This document shows positions 1-64,000 of a stretch of 64,000 nt of DNA, piece by piece. Every line of letters starts with the position of its first letter. Within the stretch, counting starts at the first letter, position 1. Under the pieces are notes generated by a model. It was not told where the DNA came from, ran no database searches, and worked only from the letters and a program-made list of their open reading frames with translations. Position numbers and translations under genes: made by a program. The DNA lies in the NCBI GenBank assembly GCA_963855995.1, contig OY979726.1, forward strand, positions 1,762,501-1,826,500, given 5' to 3'. This stretch comes from Muricea muricata (Eukaryota; Cnidaria; Anthozoa; Malacalcyonacea; Plexauridae).

Positions 1-1019
1 GCAAAATAAAGTATAAATGTGTGGGTGTGAATGCGAGTTTTAAGCGTTTGCGATGTATTTTCGACACGTTTAAATTATACTATCTGTGTGCATAAGTTGT
101 TTTGGCAGTGTCTACGTTCACTGTGCAATGTTTGTTGAGAGATTGCTTTTGACAGTGTTAAGCTCTTTGGCATTGTGCACGAACCTGGCTTGGAATTTGA
201 GATCCATCATCCATTTGATCAAGCTACATTCGCGGTTACCTGGAGGCGATCTGACGAACGTAACAAAACTCCCAAAGTCCGCAAAGGTCTAAAAATTTCG
301 ACCAATATTTATTCAAAGATATTCCCAATTACACATAAGTAGAAAGAAATTTGCCTATTTGACAAGGGCAAAACAGCTATACAACATATGCAGATAAAAG
401 CATAAATTAGCAGGTCTGAAAATTAGTTGAAACGAGCTGAATGAAAGTCTTGATAAACATATGTTCTGCCTGGATAAAGTGTTTAAAGTATCTTTGCGAT
501 CATAATGGCAAAGTGGTGCGCTAGCGAATTTTGATCACGCGTTCTTATATAAGTGGTATAGGATTTAGTCTTTCGTTCTACCTATAGTTTAGCCTGTTTA
601 AATTTGCGTGTTACGTGATGTAGATATTACGCAGTTCACTTATAATCGACGCGTGCATATAGATATATAGTCCGTTGATCTTCTTATACGGCCCTGATTC
701 GTGACTGTACGGTTTTTCATCTCGTTTGAAACGTGAAGCGGTAGCGATTTATCCGTGATATGTGAATGGAGAAGGGAGCGAAAATACAATAGATGTGATG
801 CTTTCTTTCTGATCCCTATCTTACATTTGCCCTCGGTAGCATAATATTGGCTCTTTGCCTTCGTGGGCTTCGAGCAGAAAAGGTTTTGGAATTGCAAGAT
901 GGAATCATCAAGCACAGAAGTTAGTTTAGTGTCCTCGTATGTGGTAACAACACAATTAGAAAGGACCCTTACTGGACCTCTAAAAAGAACAGTCACTGCT
1001 AACTTATAGAGCTATCCAG

Positions 1020-1560
1020 TATGAAGAATTATAAAGTTTAGTTTAGGCTTCTTTCTATAGATGCAGTAACACTTGATCCACAGGAGATGATGCTTATTAA
1101 ACCTCTAGGAAGATATCTAGGTTCAGAACTGGACAGTGTAGCTACATTGGATCGCTTGAAGAGAGGATATCCTTAGTTACTGAAACTCCAGAACTATAAC
1201 AGTCACTGAGAACTCATATATAGAGCTTTCCAGTATCAATCAAAGCTTGGTGTTTTATTGCACGTAATAACACTGAATTCCAGAAAGAACCGTTTAGAAG
1301 TGATAGAGCTATCCAGTATAAATAAAGTATGTTGAGTTTAGGTTTTCTCCAGTAGTAACAGTGGAACAACAAGAGTAGATGATCCTTGCTGGACCTCTAG
1401 GAAGAACAGTTTAATTCAGCACTTATTGAGCTAGCTATGCAGTAAAAATATAGCCAGCTTTGTTTGGGCTCCTCCTGCAGGAATATGCGATCAAAAGGAG
1501 ATAAGATACTCAATGGACTTCGAACAACAACAATTCTGAGCTGATAAAATTACTATAAGC
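1020..1560 (+). repeat. Degenerate copies of the 114-bp dispersed tandem repeat
   Basis: The words AGAGCTATCCAGTATAAATA, GGATCAATAAGAGATGATCC and ACTGGACCTCTAGGAAGAAC recur in order but with many substitutions and spacing changes. This copy is clearly older than the near-identical arrays in the RIM introns. Confidence 0.7.
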
Positions 1561-3549
1561 GCATAAATTACTAGACAAGTCTTTTCCGGACATAATAAAA
1601 ATGAATTAATAAGAGATGACTCTTACTGGGACCTGTTGAAAAAAATTATTTAGACTTATATGAATATCCGATGCTCGAAGATAAATTTAGCTCCTCAATA
1701 ATACAGCAGTTTAGTCTATTTAAAGGCGGTTAAGTGGTTGAATTAACCATCTGTCCGGGCTTCGTTTCGTCATATAACAACGCTTAGCCTTAGGTAATTC
1801 ACCATTTAATTTTTCAAGCACATAAACATATATCTTTAACGACCTGAAACAATGTAAACAGAACTTTGTGCAAATTAAGGCACTTCGTCGGAAATTTAAA
1901 GCATCAGTAACTAATAGTAATAGTGCATTTCAAACGTTCATCCGCAGTGAAAATTATGCATCATAACTTCTCGACGAAAAATTTTTGCTCGAGAAGGCGA
2001 GCTCTGCATAAACGTATCGTTTTAGACAGTAAAAGATGCTAGCCCTAGCTTTTCGCGTGCTTTTGACTGAACTACCGACACTGACAACTTTGGTTCGAGA
2101 CCATAGAAGTTTTGCTGATACAAAATTAAAAGCAAGCACTACGGTGATCTTCATGCAAACATAATTTGATATAAGCTTCTTAGGACAAGCTTATAATTAC
2201 GAGTATGGACTTTTAAGCGCTGCTTAGACGATATTAAACGAGCTGGTGCGCTAATAAGAACCGTTACTCGCTAAAAAATCCTTCCATAAGATACGAGATA
2301 TAGTTGATAAACATTTTCCTCATGTGGCTTTCAGCAAATATCTAACAGCCAGACAGCTGCACGATTTAGGTCAAAGGAGCCCTTCGCTTTAAAAGCATGT
2401 TAATTCTGATAACAATTAACATTAGATTACGAGCGTCTAAAAATATACCCCGGACGAGCTATTAGCGTCGCATATGCAAGCACACGTGCTCCGTCGTCGG
2501 CCATTTGCAAGCCAAGGGCCAAGTAGTTCGCATGGATTAAAAACACCGTCAGAGTTTGCAGATATTGGACTCGTACGCAATACATGACAAAACTAATTTG
2601 ATTTTTTGTCTGATAAAGCACGTACATATATACATACATACATGCATACAGTTTCTGAAAATGGGGTTTTATAGGCCGTTTTTGAGTTCAATCGTATCGT
2701 AGCGAAATGCATTTCACTGTTTCGCGAACATCCAGAAAGAACTATCAACGAGACGGGTGCAAAAGTCCACGCTCGGTGTCGCCGCGAAATAGCTCAAGTG
2801 CAAAAAAGGGCTCAATTTAATGACGTTTTGTTTAAAATTCATCGCCTGCTTGGCCGTCCCGTGAGCCAGTAAAATAGCACGGCCAGTTTGAAATGATTAA
2901 CAGAGCATGTTTGCGTATTTGGCTGCACGACTCGTCCATATTGTTTATAACACGTCAGTTATTTCCTTACAAATGAGTGAATATGGGTCAATATGGCACA
3001 CGGCATTTTTAGCAAGCGATTTTTTCCAATACTACTTTGTCTTCGAATGTTGTAAAGGGTCACAGCTCGCTGATCTCGCTTGACAATCGGACAAACTGTC
3101 GTTTCCAAAATTCACTGAGAATGAGGCATGAACATAAAGTACCTCGAATGAGACGTATAGTATTAACGGGTACGGCACACGTGTTGCTTGTCAAAAGTAA
3201 AAAAAAAACCTGATCAATTTTTTCATCTGCACAAAAGGGAACAAGGTTTACAAGCCGGTCTCCTAACAAATCAGTTTAAACAAGGAACGCTGTTGCTACC
3301 TAATTGGACGCGGTTATGTGATTTTTAGGTAATTTCTCAGCACTTTTTGGGACATGTTACCGCTTTTGGTTGTGCAGTCAGAAATGCACACAAAATTAAA
3401 ACATTGGATCACTCACTGCTTGAAACAATGAGACGAAAAGGTATTAGTTGATTTCCCGACGAATTAAGGTTCTTTGTTAGAAATTCGATCCAATTCTGCT
3501 TCAGTTTTTTCAGTAAGTGAAAGATGGTCATCCTAAGGCCTCCCATTTT

Positions 3550-3695
3550 CCAAAATGGACAGTTCCAGTTGGAAAATGTGTAGTTCTAAATCCTAGAATG
3601 GACAGTTCTAAATCCTGGATGGGTAGTTCTAAATCTTAGAGTGGACAGTTCTAAATCCTAGAATGGGTAGTTCTAAATTCTAGAATGGACAGTTC
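3550..3695 (+). repeat. Minisatellite, unit about 32 bp
   Basis: Four to five tandem units read along the theme ACAGTTCTAAATCCTAGAAT, alternating 'gacagttc' and 'gggtagttc' variants. No gene overlaps it. Confidence 0.8.
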
Positions 3696-4239
3696 TACAA
3701 ATTGAGTTTTGGGGAAAAAATGTTGAGTCCGATCGAGTGCCACAACATCGAATATTTAAAATGGAACGATTGTTTACGCATGAACACAAGTATAAAGTAT
3801 AATTGCGTTTCTAGGTTTCAAGTGGTTTATCATTTCCTACATTACTTTGCAAACCTAAAATTTGTCTCAAAATGCATGTGTTCTCGAACTGTTGGAAATG
3901 CCTTTATTTCAGTCTAGAGACTCAACTCTATACATTTTCTGCGAAGGGGTATGCCCCTTGTCACGACAGCAAACTTACAGATCTACATTGTTGCAAAGTA
4001 GTACATATGCAATTGAATTAGGCACATTTTTAACCCTGCAAATTGTTATGCAGTTATGCTAATTCTTCGAGCATTGCGCACACGTTACTTGATCAACAAG
4101 CATGCGTAACCTGATAAGTATTTAAATTACTCTTATCGTCAAGTCAATGAGTCACATTATGCAACAGGAATCTGAAATCTTATCTCTGCAAGCACACATT
4201 ACGTAATTACTTCCCCGGGGCATATTTTTCTAATTACGC

Positions 4240-4690
4240 ACGGGCGTGCACACAGTAACAAGCTAAGTCGGTCAACAACATGTTGTGCCCGCACTGCTTG
4301 TTCTAAGTTGTCAACACGTTTACAACAACTTGTTGACGTCTTGTATCAAGTTTGACGGAATTATAAAACATGTTGGAAGGATGCCTTGACAACTCTGATA
4401 CAACACACCTGTTGTAACAAGATTGTCTGTCACATACAAGGCTGTAACTATACATTGTTCTATCATGACTGCACCAGTCTTCTTGTTGGAACAGCATTCT
4501 AACATGTCTAATAGTCTCATCAAGCTTGTTACAAGCCGGTAACAGCTTGTTTTAAACTTGTTTCAACAATTTGCAACAAGCAGTGCGAACACAACTCGTC
4601 AACAGCTTGTGAACTGACTTGTTACCACTTGTTTGCAAGTTTGTTACAACTTTTTTTTTCAAGGTTTGTGTTTATTTAATTACATGTGTA
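4240..4690. repeat. ACTTGTTGACA-type palindromic repeat element
   Basis: The stretch is dense in the words CAACTTGTTGAC, GTTGTCAACA and CAACAAGC in both orientations, giving an imperfect long palindrome. Related copies lie at 8590-8930, 9740-10130, 17395-17645, 20225-21180, 24455-24820 and 34060-34920. It has no coding capacity and is probably a non-autonomous fold-back element. Confidence 0.65.
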
Positions 4691-5639
4691 GTTCACTGCT
4701 GTGACAAATACATGTGCTTATTCACGTGGAAATGCGCTAAAGTAATAAACGCCGACGCAAATGTATTCATTTATTTTTTAGATCGTCAAGTTGTTTGCGA
4801 GCGCGAAGCAACTATGTACTATTTACATCACGAGCGGAGGTGTTAATTCTTAATTGTATCGGATATACAAACTCAAGTCGAACTTGTTTATCCAAATAAA
4901 AGTCTTTATCTTTTCACTAGCATTACTAATACCGTGCTTGCACATAACTACACCAGGGTGGTTTTTGATTGGGGTTTTTCAAAAAAAAACAATCTCTTCA
5001 AAAGTCCTGTGATTGTCACAGTATTAAAAACGAGAAATACAAATGTACGATTTTCAGCGAGCATTGCTGTTGTGCCAACAAGCTCTCTCAAGCCATGCAA
5101 ACTCATCCTGATAACGGCTTGTCGATTTCAAGTCTGTTGCAAGATGTCAACAGACGTCCAGCAACATGCCCGTATTGGCTGTGTACCAGATTGTAATTCG
5201 CACCGTTTGTACAATTCAAACGATAATTAACAAATAAATAGGGCAAATGTTATCGGCCAGAATCTAAAATTTACTCAAGGTTTTCTTCTCCATTAAGAGC
5301 GTCTTTCGGAATATCTCTCGTCGAGAAACTGCCAAAGTTATTAAACACGTCACTATGACGTCAACATGAACAAGATAACGGTTATTTTGGATGTTTTTTC
5401 ATTAGTTTTTCAGCGAAAGTCAATGCGTAACCAAAATTTAATTACATCGTAAAGATAACAGATATGATGCAGAAATAAGAAAAATATTACTTGGAGATGA
5501 GAGCAGAATAGACGATTATATACTAACCTGTAAGGTGTTTTCTGCACAGCTGTTTTCAATGCTTTTCTAATTTTCTTTATCAAGTCGTCTATATAAGCAC
5601 AACAGAGGGGGAAGTTAGAAAACCTACCAAACTAACTTT

Positions 5640-5865
5640 ATTTGCTTTGTATAACTCTATATCATTTCTAAACTGTTTTTCCTAGAGGTCTAGTAATTAA
5701 GGATCATCTCTTATTGATCCAGTGTTACTGAAGGAGGAAACCTGAACTAAACTAACTTTAGTTATACTGGATAGCTCTATCAGTTCTAAACTATTGTACC
5801 TAGAAGTCCAGTTAGGATCATCTCTTATTGATGTAGTGTTACTGCAGGAGGAAACCCAAACCATA
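5640..5865 (-). repeat. 114-bp dispersed repeat, two units
   Basis: Two units are read on the minus strand, with the reverse complements of AGAGCTATCCAGTATAAATA and GGATCAATAAGAGATGATCC. They lie just upstream of the first cyclase exon. Confidence 0.8.
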
Positions 5866-5978
5866 AACTATTATTCTAGTGCGTTAAATGCATAGACTGT
5901 ACGGATTCTCTACAAAATTCTAGCAATTGTAATTTTAATTCTAATTCCAAGTTATTTTTATTGTCTTTCTATTTCAAG

Positions 5979-8900
5979 ATTGCTGCCAACGTTCTGCTAT
6001 TCCTATGTGCAGCATTAATGGGGGTCATTGATTTCTTGTTGGCCGACAGAAGACAACGCCAGGCCTTTAGCGAGACCCTCAACTCACTACAAGTCAAAAT
6101 GAAACTGGAATTTCAGCACAAAAAGCAGGTACAATAAATACATCGTAAGAAAGCACTGGCTTAAGCCACGGGCTCGAAAAAAGAAGTGAATTGAATTCTT
6201 CAAACGAGTCAGGCAAAGTAACTCTTTTGTAAGAGTCTATTGTCTTCTTTACCGCAGTCAAAGCTATTCTTTCAGGTTATCAAAACGATTCTTACTGTTC
6301 ACTTTTTTAAAAGTATCTGAACACTGATGTTGAAAAGACTCTAGGAAAATTTCAAATAACTCATTCTAAATGACTGGGGTGATTGAGTCTCCTTCAAGCA
6401 GGGACCGCAGAGCAATTTTTGGATTGAGGGGGCCGAATGTTTAGCTTTCCAGGGGCGGAGAGGGGGCTGGGGCAACAATCGAGTCCCCATTCTTGCTTCG
6501 TTCTTTTTCAACTTTTTTCCGGTTTTTTTTTATTTATTTTTTTTACTTTTTTTCTTAAACTGTCTTGTGGCTGCGACGTGTTCATGTTTATTGTTGGGAT
6601 TTTTTTCGTTCTTTATTAGTAAATATTGGAAAAATACATGTATGTTTTTTTGACGCCAATCCTTTTGCCTCCTTTATTTTGCTGGATGTCAGAGTGCGTT
6701 TTCCCAAAATCACAGCCAAAATGTTAATGAGGTGCTCTTGACCGGAGCTGTAACGCTACTTATTGGAAAAACGTCAAGTAGCACTGGTTATAATTAACCA
6801 CCATTCAATCAATCACAGGAAAATTATTGGGGGGGGGGCACGGCCCCCAAACCCCCCCTCCTCCGCGGTTCCTGAAAGGCGTTAGGGTACCTTGATAGTC
6901 TAAATCATGGCACATTGTACTTCTTTCGCCATAGAATCTTTTATGGTGCACGTGTAGAGCTTAGTTTAGGTCATTGTATAGCTCTACTTGTTGTCTTCAT
7001 AATTGGAAGTTTTATTCTCCTACCGTTCGTATGTCCAGAGATATTGTTGTCATGGATAAGGTGTGGAGTTTATGCAAATTAACTTATAATTACAATTGAG
7101 TTCAAACGGGAAACATATGGTTTTTAGGCAAACTTTGAAGAAACTTTTTTGAAATACAAAGAACAGTGCTGTAGAGCTGTGCAATGGTCTAAAATGAAAC
7201 TCAGAGATTCATTTTAAATTAAAATATTTTTTAGTAGAACTGAAGATAAAATTTCTAATGAATCCTGACTATCAAGACTCTTGAATTACCTCATGTCGTA
7301 AGATCCTCAGATATTTATGAGTCAAACGTAGCCTCGTTAATTCTTTCGCATATCTTTTCCAGCAACGTTTGCTGCTCTCCGTTCTGCCAAGGCACGTGTC
7401 GAAAGAGCTGGAGGATGATATGCAACTAGATGGCACCATCTTAAAGAATGGAAATTTTAATAAGATTTATATTGAGAGGGTAGAATGTTGTAGGTAGGTG
7501 AATAAGAAATAAAATTTAAACGTTAAAACAGCGTATGAAATCACCTTCGGTGAAGACGTTGAATCGTCGTTGAAAAAAAAAGAGAAATTTAATGAACATA
7601 ATTACGTTGAGATTACGTTGTGAATCTCATCAACCATATGGAGATTACAAGTAAAATCGACGTCATACAATCAACCATGCATGAATGGACGTCATATCGA
7701 CGTCTGTTTGCTAATGTTGAACCGACGTTCGTAAAACAACGTCAAAATAACGTTGACATCACGTTGTCGACGTATCAACGTAATTTCAAGCAAATTTCAA
7801 TGTTGGAACAACGTCCTACCCCATTGTAAAATTACATTTATTTATTCTGGTATTTTTGATGCCTTCAATCAACCCAAACTCAACGCACTGAATTGAAATC
7901 ATTCTCTTGTAGCATACTTTACGCTGATATCGTTGGCTTTACCGAATTATCCTCAACATGTTCTGCTGAAGAGCTAATAGTGACGCTAAACCAACTATTT
8001 GCCATATTTGATAAACTCGCCTCGGTAAGCAAACACTATTTTAATTATCAAAAGGTTCCTGGTATGGTAACACTGGATCAATAAAAGATGATCCTTATGC
8101 TCTAGGAAGAACAGTTTAGAACTGATAGAGCTATCCAGCATAAAAAAGTTAGTTTAGTTTAGGTTTCCTTCCGTAGCATCACTGGATCAATAAGAGATGG
8201 TCCTTACTAGACCTCTAAAAGGAACAGTTTAGAACTACTCAAAAAGCATGTATGGATATGAAAACTGACATATTTTCATAGAAACACAACTGTCAACGAA
8301 TCAAAATTCTTGGTGACTGCTACTATTGTATCGCGGGCCTGGATGCGACCGACAGAGAACAAGGAGACAACAGTCATGCTTCCTCAGCGGTTAACATGGG
8401 TCTGGGAATGATCAATCATATTGCGTGAGTATGATGTCGTGGCATTTGAAGCGTGGTAGCGCTGAGCTATATTATCAACGTAATAATATGGGTCAGCGAG
8501 TTTAACAAATCCCACTACAGTTGGCACCCATTTCAAAAACACTCAAAAATATATTTTGTATGTTCGCATGGCAATGTGATATCCTCGACAGAGTCATAAA
8601 TTGGCAAGCTTGATGACTTCTTTAACAGACTCATTGTCAACAAGCCGAGGTCAGGATAATTCGCATGGCTTGCGACAACTTGTTGACGATAAGTCTGTTG
8701 CAAGTTGTGAACAGACGGCTTTTTGCAAGTTGATTGCCAAAACTCGTTATCCACAGGCTTGTTGCAAGTTGTTTCAACGAGTTGTATAACCAATTTGCAA
8801 ATGACAAGTTGCAACAAGCCTGATTTTGACAGACTGCTTGCAACTTGATGAAACTCGCAAGTTCGTTGCAGCTTGTTGACAAGTCACGAGAAGCCTGTAA

Positions 8901-9653
8901 AATTGACTTGCCACAAGTTCGCGTCGTTTTAAGATGCGTATGTTCGAATGATTTGAGCTGCATTACCGTCACTGGTAATGTTAGTTTTAAAGACTTCATA
9001 TTTCCTTCGTATTTCAGTAAAGTGCGACACCAAACCGGGGTTAAGAGCTTGGACATGCGCGTTGGCATTCACACCGGAGCTGTGTTAGCCGGGGTCCTGG
9101 GGCAGAAAAAATGGCAATTCGATGCTTGGTCGAATGACGTCACGCTCGCCAATAAAATGGAGTCGGGTGGGATTCCAGGGTAAGCGAAACTGATCTGTAA
9201 ATACAACTGAATCGAGGACCAAACTGATAACGTGAAAATTTCGGCTTACGAGTTTTGTAATAACTCAAATAGCTATATCCTAATCGAGACCGCAAAGCAT
9301 GTATGGATTGTTTGAAGAGACAATGTGATAGATAGCAGCAGTCATGAGACACATACTTTTTATATTTTCTAACTTTCGAAGTTTCTTGACATTTTACGCT
9401 GTGCCTTCAAACAATCAACAGAGGCTTTACAGTTTTGAATTGGGAAATGGGTTAGTTTATACACTTGTTGGTTTGTTCAAAATGTTGTCCTAATTTCTTT
9501 TGAAGGCGCGTTCATATTTCGGCGACGACGTACGAAAGAGTCCGAGATCTCTACGAAGTTGAGGACGGCAACGGTGCATTAAGAAATGAATATATTAAAG
9601 AAACCGGAATTAAAACATATCTTATCGTTGGGAAAATCAAGTCAAAAGCAAAG
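5979..9653 (+). CDS. Cyclase exons 1-6: helix 6 and the C1a catalytic domain
   Basis: Residues 1-50 contain the last helix of the first membrane half ([19 protein letters not shown]) and the start of the signalling helix. Residues 51-93 carry [14 protein letters not shown] and the IYIER segment. C1a follows: [15 protein letters not shown] (metal D99), [14 protein letters not shown] (metal D143), [36 protein letters not shown] and [12 protein letters not shown]. The exon 4 loop [15 protein letters not shown] is longer than the usual cyclase loop at this point. Exon junction phases are 0, 2, 0, 2, 2, 0. Intron 1 holds a putative transposon and intron 4 a palindromic repeat. Confidence 0.93.
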
Positions 9654-12600
9654 GTGTGTTTTGCGATAAAGGAGCGAGCGGGAGTGTTTTATCGCATCTT
9701 AGCTTCCCGGCGCGAGCATTTTAAAATTAATGAATATTTAGCACGTGCGCTAGCGTAACAGCAACATATAACCTGACGACAACAAACTTTATAGCTCGTA
9801 GCAAGTCTACAAACAAGCTAAGGCGTCAACAAGTTGTGTTCTAACACCTGGTCCCACTTGAGTTGTGAACAAGTTTTGACGAAGCTTTCTCGAACAACTT
9901 CACGTAGAAACTTTGTCGATATATCAGTCCTGTCACAAGGTTGTGTTGTACCGAGTTGTTATAACAACCTTGCAACAGGTCTGATAATGCCACAAGTTGT
10001 TAACAGCTCTTTCTAAACCTGTTACGTTACAGTAAACTTGGAACACGCAGTGCGAACACAACTTGCCAACAGCTTGTGAACAGACTCGCTACAATTTCTT
10101 TTGCAGACTTGCAAAACTTGTGCGCTTGCACGCATGTATAAGGCAATTACATGTCTACACCTAACATTACACTTATTTCAATGCAAATCCAATCTCGTTC
10201 TTGGAAAACGAGATCACGTAAGCAGCCCTAAAAGAGCCTGTGTTTGATTTACACAGCATTTAAAACTTAGTAGAAGTTGAATCAGACTTTTACCTTCAAA
10301 TTTGGACCCGCTAACCGATATAAGTGCTTGGCCTTGAACAGTTCCATTCCATCATATAAATTTCTAGGGAAAATGGGAGACAGTTCCGCTGTTAGTGATG
10401 CCCGAATGCGAAGCGAAGAGACGAACGTCGTCTCCAATCGTGAGTTTACTTGGGACAACCGCGAGAAAGGCGCTAAAGACGAAGGAAAGCAATGGCACAG
10501 AGGAGAATGGGACGGTCAGGCATCAAGTGGAAATTTCTGTTCCTGAGAAAACTGTGAGTGGACGAATCAAACATTTTTGTGACTTTTGCATGAGCTGAGA
10601 AGCTTTCGTCTGAGACCAGTTGTACAAAACCAACTTGCTGATAAAATTGCAATTATTAAAGACTTGTGTCAAGCACATTTCATTCCGTTTAAACCTTTTG
10701 AGTAATGCGATAATTCTTTGATTTCCCATGTAGGAGGACAGTTTTGAGAAAAGTGAAATAAACGATGGTAGATTGAAGTAAGGACTTAAAGTTTTCCTAA
10801 TATGTATACTGTTCTGAGGCAAGTCTCGCGGAGCGTAATTTGAAGTGGGGAGGCTAAGGTCGAACTCAGAATATACTTAATCCATGCACGGTTTTTAGGG
10901 AGTTTGTTCCCCGGGAAATTTGAATTCATCTGCAGTTTTAGCATCTTTGCAGGATTTGTTAACACTACTGCGCAGTAGCAGCGTATAAAACTTCATCTGC
11001 GATGAAAAGTGAGGGGGTTGAAGTCCCCCCCAGCCCCACCCTCTCCGCAGTCCCTGTAAGGTAACGGTGATTGTGTATATTTGACTTAGAAATGAAGAAG
11101 AGTTGATGAGGAATCTTTCGCGAGTCTTGGAACAAAGTGAAAGGTGAGATTCACTTAGATGAGTTTACGGTTGATACAAATGAACCAGTGAACGATATGC
11201 AGTGGGATGATATATGCAATTTTTTTACCAAAGCTGCTTGGATTTGGTGGGACCACTCCCTCCTGTTCTAAATGTTGCAAATGTTTAAAGCGGGGGGGGG
11301 GTTCCAAGCCCATCCAGCTGGATCTGGTAAAAAAATATACAAGATCTGGTCACACTGACGATATGTTATATTTCATGATCTTTGAATGACTTTGCCACGA
11401 CAGTTGGACCAAATAAAAACTACACAGCAAAAAACGCACAACCTGTTCTGGCCTGATGAAAACAGCATTGAACAATGTTTTGCTGCCCACATTGTTCTAG
11501 GTTGTTAATAATACTGAACAAGTTCATGAGCCTGAATTAACCTGCAATCAGGTGTAACAATGTTGAACAATATTGTTGACAATCTTGAACAATGTGAGCA
11601 GCAAAACATTGTTCAATGCTGTTTTCATCAGGCCAGAACAGGTTGTGCAATTTTTGCTGTGTATACAGGCTTAAACAGTGGTCTGTACAGCGGTATAATC
11701 ATCGATGTTAGACGCGACAATTTGTGCTTGCTGTTTTGGATTAATTCTGACATATAGTCGTAGTTTCTTCATTGCACCGTTTATACGTAATACTTACCTA
11801 TGTAAAGGCACGCAAATTTTGCTTGCAACTTGCAACGCAGTTCTACTCTTGCGAGATGCAAAATACCCATGTCTGTTTCACATGTCAAGCATTCTTCACT
11901 AATTATAACACCTCTTCAGAGTAGAACTGCCTCGCAAGATGTAAGAAAAATTGCAGCACGCGACAGTGCCTCAGATCAAAATTTTGCAGCAGAAATTGTC
12001 TCGTCTAACGTTTAACAACAAGGAGAATTAATACAGTTCACGTTTTGCCCCCGGACAGATAAATCTTGAGAGAACTCTCACTCATTGCTTGTCGTTGACA
12101 ATACAATAATACACAACACTGGCTGGCAATACAAATCAACTGCATGAAGATTTCATCCCCAATACAAGTTTATACACAACATGCAACCGACAACCACCGA
12201 CTGATGGCGCTTGTATGAAGTTAAACAACATACCAGCATAGTGTCCGAGTATTTAGCATCCAATTCCTTTGCTTCCAAAACCAATTTTGCGACGAAATTT
12301 CCTCGAATATCCTCTTGTTTTGAAAAGCGGCGGTAAAACCCGCTAAACGAAAGCCGCTCTCGTGCTTCCAGCACGACAACACAAGACTAAATTTGACTCA
12401 CAAAAGAAGTAACATGTTATGATTTCAAAGCTAACATCCTTTCCAACCTTTTCATTGGTTCAGCTTACTACAGGAATGACTACGGTATTAAAGCGGTTGG
12501 TATCTCAAGGATTAGATCCTTTCAAATTCTACGTACAACAGAGACACAGAAAACAGAGACTAAAACCTGTTCCTCACTAGCAAAATAAGCATAAGCAACA

Positions 12601-15600
12601 TAACAAAGTATAACTTTTTCCCAGAGGTTTACGAAGACAAAGCAGAAAGAATTTTCTTTTCAATTTGCTTTTGTCTTATCACAGCTTAGGCTCGTTTTAG
12701 ACATCGCCTTCCTGTCCCACAAAACGTAGATGAGACAACAAAGCCTATACTGTACAGGGTGAGTAAAAAAAACTGATGCTCTTTCATATTCAAATTAGCT
12801 GCGAATTTCATATATTACGGTGCATTCCCATGGGTATACAGAGAACAGATCGTGATTTAGTACACAGTACGTAAACCAATTCTGACAATTCTTGCACGGC
12901 TAAAATTATGCATTTTAACTTCTACTAGGAATTAGATTTTGTTTTAGATCAACGTCTGTCAAATTGCAAGAATGCAATGCTGCTAGTTTGAATTTCAATA
13001 TTATCAGTTTTTTTACTCATCCTGTACAGTGTACTTAGTCACGATCTGTTCTCTGTAACCTATGGGAATACTTAAAGTTCCGTAATGAAATTCGCGGCTA
13101 ATTTGAATTTGGAAGGGCATCAGTTTTTTTTACTCACCCTGTATTACTCATTGTTTGAATTGCATTCGGTGAGACGAGAAAGCGACGTCTAAAATGGGTC
13201 TTATTATGCTCATACTTCACTGCATTTCTCTCTTTTTGTCTTTTGTTTGCTCGTGGTTATGTCGCGAGGTCATTGTCTGGATTATTCACCAGTATACAAT
13301 CCTTTGTAAAGGATCCTTTGCGAGTTTTTTCCTCTGATACGAGTTTTTCACTTCTCTAATTCTAATAGATTTTCATCAACACAACTATAGGCAATAAACA
13401 TGACGTTTCCAGGAGACATGAACATCGCTCTTAGAGTTGCAGAATACATCACCAATACATCACTTTCTTAATCACCCAGCCAGCCGGCCTGCCAGTTAAA
13501 AATTTAATAAACTGTTAAAACCTTTTCGTCTTTTTCAGAACGTCAGCAAAAGTAAACCCTTTTACACTCAAGTTTGTCGATCCTCAAAATGAAGAAAAGG
13601 TAGAATAAAATCTCTTCTTAGCTTATGCAGTAAACTTTGAAAAAGCAATGATTTTTAGCAAGATATGTTATGAACTTTTGACTTGGTTGAACTCAAACAA
13701 AACTTTATGAACTTTGCAAAACTTTGTAAACTTTGAACCTTAAACCTACCAGTAGACAGAGCATGGAGATTTGTTTAAAAAAGTTGATTCGTCGACAACG
13801 TGATGTCAACGTTATTTTGACGTTGTTTTACAAACTTTGGTTCAGCATTAGCAAACAGACATCGATATAACATTGGTTGATTGTATGACGTTGATGTCTT
13901 GAAGTAGAGTTTTTTCAACGATTAACCAACATAATTTTTCGGGAAATCTCAAGACTAAATTTTTGGTTTATTTTCCAGTACGCGCAAACAACTAAAGGTG
14001 GCATCACCGTGTCATTTGCTGCTCTTTGTCTCGTGTTGGTATTTTCCTTCGTCGTAAAGATAACTGTCTTGCCAAGGTAAAATTTCAATTAAACTTAACA
14101 ACGAAGGTTCTGTTGAGGGTTTATTAAGTTCCAGAAGAAGGCTCAATGTAATAATTTAATAAACCCACGCGTGTTTTACATGTTTAGGTCTGTTCCTCAA
14201 AACGTTTCATTTCCTGTTGTCTTCTTCATCATTTTATCTTTCATCTGTGTCACAGTGGCATTCAGAATCGATAAAAAGGTATGCCCTGGGTTATGGAACA
14301 ACTTGAGAGAGATATCTCAAACGTGCCGGTCTAATGTGGGTAGTATTCTACAATATGTTGTCGTGGTTTGTGTCTCCCAAAAAGTTATTTTCTCGCAAAG
14401 CTAGTATCCGTCAGATTCCTTCAATTAATCAGTACTTGCATTGTATTCTGTACAGTATCTGCCTCCCGTCGTGGTTGATCTGTCCCGACATCTGGACAAG
14501 AACAAGCGTGCAAGAACATTTCTTGGTTTTATTGCTGTCCTTCTTCTGATTTTCTCCACCGTGTTGGACATGGTAAGTCAAGTGGTTGATAACACTTCTA
14601 ATACTCACTTGTGTTAGATATATAAGGTATTCTCAGGAGTCAATTCATCGCAAGTGGTCTCCGTGCCCGAACACAAGTCATAATTAGCTTTCAATACGTC
14701 TAAAAAGCCACTTCGTAATTTATCCGTGTCGTCCTTCGTCTTTTTATGTAGACGGTATGTGATGGAGACGCTAACAACGTTGTTAATATCACAGATTTTG
14801 ACCCACAACACGACGCCTGCTTCTATCCCATGGTAAGAGCAAAATACATGCAGACCAACAGGTGGAGCTATTACCATTAACATCACCATCATCATACCGT
14901 AAAACATGCATAAATAACCACAAGCCTGAAATCTGGACAGCTAAGCAGCCAAAATAAAAGGAAACACTTCAGGCTGGCAAATGAAACTCGTTCTTAAAAA
15001 AAGTTATTTCATTCTTCTGTTACCAGGAAGAAAACAAAATAAACTAACCATGCCAGCACGAATTATGTCACTCATGCACATAATGCATGAATTTATCTTA
15101 TCAAAACATGGAAATAAGAGCAATTTAGAACCCACGTTAGTCTGATTTCTTTCCAAGTATCACTTATATAAAAACCGCTTCAGCCGGAAGTCAACATTAA
15201 CTTCTTTTAATGCGTCCAGTATATTAAAAGTGCTTTTCTCACTATTTTTAGTATTTTAATTACATCGCAATTCTCGTTTTGCTTGCCATATGTCTGATGG
15301 TTCAGCTTAGTTTCTTTCTCAAATTTGGACTAATGTTGTTGACGATCGTCCTATACTGGCTAATGACTACCATTGCTGTACCGGAAATCTACGATAACTT
15401 CGACAAAAATATCTTTCACGGGTAAAGGAAATTATGAAGTAAACTTTAAACCCACCTTGTAACCCAAATAAAAGAAGTGGAAAGAAATCTTAAGCATATT
15501 TCTTTTTTTAGTTCAAAAGATTACGTAGAAAGCAAGTATACAGGGCCAATTATTTTAACGTTTTGCATGGTGTTCTTAACACTACATTCTCTCCAGGTTC

Positions 15601-18475
15601 GTGAAAGCCGGGACAATTCGTTTATTTCAACCATATCGATATATACAATTCCATCATTAAACCACGTCCTTTCATCGCTATTTAGACGGCAAAAACAGCC
15701 AAAACATTATTCGTCTGGAAGTTAGAGGTAATGGCTGGCACAACTTACTTACTTTGAAGTACTTAAAGGCGTATGAATTTGGTGCATCAAGTGATTTTCA
15801 AGTAGAAATGAAATTGTCGGTATTTTTATTTTATTTCAGGCCGAGGAAAGTAGACAGAAGATAAACAATATAAAAGAAAGAAATCAGCAATTGATAAATA
15901 ATATTTTACCAAGCTATGTCGCAACCCATTTCATGCAGGATCAAGAAAAGGATGAAACGGTAAGAGCTAGCATGCAAGCATTTAAAAAGCTCATAAAATT
16001 CATAATGCATAGCTCTATCAGTTCTAAACTGTTCTTCCTAAAGGTCCAGTAAGGATCATCTCTTATTGATCCAGTGTTACTGCACGAGGAAACCTAAACT
16101 AAACTAACTTTATTTATACTGGATAGCTCTATCAGTTCTAAACTGTTCTTCCTGGAGGTCCAGTAAGGATCATCTCTTGTTGATCCAGCGTTACTGCACG
16201 AGGAAACCTAAACTAAACTTACTTTATTTATACTGGATAACTCTATCACTTCTGAATTGTTTTTTCTAGAGATCCAGTAAGGACCATCTCTTATTGATCC
16301 AGTGTTACTGCACGAGGAAACCGAAACTAAACTAACTTTATTTATACTGGATAGCTCTATCAGTTCTAAACTGTCCGTCCTACAAAGCAAGGGAGATATT
16401 CTACGGTTATTAATCATTTTAACTGTTTTTCAACGCTAGGAATTATACAGCCATTCTTACAGAAATGTGAGTGTGATGTTTGCGTCCATTCCAAATTTTG
16501 ACGACTTTTATTCCGAGGATAGCATCAATAACAGCGGCGTGGAATGTATGAGATTTTTAAATGAAGTCATTTCTGATTTCGATGAGGTATGTGATACTGG
16601 AGTCAGCTGTACGAAAGATAAATAGCGCTATCCGCTTTATAGTGATATTTTTAAACTGGCAAAACACGCATTAAAGTTCAGCATTTTCAGTTAAAGTCAC
16701 TTTTTATCTCTTGTGAATTTGATACACTCAGTTTCATTGCTTTTTATATCTTTGTGTGGCAGATGAAGATTGTGACTATCCGGTTGATATAGGGCCATCC
16801 AGTTTCCGTACAACTGACCTCACATATTTTGTGATACTGTTACTTTATGATAGATTCTTATCACTACCACCATCACCAACACCATCAGCAATCCCATAGT
16901 TAAGCTCCGTAGAGATGAGCAAGTTTTCCTTGATAAGTTCTATTTGAACAAATAAAACCTTCAAGGACAACTTGTCAAGGAAAACTTGCTCGTCTGTATG
17001 AGGATTTGCATGGCACGATAGCTTAATTGCTGATTCTTTTACACGCCCACCATGGAAACCAGCTTCTGCTGATGGTGTCAGTGTGGTTAAATACATTATC
17101 TATCTATCTTTCTCAAGTTGCTTGATGATGCAAGATTTGGAGACGTTGAAAAAATCAAGACAATAAGTAGCACATACATGGCCGCGTCGGGCCTTGCATC
17201 TGGGCTGAATAGCGATGAAAATGAAGAAGACGAAGACTGCCAGAAAAACACGTGCAAACCATTGCTCGATTTGGTTGACTTTGCTTTGGCCTTGAAAGGG
17301 CGTCTTGATAACATTAATCAAGAATCGTTTAACGATTTTGTCCTTCGAGTGGGTAAGTCAATTCAAGTCAAACTGGCGTTCGACGGCCGAATTTTATCGT
17401 TTCTTGTTGCAGCAAGTCTCCTGCAGGCTTGTTACCTTGCGGTCATCAAGCCGATATCAAGATGTGTTCACATCGCTTGCTCCAGCTTGATGATAACAAG
17501 TCTGCTGCAAGTTGTCAACAGGCTTCATACAAGTTGATTTTCAAAACTTTTTATACCATAAACATGATGGTGATGATGATGAAGTTGCATCAAGTGCCAT
17601 CAAGTCTGATTTTCATAGACTTTGTGCAATTTGATGAAGCCAACTAGCCGGAATTTAATTTTTTATTCTTTTTAACAAAGGTCTTCATTGCGGTCCGGTT
17701 GTGGGAGGTGTTATTGGTGCGAAGAAACCTCATTACGACATCTGGGGAAACACAGTGAACGTTGCCAGTCGCATGGACAGCACTGGAAAAGGAGGCTATA
17801 TTCAAGTGAGTGCAATACAAGCTAATATTCCCGAACGAAAATTACTCATGGTCCTTAATGACCTCTGGGAAAAACAGTTTAGGGCTGATAGAGTTATCCA
17901 GTATAAAAAAGTTAGTTTGGTTTAGGTTTTCTCCTGTAGTAACACTAGATCAACATAGATGATCCCTACTGGACCTCTAGAAAGAACAGTTTAGAACTGA
18001 TAGAGCTATCCAATATGAACGAAGTTAGTTTCAGTACGTTCGGAAAGAAAAAAAATCCAATAGGAAGGACAGTATTGCTGTTGATCCAGTATTACTACAG
18101 GAGGAAACCTAACTGGATAGCTCTATCAGTTCTAAACTGCTCTTCCTAGAGGTCCAGTAAGGATCATCTTTTATTACCTAGAATTCCACATTTCGATAAA
18201 GGATTTCGTTGCAAACGTCGAATTGGTTTAATGTTTTTAAAAGATGGTGAGTGATCCTGTGTATATTTTCTAACATTTTAAAAATTTTCTTTTTGTAGAT
18301 TGTGGAGAAGACATATGAAATGTTAAAAGACAAAGGTTATACATTCATCTACCGTGGTCTGGTGAACGTCAAGGGCAAAGGGACGCTGACGACATATTAT
18401 CTAACAGGAAAACTCGATCAAAACTCGAATACTCTAGCCCAGTCCCATATGAATACAATAAACACGCCGTTATGA
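5979..18475 (+). CDS. Transmembrane adenylyl cyclase (class III), 5'-partial, 22 exons
   Basis: The enzyme makes cAMP from ATP at the plasma membrane. Exons: 5979-6128, 7363-7493, 7913-8024, 8282-8424, 9018-9179, 9506-9653, 10368-10553, 10734-10777, 11090-11143, 13539-13599, 13979-14076, 14188-14278, 14456-14572, 14752-14832, 15252-15421, 15512-15596, 15686-15727, 15840-15959, 16440-16586, 17118-17352, 17681-17805, 18299-18475. All have GT-AG borders, and the 2679 nt stay in one frame to the TGA at 18473 (892 residues). Order: helix 6, C1a, C1b, helices 7-12, C2. C1 keeps both metal aspartates (D99 in [11 protein letters not shown]143 in ILGDCYYC). C2 keeps the ATP-site set D812, N819, R823 and K859. 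It therefore looks catalytically intact. Helices 1-5 are not found. I did not assign an ADCY subtype. Confidence 0.93.
6399..6878. mobile_element. Probable short DNA transposon with GGGACCGCGGAGG-like ends
   Basis: The left end reads CAGGGACCGCAGAG. The right end, read as reverse complement, gives CAGGAACCGCGGAGG, with G/C-rich subterminal runs on both sides. No transposase frame is visible and target duplications were not resolved. A truncated relative ends near 11058 (reverse complement CAGGGACTGCGGAGAGGG). It lies in cyclase intron 1. Confidence 0.5.
7540..7835 (+). repeat. ACGTTGA-rich repeat element
   Basis: Words such as ACGTTGACATCACGTTGTCG, CGACGTCATA and AACGTCAAAATAACG recur. A reverse-complement copy of its 3' half lies at 13785-13935 in the same gene, so this is a dispersed element rather than a local accident. 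Confidence 0.65.
8060..8245 (+). repeat. 114-bp dispersed repeat in cyclase intron 3
   Basis: One and a half units with the diagnostic words GGATCAATAAGAGATG and AGAACTGATAGAGCTATCCA. Confidence 0.8.
8590..8930. repeat. ACTTGTTGACA-type palindromic repeat
   Basis: Many copies of TTGCAAGTTG, CAACTTGTTGAC and CAAGTCTGTTGCAAG lie in both orientations within cyclase intron 4. Open frames here on both strands are repeat-derived and were not called as genes. Confidence 0.65.
9740..10130. repeat. ACTTGTTGACA-type palindromic repeat
   Basis: Same family, in cyclase intron 6, bounded roughly by 'acgtgcgctagcg' and 'gcgcttgcacgcatg'. These outer ends may be its terminal inverted repeats. Confidence 0.6.
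10368..13599 (+). CDS. Cyclase exons 7-10: C1b linker
   Basis: Four small exons encode a polar linker: [26 protein letters not shown], an acidic stretch, [16 protein letters not shown], then [17 protein letters not shown]. The NPFTL.F.D motif is the conserved segment before the second membrane domain of animal cyclases and anchors the chain. The 44-nt and 54-nt exons are supported by phase continuity (2 to 2) and splice sites rather than by strong conservation. The 2.4-kb intron 11144-13538 carries two inverted-repeat elements. Confidence 0.8.
11421..11663. mobile_element. MITE with TACACAGCAAAAA ends
   Basis: The left end TACACAGCAAAAAACGCACA mirrors the right end (reverse complement TACACAGCAAAAATTGCACA). 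The inverted repeats extend inward through CCTGTTCTGGCCTGATG and AACAGCATTGAACAATG. The outermost TA could be a TA target duplication. No open frame of note; it lies in the cyclase C1b intron. A second, edge-damaged copy is at 19138-19412. Confidence 0.8.
12753..13143. mobile_element. Inverted-repeat element with TACAGGGTGAGTAAAAAAA ends
   Basis: The left terminus TACAGGGTGAGTAAAAAAA is repeated as its reverse complement at 13125-13143. Pairing continues inward through CTGATGC, TTCAAATTAGC and AGAGAACAGATCGTGA. A third internal end-like sequence near 13010-13030 (reverse complement TGTACAGGATGAGTAAAAAA) suggests a composite or nested insertion. The termini resemble mariner-type MITEs, which is an inference from end shape only. 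Confidence 0.75.
13785..13935 (-). repeat. ACGTTGA-rich repeat, reverse copy
   Basis: This is the reverse complement of part of 7540-7835: CGACAACGTGATGTCAACG, ATTTTGACGTTGTTTTAC, AGCATTAGCAAACAGAC. It lies in the intron before helix 7. Confidence 0.65.
13979..15727 (+). CDS. Cyclase exons 11-17: transmembrane helices 7-12
   Basis: Six hydrophobic segments are spread over seven exons: [93 protein letters not shown] and [16 protein letters not shown]. The exon at 14752-14832 encodes a loop with a predicted N-glycosylation sequon (NIT) and two cysteines, as expected for the extracellular loop between helices 9 and 10. Exon 17 is a 42-nt microexon (14 residues, ending TLFVWKLE). It restores the linker that other cyclases have as TARLDFLWKAQ before the C2 domain. 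Confidence 0.88.
15840..18475 (+). CDS. Cyclase exons 18-22: C2 catalytic domain and C-terminus
   Basis: The segment starts with the conserved helix [19 protein letters not shown] and [11 protein letters not shown]. Then come [71 protein letters not shown] and [20 protein letters not shown]. It closes with [17 protein letters not shown] and a tail of about 30 residues. D812, N819 and R823 keep the spacing of the canonical adenine and ribose contacts (+7, +4), and K859 lies 36 residues after the arginine, as in mammalian C2. An acidic insert ([14 protein letters not shown]) follows ASGL in exon 20. Confidence 0.95.
16005..16395 (-). repeat. 114-bp repeat array, three and a half units
   Basis: Units on the minus strand show the reverse complements of AGAGCTATCCAGTATAAATA and GATCAATAAGAGATGATCC at about 114-bp spacing. 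It fills most of the intron between cyclase exons 18 and 19. Confidence 0.9.
17395..17645. repeat. ACTTGTTGACA-type repeat in a cyclase C2 intron
   Basis: Contains CTCCTGCAGGCTTGTTACCTTG, CATCGCTTGCTCCAGCTTGATG-like words and ACAAGTCTGCTGCAAGTTGT. A near-identical block recurs at 20755-20900, so copies are recent enough to align by eye. Confidence 0.65.
17870..18175. repeat. 114-bp repeat copies in opposite orientations
   Basis: A plus-strand stretch (about 17870-18015) is followed by a minus-strand stretch (about 18065-18175), so two insertions or an inversion sit head to head in the last cyclase intron. Confidence 0.8.
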
Positions 18476-19137
18476 GCTCGGGAACATCAAGTTATTATAT
18501 CGTAGAGATTTTCCATACCGTGTACAACTGCTGGTTCAGCCCCCACCCACGGTATAGCATAGAACTTTGAGATCCATATGGGCAAATCGTCACCTGCCCT
18601 GAAAACGCACATCACCCCACCCCACCCCCTCTGGACTGACGTGCGAAGCACGTGGAGCGAATGGGAAAATAAGCAGAAATTTCACTCTATAACAAACTGT
18701 CAGTCATGGTTGGACTCTCATGAACAGGATCCTGAAAGGGGGGGGGGATAACATACTCATTTCCCAGCCCAAACTTCAACTAAATCCAATTGTCGTAGTG
18801 GGTGTCTTGCTCAATCAAATCTTAATTCATTCCGATTTTCTACTCTTTTTTCGGAATGAATTATGAATTCCAGTGCATGGAATCCATTTTCGCATCAAAT
18901 AGGCACTTCCTTGATCCCATTTTACTCACATCAGGATCCTCCATGAACAGTGCGACAAGAGAGTGAGATTTCTGCCTAATTCGACATTGTGTGCTACAGC
19001 AGCTCAGAACAAATTTAACAGTCGGCAAATTTTGCCTTTAGTAGCATATCAATAATATTTAGAATCAGTGGTGTAGGCAGCACAACAGTTTGGTATAATT
19101 TTTTCATTTCTTTAGAAACTATTGTTTTTAAAGTCAA

Positions 19138-19412
19138 CACAGCAAAAAATCAACCTGTTCTGGCCTTGATGATAACGGGCTTGAACAATGTTTTGCTGGC
19201 TTGAACAATGTTTTGCTGGCTTGAACATGTTTTGCTGGCTTGAACAATGTTTTGCTGTTCACATTGTTCAAGTTTGTCAGCAATACTGTTCAACATTTTT
19301 ACACCTGATTGGAGGCTAGTTCAGGCTCAGCAACTTGTTCAGTATTGTTGACAACATTGAACAATTTGTGCAGCAAAACATTGTTCAATGCTGTTTTCAT
19401 CAGGCCAGAACA
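19138..19412. mobile_element. CACAGCAAAAA MITE, second copy with internal tandem expansion
   Basis: The left end CACAGCAAAAAATCAACCTG and the inner TIR word CCTGTTCTGGCC match the copy at 11421. The left inner repeat TTGAACAATGTTTTGCTGGC has expanded to four tandem copies of about 20 bp (19180-19260). The right end after CAGGCCAGAACAGG is lost or diverged. Confidence 0.75.
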
Positions 19413-20224
19413 GGTTTGTTCGTCTTTGGCTTTGTAAGAACACGAAAATATTTGCATAGCGGACTAATTAAAATGACGTGTTACAATTGAATGCTAGGTT
19501 AATTTAGCTTATTTACCCAGCAAACAGAATAATATTGTTGCCATTTATAATTGTAGATAGCATATCGCGCCGCTTTTTAACTGTAGTGGACAGTGATTTC
19601 CCCGAATACGTAGAGTAAGAACTTTAGTTTTGGGCCTTTCAAAAAGTCGAGTCAAAGATGGCGGAACGTGGATGAGTTGAGCCAACCCAACCCTAACTCC
19701 TCTGTGCGAACAAAATTGCAGTGTCTTGTAGCTTGATCCTTCTACAGATCTCTTCCAACTGATGTGCAAAGTAATCAACCCATTCCAAATTATGTGATTT
19801 GAAATAGGGTTAATTTACCTGTAACCTGAGGGGGTCTGTTCCCGTCATTGGCTTCGCTTTTTGCACTCGATGCTCAATTCAAATACATACTAAGCACACT
19901 GGTAGAGACAGCAGACTAGTATTGATCTAGAATTGAACTAGAATTGAATAGACCATCAAGTGGTGGCCATCGCAAATCTACAATAACAATGGCAGTTGGT
20001 AACAGTTTCCGACTGTCGCTGTGAATGAACAAATATTTACACACACCATAGTTAATAAAGCAGATGGTTTGGAAACTCATTGTTCATGTTGGTCAAAGTT
20101 TATGGTTCTTCAAAATATGGTACTTCATCGTCACGTGTGTATTTTGTTTTTGCCAAATCCCAATAGGAATTCTTCAATTGCCCACTCTATTAACCATGCA
20201 TACACAGACAGTGTACGTAACATT

Positions 20225-21180
20225 ACTTGATGTAAGTTATCGTCAAGCTGCATCAATCCTGCTGGTTTTATCTAGTTGCATTAAGTCTGTGAAAATCACA
20301 CTCAATTCGCAGACTTGGCGACTTGCCGCAAGTTTTAAAACAACTTACGTCAAGCTTGTGGATAAAAAAAGTCTTGACAATCAACTTGCCTCAAGCCTGG
20401 TCAGTGTATCCACAAATAATTTGTATAGTCCTGCTCTCATAGTGCTACAATTAGGCAGAAAAAGAGAGACAATGAACTGATGGGAAAAAATGCAAACTAT
20501 GCTAGGACAGAGAGTTTTCCATAAATAGCGCGCATTCGAACGACTGGCGTGCCCTGGTTTACTTTACAGTTTTGCTAAAAAAGTTGCGAATCAGCGCAAG
20601 TTCGAACTTATTAGTTTTCTTTTGGTATTATTCGGAGACAAAACACGACACACGTTATTTCATCGAATACGTAATCATTCAAGGTTCTGTGTGCGACACT
20701 TAAAAACAACAATTTCAATCTGCGTCTTGTACACGACCAGAAATGCTAAACTTGCATCAACTCTGCTGCAGGCTTGTTACCTTGCAATCATCAAGTCGAT
20801 ATCAGGATGCGTTCACATCGCTTGCTCCGGCTTGATGATAACAAGTCTGCTGCAAGTTGTCAACTGGCTTGATGACAGTTCCACAAGCTTGATGAAGGTT
20901 GTTTCAAAAACTGACAGCAAGTCTGCAAATTTCAAGCGTGATTTTCACAGAACTGATGCAACTTGATGAAGAAGACAACAGGCTTGATGAAAGTGGATGG
21001 TCAAAACCTTTCATCCCAAAGCTGTTCTAATAACTTGAAGAAGTCAGTAAATATCGAGTTGCATCTAGTTTGATGTTCACAGACTTGGGGCAACTTGAAG
21101 AAGACACCAGGCTTGATGAAACCTGATGCCAAACTTGCATCAAACTGGTAAAATCCCTAACTTGCCTCTGGGATCAGGTC
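20225..21180. repeat. Cluster of ACTTGTTGACA/AACTTGATG-type repeats
   Basis: At least two elements of the palindromic family lie together, with words CAACTTGATGAAG, ACAAGTCTGCTGCAAG and CAGGCTTGATGAAA. Open frames here are repeat-derived. Confidence 0.6.
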
Positions 21181-21954
21181 TGGCGTTTCTGGTCGTGCAG
21201 CAAGGTTTCAAATATTTCTGCTTCAGATATCAAGCTCTAACTTACAATATAAATATACTCTATTATTAACATATAAATATTTCTAACATATACAATTTCC
21301 CTGACTCTACAAACAATAAAGAGTTAAAGTCCTCGCTATCGAGAGAGATGATTCAATTAAGAACAGCCTCTTTCGAGTACAGTAATATTTCCCCTTTATT
21401 AGTCCCCAAATCGAAAGCTTTTCCCAAAAAGAAGTTGCTGAAAACGACCAAACAATCAGCTTAAATAATTTAAGATTGAAGATGCTAAGAAATCCGAACT
21501 GAGCATCGGTTATTCAGTTAATATGTAATAGTTTAGGAGTATAGAAAGTCAAAATGTAAACAAATCGTTCAAGTTTACCCCATGGGATTTACAGTATCTT
21601 TTTATCGCCATCCGGACAATTTACATGAACAAAAAGGGAAAAGGGTTTTTGATTGTCCTTTGAAAACGTCTCTGCGAATAGATTTCAAAGCTTTGGGGCA
21701 GTTTAAATCAAGCGCTGGGCTAAAAAGCTTTCGACAAGCGGCCATTGAACAACATCTTGAACTAAGCTATACAAACTACAAACGACAAAATGTAATTACA
21801 GAATACTTTGAGCCCAAGATACCGAGAGAACGGTCTTTGCGAATGCAGTTGTCTCTTGACTAAAATCTCCACCAGGGGTACATCTATGGATATACATCAA
21901 ATCCCATACCCGACTCCACTTTAATCCCCACAAAACACCTGCGATCGCACGAGG

Positions 21955-23556
21955 TCACACGTAATCTCCTTCGTCTTCGATCATTTCAATTCTGGGCCTG
22001 CTAACACGTGGTTGTCCACGTGATGCCTGCGTGGTTCCGAGCTGGCTGAGAGATGAATGTTTGTGCATGTTAGCTTGTCGACTCCGATGTGGTGCGGGTA
22101 AGCTGTGGATAGATGAGGACGATGTTTGACGCGTGAAGCCCTGGTTGGGGGACACCATGGGACTTGTAGGGGGTGTGAATATCGGAGGCTCGCACATGGA
22201 AGCGGTTGAAAATAGTTTATACCAGCCAAATGCCATGCTGCTCAGGTCAAGATCAGATAAAAAAACTTGCACAACTCCCATGAAGACCTTACGATCCATG
22301 CGACCATAATCTCCCCACACGATCACCTTTGTAAGAGAAAATAAACACTTCTATAATTTCCCTTATTTGTGTTTGTTTTTCCCATTGTTTCCTATCAAGT
22401 ATCCTTCTTTACCCTGTTATCCTTTATCATCCCATTATCTTATAACATAACGCCTTGTAAATAGATGATAACTGACTCAAATATCCAACTTTCGTGTAAT
22501 TCTATATTAAGTCTAAATGACTTAAGTGAAAGACGAAACATAACTATTAAAATTTCTTTTGGACCTTATTGTATAAATAAACACTATCGGTAAAAATGAG
22601 AGATCAATCTCACAACTAACTGCAAGTTTGTTAACATGTTGTCATACGTTTTACATACTTATATCGAGTCTTGTTGCTCCAAGAGTTTGACAGGGAGTTT
22701 TGTAGTGCTTGTCAAGTTCTAAGAACGTTTGGAACAATCATAACTTAACTATACCTGTAAAGTTTTGTTCGAGACCTCGCAACGAAACTCCAGCTGTTGT
22801 TGATAAAGTGGCTCGAGAGTTCGTCTGGCAGTGCGCGTCTTTTTCTTCGCCAAGCATTTGCCGTTCTCCATCAGATAGACTTTCACATACGGCGCTTTAG
22901 GAAAATTAAATCACCTTAAGAAAATTAGAGCCCCAACCCCAAAGAAAATTGAAGCACCAAGAACTTAAAGGACAATCAAACATAAAGCTATCCAGTATAA
23001 ATAAAGTTAGTTTTGTTTAGGTTTCCTTTTGCAGTAACTCTGGATCAGTAACAGATGATCTTTACTGAACCTCTAGGAAGAACAGTTTAGAAATGATAGA
23101 GCTATCCAGTATAAATAAAGCTAGTTTAGTTTAGGTTTCCACCTGTAGTAACACTAGATCAATAAGAGATGATCCTTACTGGACCTCTAGGAAGAATAGT
23201 TTAGAACTGATAGAGCTATCCAGTATAAATAAAGCTAGTTTAGTTTAGGTTTCCACCTGTAGTAACACTAGATCAATAAGAGATGATCCTTACTGGACCT
23301 CTAGGAAGAACAGTTTAGAACTGATAGAGCTATCCAGTATAAATAAAGTTAGTTTGGTTTAGGTTTCCTTCTGCAGTAACACTGGGTCAATAAGATCTTT
23401 ACTGGACCTCTAAGAATTAAGAACAGTTCAGAACTTTACCCGGAAGTATCTTGGACCCAGGCTTTGGCAGTAAACCTCGAGCTCGGATGACTTCCACTTC
23501 AAAGACTCCTTTTCGATCATAAAAACTCAATTGAATATCACCCATACAAGGCGACG
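21955..23556 (-). CDS. RIM exons 15-17: C2B domain and C-terminal tail
   Basis: Residues 889-1097. Landmarks: GDIQLSFYDRKGVFEVEVIR, ARGLLPKPGSK, PYVKVYLMENGKCLAKKKTR, LEPLYQQQLEF, VIVWGDYGRMDRKVFMGV, LDLSSMAFGWYKLF. In vertebrate RIM, C2B binds liprin-alpha and PI(4,5)P2. The tail of about 80 residues is Ser/Pro/Gln-rich and ends DEGDYV; the final residues could be a C-terminal ligand motif, which is speculation. The stop lies at 21955-21957. Confidence 0.95.
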
Positions 23557-26500
23557 CTATAAAAACAAAATTAAACATACAGTAAGATCATTTTTAACAG
23601 TATATAACAAGTTAAAAAAGTTAACTTTTGTTATTACTAAAGTGAAGAAACTTATGTCGTTAAACGTTTATAAAGAGGTTTCTAAACCGAACTTCTCATA
23701 CATAAAGATGAAATCTTAAATCCTAAATTCACTGACAAAGTTAAATGTTAGTTTAGTTTAGGTTTCCTCCAGTAGTAACACTGGATCAATAAGAGATGAT
23801 CCTTACTGGACCACTAGGAAGAACAGTTTAGAACTGATAGAACTATCCAGTATAAATAAAGTTAGTTTAGTTTAGGTTTCCTTCTGTAGTAACATTGGAT
23901 CAATAAGAGATGATCCTTATTGGACCTCTAGAAAGAACAGTTTAGAACAGGTAGAGCTATCCAATACAAATAAAGTTAGTTTCGTTTAGGTTTCCTTCTG
24001 TAGTAACACTGGATCAATAAGAGATGATCCTTGCTGGACCTCAAAGTTCTGCATTTCTAAAATTTCCACATTTCAAGAGGTGCAGACATCAAAAATGCAA
24101 TAGTCGCCCACCTAGGACTTGTCTTCCGACCATCTGTGCGGGCCCCAGGCCATCGATGAAATCTTCCAAATGTTGATCGGCGATTTGCTTTCGACCTTGT
24201 ATGACGGATTGGCTGGGTGGAAAATATATAACATGGCATAAACAAGCTTTGATTTTCTAAATCATCGGGTTTTAAGGACACGTTGAAGAAATGACAAAAT
24301 GTCAAATGGTTGACTAAATGCAACTGTGAGCCAAACTTCGGGTTGAAAAACATTTTTTTAGAAAAACATTAAGCCTTTCTTATATCCATGAATAAACTAA
24401 GATTTTGCATATTGAATTATCTGCTAGACTATAATACAACATCACTTGGTGGGATCTTATACGCAAACGAAAACGTCACATACTTCCTGCAAGTTGTCAA
24501 TTTTACTAGTTGTTTCAACTTGTCAACAAGTTACAATAAACTTGTCAATTTTATCAAGTTTTAACAAGTGTGTTAAAATCAGGCTTATTGCAACTTGTCA
24601 TTTGCTGACTTTTTACAACTTGTTGAAATAACTTGCAGCAAGTCTGTGGATAACAAGTTGTGACAATCAACTTGCAACAAGTCTGTTGACAACTTGCAAC
24701 AGACGTGTCGTCAACGAGCTTTCGCAAGTCATGTGAATGCATCCTGATATCGGCTTGTTGATAACAAGCCTGTTGCAAAATGTCAACAAACTTCCGGAAA
24801 CTTGAGCGTCTTCGGCTGTAGAGCATAGCTTCCATCGCAAAATTTCAATTTCCCCACGCGATAAAAAAGCCTTGGCACTACCCACCTGCTCTCAGTACTG
24901 GCAATTGAGCCCGTGATACTACCAATACTTCCGGTCGGGCTCCTGTCACTTGCCAGGGAAGAAGACCTGCTCGACCTGCCGCTCTGAGGCCCGCCCGCAA
25001 GTTCACCTTTCAGGCCCATCTTGCTTGACTTCAGATAGCCGCTGTTGTTTCCAATTTCTCGCAACATGCTCGAGCCAGGCTCGTGAGAACTTCGGCCGTT
25101 CGGGAGCGAGCCCGTGAGTGGCTCGTAAGACCGAGGAGAGTTACTGTTCGTCCGCGAGGGAATGTTTATAGCGGAGGTCTGGAGACGATCGTTTGGAGCG
25201 CCACTGTCACTGTTGCGACGGCGAGGTTCTGGGAAGAAAAACACATGAAATAATTTTCAACGAACACCATATATGCAAAACCTACGGTTGACTCTCAATG
25301 GATTTCAAGCCAGAACAGTTTAGAACTGATAGAGCTATCCAGTATAAATAAAGGTAGTTTAGCTTAGGTTTCCTCCTGTAGTAACACTGGATCAATAAGA
25401 GATGATCCTTACTGGACCTCTAGGAAGAACAGTTTAGAGCTGATAGAGCTATCCAGTATCAATAAAGTTAGTTTAGTTTAGGTTTCCTCCTGTAGTAACA
25501 CTGGATCAATAAGAGATGATCCTTACTGGACCTCTAGGAAGAACAGTTTAGAACTGATAGAGCTATCCAGTATAAATAAAGTTAGTTTAGTTTAGGTTTC
25601 CTCCTGTAGTAACACTGGATCATTAAGACACGATCTTTGCTCGACCTCTAGGAGGAGTTGTTTAAAACTGATAGAGATACTTAGTTTAGTTTAGGTTTTC
25701 TCGCAACATTGGGGATACGGAAATGATTTGTTTTTCTGTTTACCTGAATGTTGGTTTCCTGTTGGCAAGCCTGGTAAAGTTCGCGCCTTTTTAGCTCCAG
25801 GTGAAGAGCGCCCTGAGTTAAAAGAGCCGCTCGGAGATAATCTACCGGAATCTTGACCACTGTCTTGGTAATGTTTGACGCGGTTCAGTCTTGGACTGTA
25901 CACTAGAAAATACGTTATGCGAGCAATGTTAGCTGAGGAAAATGATTTAAGTTTTGTTCAGTTCAGATTACCTGGCCCTTCTTCTTGCGCTAAACGGTCG
26001 CCAAACGGTTTAGCTGCATTTTCTCTTTCAATTTTTTGCTGCAAATCCCGATCATTGCCCAACATTATCCCAGGACCTAGAAAAATAATGAGTTCTAAGT
26101 TAGTATACGCCATTTGTGCATTGTTTATATCACAATTGAGCGTTGACGAAAGCAGAGAAGCGAGAGTTTATAGATGACAATCTCAAATCTCATGTGCTGG
26201 TCAACGAAGAATGTGAATCGATAAAATTTGAAAACAAGAGTTGCATGAGAGTTGACAAGCGAGAGTTTGTATGAGAGTTTTCTCAACGCTCAGGTTTTTA
26301 TCAAACGAGAACAAGAATTGCATGAGAATTGATGACAGTTGAGAAGCAAGAATTTGTATGGGAACGCTCAAGTTCAAATAAAACGAAAACAAGAGTTATA
26401 CACAAGTTGATGAGGGATGATTGGCTTAATTACCACTGGCATTAGCATCTGTCCTGTTAGGAACTCCAGATGGACTCTGAACTGGTGTAGGTGGACCTAG

Positions 26501-29500
26501 GGGACTCGAGTTGTCATCATGGGCTGACAAGGGATACCACACAGGATTACCATCCACACTAGCGTTGGCCATATCAATGAGAACCTGAGATACAAAGTGT
26601 CAAAATGAAATTTATAATTGATCTAGTCTTGTCAAGACTAAATTATCCAGCTTTACACAGCTCTATCAGTTCTAAACTGTTCTTCCTAGAGGTCCAGTAA
26701 GGATCATCTCTTATTGATCCAGTGTTGCTACAGGAAGAAACCTAAACTAAACTAACTTTATTCATACTGGATAGCTCCATCGGTTCTAAACTGTTCTTCC
26801 TAGACGTGCAGTAAGAACCATGATCCAGTGATACTATTGAAGTTCAAGTTATACACAGAACATGGAAAATTGAAGGAAACTAACCTCTCCTAAAAATTCG
26901 CTCTCCCCAGACTTTTTATAGTCCCAAACGGTTATCTCGATTGAACGACCATGAAATTTCTGTGGTCGACAAGGGTAGACGAAGGATTGACTCCATCGCG
27001 GTGATGCTGTTTTTGCGACCGTCTTTGTACGTCGCTTGCTCTGCATACTAAACAACACAAACATTTTATGATCTCGTGGAACAGGATTGCATATGTAAAC
27101 ATTGTGTTCAAATTGGACTTACCTGCGATCAGGCAGCAAGTACACCTTACTGTAAGGGTTCGGCAGTTGACTCGCGTTGTCACGCGTTAAAAGTCCCTCA
27201 GCACTGACAATTGTCACTGTCAAGTTAGCCGCTTCGTGGTCGTAATAAAGCTTAACCTTTAAGGAAAATGAGCATTTCGGTAATCTTTCATGTCAAGCAT
27301 AAACAAATAAACTAGCCCCTAATCTAATCCGCTCAATCCACGGCTAATTCAATCCGCAATTCCAATCTTAATCAACGATTGTATGAAGTAAAAACCTTAC
27401 CCAAAAACTAGTGTTTATAAATTCATATACCTGTATTCGTCCGGTGATATTGTGACTTGATGCTTGCTGTGAAAAAAATAGACGAAGCAAATAAATAAAA
27501 AACCCCATTAAGCTAGATAAACTAAGGTTAGTACCGAAGTAAGGTCAGTAAGTTTAATACCGAAGTAAGGTTAGTACCGAAGCTAGATAAAGTAAGGTTG
27601 AAGGCAAACATAATGAGTCAAAGGCAAAGAAAAGAACTGAACAAATATGACGTCATGATGATGAATTTTTCTCAACTGTTTCCGGCTCCAGTTTCGACGT
27701 GTGCACGATTTCCACTCGAGATTAAGACAGATTAAACCTTCTGAAATGATTCAACATCGCGTGAGCGCCACAAAAAAATAACTGCCCAGTTTACTCCAAC
27801 CAATGCGAAAGCATTGCCACCCTAAATACACATATAAATTACACTTGCTCTTGTCAGGTACCACCGTAGACCAGTAGTCAGAGCATTACACCTATAGTTG
27901 ATGAAGAATTGTTCTCGACTGTTTGAGGCATGGATTTTGACATGTGAATGACTTCCACCAAACACTGACTAACACAAAATCACAATGTCATGTAGAACAC
28001 CCTCATTAAAACACTTACATTGTAATCCTCTCTTGAAACTTTTTGGTTTTGCATATGATTTTCTTTGTCAGCTAATTGAGGACCTTTCGATGTGTCATTC
28101 CAAAACGGTCTGTTGTTCGTCTTGCTGTTCGCGTTTGGTCGATTGTTGTTGGTTGCCTTAGCTCGAGAAATATCTTCTGCTTGTTGACCTTGTGTTGGAA
28201 CCTTATTCCTAAAGAAATCGTACATTGATAGAGCTACCCAGTGTGAGATCATCTTTACTGAACCTTTAGGAAGAACATTTTAGAACAGATAGAGCTATCC
28301 AGTATAAATAAAGTAAGTTTAGTTTAGGTTTCCTCCTGTAGTAACACCGGATCAATAAGAGATGATCCTTACTGGACCTCTAGGAAGAACAGCTTAGAAC
28401 TGATAGAGCTATCCAGTATAAATAAAGTTAGTTTAGTTTAGGTTTCCTCCTGTAGTAACACTGGGTCAATAAGAGATGATCCTTACTGGTCCTCTAGGAA
28501 GAAAAGTTTAGAACTGATAGAGCTATTCAGTATAAATAAAGTTAGTTTAGTTTAGGTTTCCTCCTGCAGTAACACTGGATCAATAAGAGATGATCCTTAC
28601 TGGACCTCTAGGAAGAACAGTTTAGAACTGATAGAGCTATCCAGTATAAATAAAGTTAGTTTAGTTTAGGTTTCTTCCTGCAGTAACACTGGATCAATAA
28701 GAGATGATCCTTACTGGATCTCTAGGAAGAACAGTTTAGAACTGGTAGAGCTATCGTGTTCGAAATGGCTTTAAAAACGTACTTTGGTCTTGAGACAACA
28801 ACATGGAGATCCGGACTCTCTTGCGAATTAGAAATGGCGTCCAAAACATCTTCGAACGTACAGTCAACCAAAGATTGCTCATTCCATTCCACAATCTCAT
28901 CTCCCGGGATCAAACCCGCCTGATCAGCAGGGCTGCCCTCATCCACGTCTGTCACGAATGCTCCTGGTTTATCATTGTCACTAATCTTTCCTCCAACAAC
29001 TTTCAAACCGTACACGGAATATGGATCTGGAAAAGATTGGCTAGCTCAGACATGTAGGTAGCTACCTAAACATTCCTGAAGACAGCAATGTGAAAAGAGA
29101 CTAATCTAAGAATTGTTGAACGTTGAACTCACCATTATCTTGATAAGATCTCTGTTTATTTCGTTTCAACTGAACGACGCCTAAACATTTTCCGTCGTCA
29201 TCAGCTTTAGACCAGCGGATTGAAGAACCATCCTGAAGACAAAGATAGTGTAGGATTGATTTTATCGTTCAAGCTCACGCAACACACATCACATCACACC
29301 GCCCCACATCATACAATACCACGCACCACACCACATCACGTCACACTAAACACCACATTACACCAAACACCACAACATATCGCATCATCCAACATCACGT
29401 CACACCACACACCACATCATCGTACACAAACCACACCACACTACACCAAACAGTAGACCAAGTACCAAACCACATCACATCACTAATTACACCACATATC

Positions 29501-32500
29501 ATACCACACATCACATCACACTAAACACCACACTACATCACATTACCCAAAACATCACATCATCTTACACTACACAACACCATACCATATCACACATTGT
29601 CAAATACCACATTACATCACACCATACCACAGCACCACATCATACCAAAACCCGCATCATACAAACACCATACAAACACCACACTACACAGCACCACACC
29701 ACAAACCACACACCACCATGACATGAAAACCCAACCAATTTCTCAGCCCAATTTCTTACCCCAGCCGTTTGTTGGCCATCTCTTCCCAAATTCTCTCCAC
29801 GATTCCCTCTCCCCCCGGACGGTCGGTACTCGTCGTGCCCATCACGGAAGCTCACTTTCTTATTACTACCTTTCGTGGAGCCCGCGCGTGAACCTTGCGG
29901 GTACTCCCCGTAGTCGCTTCCAGGCGGACTTTCGACGTCATCGTCGGATAACGACGGCCGAGTCGCTAACGGAGTCGTCCGAGGAACGGGGCGAGGACTG
30001 GTGCCGGCACCACGTGGTGTCCCGTAGCCATTATGCCCGCTGTAATTCGGAGCGAGGGAACCTCGGGGTGATACGGGATTCCTACGTACATCATGTGAAC
30101 CTCGGGGACTCCTAGGGGTAAATGCACCCCTCTCGCGATCATGCTGGTCAAAAGAGTTCGACTTTCCCAGTGAGCTACCTAACCTAACTGGACCGTTCTC
30201 TTGAAGGGAAAGTCTTCGTCCTCCGCCATCGTTTAGAAGTGTCTCTATCGTTTCCGCAGGCGTCGCTTCCTGAGACTCGTTCCCAGGACTAAACCATCCC
30301 CCGGTCTTGAGCAATAGCTCTTGTTTCTTTTTGCAGATGACACACACCCAGGAAGACTATGAAAAACAAAGCGAAAAAAAAACTACTACATTGAATGGCG
30401 CTTTTCTTCTTGATACTCTGACACTTTAGGAAGCTGCAAAAATTCCACCCAGGAGGGAAAGAGGGAAGGGGCTGAAAATTCATAACCTGGAATCGGCTTA
30501 CGCTGTTTCCACGGCCCTTCCAAATATGTAAATTTAAGGCGGATTTCCATTCAGTGCAAAATGTCGCGCGATTGACTTTTAGCGAGGGCTTTCTTTTGAA
30601 TTACAAACAGGTAAGCGGAACAAATCTCATTAGCTGTGGTGGACTTCATACATTTCAAAAGAAAGCGCTCGCTAAAAATCGATCGCGCGACATTTTGCAC
30701 TGAATGGAAATCCGCCTTTAGTTTCATAGCCCATAACCACAAAAACCCCATCTCCAACAGTTTCTTGCATCACTTGTGTCAAGATGTACTTTGGTCGCAA
30801 GAAACTGAAAGTTTTTTATATTTATAGCCCCACAAATTTCCAGCGATAGTTTCATGGCCTGTCCCTTATGTCCCCTTCCAGGTGGAATTCATGCTCCCTT
30901 CTAAACTAGACCTCCATGCAAAAAGAAAAAAAACAAATACCGCAAATATGTTTAGTGCTTTTATTATTCATTTTCTTGTGTTTTATTATTAGTTATTATT
31001 TATTTTTTTAACGTATTAGTTTTATTATAAACTAGTTTTATTATAGGTTTTGTTTAACATTGTTTGATTCTTCTATCGTTTAATCTTTCATTGTCAAACT
31101 CTTTCATTTAAAGTGCCTATGAAACGAAATTTTCTCCGACAATTTTCTTATTGCATTAGAAAGATCAGTTAAAATCACTGTATAACTTCTTTGATAGAAT
31201 TTTTGTAACTGCCTTACTTTTCGAGATATTCAATTTTATTTGATTTGAAAATTACCTAACCAGTGACGTCATACTGCATAATGAGCGACTGTTAGATTGC
31301 TTATTTTGTAGCATGTAATTGTGGAAAATAACTAAAACTACACTTACATGTGTGTAGGCTATGTTTAACATCCAGACCTGGGTAGACCTGGGTATTTAGG
31401 TGTTATATCTTGAGCACTTTTTAAATTAATTCAGCTTTTTTGAAAAATGATTATGCAGTATGACGTCACTGGTTAGGTAGTTCTCAAATCAAATAAAATC
31501 TAAACCTAAATCTTTAATATCTCGAAAAGTAAGGCAGTTACAAAAATTCTATCAAAGAAGTTATACAGTGATTTTAACTGATCTTTCCAATGCAATAAGA
31601 AAATTGTTGGAGAAAATTTCGTTTCATAAGCACTTTAATATCTTATTTACTTCAGTTTTTCACTTCCAGTTTACACGCATGAAATTCATTTACTTTGGTT
31701 ATACTCCTCGTGATCATGATCAAGAAAGTATTCGAAGTTTACATTTTAGTTGACATTTATAAATTTTAAAATGTTACATTTAACATTTATTATGTTATTT
31801 TAGTTATAACTTTACTTTAACGTTACATTTTAGCGCATATCTCATTGGACGTAAAATAAAAATTTATATTTACATATAAACAGGTTAAAACATAATTTTT
31901 TACGCGTCTTGGTGTTATGTAATCAGGTGATGTTTGTGGTGTTACTCTGAGTTTATATCAACACTGGGTAAGCTGAAAATATGTCTGACCACGGTGAAAA
32001 ACGAACCTACGACCTTTGGAATGCTAGGGCCCAATGGACCTTAAACCTTTTAGACGGAATTTTGAAAAAATTCATCCGGTACTTCAATATCAACGAAATC
32101 TTAAATGTAAGCATGATTTTTTTTTGTCTTGGTGTTATGCAATCTGGTGAAGATGATTTATATACAGGGTGTCCCAAAAAAAGCGAAGTTCTGCAATCAA
32201 GTTTAGGCAACGAAACTATCGATATTTTGTGTAATTGTGTTACTTAGTATAAAACAATTTTCACTAGAAGAATTACTTTTGCTGTGGAACATTAAACAGT
32301 CTCAAACTATCCATGTGGCACCAAATTATGTGCTTTTTTGGAGCATCTCAAATTGACCACTTGCGCTAAAATTGTTCCAGTGGTTGTATTACTGGCTTCA
32401 AGCCACCCGATCCGAACGTTGTATCCCAATAAAATTATTGTCTCCAATAAATTACTGGGATTGTTAGGGTTAGGGTCAGGGTTGGGGTTTGGGTCAGGAT

Positions 32501-35500
32501 TCATTTTATATGCATGAAATGACAATTCCAGTAACTATTGGAATTATCAAACGTTGTAACCAGTAATTTTATTGGGATACAACGTTCGGATCGGTTGTTC
32601 AAGCAGACAAGGAATACCTTGTTCGAAAGGCAAATGAACAAGCCGTAAAACAAAAAAATAGTCACTTTATATGATCCAGATTTTATTCAGCAATCTATCT
32701 TTGAAGTTCGACTCCGTTTTTTTTGGGACACCCTGTATAATCTAGTCAAACCGACCTGACCGCGTCGCTCAGTTGGCAGAACATTAGGCAAGCATTCCAA
32801 CGGTCGTAGCTTCGATTCCCACCGTGGTCAGGCGTATTTCCCAACTTGCCCGGTGTGGAGATCCACCACAATAATATTAAAATATTTATATGTTATAACA
32901 CGTATTACACCAACCTCCTGACCCAAAGCCAATTGTTTAAAATCTTGAATAAGCGAAGTTAAAAATCCCTGTTGTCATAAGAAAGTTTAAACACTTTTAA
33001 AAATAATTTTAAAATGCAAACTTCAAGCTTTGAATTAGAATTTGTGGGAAAATCCCCAAGGGAACTAAGTTGAAATGAATTTAGTCATTCGGGTTAAAAT
33101 TATTATTCAATTGAAAATGAACATGACCAAGCAGCATACAAAATTGTTGGTCTGATTCAAGTAAATTATAGTTAAACTCTACAAACACTACGACTCATGG
33201 TAAAATAACCCATGTTTGAATGAAGCCAAGATGGCGGAAACTGACGTTCAACAACTAGAAATGTCGTAAACAGTCTCAACACCATTTTCCCAAGCTAAAA
33301 GACAGCTGAAAAAGTGAAGTCAATCTTAGTCAACGGGCTGTCAATCTCCAGACACATATAGTTTTTGCTCCAAGTTGGGACAACCGCGTGTCTGGGAGGA
33401 ATGAAGCTTACTACCATGCAAGTATGTATTAGTTTGTAATCTTCAATCGAAGCGCCTACTTTCTAACTTTATGCAGCCTCAAAACAAAAATCAACTCGCA
33501 ATGCAATACGTGACAAGAACAGGTGTTTGCTTGAGAGCTTTTTCTCGAAATGGGCAAGTGATTATCACTGAGGAAAGAGCCCTTGAAGTGCTGCTACTTG
33601 TAAAACGTGGGCGAGTTAAGTACGTATGTACGCATGAACAGACAGAATAGAGAGATAGGTAACACGCGACGTGAGGATGGGACGAAGCCGCAAAAAAAAA
33701 ACAACTTTCCGTTTTCTTTGCGATGACGTCTTGTTGTTTTCAGACGTGAAAACGTTGTCATGCAGTATTGCGAATAAGGCCACTATATAAGCAGTACAAA
33801 ATGTCTATGACCCCCTATTTTTATGCACTTGACTGGCCAGAATAATGGCGGGACAGCCAGTTCAGCGTTTTTATTGGCCAGAACCTGCATAATTACACAT
33901 GCGTAATGCGACATGCGCAGCGAGACAAACTTCAAAGTGCCCAACTCGAGTGCGGCATTCTGTCTAAATTCTACTCTGCGATGTATTTAGTCACGTCTCT
34001 CTACACAGCAAAAAGCGCCATAAACATGTTGCAAGTTTTCAGCATGTCCGTACAAACTTTTTAACAATTTGAAAAAAAAAACTTGTCAGCTCCACTGAGT
34101 TCCAACAAGTGTGTTAAAATCAGGCTTGTTGCAACTTGTAATTTACAAACTCATTACAACTTGTTGAAATAACTTGCAGCAAGCCTGTGGATAACAAGAC
34201 GTGACAACAAACTTGCAATAAGTCTGTTGACAACTTGGAACAGACGTGTCGTCAACAAGCTGTCTCAAGCCATGCGAACGCATCCTGATATCAGCTTGTT
34301 GACAACAAGTCTGTTGCAAGATGTCAACAGACTTCCTGCACAACTCGAGCGTTTTTGGCTCGGCAGTTGAGCGAAGGGATCTGTCGCTGAACGCAGGTGC
34401 AAAAAACATAAGAAATATGCAACCTATATTAACATATTGAAGACCTTGGTTTGAAAAATAATTAAAACCAAATTAAAAAACAAAAAACTATGCATTTTGG
34501 AATTGATCATATCTGCGTTTTGATGATTTTTTAGTTCGAGCGTCGGGGATAGTGCGGGGTCCCTTCGTCATCGAATTTTTTTTCAGACGAAACACTCAAA
34601 ACCCTTAATTTCTTTTTGTACTGTTCATATGCATTGACGATGCACGTTTGCGATTAAGTTCAACTAAGCCTGTTACCTTTATCAAGTTGCATCAATTCTG
34701 GGAAATTACACTTGATGTGTTCGCCGATTTGCCGTAAGTTGTGGAAACACTTTGCATCGAACTTGGGGGAAAAAGTCTTGACTATCAACTTGCATTAAGC
34801 CTGTTGACAACTTGCAGCATACTTGTTATCATCAAGCTGGAGCAAGCGATGTGAACGCATCCTGATAGCGACTTGATAACTGCAAGGTAACAAACCTGTA
34901 ACAGACTTCATGCAACTTTTTCGTATGGTTCAGTTTGTTTTGATAATCGGTTTTTACGCTAAGTCGTACGCCAGACAGTTATTAGAGCTTAAAAACAGAC
35001 CAATTTTCCTTTCAGAAATGTCGGCTTGACAAAGAAATCGGAAAAAAATTGCCAGACAAACACAAAGGCAAACACAGCACAAAAAATTAATGAATTTCAC
35101 GCAACTACACCAAGATTACTCTCCCCGCACGAAACGCCCGGCGAATAAATATTTTATAACTTTTGCTAACAGCTTAAATTAATGCGGTTAAAAAAATGAC
35201 GACGTTAATATATTTGGCCAACGTAAAATTACTAAGTTTGATATTTCATAAAGGTCGTCGGGAAATTGGAAATTAAACAAAAAAAATACTCAAACTGTTT
35301 TGTCCATGATTGATGTTGTTGAAACATGGCTGATGTGCTCGCACGAAAATCAGACAGCGCATTTGAATTCGGATATTCCGTTTTTGCTCCCGAAAGTATT
35401 TTATAGAAAGATATATTGCTTCGTAGAATATGTTACATACTTTCTGATGTGTTATGAGATTAAACTTATAATTCGGTGGCAATGTCCAAAAAGAAACTTT

Positions 35501-38500
35501 CGTGAAAAAATTAATGATTTGCACAGTATGACTTTTTAATCAAGTGACGAGTGGATGTCTAGCTCGAACAATGAGAAATCTCTAAAAGATACAATGAATC
35601 AAAATTGGGCTAATTTGGTTTCCTGCTGCGATCAGGCTACGTTGTCTGGCGTGAGAATAACGCCGTGGAAAGTTTAAACTCTTACAAAGCATCAAGCATT
35701 TCAGGCTGTTCTAATCAGCTTTACTTTCAGCACAAAATTAAAGGAATGGACAGAAAACGCGATATTGCTGATGATAATCCGTGATGGGGCCCGATAAGTT
35801 TTACTTCGGAACCCTTCACTTCAATACATTTCAGCACTTTATGTTTGCATATTTTAAACAAGAACGACGATGTCTTGGCAACTATCATCTTTTAAGACTC
35901 TTGCTGGGAATACCAAAGCTGAAAAGCAATGCTAAGTGTTTGTTATCCTCAACTGAAAAAGGATTGCATGTTGGTTTCATTGCATTCAATGGTAATTTTC
36001 GGGTTTTTTTAAACCTTTGAAAGATACACAAACATTGGGATGTAAACAGGGACTATTCCTAACCCACGCTGTCAACATTCCCTCTGGGAGGAAACCAGAT
36101 TGACCGGAGAAACCACGACTTTCGGTGAGGCAAACGTATCTCTCTCATATAAATGCAAAGAGAGAATCCTACCCACCCACGCGATTCTCAAACGTGATTC
36201 AAAAGTGTTGCTTTGAAAATTCACTTATCAAAACCGCCTATCCACTAGGCACTGCATTGTTCTTCAAAAGGTGGCTATTAACTTAATCGTATCTTAAGCA
36301 GCCCCTTGTTTATAAGCTTGCAAATATTTCTTCAGAAATCTTCTCTGGACCCCTGGCAGTTCTGATTTCTGAAGTTTTGAAAGAAACAGACAAGTAGAAG
36401 TACAGAAACTAAAACTGAGGGTTAAACTTTAAGTCAGGGTTGGCAATAACCACCTAGCTTTGAGCAACTGGCTCCTGACCGGTAAGAGCCTCCTCTCAAC
36501 ACATATACCACAGTTCTAGTAACCACATAACCCTCAACAACATTACAAATAACCCTTGTCAAAATAACCCTCAACAACACTTCAATAACCCTTAATTGTC
36601 AAAATAACCCTGAACAACACTTCAAATAACCCTTGTCAAAATAACCCTCAAGAACACTTCAAATAACCCTTGTCAAGCAAATTATACCTTACGTCATGTA
36701 GTTTTTTGAATGTCATTGAAAAAAATCGAGACCTATTCAGTCAGTTGGTTAAAAAAATGACAGCGACTGTTACTAAATATAACTACATATGTTTATTAAT
36801 TTTTTAAGTTACGTGTACGTAGCTCCATATTTGTGTGTTATCTAATGCAGTGAGGTTTCTCTTTGTATATCTGTTTGGCTGCATGTTTTTATGCAGATCA
36901 GCATTCCCTCTAATTATTTAATGTATATTTCTAGGTGTATATATTATATGTTTAGCTGCAATCAAACCTTTAATCTCCAAAGCAAAAAAAATATTCTGCT
37001 TGCATTATTCAGCTGGTCCTATGACTTTGCACCCAATTATCAAGTTGTTATTATTTAAAATGGTTTCAATTAAGGAGAAGATCTCCAACAATGAAGAAGA
37101 TCTGTTATTATATTATTACTATAGCACTGATGAAGATCTGAGCTTACGGATCGAAAGCTCTGCAATAATAAATTTACGTGGTGTTTCCACAAAGCTTAAT
37201 AAGTATATTGTATTCACCATGCAAACGTACAAGAAACTTATTAGATCTGTTGTTGTTAAGAAGCAGTAACAAGCAATGATATTAGAAGCTGTCACATGGC
37301 CAGTTTGGTCAAAATTGCATTGGCTTCAACACAGCAAGCATAGAGGAAGCATTTGACCACAAAAGAACATAAACTCATAAGGTCCAGCCAATTGCCAAAA
37401 TTCTCCCTTGGTGCAACAGTCTGAATTTGGAATATGCTGCTAGAAATGTAACTAGAAACAGTTGTGGTTTTTAAAAGCCTGTGTCTGCCTTATTGGTACA
37501 CATGTCGACATTCAAGCTGGGAGGAGTTGAGAGAAATACATCACTCAGGAGTTGCCAAGCAGGAAACGAACCCAGTATGCTGTTGTAATGCACAACTGTT
37601 ACTGGGATTTCAACATGTGCACACTCAAAACTAAGGCACATTTGCCAGTTCAGAATTAATTAAACAACACAAAGCAAAGTGATAGACAAATTTATGTGAT
37701 TCTTTCTCATGTCATTGGTGTTTGTAATCATTTTAATTTTTATTACAGAGGGCCTAAAAAACTGGGGGCTAAACATGGACTTGACAGCTAATCCCCCCTG
37801 CATACATAGGATACACTACCTTGACAAATAAGTAAAAATTTTGATGTTATGCAGCAAACACCCTTCACTAACAAAGGAGCCTCAATTTTTACCTTTTATG
37901 CAGAAAAGTTTTTGATGTGCATTGCTAACACTGGCAAATGTATAATTCAGAATTTTTGACTTACAAGACAATGCTGTATATAGTGTACATTTGAGTTGCA
38001 TTCTAGTTAGAACAGCCCATCTCTACTAGCATGATTAAGCATGACATAATGCCTTGACATCAGGAATCTAGTTATGAGCATGACAATTTCCTGGCCATAA
38101 AAATTTACTAGATATCAGATCAATTATAGCAACCTCAAATAGACAAAAATAACAGCAACAAACTAGTCAGAAGAATTTTTAATTTATAGGAACCTCGTAT
38201 TTCAAGAGTTGATTAAAAGCCTTTGTTGTGAACTTAAAAAAATAACATTAATTCAGACATTTCCCTTGATCCAATCCAACCTGAGATACAGTAGTAAAAC
38301 ATACAGTTCTAATATGGATGGTTTAGTAGTATAACTTTAAATTTACTTTCAGGCTCAAAAGCACAGCCATGACTGACAGACTGCTAAGATGAAAAATTCT
38401 ACTTGTCTGCTTGACAATTTTAACTTGCAACGAGCTTGCAAGTGTACATTATACTAAAGGTGCACAGTTTATAAATTAAGAGAGACTTAATTGATTGCCG

Positions 38501-40876
38501 AGTAAACTTTTTACACATTGTTTCTGTGCAACTAATACAGAGCAGATAGATTATTTCACATTTTTATAACAACTCACATTCAATGTTCAGCTATTCTATC
38601 AGAGTCTAAATAAATATGAGCAGACAGCAGGTCAAAATTGCATATTTCACATTTTTATAACGACTCACATTCAATGTTCAGCTATTCTATCAGGGACTAA
38701 ATAAATATGAGCAGACCACAGGTCAAAATTGCATATTTTCACCTATGTGCATAATAATTACTTTCGTGGAGCTACAACAATGGAAAAAGCAATTACTTGG
38801 ATGCCCTGCCAAGCAAAGAGTTTAAAACAAAACTGACAAGACATCACGATTATTCTGTTTACTCCAGGCCCATATGTCCGGCATTCAAAAATTCATGATG
38901 TTTAGACCCACAGGAATATGGCTTGAAATAAATTTGCACAAGCTAACTGGGGAACAAAGCATGTGTTTTTGATTGTAAATTCTTATTTGATTTCACAGCA
39001 AAAGTGTTAGTTTTGCTGCTTGCTGACTACCTGTACGAAATCTGCATATTTCGATCCGCTTCAGGCACAAAATTAATATATCATTCGTTGTCTACAGTGA
39101 AATTAATGTTGTGTTAATCAATTGCATCCGAACCAGACTGTTTAAACTTCGCAAGTCGAGTAACTAAGGCACTATGCCGCACTGTGGACCTCCACATTTC
39201 AAATCATTAATATATGAATGCATTTTAAAAACCTTATTGCTAATTGACAAACACTTGTCTCAAGCAATAGAGCAAGTGGAAAATTTGCACAAACAAGCAA
39301 TTTTGACAAATAGTAACTTCAGCCACAATGCACAGTGGCGTTCATACAATGAACAGAAAGACACTGCCCTTGGCCATTAGCCCTTAAAAAGGGGCAGCAA
39401 AAAAATTTGTTGATAACATTTTTTTCATTCGATGCCATGACAACAGCCAGTTTAAAAGCATTTCTGTTTTGGCCGAGTGAATCATTACTAAATATTAACT
39501 CGTCCGCTGGGCTGTATTGCAGGATTATAACCCTTGAGCAATCTCTCAAGTTCAGAGTTTACTTTTAGGTCATTCAATTGACTCCATTTGTTTGGCTTGC
39601 TAATAATGTCTTGAAATTGTGACAAAATAGCAAGCAAAGCAATTTGCATAGAAGCCTTTGAAATACTGCCAGAATAGACCATTTTAAAAGGAAATAAGAA
39701 CACAGTTAGGATTTTATCAGAACTGAAAGAGCACGAACCACAAGAACAAGCCAACTGGAAAGAATTTCGCTGTGTAACACTGGCCACCGAGGCTGAGGCA
39801 TGAATTAAAATTTTGATAAATGGAAGCGTGGTTAAATATTAATACAAAAAGGACGTTATATTTTGTTTATCAACCCGAATGCATGAAAATAAAAGGTCAC
39901 CAAAATTTGCAGAAATAAAGCAAAGCTTGTACTTTCTCGCTCAAAGCAAAAATATCGCTTTTTTAATCACTTTCCTATATTTAAATCCAGACAAATGTCA
40001 ATTTGTAACTTGACAAAACTACATTAAATACTCGGAGATATTGAAGGCGGGATTGCTATCATTTTAAAGTCCGTTAGCACAACGGAGCATTTGGGCAAAA
40101 GATCCCCAGTTTGCCTTCACTAAAAGCAACAAAAAACAGCGACAAGGGGGTGGGAATCGCCTTTGATTTTTGAATGTACAAGCTTCCATATTTGCAAAGG
40201 GCTTTCTTGGCGCTAAGCAGAAGCTACAACACATCTTATAATACATTTCCAGATAAAAATCAGGCGATATTTCAACAAATTTGCACATTTCTTACCTGTT
40301 TTTTCGACGGGAACGACACATTTTCTCCGCATCTGCTGCAAACGCGCCTCTTGCAGTATTTACAAGCTTTTCCAACACCGTCGCTAAATTTTGTTTTATG
40401 ACAAAGTTCGCACAAACTCGCTTCGGTCGTCTCCTCGGTCGTATGCGAGTCCTTGCTTTTTAACTCGAGCTTATTTTGGTAAGTCTCCACCTCTCTTGCG
40501 AGCAGCCTAAAGCGGGAAAACAAGAAGAGCTTTGAAGCAAGCTTTCGCTCGAGTTTATGTCATGTTGGACGGCGTCGATTTAAAAGATTCAACCATGCGT
40601 GTAATATTATACCCAGACACTTTCCTAGACAAAAAAGGGGTTTCCTTAGAGGAAAGAATCCCACTTGGACTGCCAGGGCTAAAAAACAAACTATTTCACA
40701 TGAATATTCGCTTCTAAGCACACACAAGCGACAAAAGCTACCCACCTCTGGAGTTTGTTCGCTTCAGCATCGCAAGCTTTTTGGCGTTCTATAACGGATT
40801 GGATTTTACTTCGTTCCTCTTCGGTCAAATGCGTTAAATCCGGCAAGGGTGGAGCTGAAGGCTGCCTCAAAGACAT
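21955..40876 (-). CDS. RIM (Rab3-interacting molecule, RIMS family), 17 exons, complete frame
   Basis: RIM scaffolds presynaptic active zones, linking Rab3 on vesicles, Munc13, RIM-BP and calcium channels. Exons (minus strand): 40876-40746, 40506-40296, 30356-29760, 29232-29133, 29026-28783, 28208-28019, 27466-27431, 27256-27123, 27047-26885, 26584-26434, 26076-25972, 25902-25744, 25228-24886, 24212-24112, 23556-23440, 22894-22755, 22326-21955. The lengths sum to 3294 nt, exactly 1098 codons with stop; every junction keeps phase. Domain order is the classic RIM order: helix (15-43), zinc finger (76-122), PDZ (about 318-428), C2A (about 500-625), C2B (about 894-1017). The start is the ATG at 40876, reading MSLRQPSAPPLPDLTHLTEE, like the N-terminus of bilaterian RIM. 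The paralogue (RIMS1/2-like) was not resolved. Confidence 0.95.
22980..23430 (+). repeat. 114-bp repeat array, about four units
   Basis: Near-identical units with AGAGCTATCCAGTATAAATA, TAGTTTAGTTTAGGTTTCC and ACTGGACCTCTAGGAAGAA. Lies in the intron between RIM exons 15 and 16, opposite in strand to the gene. Confidence 0.95.
23735..24045 (+). repeat. 114-bp repeat array, about 2.7 units
   Basis: Same family and orientation as the array at 22980, in the intron between RIM exons 14 and 15. Confidence 0.95.
24112..26076 (-). CDS. RIM exons 11-14: linker between C2A and C2B
   Basis: Exons 26076-25972, 25902-25744, 25228-24886 and 24212-24112 encode a Ser/Gly/Arg/Pro-rich linker, for example DSGRLSPSGSFNSGRSSPG and SGRSSRSSSLASDRSPTGS. 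It ends with ADQHLEDFIDGLGPAQMVG just before C2B. Little conservation is expected; support comes from uninterrupted phase, splice sites and the typical RIM composition. Alternative splicing is common here in vertebrate RIM; it cannot be judged from DNA. Confidence 0.85.
24455..24820. repeat. ACTTGTTGACA-type palindromic repeat
   Basis: Contains CTTGCAACAAGTCTGTTGAC, AACAGACGTGTCGTCAAC and GCATCCTGATATCGGCTTGT. The copy at 34060-34350 is nearly identical over about 250 bp, so this subfamily moved recently. It abuts RIM exon 13. Confidence 0.75.
25310..25700 (+). repeat. 114-bp repeat array, about 3.5 units
   Basis: The anchor AGAGCTATCC occurs at 25331 and 25445, with the next unit at 25559, an exact 114-bp period. 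Lies in the intron between RIM exons 12 and 13. Confidence 0.95.
26434..28208 (-). CDS. RIM exons 6-10: linker and C2A domain
   Basis: Exon 6 is an Asn/Gln/Lys-rich linker. C2A spans about residues 500-625: GRIQVKLYYDHEAANLTVTI, NPYSKVYLLPDR, SKRRTKTVAKTASPRWSQSF, IEITVWDYKKSGESEFLGE, VLIDMANASVDGNPVWYPLS. As in other RIM C2A domains, the usual calcium ligands are absent: the loop 1 site reads PNPY where calcium-binding C2 domains have SDPY, and loop 3 has WDYKKSGES. A calcium-independent role is therefore expected. Exon 7 is only 36 nt. A proline-rich segment (LGPPTPVQSP) after C2A is a possible SH3 (RIM-BP) site, unproven. Confidence 0.93.
26650..26835 (-). repeat. 114-bp repeat, 1.5 units
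   Basis: Minus-strand copy in the intron between RIM exons 9 and 10, the only RIM copy in the same orientation as the gene. Confidence 0.9.
28215..28760 (+). repeat. 114-bp repeat array, about 4.7 units
   Basis: The longest clean array: AGAGCT anchors at 28291, 28405, 28519 and 28633, exactly 114 bp apart. It starts at the border of RIM exon 6 and ends 25 bp before the exon 5 donor, so it fills the intron almost completely. Confidence 0.97.
28783..29232 (-). CDS. RIM exons 4-5: PDZ domain
   Basis: Residues 318-428: IRWSKADDDGKCLGVVQLKR, then YGLKVVGGK, the carboxylate-binding-loop region of RIM PDZ domains. GAFVTDVDEGSPADQAGLIP, GDEIVEWNEQSL and LHVVVSRPK follow. In RIM this domain binds ELKS/CAST and the C-termini of N- and P/Q-type calcium channels. 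Exon 5 ends after CCAAA, using the donor GTACGT; only this choice joins in frame to exon 6. Confidence 0.95.
29260..29720. repeat. CAC/ACCACATCAC-rich simple repeat
   Basis: About 460 bp of degenerate CACCACATCACATCACACCA-type sequence with almost no G. It occupies most of the RIM intron 3 and creates long meaningless open frames. Confidence 0.9.
29760..30356 (-). CDS. RIM exon 3: end of zinc finger and low-complexity linker
   Basis: Residues 115-313 in one exon. After the last cysteine pair and TGGWF, the segment is rich in Ser, Arg, Gly and Pro (for example SPRGSHDVRRNPVSPRGS), a likely disordered linker with many candidate phosphorylation sites. It matches the long linker between finger and PDZ in RIM proteins. 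Its composition makes the opposite strand open over 172 codons, which is a shadow. Confidence 0.9.
30535..30720. mobile_element. Short inverted-repeat element (TAAAGGCGGATTTCCATTCA ends)
   Basis: The left arm AAGGCGGATTTCCATTCAGT and the right arm (reverse complement TAAAGGCGGATTTCCATTCA) pair over about 70 bp through GCAAAATGTCGCGCGAT and TTTAGCGAG. The central loop is about 45 bp. Non-coding; at the 5' end of RIM intron 2 as seen from exon 3. Confidence 0.85.
31109..31637. mobile_element. MITE-like element with TIRs of about 175 bp
   Basis: TAAAGTGCCTATGAAACGAA at the left mirrors TAAAGTGCTTATGAAACGAA (reverse complement of the right end). Pairing runs inward through TCTCGAAAAGTAAGGCAG and AACCAGTGACGTCATACTGC, with one insertion of about 14 bp in the right arm. 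No open frame. Confidence 0.88.
31931..32045 (-). mobile_element. tRNA-derived SINE fragment
   Basis: Read on the minus strand, this has a tRNA-like 3' half (box B-like GTCGTAGGTTCG) followed by the family tail that on the plus strand reads GGTGTTACTCTGAGTTTATA. Relatives at 32752, 47785-48320 and 48415. Confidence 0.65.
32161..32739. mobile_element. Mariner-like MITE, TATACAGGGTGTCCCAAAAA ends
   Basis: The left end TATACAGGGTGTCCCAAAAA is matched by the reverse complement of the right end; pairing continues to GAAGTTC. The outer TA dinucleotides fit TA target duplication. Such termini are typical of mariner/Tc1-type elements. There is no transposase, and the interior carries a second inverted-repeat element at 32407-32594. 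Confidence 0.85.
32407..32594. mobile_element. Nested inverted-repeat element inside the mariner-like MITE
   Basis: CCGATCCGAACGTTGTATCC at the left and GGATACAACGTTCGGATCGG at the right are reverse complements, extending over AATAAAATTA. The centre holds telomere-like GTTAGGGTTAGGGTCAGGG. It is therefore younger than its host element, unless both moved together. Confidence 0.85.
32752..32870 (+). mobile_element. tRNA-derived SINE head
   Basis: GCGTCGCTCAGTTGGCAGAA resembles a tRNA box A and CGTAGCTTCGATTCCCACC a box B, with spacing as in a tRNA. The tRNA fold is broken (no proper acceptor stem or CCA context), and a SINE body follows (TTTCCCAACTTGCCCGGTGT). Not a functional tRNA. Confidence 0.7.
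34003..34350. repeat. CACAGCAAAAA-ended palindromic repeat element
   Basis: It begins CTACACAGCAAAAAGCGCC, the same terminus as the MITE at 11421. Its interior is the ACTTGTTGACA-type sequence, nearly identical to 24455-24820. This copy suggests the two repeat groups share termini and mobilising machinery. Confidence 0.65.
34650..34920. repeat. ACTTGTTGACA-type repeat
   Basis: Contains TCAACTTGCATTAAGCCTG, TGACAACTTGCAGCATACTTG and AGCGATGTGAACGCATCCTG, the reverse of blocks at 17395 and 20745. Confidence 0.6.
36510..36675 (+). repeat. Minisatellite of AATAACCCTTGTCAA-type units
   Basis: Units of about 17 and 33 bp alternate ATAACCCTCAACAACACTTC and AAATAACCCTTGTCAAAAT. Confidence 0.85.
38550..38740 (+). 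repeat. Tandem duplication, unit about 90 bp
   Basis: The segment from TTTCACATTTTTATAAC to GGTCAAAATTGCATAT occurs twice in a row with a few substitutions. Confidence 0.85.
40296..40876 (-). CDS. RIM exons 1-2: Rab3-binding helix and most of the zinc finger
   Basis: Exon 1 encodes DLTHLTEEERSKIQSVIERQ, the helix that in RIM contacts Rab3. Exon 2 holds the first six zinc ligands (C76, C79, C92, C95, C100, C103: CELCHKTKFSDG, CKYCKRRVCSRCGE). The last pair, C119 and C122 (WVCVICKKKQELLLKTGGWF), comes from exon 3, 9.9 kb away. The join is phase 0 and gives the standard eight-cysteine FYVE-related finger that in vertebrate RIM binds Munc13. The upstream methionine at 40922-40924 was not chosen because it lies outside the conserved N-terminus. 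Confidence 0.93.
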
Positions 40877-41794
40877 TGCAAAAGCTCGCCAACGAATATC
40901 CCAGAATCTCCTCTTGAAATACAACGATTTACAGGGTTGAAATCCAATTCAAATTGACGCTGTACCCAGCAATTATGTCAGAATTTTACATCGATTCGAA
41001 ACGCTGTCTTACGCAGCCAAAACGACCTCGCTTTTTTGCCCATTTCCCGTCCGATTTCTAAACAAAAGCTCCGGTGTTAAACTCCATGAGGAAATTCGTC
41101 AAAATTGCGAAATCGACGAGGTCAAAGCGACATTTTAAGCCACAAACACAAGTTTTGCGAACGCTATCTGTATTTAAAATTTTTTCATAAATAATTCCAA
41201 AACATGCACATGTTCGCTGAAAGCAAAACAAACAGGTCGGGAGGTGTCGTGACGTGGTCGGAGCCCATCGTGAAGAGCCGGACATCTACTGGACCAAGCT
41301 GTCAACTGGAATGTACTATGCATCAATCAAAGTGTTGTCTTTGAAAAGCTGTTACATCGTTTACGATTATCGATTGCAGAACTTCCTGGGTGTTTAGGAG
41401 ACTTTGAGAAGACAAAGGCAAACATTTCGCGTTATTTTGTGCGCTAGTATAATCACCTGTCAGCGTTCTTTATAATTGTTTCTCGAGTCACTCGAAGACA
41501 GGTGACTCAGTGTCAGAGTGAGGTAATGGCTAAAGGGGATGGACGAGAGGTAGGTTTTCAAGATGGCAGCTGTTTTTCAAGATTCTTAAAATGAGAACGA
41601 ATCAGCAACCAGACATTTATATCATTCCTAAAGCTTACCCTAACCCTTACCCTAAACCTAATCACAATTTAGGCGCTATAAACGTCTGGTTGATGATTCG
41701 TTTTCGTTTTAAGAATCTTGAAAAACAGCCGCCATCTTGAAAACCTACCTCTCGTCCATCCCCTTTAGCCATGACCGACTCAGTGACTGTCCCG
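40877..41794. other. Spacer between KICS2 stop and RIM start
   Basis: About 0.9 kb holding the RIM promoter and 5' UTR and the KICS2 3' UTR (both genes on the minus strand). No TATA box or core element is convincing. A 247-bp inverted-repeat element sits at 41526-41772, directly after the KICS2 stop. Confidence 0.6.
41526..41772. mobile_element. MITE-like inverted repeat, ATGGCTAAAGGGGATGGACG ends
   Basis: The two arms (about 41526-41610 and 41690-41772) are reverse complements for about 80 bp, including GAGGTAGGTTTTCAAGATGG. The centre carries ACCCTAACCCTTACCCTAAA, telomere-like as in the element at 32407. Its right end lies 23 bp before the KICS2 stop on the plus-strand scale, so it forms much of the KICS2 3' UTR. 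Confidence 0.88.
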
Positions 41795-44700
41795 CTACGT
41801 GGCCTTGGTAAGAATATTTAGAACGTTCGTATTTCGCAGATCACTTGTTACGTCTGGAAGGGAAAATATCAGAAAGAATTTCAACAACAACAACAATAAC
41901 AATAACAATAACAACAACAAAAACAATATCAACAACAAACATCCAGAACAACAACAAGCAATATGAAGAACAAACAGTAACAACACGAACATTAACATCA
42001 TCAACAACAAAACTACGACCACAAACGACCGCCAAAAGCAACAACAACAACCAACAAACAACACTTACATTAACAAAACTACCACCACCAATCACCACCG
42101 ACAGTAGCAATAATAATACCAACAACAATCAGAAACTACGCAAAAACAAACATAAACTTCACCGAGTTCTCCTCACCTTGTAAAACGTTGACAATGTAGG
42201 AATCACGTTCGTTCTTCTTCCCTTTAAATATGGCGACTAAAGTGATACGCAAATCAGCTTTCGCTAAGTAATACGTCGTTTCACTTCTGTCGTCAAAGAA
42301 GTAAACGATTTTTTCTTGAGCTAAATATTCTTCGCGATCTTGAATAAGAGAGACCATTGATGGCCAGTGAGTTCGTGGACATTCCTTAACAGGAACACAT
42401 AGTTGTTTTAGAAAGAATCCCAAGAATCCACAGTTCCTTGATTATTATGCTCAAGGATAATCTTGTTGATTTGAAAATCTCACTGTTTTTCATTTTGTCA
42501 TGATCTAGTGATCGGATTTTTACATTGTCTTCTCATTGTCTTGAAAATCTCACTGTTTTCAATGCCATCCAGTCATGATCCATTGATCAGAATGTTCCAT
42601 TGTCTTTTCATTGTTTTGAGAATCCTATAATTCTCTATACCATCTTGTCATGATCCACTGTCTATCTAATTCTATGTTTTGACAATACCACTGCAGTGCT
42701 CTCTCTCTCTATCTCTCTCTGGTACTGGTAGGTTCGTACTCACGTTGGGGTAGCTAAATATAGAAGGATATGAATGTATCCCTGTAGGCAATTCGGCCTT
42801 AACATGAGGAAGATGATAACCAGGTCCTTTGAACGACTCGTCCAGACCACGTGTGTTCAACATCAGACAAATATAAGAAGCATCAGCACGTTTGTAAAAT
42901 GTCGATATCCTAAACGAACAAATGATGTAAATGACGATAGCGTTGTTGTGATGGTGAAGATGTTGCTGTTGAGGTTACTCAAGCTCGTTCCCACAGCCTT
43001 TTCTAAAATGGAGGGAGGGAAAAGACCTTGGCACCGGCTGGCATCTTCTGCAATTTCATTGGTCTTTCATTCATCACCACACACAGTTACTCTAGTCAAA
43101 ACAGTATACCTTCATATTTGCGTGGAGAAAAAAAATGCTAGTAAAACTTCCAACATTTATAGCCTTACAAAGCCGCTGGATTACGTGATTTTTTCTAAAC
43201 ACTCCGATGTGTCGGCCATTTTGCAAAAATATTTCGCATGTGTAGCTATCGCACAAATTTATTCAAAAACCACGATTTTAAAAGCCAACCGGTGCCAGGG
43301 CCTTTTCTCTGCCTCAGAAAGGCCCTGGGAACGAAGTTGGAGGTTGCTTGTGGTAATATTAGGATATGACTGTTACTACATTGATATGGTGCTATTGTTG
43401 CTGTTGCTGCTACTGTTGTCGCTGCTGCTATTGTTGTTGTTGTTGTTATTATTGTGGTTGTTGTTTTAAATCATTTCATTGTTGTTACTCTGGTTACTGT
43501 TGTTGCTGATGTAGTTGCTGTTATTATTTGCTTTTTTGCTGTCGTTTTTATTATCATTGCTCTAAATTGCTGTTCGTGTTGTTGATATTTTTGTTGCCAT
43601 TGTCTTCGTACGTTAAATGGTTGAATTAAGACTACATGGACACTAGCCAGGTTTATCGTGACAGTCGGTTGTTATACACATACTTATTGACGTAATCGAT
43701 GTTCGCCTTGGCTGTAAGATTCTTCATTTCTGATGGGGTCGTCTGCTCGCTGAGTGTCGCGTGAAAATACAGCGAGAACTTCGAGACAAGCGTCGCATGA
43801 AATCTTGCCAGCCATTGAAACAACAGCGGTACTTCAATCTGTCTTCTAGAGCCTCCACCAAATCTTTTCTTCACAGTTAAAGAACCCGTGAATGACTGTG
43901 GAAAGAAAAGCAAAGATGTTACAGGAGGAAACCTTAACTAAACTAACTTTATTTATACTGGATAGCTCTGTCATTTTTAAACTGTTCTTCCTAGAGGCCC
44001 AGTAAGGATCATCTCTTGTTGATCCAGTGTTACTACAGGGGAAAACGTGAACTAAACAAACTTTATTTATACTAGATAGCTCTATAAGTTCCAAACTGTT
44101 CATCCTCTGATACACTGCTCTGAAAACCTGAACTAAACTAACGTTGTTTATACTAAATAGCACTATCAGTTCTAAGATGCAGTAAGGATAAAAAATAACT
44201 CACATCTTTGACTGAGGAAGAAGGCAAGACTTTATTCCAAGAGAATAGTTTTACTTTGCTTTCATGAAGGTGTAGTAGCGAAGGCAGAAACTTCCAGTCG
44301 GCTAAATCACACTGAGCTTGTATAATATGATGGAGCAAATCCATTTCAACACTAAACACATTGAAACATTGTTGGTTAAAAAAGATTGTGACTAACTTTG
44401 GAGGGAAAAAAAGTGCAGTAAAACGACAATGAGAGTTGATGGCTTTCATTTAGGAGTTTGATATCAATTGGGACGAAAGTTCTGTGTTGAAATTCTGTCA
44501 CAACTTGAATTTCGTATGTACTATATATTGTTTTATTGTGCGCTGCAATGTTGTGAAATACTAATTGTAATGGGACAAATTCATTAGACTAAAACTAAAC
44601 TAAACTACTTTTCCACCAATACAAAATGCCCATGATAGGAACAATTTTATATTTCCACTCTGACAACGAAAGATATATTTATTGACAGCGAGTGTGGCGA

Positions 44701-47464
44701 GTGAATAGACCCTTTCCCATGATGACATCAAGTCAAGCAAGATTGCCCACATACACGTCCGTTTCTATATTATACCTGAATGAAGATTTAATTGGATCCA
44801 GAATTGGATGATGAAATAGCTTGGAATTTCTAAAAAAATCAATGATGAAGCTTTCTTAAATTAACATAAATTAACTTAATTTAATTCTTAAATTAACATA
44901 AGTTAACTTAATTTATTTCTTAAATTAACATAAATTAACTTAATTTAATTCGCAAATTAGCATAAATTAACTTAATTTAACTCTTAAATTAACATAAATG
45001 AACTCAATTTAATTCTTAATCAACATAAGTTAACTTAATTTAATATTAAGTTTACAGTATTTTAACTTAATTTTGCATGAATTAACAAAGACTATTATAA
45101 AACATCAATGAGATTTACATACTTGTTTCGTATGGTTTCCACAGATTTCACCATGTCCGCATAATTTATACCAGAACTACTTGACGGATTCATGTTCACA
45201 CTAGTTCCAGCAAAATTCTCGTAGCTTTTTGAAACTTAAGGACAACATTATTTGAACTTTATTGGGGCTTCGTTGGCTTTCACCTCTGAGATCGCGGGTC
45301 TGATTAACAGGAAGAACTTCTCAACCTGACTCAAACCCAGCCCTCGTGTGCAAAGAGTTCTTTGTCAATAAGGCTCTGCCGAAAGTCGTGGGTTTTCTCT
45401 GGGCAGTGGCGACTTGTTTCCGAGTTTAGTCTCGCGATACAAATTTCAATTTGTCATCATTATTCATCTCTTTAAAAATTGAATGTTTTCACAACCACGG
45501 AACTTCAAATATTTGCATAGTGGGATTAAATCCTTAGTCTGGCTACGCTACTGTCTCTGGGTACTCCGGTTTCCTCCAACAGAGGAAGTTGACAGGAATA
45601 CGAGCCCACAACAATTGCCAAACAGCTACTGACCAAAAGTCTAATAGAGTCTCATTCGTCGACAAAAATAAAGTCCACGCTCTACTTTATATTTGAGATA
45701 ATTTTCACGTCCCAGAAGTATTAGGTCTACGAAATTTCTCCATATACCAGTTACTGTATAATGTAATAAAGGTGTCCAAGGCGAAAAGTGGCCAGAAGAG
45801 GAAAAGAACTATTGATTAAAAGTGTTACGTGGAACTTGAAATGATGTATAACCCTAAATTTTCTTACCTGTATTTAGATTTTTGGGCAGTAACTGTATGT
45901 GTTCTGGTAATCCTGCTCTTGTGGGAAACTACAATAGTTTTTATTGTGCGTACCCAACATGCTTGGTTCATCCATTGAAAAAGGATACAGCTTCATGCAC
46001 TCTTGTCTCGCTTGCACGAACTGGTTAAGATGGCGACACAGCTCAACCAGCAAGCCGTAACTGATCACTTCAGGAATGACAGCAGCTTCGTGTCTGCCTG
46101 AGCAAACCTCGCACAATTTTTCCAGCTCTCTTTCAAGCGTTTGGTAAAGCGAAACTAAGGACTGAAACACAAAACATTGGATAGTTTTGGTCGATTAAGG
46201 GCCAGTTGTAATGCTATCCCCCCGATAGTGATTTTTCAAGCTTTCCAAAATTGTTCAGTAACTGGTAAAACCAATATTAAGTTCAACATTTTCAAGTTAA
46301 AGTCACTTTTTATTACTTGCGAGTTCAATATTTCTGGTTTCACTGCCTTTTATGGCTTTTTGCAGCAGTTTAAAAATCACTATCCTGCGGACAGCGCTTT
46401 CCACCTCTAGTACAACCACCTCGGAGTTCTAGACTGAAGTAAAAAAGTCTTAATTGCAGAAAACTCCTTACGTCTTTTCTGAATCGCTTCTTCACCACGT
46501 ACGAGAATGATGAGTAAGTTTTTTCGGCATCAGCAAGAACTCCCAAGCTACTGATCAGAGAGAACCATGGAGATACGCCGGCAAGAGTCCCCTTTTTAGA
46601 GTTGCTTTCTTTTTCCTGAGCAATAAAGTAATACTGTCTGTAGAATTGAAACAATTACAGCAGACAAAAAACGCTGGCAATTTAATAATCACGGCTAGGG
46701 TTGGGCGATATTTCGATATTTTGATTTATCGTGATATTTCCAATCGCGATTATCGTATCGAAGCTAAAAACTTGAGTGACGATTTATCGAAATTATCGTC
46801 ATGTTCGATGACTATCGTGATATTGCTTAGAAATATGTATATAGCTTGCAGAATCCTAAAAAAGTAGAAAGTATCTTTGCATTCCAGCAACAAATATACC
46901 CTCAAAAAGCGTATTAGCAAGGCATCGATTATTGTAAATGCTTTTGGTAGTAGTTGTACTGCATGTTCATAATTTAGTTTTCCTTCCACAAAACATACAA
47001 TAAAATTGAACAGTACACATTATATTAAAACAGTTATGAGCAGTTAGCATTAGAGAAGGAAAAGCCTTCATATTACTTTAATCTGTTGCTGATTTGTCTT
47101 TAATAAGATTATATACAAGTTTATGCTTTGATATTAATTGTACTTGAAGAATATGGTCATTTTTTCTATTTTATTAATCGCGATATTATCGATTATCGCG
47201 ATATTTTCCATGACAATTTTTTAAATATCGCCCAGCCCTAATCACGGCAAGTCATAGACAAAGCAAAGCGAACTGGAAATGTAAGCAAACGCAAAGTTAT
47301 GTTGCAATCTAATTCTTACTACCAACTTACAGTCAATTCCTTGGCTTTATCAAAACCAAATTGACTAAGAACAAGAAAATATGTCTCAAGAAATGCCTGT
47401 TCGCTGCTCACCGCCTGCAAGGGTGAACTGGGACGAGATGAGACGTCGATTTCCACAAAAAATT
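41795..47464 (-). CDS. KICS2: KICS2 (C12orf66 family), KICSTOR complex subunit; first exon not found
   Basis: KICSTOR holds GATOR1 on lysosomes and so mediates inhibition of mTORC1 when amino acids are scarce. Exons (minus strand): 47464-47331, 46615-46472, 46161-45954, 45234-45123, 44829-44776, 44351-44204, 43895-43684, 42909-42744, 42384-42177, 41853-41795. Every junction keeps phase; 481 residues are read. The match to C12orf66 is colinear along the length: AFLETYFLVLSQFGFDKAKE, LADAEKTYSSFSYVVKKR, LCRHLNQFVQARQECMKLY, KLFHHPILDPIKSSF, DWKFLPSLLHLHES, SLYFHATLSEQTTPSEMKNL, TRGLDESFKGPGYHLPH and KIVYFFDDRSETTYYL. The first exon seen starts in phase 1 at an acceptor (TTTATTTAG), so a short exon with the ATG should lie beyond 47464; I could not locate it. 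The human protein is about 445 residues. Confidence 0.93.
41878..42170. repeat. CAA/AAC-rich simple repeat in the last KICS2 intron
   Basis: Degenerate ACAACAACAATAACAATAAC sequence. It fills the intron between KICS2 exons 9 and 10 and explains long poly-Thr/Asn and poly-Leu/Val open frames. Confidence 0.92.
43385..43560. repeat. TTG/TTGCTG-rich simple repeat
   Basis: TGTTGCTGTTGCTGCTACTG and related trinucleotide runs in the KICS2 intron between exons 7 and 8. Confidence 0.92.
43915..44190 (-). repeat. 114-bp repeat array, about 2.3 units, in KICS2
   Basis: Minus-strand units, more diverged than those in RIM, in the intron between KICS2 exons 6 and 7. It is the rightmost copy in the window. 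Confidence 0.88.
44857..45060. repeat. A/T-rich minisatellite
   Basis: About six units of roughly 36 bp: TTAAATTAACATAAATTAAC followed by TTAATTTAATTC, with small variants. In the KICS2 intron between exons 4 and 5. Confidence 0.9.
46696..47240. mobile_element. Non-autonomous hAT-like element with intact 8-bp target duplication
   Basis: The left end TAGGGTTGGGCGATATTT and the right end (reverse complement TAGGGCTGGGCGATATTT) are inverted repeats. The flanks are both ATCACGGC (46688-46695 and 47241-47248), a perfect 8-bp duplication. The TIR form and duplication length fit hAT elements. The interior is rich in ATCGCGATTATCG words and has no transposase. Inserted in the KICS2 intron between exons 1 and 2 of this model. 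Confidence 0.92.
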
Positions 47465-47784
47465 CTAAATAAATGGTGACATGAAATATCAAGAAAAAAT
47501 AGTTGCTGAATTAATCTGGAGATTAATTTCATTTCTTAAGGGGATAGACCAAAAACAAGATAAACCTACACGTCAATAATGATTTTATCAAATGTGTTGC
47601 TCCAAAAAAACCCCATAACTCAGCCATGGAGGAAATTACTGCCATCAAGAGAGAGGGTGGGGGATCATGTAAGTAATGTCTTAAATTTGTATACTAGGGT
47701 GTGTGGAGGGGGGTGAGATGGTCATTAATTTGAATGTGTAAAGTTTCAAGTTTCAAGCAAATTCAAGGCATCATGTCAAGTTTA

Positions 47785-48320
47785 TGGTGTTACTCTGAGT
47801 TTATATCTACCCTGGGCAAGCTGAAAAACGTGCCTGACCGTGGCGGGAATAGACAATTTCCATAATAATAGACTAAAGGTCGAGAACTAGGCAGGAAGAC
47901 AGAAATCTTTTACTACAGTTACAAAGATAATCTTGAAATTAGTAGAATTGCAAAGTTTGGTGGCGAGATGTTGTAAAATACGGAAAATATAACGCTGCGA
48001 ATTTTGCAAATTTTGTGCATATATATTTGTATTACGCGCGGAAAAAGTTACCATTTTTGAGCTAAAATTGCCGCGAAAATGGTAACTTTTTCCGCACGTA
48101 ATACAAATGTATACAAAATTTCCAAACTTTGCAAGGCTATATTGTCCGTATTTTACAACGTTTTGCCATCAAACACTGCAATTCTACTAATCTTAGGATC
48201 CTGTTTGTAGCTGCAGTAAAAGATTTTGTTCTGTTGAATATTAGTCGATTATGCATTGAACCTATGACCTTTGGAATGCTAACACAATGTTCTGCCAGCT
48301 GAGCTAGCCAGGCCCGTTCG
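47785..48320 (-). mobile_element. tRNA-derived SINE split by a palindromic insertion
   Basis: The pieces 47785-47849 (GGTGTTACTCTGAGTTTATA to CCTGACCGTGGCGGGAAT) and 48243-48315 (TTGAACCTATGACCTTTGG to CAGCTGAGCTAGCC) are the tail and head of one minus-strand SINE, as judged from the intact arrangement at 31931-32045. The interruption is the palindrome at 47850-48242. Confidence 0.75.
47850..48242. mobile_element. Long palindromic element inserted in a SINE
   Basis: The arms pair almost end to end: AGAAATCTTTTACTACAGTT with AAAATCTTTTACTGCAGCTA, ATTAGTAGAATTGCA, GTAAAATACGG, and TAATACAAATGTAT-like words. They meet around 48063 (ACCATTTTTGAGC next to its complement). RNA of this would form a hairpin of more than 150 bp. 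Confidence 0.8.
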
Positions 48321-48414
48321 AGTATCAGTGATATGTTAAAACTGAGTCTAGTTCCTTCAATATTAATTTAATCTTAGGTGTAATCTTGATTTTATGTATC
48401 TTGGTGTATTGTTC

Positions 48415-48505
48415 TCAGGTGAAAATTCGATTCCTGCCATGGCCATGCATATTTTTTAGCTTGCCGGTTGTGGATTTAAACTCAGAGTAACACCACAAAC
48501 ATCAT
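48415..48505 (+). mobile_element. SINE 3' portion
   Basis: ATTCGATTCCTGCCATGG (box B-like end) followed by TTAGCTTGCCGGTTGTGGAT and CTCAGAGTAACACCACAAAC, the tail shared with the other SINE copies, on the plus strand. Confidence 0.7.
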
Positions 48506-51060
48506 TTTCACATAAGGGCATAACAGCAAGACACATGAAGTCGTGATCACATCATGTTAAGTTACAATAACAGAACCAGGTAGCATATGGAATAAGGAAC
48601 CAAGACAGCTGAGTTTTAGAAAGCTGTGTTTTCATTAGTTAAAAAATAACAATTTCGTTCAACAAAGAACAACTATTCAATCATTTTCGTGAAGTTTCAA
48701 GTGATCTCAATTGACTCATGTCAAGTTATTGAAATTTCAAACTGACAACCAGTTTGGTTTTTTCTCTTTGGTTCTTTTGGTACCTAAATATTACAGCAAC
48801 AAAATATTACAGTATCAACTGTTTCCTGTTTTTAACCTCTCTGGAATATGTTTCATTTTGTATTTTAACCATAACTTGTTACCAACCTTAAAGAGGCATT
48901 AAAGTCTGTTCTTAATCTGCACATTTTTTCTAGGCATAACAAAGTGTGTATAATAAATGTCTCTCCTGGAATTTTAATCTAATTAAGCTCTTTACTTTCA
49001 AAGAGAAAGAGAAACAAACAGGGGCGGATCTAGGATTTTTTAAACGTCAGTCAAAAATTTTGGGCAGTGATGACGTCATAGTGATGACGTCACCAATACG
49101 ATGACGTCATCATATTAGCATTAACTTTGTTACAGCCACATTTGAACTCCACTGCTGTTTCACCCAAAATCAGGTTCATCAGCATGCTTAGGAAAGGCAT
49201 AAAGAGATTAATCTGACACACAAGCTTTAGTTTATTATACTTGTGTGAGTTTGTGATTTATAATTAGTTGCTAATAAACACATATACACAAAAGATTTCT
49301 TTTTTTGTTTGTTTATTTTTTGGCCTTCAAAATCTCATGCACTTACAAAAGGTCACAACTAGCCTGCATGCTATATCATATTTCATATTCTATGTTGACT
49401 GCCTTATTAGGAACAAAGGGACTGTTGTTACTAAATATTGTTTATGTTTGCATGACACCAACATATTGTTAGAAAACATTGTCCATTGTACATGATACCA
49501 ATGTGGTTCCTATTACCTATTTGAGTATTTATATTACCAGATATTGTTTTTTACCTTCCTTGTCTCATAGATTTACATTTGGTCACTCAGGCCTGACCCG
49601 CATGCTATATCGTATTTCATATTACATGGAGACTGTGCCATTATGAACAAGGAGACTGTTGACACCAAATATTGTTTTATTTTGCCAGACACCAATATGG
49701 TTTCTATTACCTATTATTAAATACTAAATAATAAGGATGAAAAAGTAAAGAACAAAATGATTAGGTTAAAAGTTTTTACCAGGTTCAAAACAAAACAACA
49801 GGTGAATTACATCCAAATCTATATTGCGATTATGCTGGTGAGGTTTAATTAGGTGGTTAAAAGCAATTTATATTGCAGCTCACCCCAATCAGGGTAGTAG
49901 ATACACATATTTGTACCTAAACAGATGAAAGACCCAAAATGCATCTAGAAATGATGACCACTTGTGACTACTACAATTCAAAATAGCCTCTTTTCTCACT
50001 AAGTCCTCTTAAGTAAGATTACTATCAAAACAATCTTTGGACACACACAAGGTAGAAGATTTTTATGGCAATAGTACTTATCATGCTCTTTCATCACAGA
50101 CAAGAAAAGGGTGTTGTGAATAAAAATTAGCATGAATGTAAAGCTCAAGAAGTTAAAATTCTCAAAGGCTGAGCAAAACTGTTATTGCCTACCAGTACCA
50201 AAGACACAGAACTGTTAAGGCAATCACCAGAGATATCAGATCTAGTAGAAATATTCAAAAATAAGTAATGTCACTTATATCTATAGTATCCAACAATACC
50301 ACAGGCAATGTCATATTTCAGAAATAAATACTATTAATAGATCAACAGAACTTTGGTTCATAAATGGTAATATACACAATATAACACACTTTCGTGTTGT
50401 GATTTAAAATTTTATATTGCATTTCAGTGATTTTACAAAGTTTACAACATAAGTTATAAAGTACACAACATTGTTTTGAAATCGAGTTGACCTTTGCACC
50501 CAACGCAAGTATATGCAAATATATCAATATGGTAATACCTACGAACGAAAGTCGTCCATATTTCACACTGTAAATCTACAACAATTGTATAATAGCACAT
50601 CAACAAAGTATTGTTGCCCAACTTAACTTATAGCAGAACACGCTTCGTTCTTCACTTCACGAGCATTTTTGGGCACGTAGCTTTCGGCTCCAAAGTTTTT
50701 AGCTATACTCCGATGGCGTCGTCTTGTGAATACACGTTCGTCAAAAGCTCTTGTGAATTTTACCCTTCATTTGGGTGTTAATACTTTCCAAAGGCTTCAT
50801 ATTGCCTCTGAGCAATTCCGATCTAACCATATCGTATTTGCAAGACATATTTTGCAAGACACAAAATATACACTTCTGTGAAACTACCACAGGATTCACC
50901 ACAGGATTCGTTCTTTCTAAAATTAACCAATGCGAAGTTACCACAGGACTCAGCGTCATTCGTTCATCCCCAAACTAGACGAACGCGAGCTTAGCACAGG
51001 ATTCAGATCCGGTCACAGCGTGATTAATTATGACGAACTGAACCATGAGTAAACCAGGCA
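48506..51060. other. Gene-free spacer up to the satellite
   Basis: A transposon-end-like GGGGCGGATCTAGGATTTTT lies at 49021. A diverged duplication (about 49310-49450 and 49540-49690) shares GCATGCTATATC and ATTTCATATT. From about 50890 the words ACCACAGGATTC recur four times, the same word that occurs inside the satellite's E-F junction. The KICS2 first exon might be here. No gene is recognised. Confidence 0.6.
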
Positions 51061-54000
51061 ATGTTTTTTGAAATTAAGGGGCGCGGGAACATCCTATTTA
51101 CTCGAATAACATATCAAACGAAAGCCCATTCTTCGTACTTCACAAATATATCATTTTTAACGTGGCACAAATTAGTGGCTTCACTATACGGGACGGCAAA
51201 CGAGATGAACGCTCCCTGCACCAGAAACTGCATATTAATTTATATTGCAAATATTATTTCACGCAATCGGAAAACGACTGATTTTTGTCGAGAGAAACGG
51301 TTCTCATTTGCTTGAATAACATATCGATCGAAAGCCCATATTGCATAGATTACAAGAATATATTTTTTAGCCTGGCACAAATTCGTGTCTTCATTCTACG
51401 GGCCGACAAACGAGAAAGAACGCACGCTTGAGACTTGTAGCTGCATAATAATTATTTTTGCTCAATCGGAAAAACAAGTGATTTTTGAAAAGAGAAACGG
51501 TTCTTATTTGCTTGAATAACATATCTATCGAAAGCCCATAATGCATAGATTACAAATACGTAATTTCTAGCCTGGCACAAATTCGCCGTTTTAATCTACG
51601 GGCAGCCAAAGGAGACGGAAGGCATGTTTGACATGTTAATTATTTTCCAGCAATGCTAAATACACGCGATTTTTGCCAAGAGAAACGGTGCGTATCTCCT
51701 TTACTAACATATCGATAGAAAGCCCGTGGCCTGTATATTACAAAGATGTAATTTTTAGCCTGGCACAAATTCGTGCCTACATTCTACGAGACGCTAAACC
51801 ACAAACAATACACGCATAACAATGTTCGATACTATTGTACGCACTTCCAAAATCAGCGATTTTCGTCCTCAGAAACGGCTTCTTTCCGCTTGAATGAGCT
51901 ATCAGCAGAAAGCTAATACATAGTAGATTACGATTATGCGACATTTAAACTGGCACAAATTCATCGATACATTTTACAGCACGGGGAACGCAATAAAACG
52001 CCCGCCGCCGATTCGGAATTCCATAACATGCCTTCCGTCCCTCGACTGAACTCGTCCGAATTCTAGTCCGAAAAACGTCTCCAATCCACTTGAAAACATA
52101 TCAGTAGACACCCCATGCTCCGTAGATTAGAAATATGTTAAATTCAAGCTGGCACAAATTCGTCGCTCCACTCTATAGACGAGAAAACGATTTTGTGAAG
52201 CTACCACAGGATTCGAACGCTCGAAGACGCATACTAATTAACTCTGACAACGTAAACAACAAACGATGATGTCATTGAGGAATACGACATGAAAATGTAG
52301 TATTCTATAATAATTGACGCGCACGCGAAAACGTGCGATTTTTAAAGAGAATCATCCCGAATATAGTCGAATAGCATATCATTAAAAAGCCCACAGCCTA
52401 TAGATTACAAATATGTAATTTCTAGCCTGGCACAAATTCGCTGTTTTAATCTACGGAAGGTGAAACAAGTAGAATGCTAGCTCGACACGTCAAACTGCAC
52501 ATTAATATTTTTTGCGCAATCAAAAATATACGCGATTTTTGTCAAGACAAACGGCTTGTATCTGCTTGAATAACATATCGATCGAAAGCCCATATTGCAT
52601 AGATTACAAGGATGTATTTTTTAGCCTGGCACAAATTCGTGTCTTCATTCTACGGGCCGACAAACGAGAGGGAACGCACGCTTGAGACTTGTAGCTGCAT
52701 AATAATTATTTTTGCTCAATCGGAAATACAAGTGATTTTTGACAAGAGAAACGGTCATAATTTGCTTGAATAACATATCTATCGAAAGCCCATATTGCAT
52801 AGATTACAAGAATATATTTTTTAGCCTGGCACAAATTTGTGTCTTCATTCTACGGGCCGACAAACGAGAGGGAACGCACGCTTGAGACTTGTAGCTGCAT
52901 AATAATTATTTTTGCTCAATCGGAAAAACAAGTGATTTTTGACAAGAGAAACGGTTCTTATTTGTTTGAATAACATATCTATCGAAAGCCCATAATGCAT
53001 AGATTACAAATACGTAATTTCTAGCCTGGCACAAATTCGCCGTTTTAATCTACGGGCAGCCAAAGGAGACGGAAGGCATGTTTGACATGTTAATTATTTT
53101 CCAGCAATGCTAAATACACGCGATTTTTGCCAAGAGAAACGGTGCGTATCTCCTTGAGTAACATATCGATAGAAAGCCCATGGCCTGTATATTACAAAGA
53201 TGTAATTTTTAGCCTGGCACAAATTCGTGCCTACATTCTACGAGACGCGAAGCCACAAACAATACACGCATAACAATGTTCGATACTATTGTACGCACTT
53301 CGAACATCAGCAATTTTCGTCCCGAGAAACGGCTTCTTTCCGCTTGAATAAGCTATCAACAGAAAGCTAATACATAGTAGATTACGATTATGCGACATTT
53401 AAACTGGCACAAATTCATCGATACATTTTACAGCACGGGGAACGCAATAAAACGCCCGCCGCCGATTCGGAATTCCATAACATGCCTTCCGTCCCTCGAA
53501 AACTGGCCCGGATTTTAGTCCGAAAAACGTCTCCAATCCACTTGAAAACATATCAGTAGACACCCCATGCTCCGTAGATTAGAAATATGTTAAATTCAAG
53601 CTGGCACAAATTCGTCGCTCCACTCTATAGACGAGAAAACGATTTTGTGAAGCTACCACAGGATTCGAACGCTCGAAGACGCATACTAATTAACTCTGAC
53701 AACGTAAACAACAAACGATGATGTCATTGAGGAATACGACGTGAAAATGTAGTATTCTATAATAATTGACGCGCACGCGAAAACGTGCGATTTTTGAAAG
53801 AGAATCATCCCGAATATAGTCGAATAGCATATCATTAAAAAGCCCATAGCCTATAGATTACAAATATGTAATTTCTAGCCTGGCACAAATTCGCTGTTTT
53901 AATCTACGGAAGGTGAAACAAGTAGAATGCTAGCTCGACACGTCAAACTGCATATTAATATTTTTTGCGCAATCAAAAATATACGCGATTTTTGTCAAGA

Positions 54001-55890
54001 CAAACGGCTTGTATCTGCTTGAATAACATATCGATCGAAAGCCCATATTGCATAGATTACAAGGATATATTTTTTAGCCTGGCACAAATTCGTGTCTTCA
54101 TTCTACGGGCCGACAAACGAGAGGGAACGCACGCTTGAGACTTGTAGCTGCATAATAATTATTTTTGCTCAATCGGAAAAACAAGTGATTTTTGACAAGA
54201 GAAACGGTCATAATTTGCTTGAATAACATATCTATCGAAAGCCCATATTGCATAGATTACAAGGATGTATTTTTTAGCCTGGCACAAATTCGTGTCTTCA
54301 TTCTACGGGCCGACAAACGAGAGGGAACGCACGCTTGAGACTTGTAGCTGCATAATAATTATTTTTGCTCAATCGGAAATACAAGTGATTTTTGTCAAGA
54401 GAAACGGTTCTTATTTGCTTGAATAACATATCTATCGAAAGCCCATATCGCATAGATTACAAGAATATATTTTTTAGCCTGGCACAAATTCGTGTCTTCA
54501 TTCTACGGGCCGACAAACGAGAGGGAACGCACGCTTGAGATTTGTAGCTGCATAATAATTATTTTTGCTCAATCGGAAAAACAAGTGATTTTTGAAAAGA
54601 GAAACGGTTCTTATTTGCTTGAATAACATATCTATCGAAAGCCCATAATGCATAGATTACAAATACGTAATTTCTAGCCTGGCACAAATTCGCCGTTTTA
54701 ATCTACGGGCAGCCAAAGGAGACGGAAGGCATGTTTGACATGTTAATTATTTTCCAGCAATGCTAAATACACGCGATTTTTGCCAAGAGAAACGGTGCGT
54801 ATCTCCTTGAGTAACATATCGATAGAAAGCCCGTGGCCTGTATATTACAAAGATGTAATTTTTAGCCTGGCACAAATTCGTGCCTACATTCTACGAGACG
54901 CTAAACCACAAACAATACACGCATAACAATCTTCGATACTATTGTACGCACTTCCAAAATCAGCGATTTTCGTCCTCAGAAACGGCTTCTTTCCGCTTGA
55001 ATGAGCTATCAGCAGAAAGCTAATACATAGTAGATTACGATTATGCGACATTTAAACTGGCACAAATTCATCGATACATTTTACAGCACGGGGAACGCAA
55101 TAAAACGCCCGCCGCCGATTCGGAATTCCATAACATGCCTTCCGTCCCTCGAAAACTGGCCCGGATTTTAGTCCGAAAAACGTCTCCAATCCACTTGAAA
55201 ACATATCAGTAGACACCCCATGCTCCGTAGATTAGAAATATGTTAAATTCAAGCTGGCACAAATTCGTCGCTCCACTCTATAGACGAGAAAACGATTTTG
55301 TGAAGCTACCACAGGATTCGAACGCTCGAAGACGCATACTAATTAACTCTGACAACGTAAACAACAAACGATGATGTCATTGAGGAATACGACGTGAAAA
55401 TGTAGTATTCTATAATAATTGACGCGCACGCGAGAACGTGCGATTTTTGAAAGAGAATCATCCCGAATATAGTCGAATAGCATATCATTAAAAAGCCCAC
55501 AGCCTATAGATTACAAATATGTAATTTCTAGCCTGGCACAAATTCGCCGTTTTAATCTACGGAAGGTGAAACGCGCAGAACAAAAGCTCGACTATTCAAG
55601 CTGCATGTTACTTATTTTTACGCAAGCAAGAATATACGCGATTTTTGTCAAGAGAAACGGCTTGTATCTGCTTGAATAACATATCGATCGAAGGCCCATA
55701 TTGCACAGATTACAAGGATATATTTTTTAGCCTGGCACATATTCGTGCCTACATTCTACGAGGCGCGAAACTAGAGACATGTATTGGTTGACCGGATTTT
55801 GTCTCCTCGAAAACATACAGTATCAATCAAATGCTCATAGTCAATGTATTACAAATATAAAATAGTTATACCGGTACAAATTGGTGGTTT
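51061..55890. repeat. Higher-order satellite array, left arm
   Basis: Twenty-four related monomers. The anchor TGGCAC (inside TAGCCTGGCACAAATTCG) falls at 51163, 51373, 51573, 51761, 51951, 52150, 52428, 52627, 52827, 53027, 53215, 53405, 53602, 53881, 54080, 54280, 54480, 54680, 54868, 55058, 55255, 55534 and 55733; a diverged last copy is near 55872. Steps are 188-210 bp except E to F, about 279. Types repeat in the order A B C D E F; B to B is 1454 then 1653 bp, the difference being one extra 200-bp A. Like-type monomers are nearly identical, unlike types share mainly an 85-bp core. Non-coding. Confidence 0.97.
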
Positions 55891-56153
55891 CGATCTACGG
55901 GATGTAAAATCAAAGTGCGATTTAATCTTACATGGGCAGGCGTAAATGAAAGTAATAAATAGAAGGAATTTTTAAATTTCAGGTGGAAATATGGGTGACG
56001 TCATGTTGTAACTAAATTTGAACGCTGTTGTCTGATTGGCGTCTTTTGAGACTGACCGTTGACTTCAACGGTTTGAATTTTTCGTGAGCGAAAAATATCG
56101 TATATATCTTAAATATTTGTTGTTTTTTTTGTGGAAGATTCCTATTTTTCATA

Positions 56154-56438
56154 ATGAAACGAACTGTTGGTAGACGTTTGAAATTGGCTTTCAACGTTGA
56201 TGACATATTGGCTGCTATGACAAGAATATGTGGCGATCCAAAGGAGACGTGGAGAGCAGTAAATGGATTTTGGGGAAAACTTGCCACGGAACTTGGTTTA
56301 AAGAATAAGATTCTGGTGAGGAAAAATTTAAATACGCGATGGATTGAAGACAGGAGAGGCCTTAGAAGCGAGTATGCGAAAATGTTAAAGGGAGAAGACA
56401 GTAGTCTATCCCGTCCGTATGGGATGGGAAGTAATTAG
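56154..56438 (+). CDS. Arm ORF A, 94-residue protein (left copy)
   Basis: Unrecognised. It starts MKRTVGRRLKLAFNVDDILA, followed by a charged helical region with spaced tryptophans (TWRAVNGFWGKLATELGL, then LNTRWIEDRRGLRSEYAKML). The spacing suggests a small helical, perhaps DNA-binding fold of Myb/MADF size; that is only an impression. The ATG context (CATAATGAAA) is good and the composition looks coding. The mirror copy at 61133-61417 encodes the same protein. The opposite-strand frame across it is a shadow. Confidence 0.6.
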   Translation: MKRTVGRRLKLAFNVDDILAAMTRICGDPKETWRAVNGFWGKLATELGLKNKILVRKNLNTRWIEDRRGLRSEYAKMLKGEDSSLSRPYGMGSN

Positions 56439-56472
56439 TATGCAAGCCTGTATGTAGAGAAATGACGTCATT

Positions 56473-56652
56473 GCAAGGATGTGCGCACGCTAGGATGTGC
56501 GCACTATCCCGATACACGCGAGGGTGTGTGCACTATCCCGATGCACGCGAGGATGTGTGCACTATCCGATACACGCGAGAATGTTCGCACTATCCGGATG
56601 CACGCGAGGATGTGCGCATTATTCGATCCACACGAGGATGTGCGCACGGAAA
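56473..56652 (+). repeat. Minisatellite, 28-29-bp unit (left copy)
   Basis: Six units of the form ATGTGCGCACTATCCCGATA followed by CACGCGAGG, right after ORF A. Three overlapping open frames here are products of the repeat. Mirrored at 60919-61098. Confidence 0.92.
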
Positions 56653-56908
56653 AAACACGTTTTTAGAAAGATGTATTGACAAAATGAAAATTTTACGTTA
56701 CCTTAAGTATAAGTATACATATATAGGTTTAGATACTGTTTGTTTTAGATATTAGATACTGTTTGTCCTGCTGGTTTTATGATGTTCACACATCAGTCCC
56801 AAGACACCCACAGTATGTAACTTGTCCGCATTCCAGGACGACGTCAAAGCACTGATCGGACTAGCATTATACATTCTGCGTGCACTGTTGTGTGTCAACA
56901 ATTAGTTA

Positions 56909-57079
56909 TCATAAGCTGTTCGTTGTCGCTCTTTTTTCCAAACATAAAAAACATAGTTGATTGTCCGGGAATAATGTCCAGCAATAGCCACAACGTATTG
57001 TCCCGTCGACCACGGACGATGCTGCCCAATGTCTAAAACACTCACAGTGAGCACCTTGGTGACAACACGGTGTATTCAT
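56909..57079 (-). CDS. Arm ORF B, 56-residue Cys/His-rich protein (left copy)
   Basis: A small frame preceded by an in-frame stop and starting at the first ATG: MNTPCCHQGAHCEC, then RCGYCWTLFPDNQLCFLC. Ligand pattern: C5, C6, H7, H11, C12, C14, H17, C30, C33, C43, C46; two CxxC pairs at the end suggest a zinc-binding treble-clef or ribbon fold. It runs against ORF A and ORF C. A 70-residue plus-strand frame (57029-57241) overlaps it but has no such pattern. Family unknown. The same protein is encoded at 60492-60662. Confidence 0.6.
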   Translation of the reverse strand: MNTPCCHQGAHCECFRHWAASSVVDGTIRCGYCWTLFPDNQLCFLCLEKRATTNSL

Positions 57080-57449
57080 AGCGAGTACCTCTTCGGCCTA
57101 GACATAGCTTCAAAACAGAAATGGCATTGCTTTTCTTCTATACCGTTTTCCGATAGTATACCAAATAGATGGATTATGGCTGTTGGCAAAATAACGCCTG
57201 GTGAAGGTAAAGCTCCAACTGTTCCCATTTTCGGATGTTGATGTCTTCAAGCGTATTATAAGTAAAGACTGGACAGGTGGTTCATGTGTGCTGCGAAGTA
57301 TGAAAAGGGAGATAAAGGGGGTATGACGAATACGAAATCGTACTGATTTTGGAGAAAAATATTAGAGCGTTTCTTGGTTTGCATAAATTAACACACGGAT
57401 TAACGTTTGGAATAATTTATTTTTGTAAGTATTACAGACAGTAGAGCTA

Positions 57450-57556
57450 TATTTTGTTAGTCTCGTACAAGTTTATGCGATGAGCAGATGAGCATCTGCT
57501 CATAACTGCTCATGAGCACATGCTCATACGCTCATAAGGCCCTATGTGGCCCGATG
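57450..57556 (+). promoter_or_regulatory. TGAGCA/TGCTCA cluster 1 (left), upstream of ORF C
   Basis: A module of about 105 bp: TTTTGTTAGTCTCGTACAAG, TTTATGCGATGAGCAGATGA, then overlapping palindromes of GAGCA/TGCTC (core ACTGCTCATGAGCACATGCT) and CCTATGTGGCCC. Nearly the same module lies upstream of the core gene (58331-58419). The repetition before two promoters suggests an operator or iteron set. Confidence 0.65.
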
Positions 57557-57619
57557 GCCGAGCACATATGAAACATACCATATTAAAATCTGATTGGTTT
57601 TTAGTTATCCTGCTAATAT

Positions 57620-57627
57620 TATAAAAT
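57620..57627 (+). promoter_or_regulatory. TATA box of ORF C (left)
   Basis: TATAAAAT 73 bp before the ORF C ATG, between cluster 1 and the gene. Mirrored at 59944-59951. Confidence 0.55.
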
Positions 57628-57699
57628 GATAATTTTGAGTCGGTAAGAGCATACCGCTTGCAACGTTCACAGAGATAAGACTTTTAGATTGCCAATTTA

Positions 57700-57915
57700 A
57701 TGGAGGAGAACTTATCGCGGTTACATGACCTGAACTTATCGCGGTTACATGACCTGAACAAGCGTGTGGCAGAGGCAAGAAAAAGAGTTGAATATTTGAA
57801 GAAAAAGAGAAATGCTTTATACCTTCGCAAAAGGACGGTTGACGTACAAACCTGGATGTTAAACAATTTTGTAGACGATGCATGCCGTGGCCTCAAAGAA
57901 ATAATTAAGACTTAG
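57700..57915 (+). CDS. Arm ORF C, 71-residue basic coiled-coil protein (left copy, with internal duplication)
   Basis: Starts MEENLSRLHDL; the 8-residue block LSRLHDLN occurs twice here because of a 24-bp tandem duplication that the right copy (63 residues) lacks. Then a Lys/Arg-rich helix, RVAEARKRVEYLKKKRNALY, with heptad-like leucine and valine spacing, and the tail WMLNNFVDDACRGLKEI. Function unknown; a small dimerising nucleic-acid-binding protein is one possibility. It has its own TATA box (57620) and AATAAA (58024). Confidence 0.65.
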   Translation: MEENLSRLHDLNLSRLHDLNKRVAEARKRVEYLKKKRNALYLRKRTVDVQTWMLNNFVDDACRGLKEIIKT

Positions 57916-58023
57916 AAACAACCAGGGAACGCTGTGCTTATATTTGTTATGTAGGATAGATCAAATAGAAATTCATCATCTAATGAAAAGCTGTAGTACA
58001 GTTTCTAATGAAAAGCTGTAGTA

Positions 58024-58029
58024 AATAAA
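58024..58029 (+). terminator. Poly(A) signal of ORF C (left)
   Basis: AATAAA 109 bp after the ORF C stop, followed by a T/G-rich stretch (GTTGAGTTTGTAGACGTTGT). Mirrored at 59566-59571. Confidence 0.6.
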
Positions 58030-58251
58030 GGATACAAACCTGTTGAGTTTGTAGACGTTGTTTTATTTGCTTGTCCTTAATACATTCACCCCACACCGGT
58101 CTCACACTGACCCAACATAGACCTTTTGTCGGCCCCACACCACCCTCTAATCAACCTCGTATAAGCAGATGGTCATCTGCATATACCAATAGTTGGGATC
58201 TACACAATGGTTATAGCTGTCAATACCTAACAGTTAGGGCCTTATCAGCTT

Positions 58252-58299
58252 TTGAGCACCTGCTCATAACTGCTCATGAGCACATGCTCATACGCTCAT
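58252..58299 (+). promoter_or_regulatory. TGAGCA/TGCTCA cluster 2 (left)
   Basis: Shorter version of the module: GAGCACCTGCTCATAACTGC, TCATGAGCACATGCTCATAC, then GGTCCCGATGTGGC. It overlaps the end of a 76-residue open frame (58071-58301) that I did not call. Confidence 0.6.
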
Positions 58300-58330
58300 A
58301 GGTCCCGATGTGGCTAGCCAAGTTAGTATA

Positions 58331-58419
58331 GCTATATATTTTGTTAGTCTTGTACAAGTTTATGCGATGAGCAGATGAGCGGGTGCTCATAACTGCTCAT
58401 GAGCACATGCTCATACGCT
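58331..58419 (+). promoter_or_regulatory. TGAGCA/TGCTCA cluster 3 (left), core gene promoter
   Basis: TTTTGTTAGTCTTGTACAAG and GCGATGAGCAGATGAGCGGG, then the TGCTCATGAGCA palindromes, ending exactly where the inverted repeat ends (58419). A TATA box follows at once, so the arm supplies the promoter of the core gene. Confidence 0.65.
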
Positions 58420-58428
58420 TATAAAAAT
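58420..58428 (+). promoter_or_regulatory. TATA box of the core gene
   Basis: TATAAAAAT at the first bases of the single-copy core. Transcription would start near 58450, which makes the ATG at 58478 the first start codon. Confidence 0.6.
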
Positions 58429-58477
58429 ACAGTGTTGCTCAGTGACAAGGCATTTCTACACAGTCAGTTCTAGCGGA

Positions 58478-59062
58478 ATGAGCTGTAAATTTTGCGGGAA
58501 AGCATTTAATCGTGATTTCAATCTCCGTCGACACGAAAACGAGCATTGTCCGCTGAAAAGCGAGGAGAGAGAAATGTCAGAAACAGAAATTCAGAGCTCA
58601 GAAGATGATGCTTCGAGCGTTGCAACTGACGGGTCTCAGAGTTCGATAACAGGAGACTCGGAAACTGAGGAGGAAGAAGTGGATCCTTGGATGCCCATGG
58701 TAGAAGAAGCGATGCAAAAGCATAAGGCGGCTTTTCAGGAGATGAAGATGAATTTGACTCAAAGTGGTCTGGATGAGGAAACCGCTGAGGAAACAGCTTA
58801 CTCTAATATTCTGCCTGAGCTCCAAAAGGAATTGGAAAGTATCTATTTGCAGCGTCTCCAATGAATACAACAACTAAAGAAAGATCCAGTGCATAAGAAA
58901 ATAATGGAAACAAAGGATGCGCTCGTGAACGATGATCATTTTGATCAAGAAGAGGCTATGGAAGCTGCTGTCAATAAGAGAAAATTTCTAATTAAAAGAC
59001 ATTTAAAAGACTACAGTTTTACTAGTTTTACTGAGGACAGTGATGATGAAGAAGATTATTAA
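58478..59062 (+). CDS. Core gene D: single C2H2 zinc-finger protein, frame broken by TGA at 58862
   Basis: Starts MSCKFCGKAFNRDFNLRRHE: one canonical finger C3-x2-C6-x12-H19-x3-H23. Then an acidic Ser/Glu/Asp region (30-68), a DPWMPMVEEAMQKHKAAF helix and a charged helical stretch ending LQKELESIYLQRLQ. At codon 129 there is a TGA, after which the same frame stays open for 65 codons with matching composition (KKDPVHKKIMETKDALV, ending FTEDSDDEEDY) to TAA at 59060. Either one base change has truncated the gene, or the stop is read through; a 128-residue product is also possible. It is the only gene not duplicated in the mirror arms. TATA at 58420 and AATAAA at 59091 frame it. Family name unknown to me. 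Confidence 0.7.
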
Positions 59063-59090
59063 CTACATTAATATTTGTCATATTGTTCTC

Positions 59091-59096
59091 AATAAA
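59091..59096 (+). terminator. Poly(A) signal of the core gene
   Basis: AATAAA 28 bp after the TAA that closes the extended frame, but more than 220 bp after the internal TGA. Its placement fits the longer frame as the original gene. Confidence 0.6.
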
Positions 59097-59149
59097 ATTA
59101 TATATACATATCCGAGTTTGATATTATTTTAATATGTGGGAGGGTTATA

Positions 59150-59264
59150 ACTGTCGGGCCACATAGGGACGTATGAGCGTATGAGCATGTGCTCATGAGC
59201 AGTTATGAGCACCCGCTCATCTGCTCATCGCATAAACTTGTACAAGACTAACAAAATATATAGC
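59150..59264 (-). promoter_or_regulatory. TGAGCA/TGCTCA cluster 3 (right)
   Basis: The mirror of 58331-58419. It also keeps the CCACATAGGGAC tail at 59158-59170 that cluster 3 on the left lacks but cluster 1 has. So the right boundary of the core retains a more complete module. Confidence 0.65.
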
Positions 59265-59295
59265 TATACTAACTTGGCTAGCCACATCGGGACCT

Positions 59296-59343
59296 ATGAG
59301 CGTATGAGCATGTGCTCATGAGCAGTTATGAGCAGGTGCTCAA
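59296..59343 (-). promoter_or_regulatory. TGAGCA/TGCTCA cluster 2 (right)
   Basis: Exact mirror of the cluster at 58252-58299. Confidence 0.6.
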
Positions 59344-59565
59344 AAGCTGATAAGGCCCTAACTGTTAGGTATTGACAGCTATAACCATTGTGTAGATCCC
59401 AACTATTGGTATATGCAGATGACCATCTGCTTATACGAGGTTGATTAGAGGGTGGTGTGGGGCCGACAAAAGGTCTATGTTGGGTCAGTGTGAGACCGGT
59501 GTGGGGTGAATGTATTAAGGACAAGCAAATAAAACAACGTCTACAAACTCAACAGGTTTGTATCC

Positions 59566-59571
59566 TTTATT
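59566..59571 (-). terminator. Poly(A) signal of ORF C (right)
   Basis: TTTATT on the plus strand; mirror of 58024-58029. Confidence 0.6.
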
Positions 59572-59679
59572 TACTACAGCTTTTCATTAGAAACTGTACT
59601 ACAGCTTTTCATTAGATGATGAATTTCTATTTGATCTATCCTACATAACAAATATAAGCACAGCGTTCCCTGGTTGTTT

Positions 59680-59871
59680 CTAAGTCTTAATTATTTCTTT
59701 GAGGCCACGGCATGCATCGTCTACAAAATTGTTTAACATCCAGGTTTGTACGTCAACCGTCCTTTTGCGAAGGTATAAAGCATTTCTCTTTTTCTTCAAA
59801 TATTCAACTCTTTTTCTTGCCTCTGCCACACGCTTGTTCAGGTCATGTAACCGCGATAAGTTCTCCTCCAT
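59680..59871 (-). CDS. Arm ORF C, 63-residue basic coiled-coil protein (right copy)
   Basis: Same protein as 57700-57915 without the repeated LSRLHDLN block, so probably the ancestral form. TATA at 59944-59951 and AATAAA at 59566-59571 are mirrored too. Confidence 0.65.
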   Translation of the reverse strand: MEENLSRLHDLNKRVAEARKRVEYLKKKRNALYLRKRTVDVQTWMLNNFVDDACRGLKEIIKT

Positions 59872-59943
59872 TAAATTGGCAATCTAAAAGTCTTATCTCT
59901 GTGAACGTTGCAAGCGGTATGCTCTTACCGACTCAAAATTATC

Positions 59944-59951
59944 ATTTTATA
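59944..59951 (-). promoter_or_regulatory. TATA box of ORF C (right)
   Basis: ATTTTATA on the plus strand, the mirror of 57620-57627. Confidence 0.55.
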
Positions 59952-60014
59952 ATATTAGCAGGATAACTAAAAACCAATCAGATTTTAATATGGTATGTTT
60001 CATATGTGCTCGGC

Positions 60015-60121
60015 CATCGGGCCACATAGGGCCTTATGAGCGTATGAGCATGTGCTCATGAGCAGTTATGAGCAGATGCTCATCTGCTCATCGCATAAAC
60101 TTGTACGAGACTAACAAAATA
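60015..60121 (-). promoter_or_regulatory. TGAGCA/TGCTCA cluster 1 (right)
   Basis: Mirror of 57450-57556, upstream of the right ORF C on the minus strand. Confidence 0.65.
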
Positions 60122-60491
60122 TAGCTCTACTGTCTGTAATACTTACAAAAATAAATTATTCCAAACGTTAATCCGTGTGTTAATTTATGCAAACCAAGAA
60201 ACGCTCTAATATTTTTCTCCAAAATCAGTACGATTTCGTATTCGTCATACCCCCTTTATCTCCCTTTTCATACTTCGCAGCACACATGAACCACCTGTCC
60301 AGTCTTTACTTATAATACGCTTGAAGACATCAACATCCGAAAATGGGAACAGTTGGAGCTTTACCTTCACCAGGCGTTATTTTGCCAACAGCCATAATCC
60401 ATCTATTTGGTATACTATCGGAAAACGGTATAGAAGAAAAGCAATGCCATTTCTGTTTTGAAGCTATGTCTAGGCCGAAGAGGTACTCGCT

Positions 60492-60662
60492 ATGAATACA
60501 CCGTGTTGTCACCAAGGTGCTCACTGTGAGTGTTTTAGACATTGGGCAGCATCGTCCGTGGTCGACGGGACAATACGTTGTGGCTATTGCTGGACATTAT
60601 TCCCGGACAATCAACTATGTTTTTTATGTTTGGAAAAAAGAGCGACAACGAACAGCTTATGA
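60492..60662 (+). CDS. Arm ORF B, 56-residue Cys/His-rich protein (right copy)
   Basis: Identical protein to the left copy; preceded in frame by TAG at 60474-60476. Eight cysteines and three histidines in 46 residues are far above chance. Confidence 0.6.
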   Translation: MNTPCCHQGAHCECFRHWAASSVVDGTIRCGYCWTLFPDNQLCFLCLEKRATTNSL

Positions 60663-60918
60663 TAACTAATTGTTGACACACAACAGTGCACGCAGAATGT
60701 ATAATGCTAGTCCGATCAGTGCTTTGACGTCGTCCTGGAATGCGGACAAGTTACATACTGTGGGTGTCTTGGGACTGATGTGTGAACATCATAAAACCAG
60801 CAGGACAAACAGTATCTAATATCTAAAACAAACAGTATCTAAACCTATATATGTATACTTATACTTAAGGTAACGTAAAATTTTCATTTTGTCAATACAT
60901 CTTTCTAAAAACGTGTTT

Positions 60919-61098
60919 TTTCCGTGCGCACATCCTCGTGTGGATCGAATAATGCGCACATCCTCGCGTGCATCCGGATAGTGCGAACATTCTCGCGTGT
61001 ATCGGATAGTGCACACATCCTCGCGTGCATCGGGATAGTGCACACACCCTCGCGTGTATCGGGATAGTGCGCACATCCTAGCGTGCGCACATCCTTGC
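60919..61098 (-). repeat. Minisatellite, 28-29-bp unit (right copy)
   Basis: Mirror of 56473-56652 with the same number of units, so copy number has not drifted since the arms last matched. Confidence 0.92.
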
Positions 61099-61132
61099 AA
61101 TGACGTCATTTCTCTACATACAGGCTTGCATA

Positions 61133-61417
61133 CTAATTACTTCCCATCCCATACGGACGGGATAGACTACTGTCTTCTCCCTTTAACATTTTCGCATACT
61201 CGCTTCTAAGGCCTCTCCTGTCTTCAATCCATCGCGTATTTAAATTTTTCCTCACCAGAATCTTATTCTTTAAACCAAGTTCCGTGGCAAGTTTTCCCCA
61301 AAATCCATTTACTGCTCTCCACGTCTCCTTTGGATCGCCACATATTCTTGTCATAGCAGCCAATATGTCATCAACGTTGAAAGCCAATTTCAAACGTCTA
61401 CCAACAGTTCGTTTCAT
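61133..61417 (-). CDS. Arm ORF A, 94-residue protein (right copy)
   Basis: Same length and residues as 56154-56438. Confidence 0.6.
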   Translation of the reverse strand: MKRTVGRRLKLAFNVDDILAAMTRICGDPKETWRAVNGFWGKLATELGLKNKILVRKNLNTRWIEDRRGLRSEYAKMLKGEDSSLSRPYGMGSN

Positions 61418-61680
61418 TATGAAAAATAGGAATCTTCCACAAAAAAAACAACAAATATTTAAGATATATACGATATTTTTCGCTCACGAAAAATTCAAAC
61501 CGTTGAAGTCAACGGTCAGTCTCAAAAGACGCCAATCAGACAACAGCGTTCAAATTTAGTTACAACATGACGTCACCCATATTTCCACCTGAAATTTAAA
61601 AATTCCTTCTATTTATTACTTTCATTTACGCCTGCCCATGTAAGATTAAATCGCACTTTGATTTTACATCCCGTAGATCG

Positions 61681-64000
61681 AAACCACCAATTTGTACCGG
61701 TATAACTATTTTATATTTGTAATACATTGACTATGAGCATTTGATTGATACTGTATGTTTTCGAGGAGACAAAATCCGGTCAACCAATACATGTCTCTAG
61801 TTTCGCGCCTCGTAGAATGTAGGCACGAATATGTGCCAGGCTAAAAAATATATCCTTGTAATCTGTGCAATATGGGCCTTCGATCGATATGTTATTCAAG
61901 CAGATACAAGCCGTTTCTCTTGACAAAAATCGCGTATATTCTTGCTTGCGTAAAAATAAGTAACATGCAGCTTGAATAGTCGAGCTTTTGTTCTGCGCGT
62001 TTCACCTTCCGTAGATTAAAACGGCGAATTTGTGCCAGGCTAGAAATTACATATTTGTAATCTATAGGCTATGGGCTTTTTAATGATATGCTATTCGACT
62101 ATATTCGGGATGATTCTCTTTCAAAAATCGCACGTTTTCGCGTGCGCGTCAATTATTATAGAATACTACATTTTCACGTCGTATTCCTCAATGACATCAT
62201 CGTTTGTTGTTTACGTTGTCAGAGTTAATTAGTATGCGTCTTCGAGCGTTCGAATCCTGTGCTAGCTTCACAAAATCGTTTTCTCGTCTATAGAGTGGAG
62301 CGACGAATTTGTGCCAGCTTGAATTTAACAGATTTCTAATCTACGGAGCATGGGGTGTCTACTGATATGTTTTCAAGTGGATTGGAGACGTTTTTCGGAC
62401 TAAAATCCGGGCCAGTTTTCGAGGGACGGAAGGCATGTTATGGAATTCCGAATCGGCGGCGGGCGTTTTATTGCGTTCCCCGTGCTGTAAAATGTATCGA
62501 TGAATTTGTGCCAGTTTAAATGTCGCATAATCGTAATCTACTATGTATTAGCTTTCTGCTGATAGCTCATTCAAGCGGAAAGAAGCCGTTTCTGAGGACG
62601 AAAATCGCTGATTTTGGAAGTGCGTACAATAGTATCGAACATTGTTATGCGTGTATTGTTTGTGGTTTAGCGTCTCGTAGAATGTAGGCACGAATTTGTG
62701 CCAGGCTAAAAATTACATCTTTGTAATATACAGGCCACGGGCTTTCTATCGATATGTTACTCAAGGAGATACGCACCGTTTCTCTTGGCAAAAATCGCGT
62801 GTATTTAGCATTGCTGGAAAATAATTAACATGTCAAACATGCCTTCCGTCTCCTTTGGCTGCCCGTAGATTAAAACGGCGAATTTGTGCCAGGCTAGAAA
62901 TTACGTATTTGTAATCTATGCATTATGGGCTTTCGATAGATATGTTATTCAAGCAAATAAGAACCGTTTCTCTTTTCAAAAATCACTTGTTTTTCCGATT
63001 GAGCAAAAATAATTATTATGCAGCTACAAGTCTCAAGCGTGCGTTCCCTCTCGTTTGTCGGCCCGTAGAATGAAGACACGAATTTGTGCCAGGCTAAAAA
63101 ATATATCCTTGTAATCTATGCAATATGGGCTTTCGATCGATATGTTATTCAAGCAGATACAAGCCGTTTGTCTTGACAAAAATCGCGTATATTTTTGATT
63201 GCGCAAAAAATATTAATATGCAGTTTGACGTGTCGAGCTAGCATTCTACTTGTTTCACCTTCCGTAGATTAAAACAGCGAATTTGTGCCAGGCTAGAAAT
63301 TACATATTTGTAATCTATAGGCTATGGGCTTTTTAATGATATGCTATTCGACTATATTCGGGATGATTCTCTTTCAAAAATCGCACGTTTTCGCGTGCGC
63401 GTCAATTATTATAGAATACTACATTTTCACGTCGTATTCCTCAATGACATCATCGTTTGTTGTTTACGTTGTCAGAGTTAATTAGTATGCGTCTTCGAGC
63501 GTTCGAATCCTGTGGTAGCTTCACAAAATCGTTTTCTCGTCTATAGAGTGGAGCGACGAATTTGTGCCAGCTTGAATTTAACAGATTTCTAATCTACGGA
63601 GCATGGGGTGTCTACTGATATGTTTTCAAGTGGATTGGAGACGTTTTTCGGACTAAAATCCGGGCCAGTTTTCGAGGGACGGAAGGCATGTTATGGAATT
63701 CCGAATCGGCGGCGGGCGTTTTATTGCGTTCCCCGTGCTGTAAAATGTATCGATGAATTTGTGCCAGTTTAAATGTCGCATAATCGTAATCTACTATGTA
63801 TTAGCTTTCTGCTGATAGCTCATTCAAGCGGAAAGAAGCCGTTTCTGAGGACGAAAATCGCTGATTTTGGAAGTGCGTACAATAGTATCGAACATTGTTA
63901 TGCGTGTATTGTTTGTGGTTTAGCGTCTCGTAGAATGTAGGCACGAATTTGTGCCAGGCTAAAAATTACATCTTTGTAATATACAGGCCACGGGCTTTCT
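61681..64000. repeat. Higher-order satellite array, right arm
   Basis: Reverse-complement monomers in the order H G F E D C B A F E D C, with the anchor CGAATTTGTGCCAGGCTA. There is one A between B and F where the left arm has three. The array runs off the window. Confidence 0.95.

Follow-up and report, generated by a model that had tools for sequence, protein, structure and literature searches.

The 64,000-bp stretch of Muricea muricata DNA under study, hereafter the window, contains a mirror-image layout in which two inverted arms flank a short core. When the window is compared with itself by BLAST, the left arm, delineated from 54187 to 58423 on the plus strand, aligns with the right arm, located at 59172..63382 on the minus strand (read from 63382 to 59172), with an identity of 97.8% over 4,240 columns. 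A chance origin is not an issue for an inverted repeat of 4 kb. The single-copy core between the arm borders extends from 58424 to 59171 and measures 748 bp, not 756 bp as given in a first-pass annotation made from the sequence. That annotation also described nearly identical arms of at least 4.8 kb in exact mirror register. The inverted arms are indeed present, but the strict register observed by BLAST covers ∼4.0-4.2 kb. Farther out, a satellite goes on at both sides, offset by whole monomers.

The inner portions of the arms (54450-58423 versus 63121-59172, ∼3.97 kb) differ by eight substitutions and one 24-bp segment. This interval begins just inside a difference at 54449. Between 54101 and 54449 the satellite loses register, and the differences seen there do not enter the rates, which were counted from 54450 inward. 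Whereas only one substitution falls in the ∼2.9 kb of unique arm sequence, seven occur in the ∼1.05 kb of satellite (Fisher p 0.0006). The 24-bp difference, which had been noted before, corresponds to a tandem unit at 57708-57731 that is found in the left arm only.

The core contains the gene for a single-finger C2HC protein (58478..58864, plus strand), with an open reading frame of 128 amino acids that stops at an in-frame TGA; as in the relatives, the frame can be read on past this codon to 59063. The ORF occurs once in the window, as previously claimed. Of 496 candidates, 491 qualified as relatives at E<=0.1. The Pfam finger match of the core protein scores 21.9 bits, which is below the curated cut-off of 25.2. 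A TATA-like sequence, which we take to be a candidate promoter, lies upstream of the gene at the left arm/core border (58420..58429, plus strand), and an AATAAA at 59091..59096 on the same strand is presumably its poly(A) signal.

Both arms carry a mini-gene for a coiled-coil protein. The left copy (57700..57915, plus strand) encodes 71 residues, including an 8-residue tandem unit that is absent from the 63-residue right copy (59680..59871, minus strand), as judged from the arm comparison and a homologue search. With the right-arm copy as the query, 68 relatives were found. The 24-bp coding unit varies within this family as well, being present in 8 of the 68. The tail of the protein is shortened with respect to the relatives: it reads EIIKT in both arms but in none of the 68, 51 of which display an RRLR-type tail. 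A lesion common to both arms is most simply explained by one arm having been copied from the other.

The second gene pair, referred to as ORF1, encodes a protein of 94 amino acids (56154..56438, plus strand, and 61133..61417, minus strand), and the two translations are identical. Eight relatives were observed at E<=1 among nine candidates, the best being 98% identical. A POU-like fold was considered for ORF1 on the basis of Pfam matches at E 0.14-0.2 in two of four relatives scanned, which are not significant. The window's own copy has no Pfam match, and the family profile searched against solved structures gave an E-value of 0.24. Palindromes of the sequence TGACGTCA near ORF1 are not special to it, as 8 of the 12 in the window lie outside the element.

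Each arm had been said to carry the same three small ORFs. Those at 56154-56438 and 57700-57915, together with their mirror copies, are backed by relatives. A 97-residue frame at 56462-56755 is in large part the translation of a 29/57-bp minisatellite revealed by repeat analysis (56486..56647, plus strand; mirror copy 60924..61086, minus strand) and probably not a gene. A 70-residue ORF at 57029-57241 has no Pfam match. A by-eye likeness to a frame-shifted THAP domain near 57100-57340 was supported neither by Pfam nor by solved structures.

The left half and core contain 13 stop-to-stop ORFs of at least 75 amino acids, 12 of which were run against Pfam, the scan leaving aside 57687-57911 (minus strand) and the right-arm mirror ORFs. 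Transposase, integrase, polymerase, and capsid families had no match in these 12 of 13 ORFs, although genes with short exons or located beyond 64000 are possible, and within that scope the earlier statement that no such gene is seen holds. Likewise, neither a P-type transposase nor a THAP domain was matched in the 12 ORFs or in the suspected remnant, although derivation by deletion is possible. No His-Me nuclease was matched by Pfam in the ORFs scanned, and no protease in the element ORFs scanned. None of the three proteins searched against PHROGs matched a family at E<=0.01, scans of viral and prokaryote contigs returned no relatives, NCBIfam matches were all far below cut-off, and no Rfam family reached its gathering score in the window.

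The finger gene appears on 116 distinct contig sizes among the 120 matches listed (of 491). Eight contig sizes are common exactly to these listed matches and the 65 of the coil rows, as compared with 0.02 expected by jitter; equal size is only a stand-in here for identity of the contig, and where contigs reach megabases it does not imply adjacency. From this exact recurrence the finger and coil genes look dispersed and partly linked. One of the eight sizes comes from the cluster to which the zinc-finger protein of the window itself (P0058) belongs. ORF1 shares one contig size with the coil rows and none with the finger matches listed. Given this, and its 8 relatives versus 68 and 491, there is no need to assume that all three genes move as one.

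Quasi-palindromic modules of the ATGAGC/TGCTCAT type are found in the arms and at their borders with the core; the z values given are those of their single-strand folds. On the plus strand, module a lies upstream of the coil gene (57474..57545, z -3.84), module b is located at 58245..58310 (z -2.98), and module c (58360..58431, z -4.52) spans the arm/core border at 58423. The mirror copy of module c (59172..59240, minus strand, z -5.44) is positioned at the other arm/core border. Both borders thus fall within one palindromic module type.

The outer parts of the arms are satellite, as the first-pass annotation had stated, with ∼200-bp monomers in a higher-order pattern on both sides. The left array (51095..55776, plus strand) is built of monomers of 188-279 bp, mostly ∼200 bp, with 23 regularly spaced boxes. 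The right array (61795..64000, minus strand) consists of mirrored monomers of the left one, shows 11 boxes, and runs off the window. The innermost higher-order unit measures 1,653 bp on the left versus 1,253 bp on the right, a difference of two 200-bp monomers that accounts for the 400-bp arm difference reported previously. The box itself, TGGCACAAATT, is an 11-column run that does not vary in any of the 32 aligned monomers, and none of 100,000 column shuffles gave such a run; the monomers were picked by the box motif itself (<=3 mismatches) and are mutually related, such that the invariance partly reflects selection and descent. The box matches are too closely spaced for a monomer to have been missed between them. 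The single match to the satellite box in a bacterial contig (L001) proved to be a 21-bp chance match, the rest of that sequence being unrelated.

To the left of the satellite lies a probable outer flank (50400..51094, no strand assigned, left end approximate) with degenerate copies of the satellite motif (CCACAGGATTC) and short satellite-unit matches at 50874-51004. The observed/expected CpG ratio stays at 0.0-0.33 throughout the six 300-bp steps between 49201 and 50500, and amounts to 1.02-1.88 in those between 50401 and 56001. The left end of the element is therefore probably near 50.4 kb, that is, to the left of 51061. Around the core the ratio drops again, to 0.39-1.2, and thus it marks the left border and not the whole element. 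The values of 0.39-0.99 at 58001-59600 were counted against the foldback reading presented below; they indicate that the core and inner arms differ in composition from the outer arms. Since the satellite runs off the window, the right end lies beyond 64000, and that end and the target-site duplication are out of view.

The layout had been regarded as unlike any class of DNA transposon. That view is not sustained, given that the foldback elements Tetris (PMC4079207) and Galileo (PMC3573991) are described as having a short middle set between long inverted arms that are internally tandem-repetitive. Here, arms of 4.2 kb surround a single-copy middle of 748 bp, and the tandem repeats of the arms are unequal in number (innermost higher-order unit of 1,653 bp versus 1,253 bp). 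Galileo, a member of the P superfamily, has long, internally repetitive inverted arms, and one of its subfamilies contains ∼210-bp tandem units in unequal numbers in the two arms (PMC3573991). In its "2RT" copies the arms have been lengthened by recruited internal element sequence, and the copies with the longest arms are non-autonomous; growth by way of internal sequence was seen, whereas its mechanism was merely suggested (PMC3573991). The arm repeats of Galileo contain extra transposase sites (PMC3688188). Tetris, from Drosophila virilis, is composed of an outer flank, ∼220-bp arm tandem repeats whose number varies between alleles, an inner arm part, and a middle domain; it was described as having no known transposase, and its proposed superfamily is Mutator, which is characterized by target-site duplications of 8-10 bp (PMC4079207).

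The present element is like Galileo in its long repetitive inverted arms, its units of ∼200 bp, and the presence of internal element sequence within the arms. The arms, however, are far longer: at least 4.2 kb, or ∼8 kb if symmetric, as compared with up to ∼1.26 kb in the Galileo account (PMC3573991) and up to 1,735 bp in that of Tetris (PMC4079207). Small genes lie within the arms here, a feature that we do not know to be mentioned for either element (PMC3573991, PMC4079207), and neither a THAP domain nor a transposase was matched in the ORFs scanned. Unlike the complete Tetris copies, which were described as lacking conserved ORFs (PMC4079207), the element has three gene families and a higher-order satellite. 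KolobokP, an animal DNA transposon encoding a transposase and a His-Me nuclease, likewise combines long terminal repeats (∼450 or 660 bp) with a small extra gene, but its repeats are direct and not inverted (PMC9587614). In short, the layout is of the foldback type, as in the "2RT" copies of Galileo and in Tetris, but on a larger scale and with genes placed within the arms.

Our favored interpretation, which we consider probable, is that the window holds one copy of an animal DNA transposon of the foldback type, large and non-autonomous, and that the palindrome formed inside this element. The satellite arms would represent extended terminal inverted repeats. If this copy is mobile, its transposase would come from elsewhere and would dock at the box, a likely role for that 11-bp sequence. 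The proteins of the element, namely the C2HC finger with an acidic region, the coiled coil, and the 94-residue product, would most likely be accessory or regulatory DNA-binding or scaffold proteins. An ancestral copy may have contained ORF1, the coil gene, and the zinc-finger gene, one each. Inverted copying, either by fold-back repair or by a template switch, would then have swapped the other half for a copy of this half, with the ATGAGC/TGCTCAT modules flanking the zinc-finger gene as turning points. Such copying of one half would draw two genes into the repeat and leave the third in the loop. Gene conversion from arm to arm may hold the unique part at near identity, with unequal exchange altering the number of satellite monomers; the one versus seven substitutions fit this combination of conversion and array exchange. 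Also in favor of the interpretation are the regularly spaced satellite with its box, the position of both arm/core borders in one module type, the shared coil tail, the dispersed gene families, the CpG step at the left border, and the Tetris and Galileo precedents. Against it count the absence of transposase matches in the ORFs scanned, a right end and target-site duplication that fall out of view, the single palindromic copy known, the length of the arms with their small genes, and the unequal sizes of the three gene families.

A more ambitious reading, on which we place rather little weight, holds that the palindrome is the normal form of a new lineage of animal DNA transposons, in which a zinc-finger gene, present once, sits between giant satellite arms that each bear a pair of mini-genes. 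The element's own proteins would bind the box and the ATGAGC modules and bring the arms together, conversion would keep the arm genes backed up, and a partner element would supply the catalytic enzyme in trans. Somewhat better placed, yet still well short of the favored interpretation, is a local accident, in which a mobile element of an ordinary kind, not a foldback but carrying genes and satellite, underwent inverted duplication after insertion, such that the palindrome is private and never moved as such. The palindrome is known from this single locus, a very recent event would explain why one substitution and one 24-bp unit are all that separate the unique arm parts, and the modules found at the two borders could plausibly have served as turning points. 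The arm satellites, however, differ in both monomer number and sequence, which requires time or active exchange, and long repetitive inverted arms are described as recurrent in foldback families (PMC4079207, PMC3573991).

The same quasi-palindromic turning points are a likely trouble spot for assembly or library preparation, and the unique arm parts are nearly identical, as would be expected if a fold-back join or chimera had formed at the modules beside the zinc-finger gene and the right arm did not truly adjoin the core. We regard such an artefact as unlikely. The arms are separated by a unique core that is seen only once in the window and whose gene has a large family; moreover, the 24-bp coding unit shared with 8 of 68 relatives, the two satellite monomers, and the eight substitutions (seven in satellite) are not expected from a single folded molecule. 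The first-pass annotation had used arm differences and the unique core in the same way, and that argument stands. Its suggestion of a linear replicon with long terminal repeats fared less well. Teratorn, a herpesvirus-derived element with an active transposase, also has long inverted repeats bordering a unique region (PMC6431247), which the present element resembles, and the compact genes with TATA-like and AATAAA sequences would suit a replicon or virus-like element, perhaps integrated, with its replication genes elsewhere. In contrast to Teratorn, no transposase or viral gene was found in the ORFs scanned here. Nothing in those ORFs supports a replicon, the polymerase, capsid, integrase, protease, PHROG, and viral-contig searches having been without matches. 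We know of no replicon that features satellite arms with higher-order monomers, and this explanation is quite improbable. The annotation's other proposal, a head-to-head fusion of two separately inserted element copies, would likewise yield inverted arms jointed in the middle; it is the least probable of all. It needs two near-identical copies, whereas the almost identical unique sequence and the EIIKT tail shared by both arms favor arm-to-arm copying, and the core carries a family gene instead of a joint scar.

Foldback elements are known but poorly understood jumping genes. In the element described here the arms have taken in two small genes, one palindromic module type sits at the putative turning points on both sides, and the satellite is of higher order. 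The protein families, with 491, 68, and 8 relatives, of which Pfam sees the finger alone and below its curated cut-off, could help to find the partner enzyme. Should the arms indeed convert each other, we would have here a mobile element that maintains backups of its own genes.

The two inverted arms, 54187-58423 and 63382-59172, align by BLAST with 97.8% identity over 4,240 columns, and the same arms were recovered piecewise by a separate repeat search. A base-by-base comparison of the inner arms (54450-58423 versus 63121-59172) revealed eight substitutions and one 24-bp difference, low counts that are slightly favored by an interval beginning just inside a difference. Seven of the substitutions fall within ∼1.05 kb of satellite, and the one in the ∼2.9 kb of unique arm sits four bases from the core (Fisher p = 0.0006 for satellite versus unique arm). 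The inverted repeat claimed in the first-pass annotation is real by all three approaches. Its near-identical mirrored arms hold for 4,240 aligned columns rather than 4.8 kb, after which the satellite is out of register, and the single core that they flank (58424-59171) measures 748 bp, not 756 bp.

Beyond the paired arms the satellite runs on at both sides with its register shifted by whole monomers. The monomers, 188-279 bp and mostly about 200 bp in length, are arranged in a higher-order pattern, and equivalent monomers of the left and right arms are up to 100% alike. The innermost higher-order unit measures 1,653 bp in the left arm and 1,253 bp in the right; the 400-bp arm difference reported earlier is thus two satellite monomers, consistent with unequal exchange. 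The run TGGCACAAATT is invariant across an alignment of 32 monomers, 22 from the left and 10 from the right, an invariance to be read with caution since the monomers are related by descent and were located via this motif itself, with three mismatches allowed. Of the 200 columns, 44 are invariant; this run is the longest that they form, and none of 100,000 column shuffles gave a run as long. The spacing of the boxes leaves no space between matches for an overlooked monomer, and a looser pattern retrieved a more degenerate box at 55871. The box may represent a candidate protein-binding site.

Each arm had been said to carry the same three small ORFs. Two of these have relatives. The 94-aa ORF (56154-56438 and 61133-61417) has eight, up to 98% identical, and the coiled-coil ORF (57700-57915 and 59680-59871) has 68 with the right-arm form as the query. 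The third, of 97 aa (56462-56755; mirror 60816-61109), is largely a 29/57-bp minisatellite left open in both arms and is likely not a gene. An 8-aa tandem unit of the coiled-coil ORF is present in the left arm only and in eight of the 68 relatives. The truncated coil tail EIIKT occurs in both arms and in none of the relatives, 51 of which display an RRLR-type tail; from these tails, one arm would most simply have been copied from the other. A Pfam scan of 12 of the 13 ORFs of at least 75 aa in the left half and core, covering all but 57687-57911 (-), identified no transposase.

How such a palindrome might arise is suggested by a quasi-palindromic ATGAGC/TGCTCAT module, three copies of which lie in the left arm (a, 57474-57545; b, 58245-58310; c, 58360-58431) and are mirrored in the right. 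In both arms, module c terminates where the arm meets the core. Its right-hand copy (59172-59240) extends into a flank resembling that of modules a and b, and its left-hand copy leads into a TATA-like sequence that precedes the zinc-finger gene. The four modules that were tested each outperform shuffled sequence when folded as single strands (z -2.98 to -5.44), with one of 200 shuffles folding equally well for module a and none of 200 for the other three. GAGCA/TGCTC words reach 13.8 per kb at 57400-60150 versus 1.5 per kb in the host sequence of the window. On the basis of module position, folding and word density, fold-back copying at these modules would account for the palindrome most economically.

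The core ORF (58478-58864) encodes one finger, C-x2-C-x12-H-x3/4-C, with an acidic stretch behind it and then a C-terminal portion that matches no Pfam family. The finger is the only Pfam recognition, at 21.9 bits and below the curated cut-off of 25.2 bits, and nothing beyond it was found in NCBIfam, PHROGs or solved structures. At E≤0.1, 491 of 496 candidates are relatives, and the sequence-level counts rest on the 120 of these that were listed. The ligand pattern is kept in 97 of the 120; of the remaining 23, five start later in their listed form and contain no finger, and 18 have lost at least one ligand. At least 188 aa are present in 73 of the 120. An in-frame TGA (58862-58864) follows residue 128, and the rest of the family sequence continues in the same frame. 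Tryptophan occupies this position in 91 of the 120 listed relatives, and two others among them, P0050 and P0064, stop at the same residue as the ORF in the window. A tryptophan codon becomes a stop by one change.

The exact size of the longest contig bearing a match served as a proxy for contig identity. There are 116 distinct sizes among the 120 listed zinc-finger rows and 65 among the 68 coil rows. Eight sizes are common to both to the base, versus 0.02 with jittered values. Two of these contigs are below 150 kb (54,842 and 120,261), and the size of another, 1,533,754, is that of P0058, the cluster containing the zinc-finger protein of the window. The matches support, but do not prove, that the two genes lie on the same contig in several cases, because large contigs can hold unlinked copies. 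The eight rows of the 94-aa family share one contig size with the coil rows and none with the listed zinc-finger rows, so this gene is rarer or often missed. Searches of viral and prokaryote collections recovered no DNA of the relatives.

The window is animal DNA, as judged by exons of animal-type genes to the left of the element. Exons of adenylate/guanylate cyclase, RIM-like PDZ and KICSTOR C12orf66-like genes are located at 8830-9180, 17091-17534 (+); 28725-29045 (-); 42139-42441, 45877-46194 (-), with RIM1 and RIM2 the top matches to the PDZ exon among solved structures. The last of these three genes has the element on its right. A 114-bp tandem unit forms short arrays at five places (15998-16382, 22982-23435, 23742-24042, 25299-25679 and 28245-28755), one of them inverted in orientation, and a related stretch occupies 5617-5870; the carrier of the unit is probably another mobile element. 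An AT-rich array of a 32-bp unit (6.9 copies) occupies 44853-45073.

CpG observed/expected, computed in 300-bp steps, stands at 0.63 at 49001, drops to 0.0-0.33 over the six steps 49201 to 50201, and rises to 1.02-1.88 for steps 50401 to 56001. The step near 50.4 kb suggests, rather than proves, a left border, given a background of 0.81 (sd 0.32) across 500-bp windows, with values up to 1.82. The inner part of the element is not set apart by a CpG step, as the values fall to 0.83-1.53 across the gene-bearing part of the arm, then to 0.39-0.99 around the core (steps 58001 to 59401). For a symmetric element, the right end would fall near 67.2 kb, outside the window, within which neither an end pair nor a target-site duplication is readable.

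The layout had been regarded as unlike any DNA transposon class; it is of the same kind as the Tetris and Galileo foldbacks. Tetris is described as having an outer flank, ∼220-bp tandem repeats, an inner portion of the arm and a middle domain, with arms up to 1,735 bp, no known transposase, and complete copies without conserved ORFs (PMC4079207). Galileo has tandem units of about 210 bp, unequal in number between arms, and "2RT" copies in which the arm has taken up internal sequence; the longest arms of that study, ∼1.26 kb, belong to non-autonomous copies (PMC3573991). Its arm repeats hold additional binding sites for the THAP domain of the transposase (PMC3688188), and its long arms were proposed to cause breaks via secondary structure (PMC2775673). 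We assign the present element to neither the P nor the Mutator superfamily. A literature search of titles and abstract openings returned no gene-bearing foldback of such form, which is weak evidence of novelty. Compared with Tetris and Galileo as described in those studies, the putative transposon of M. muricata is alike in kind and greater in both size and gene content.
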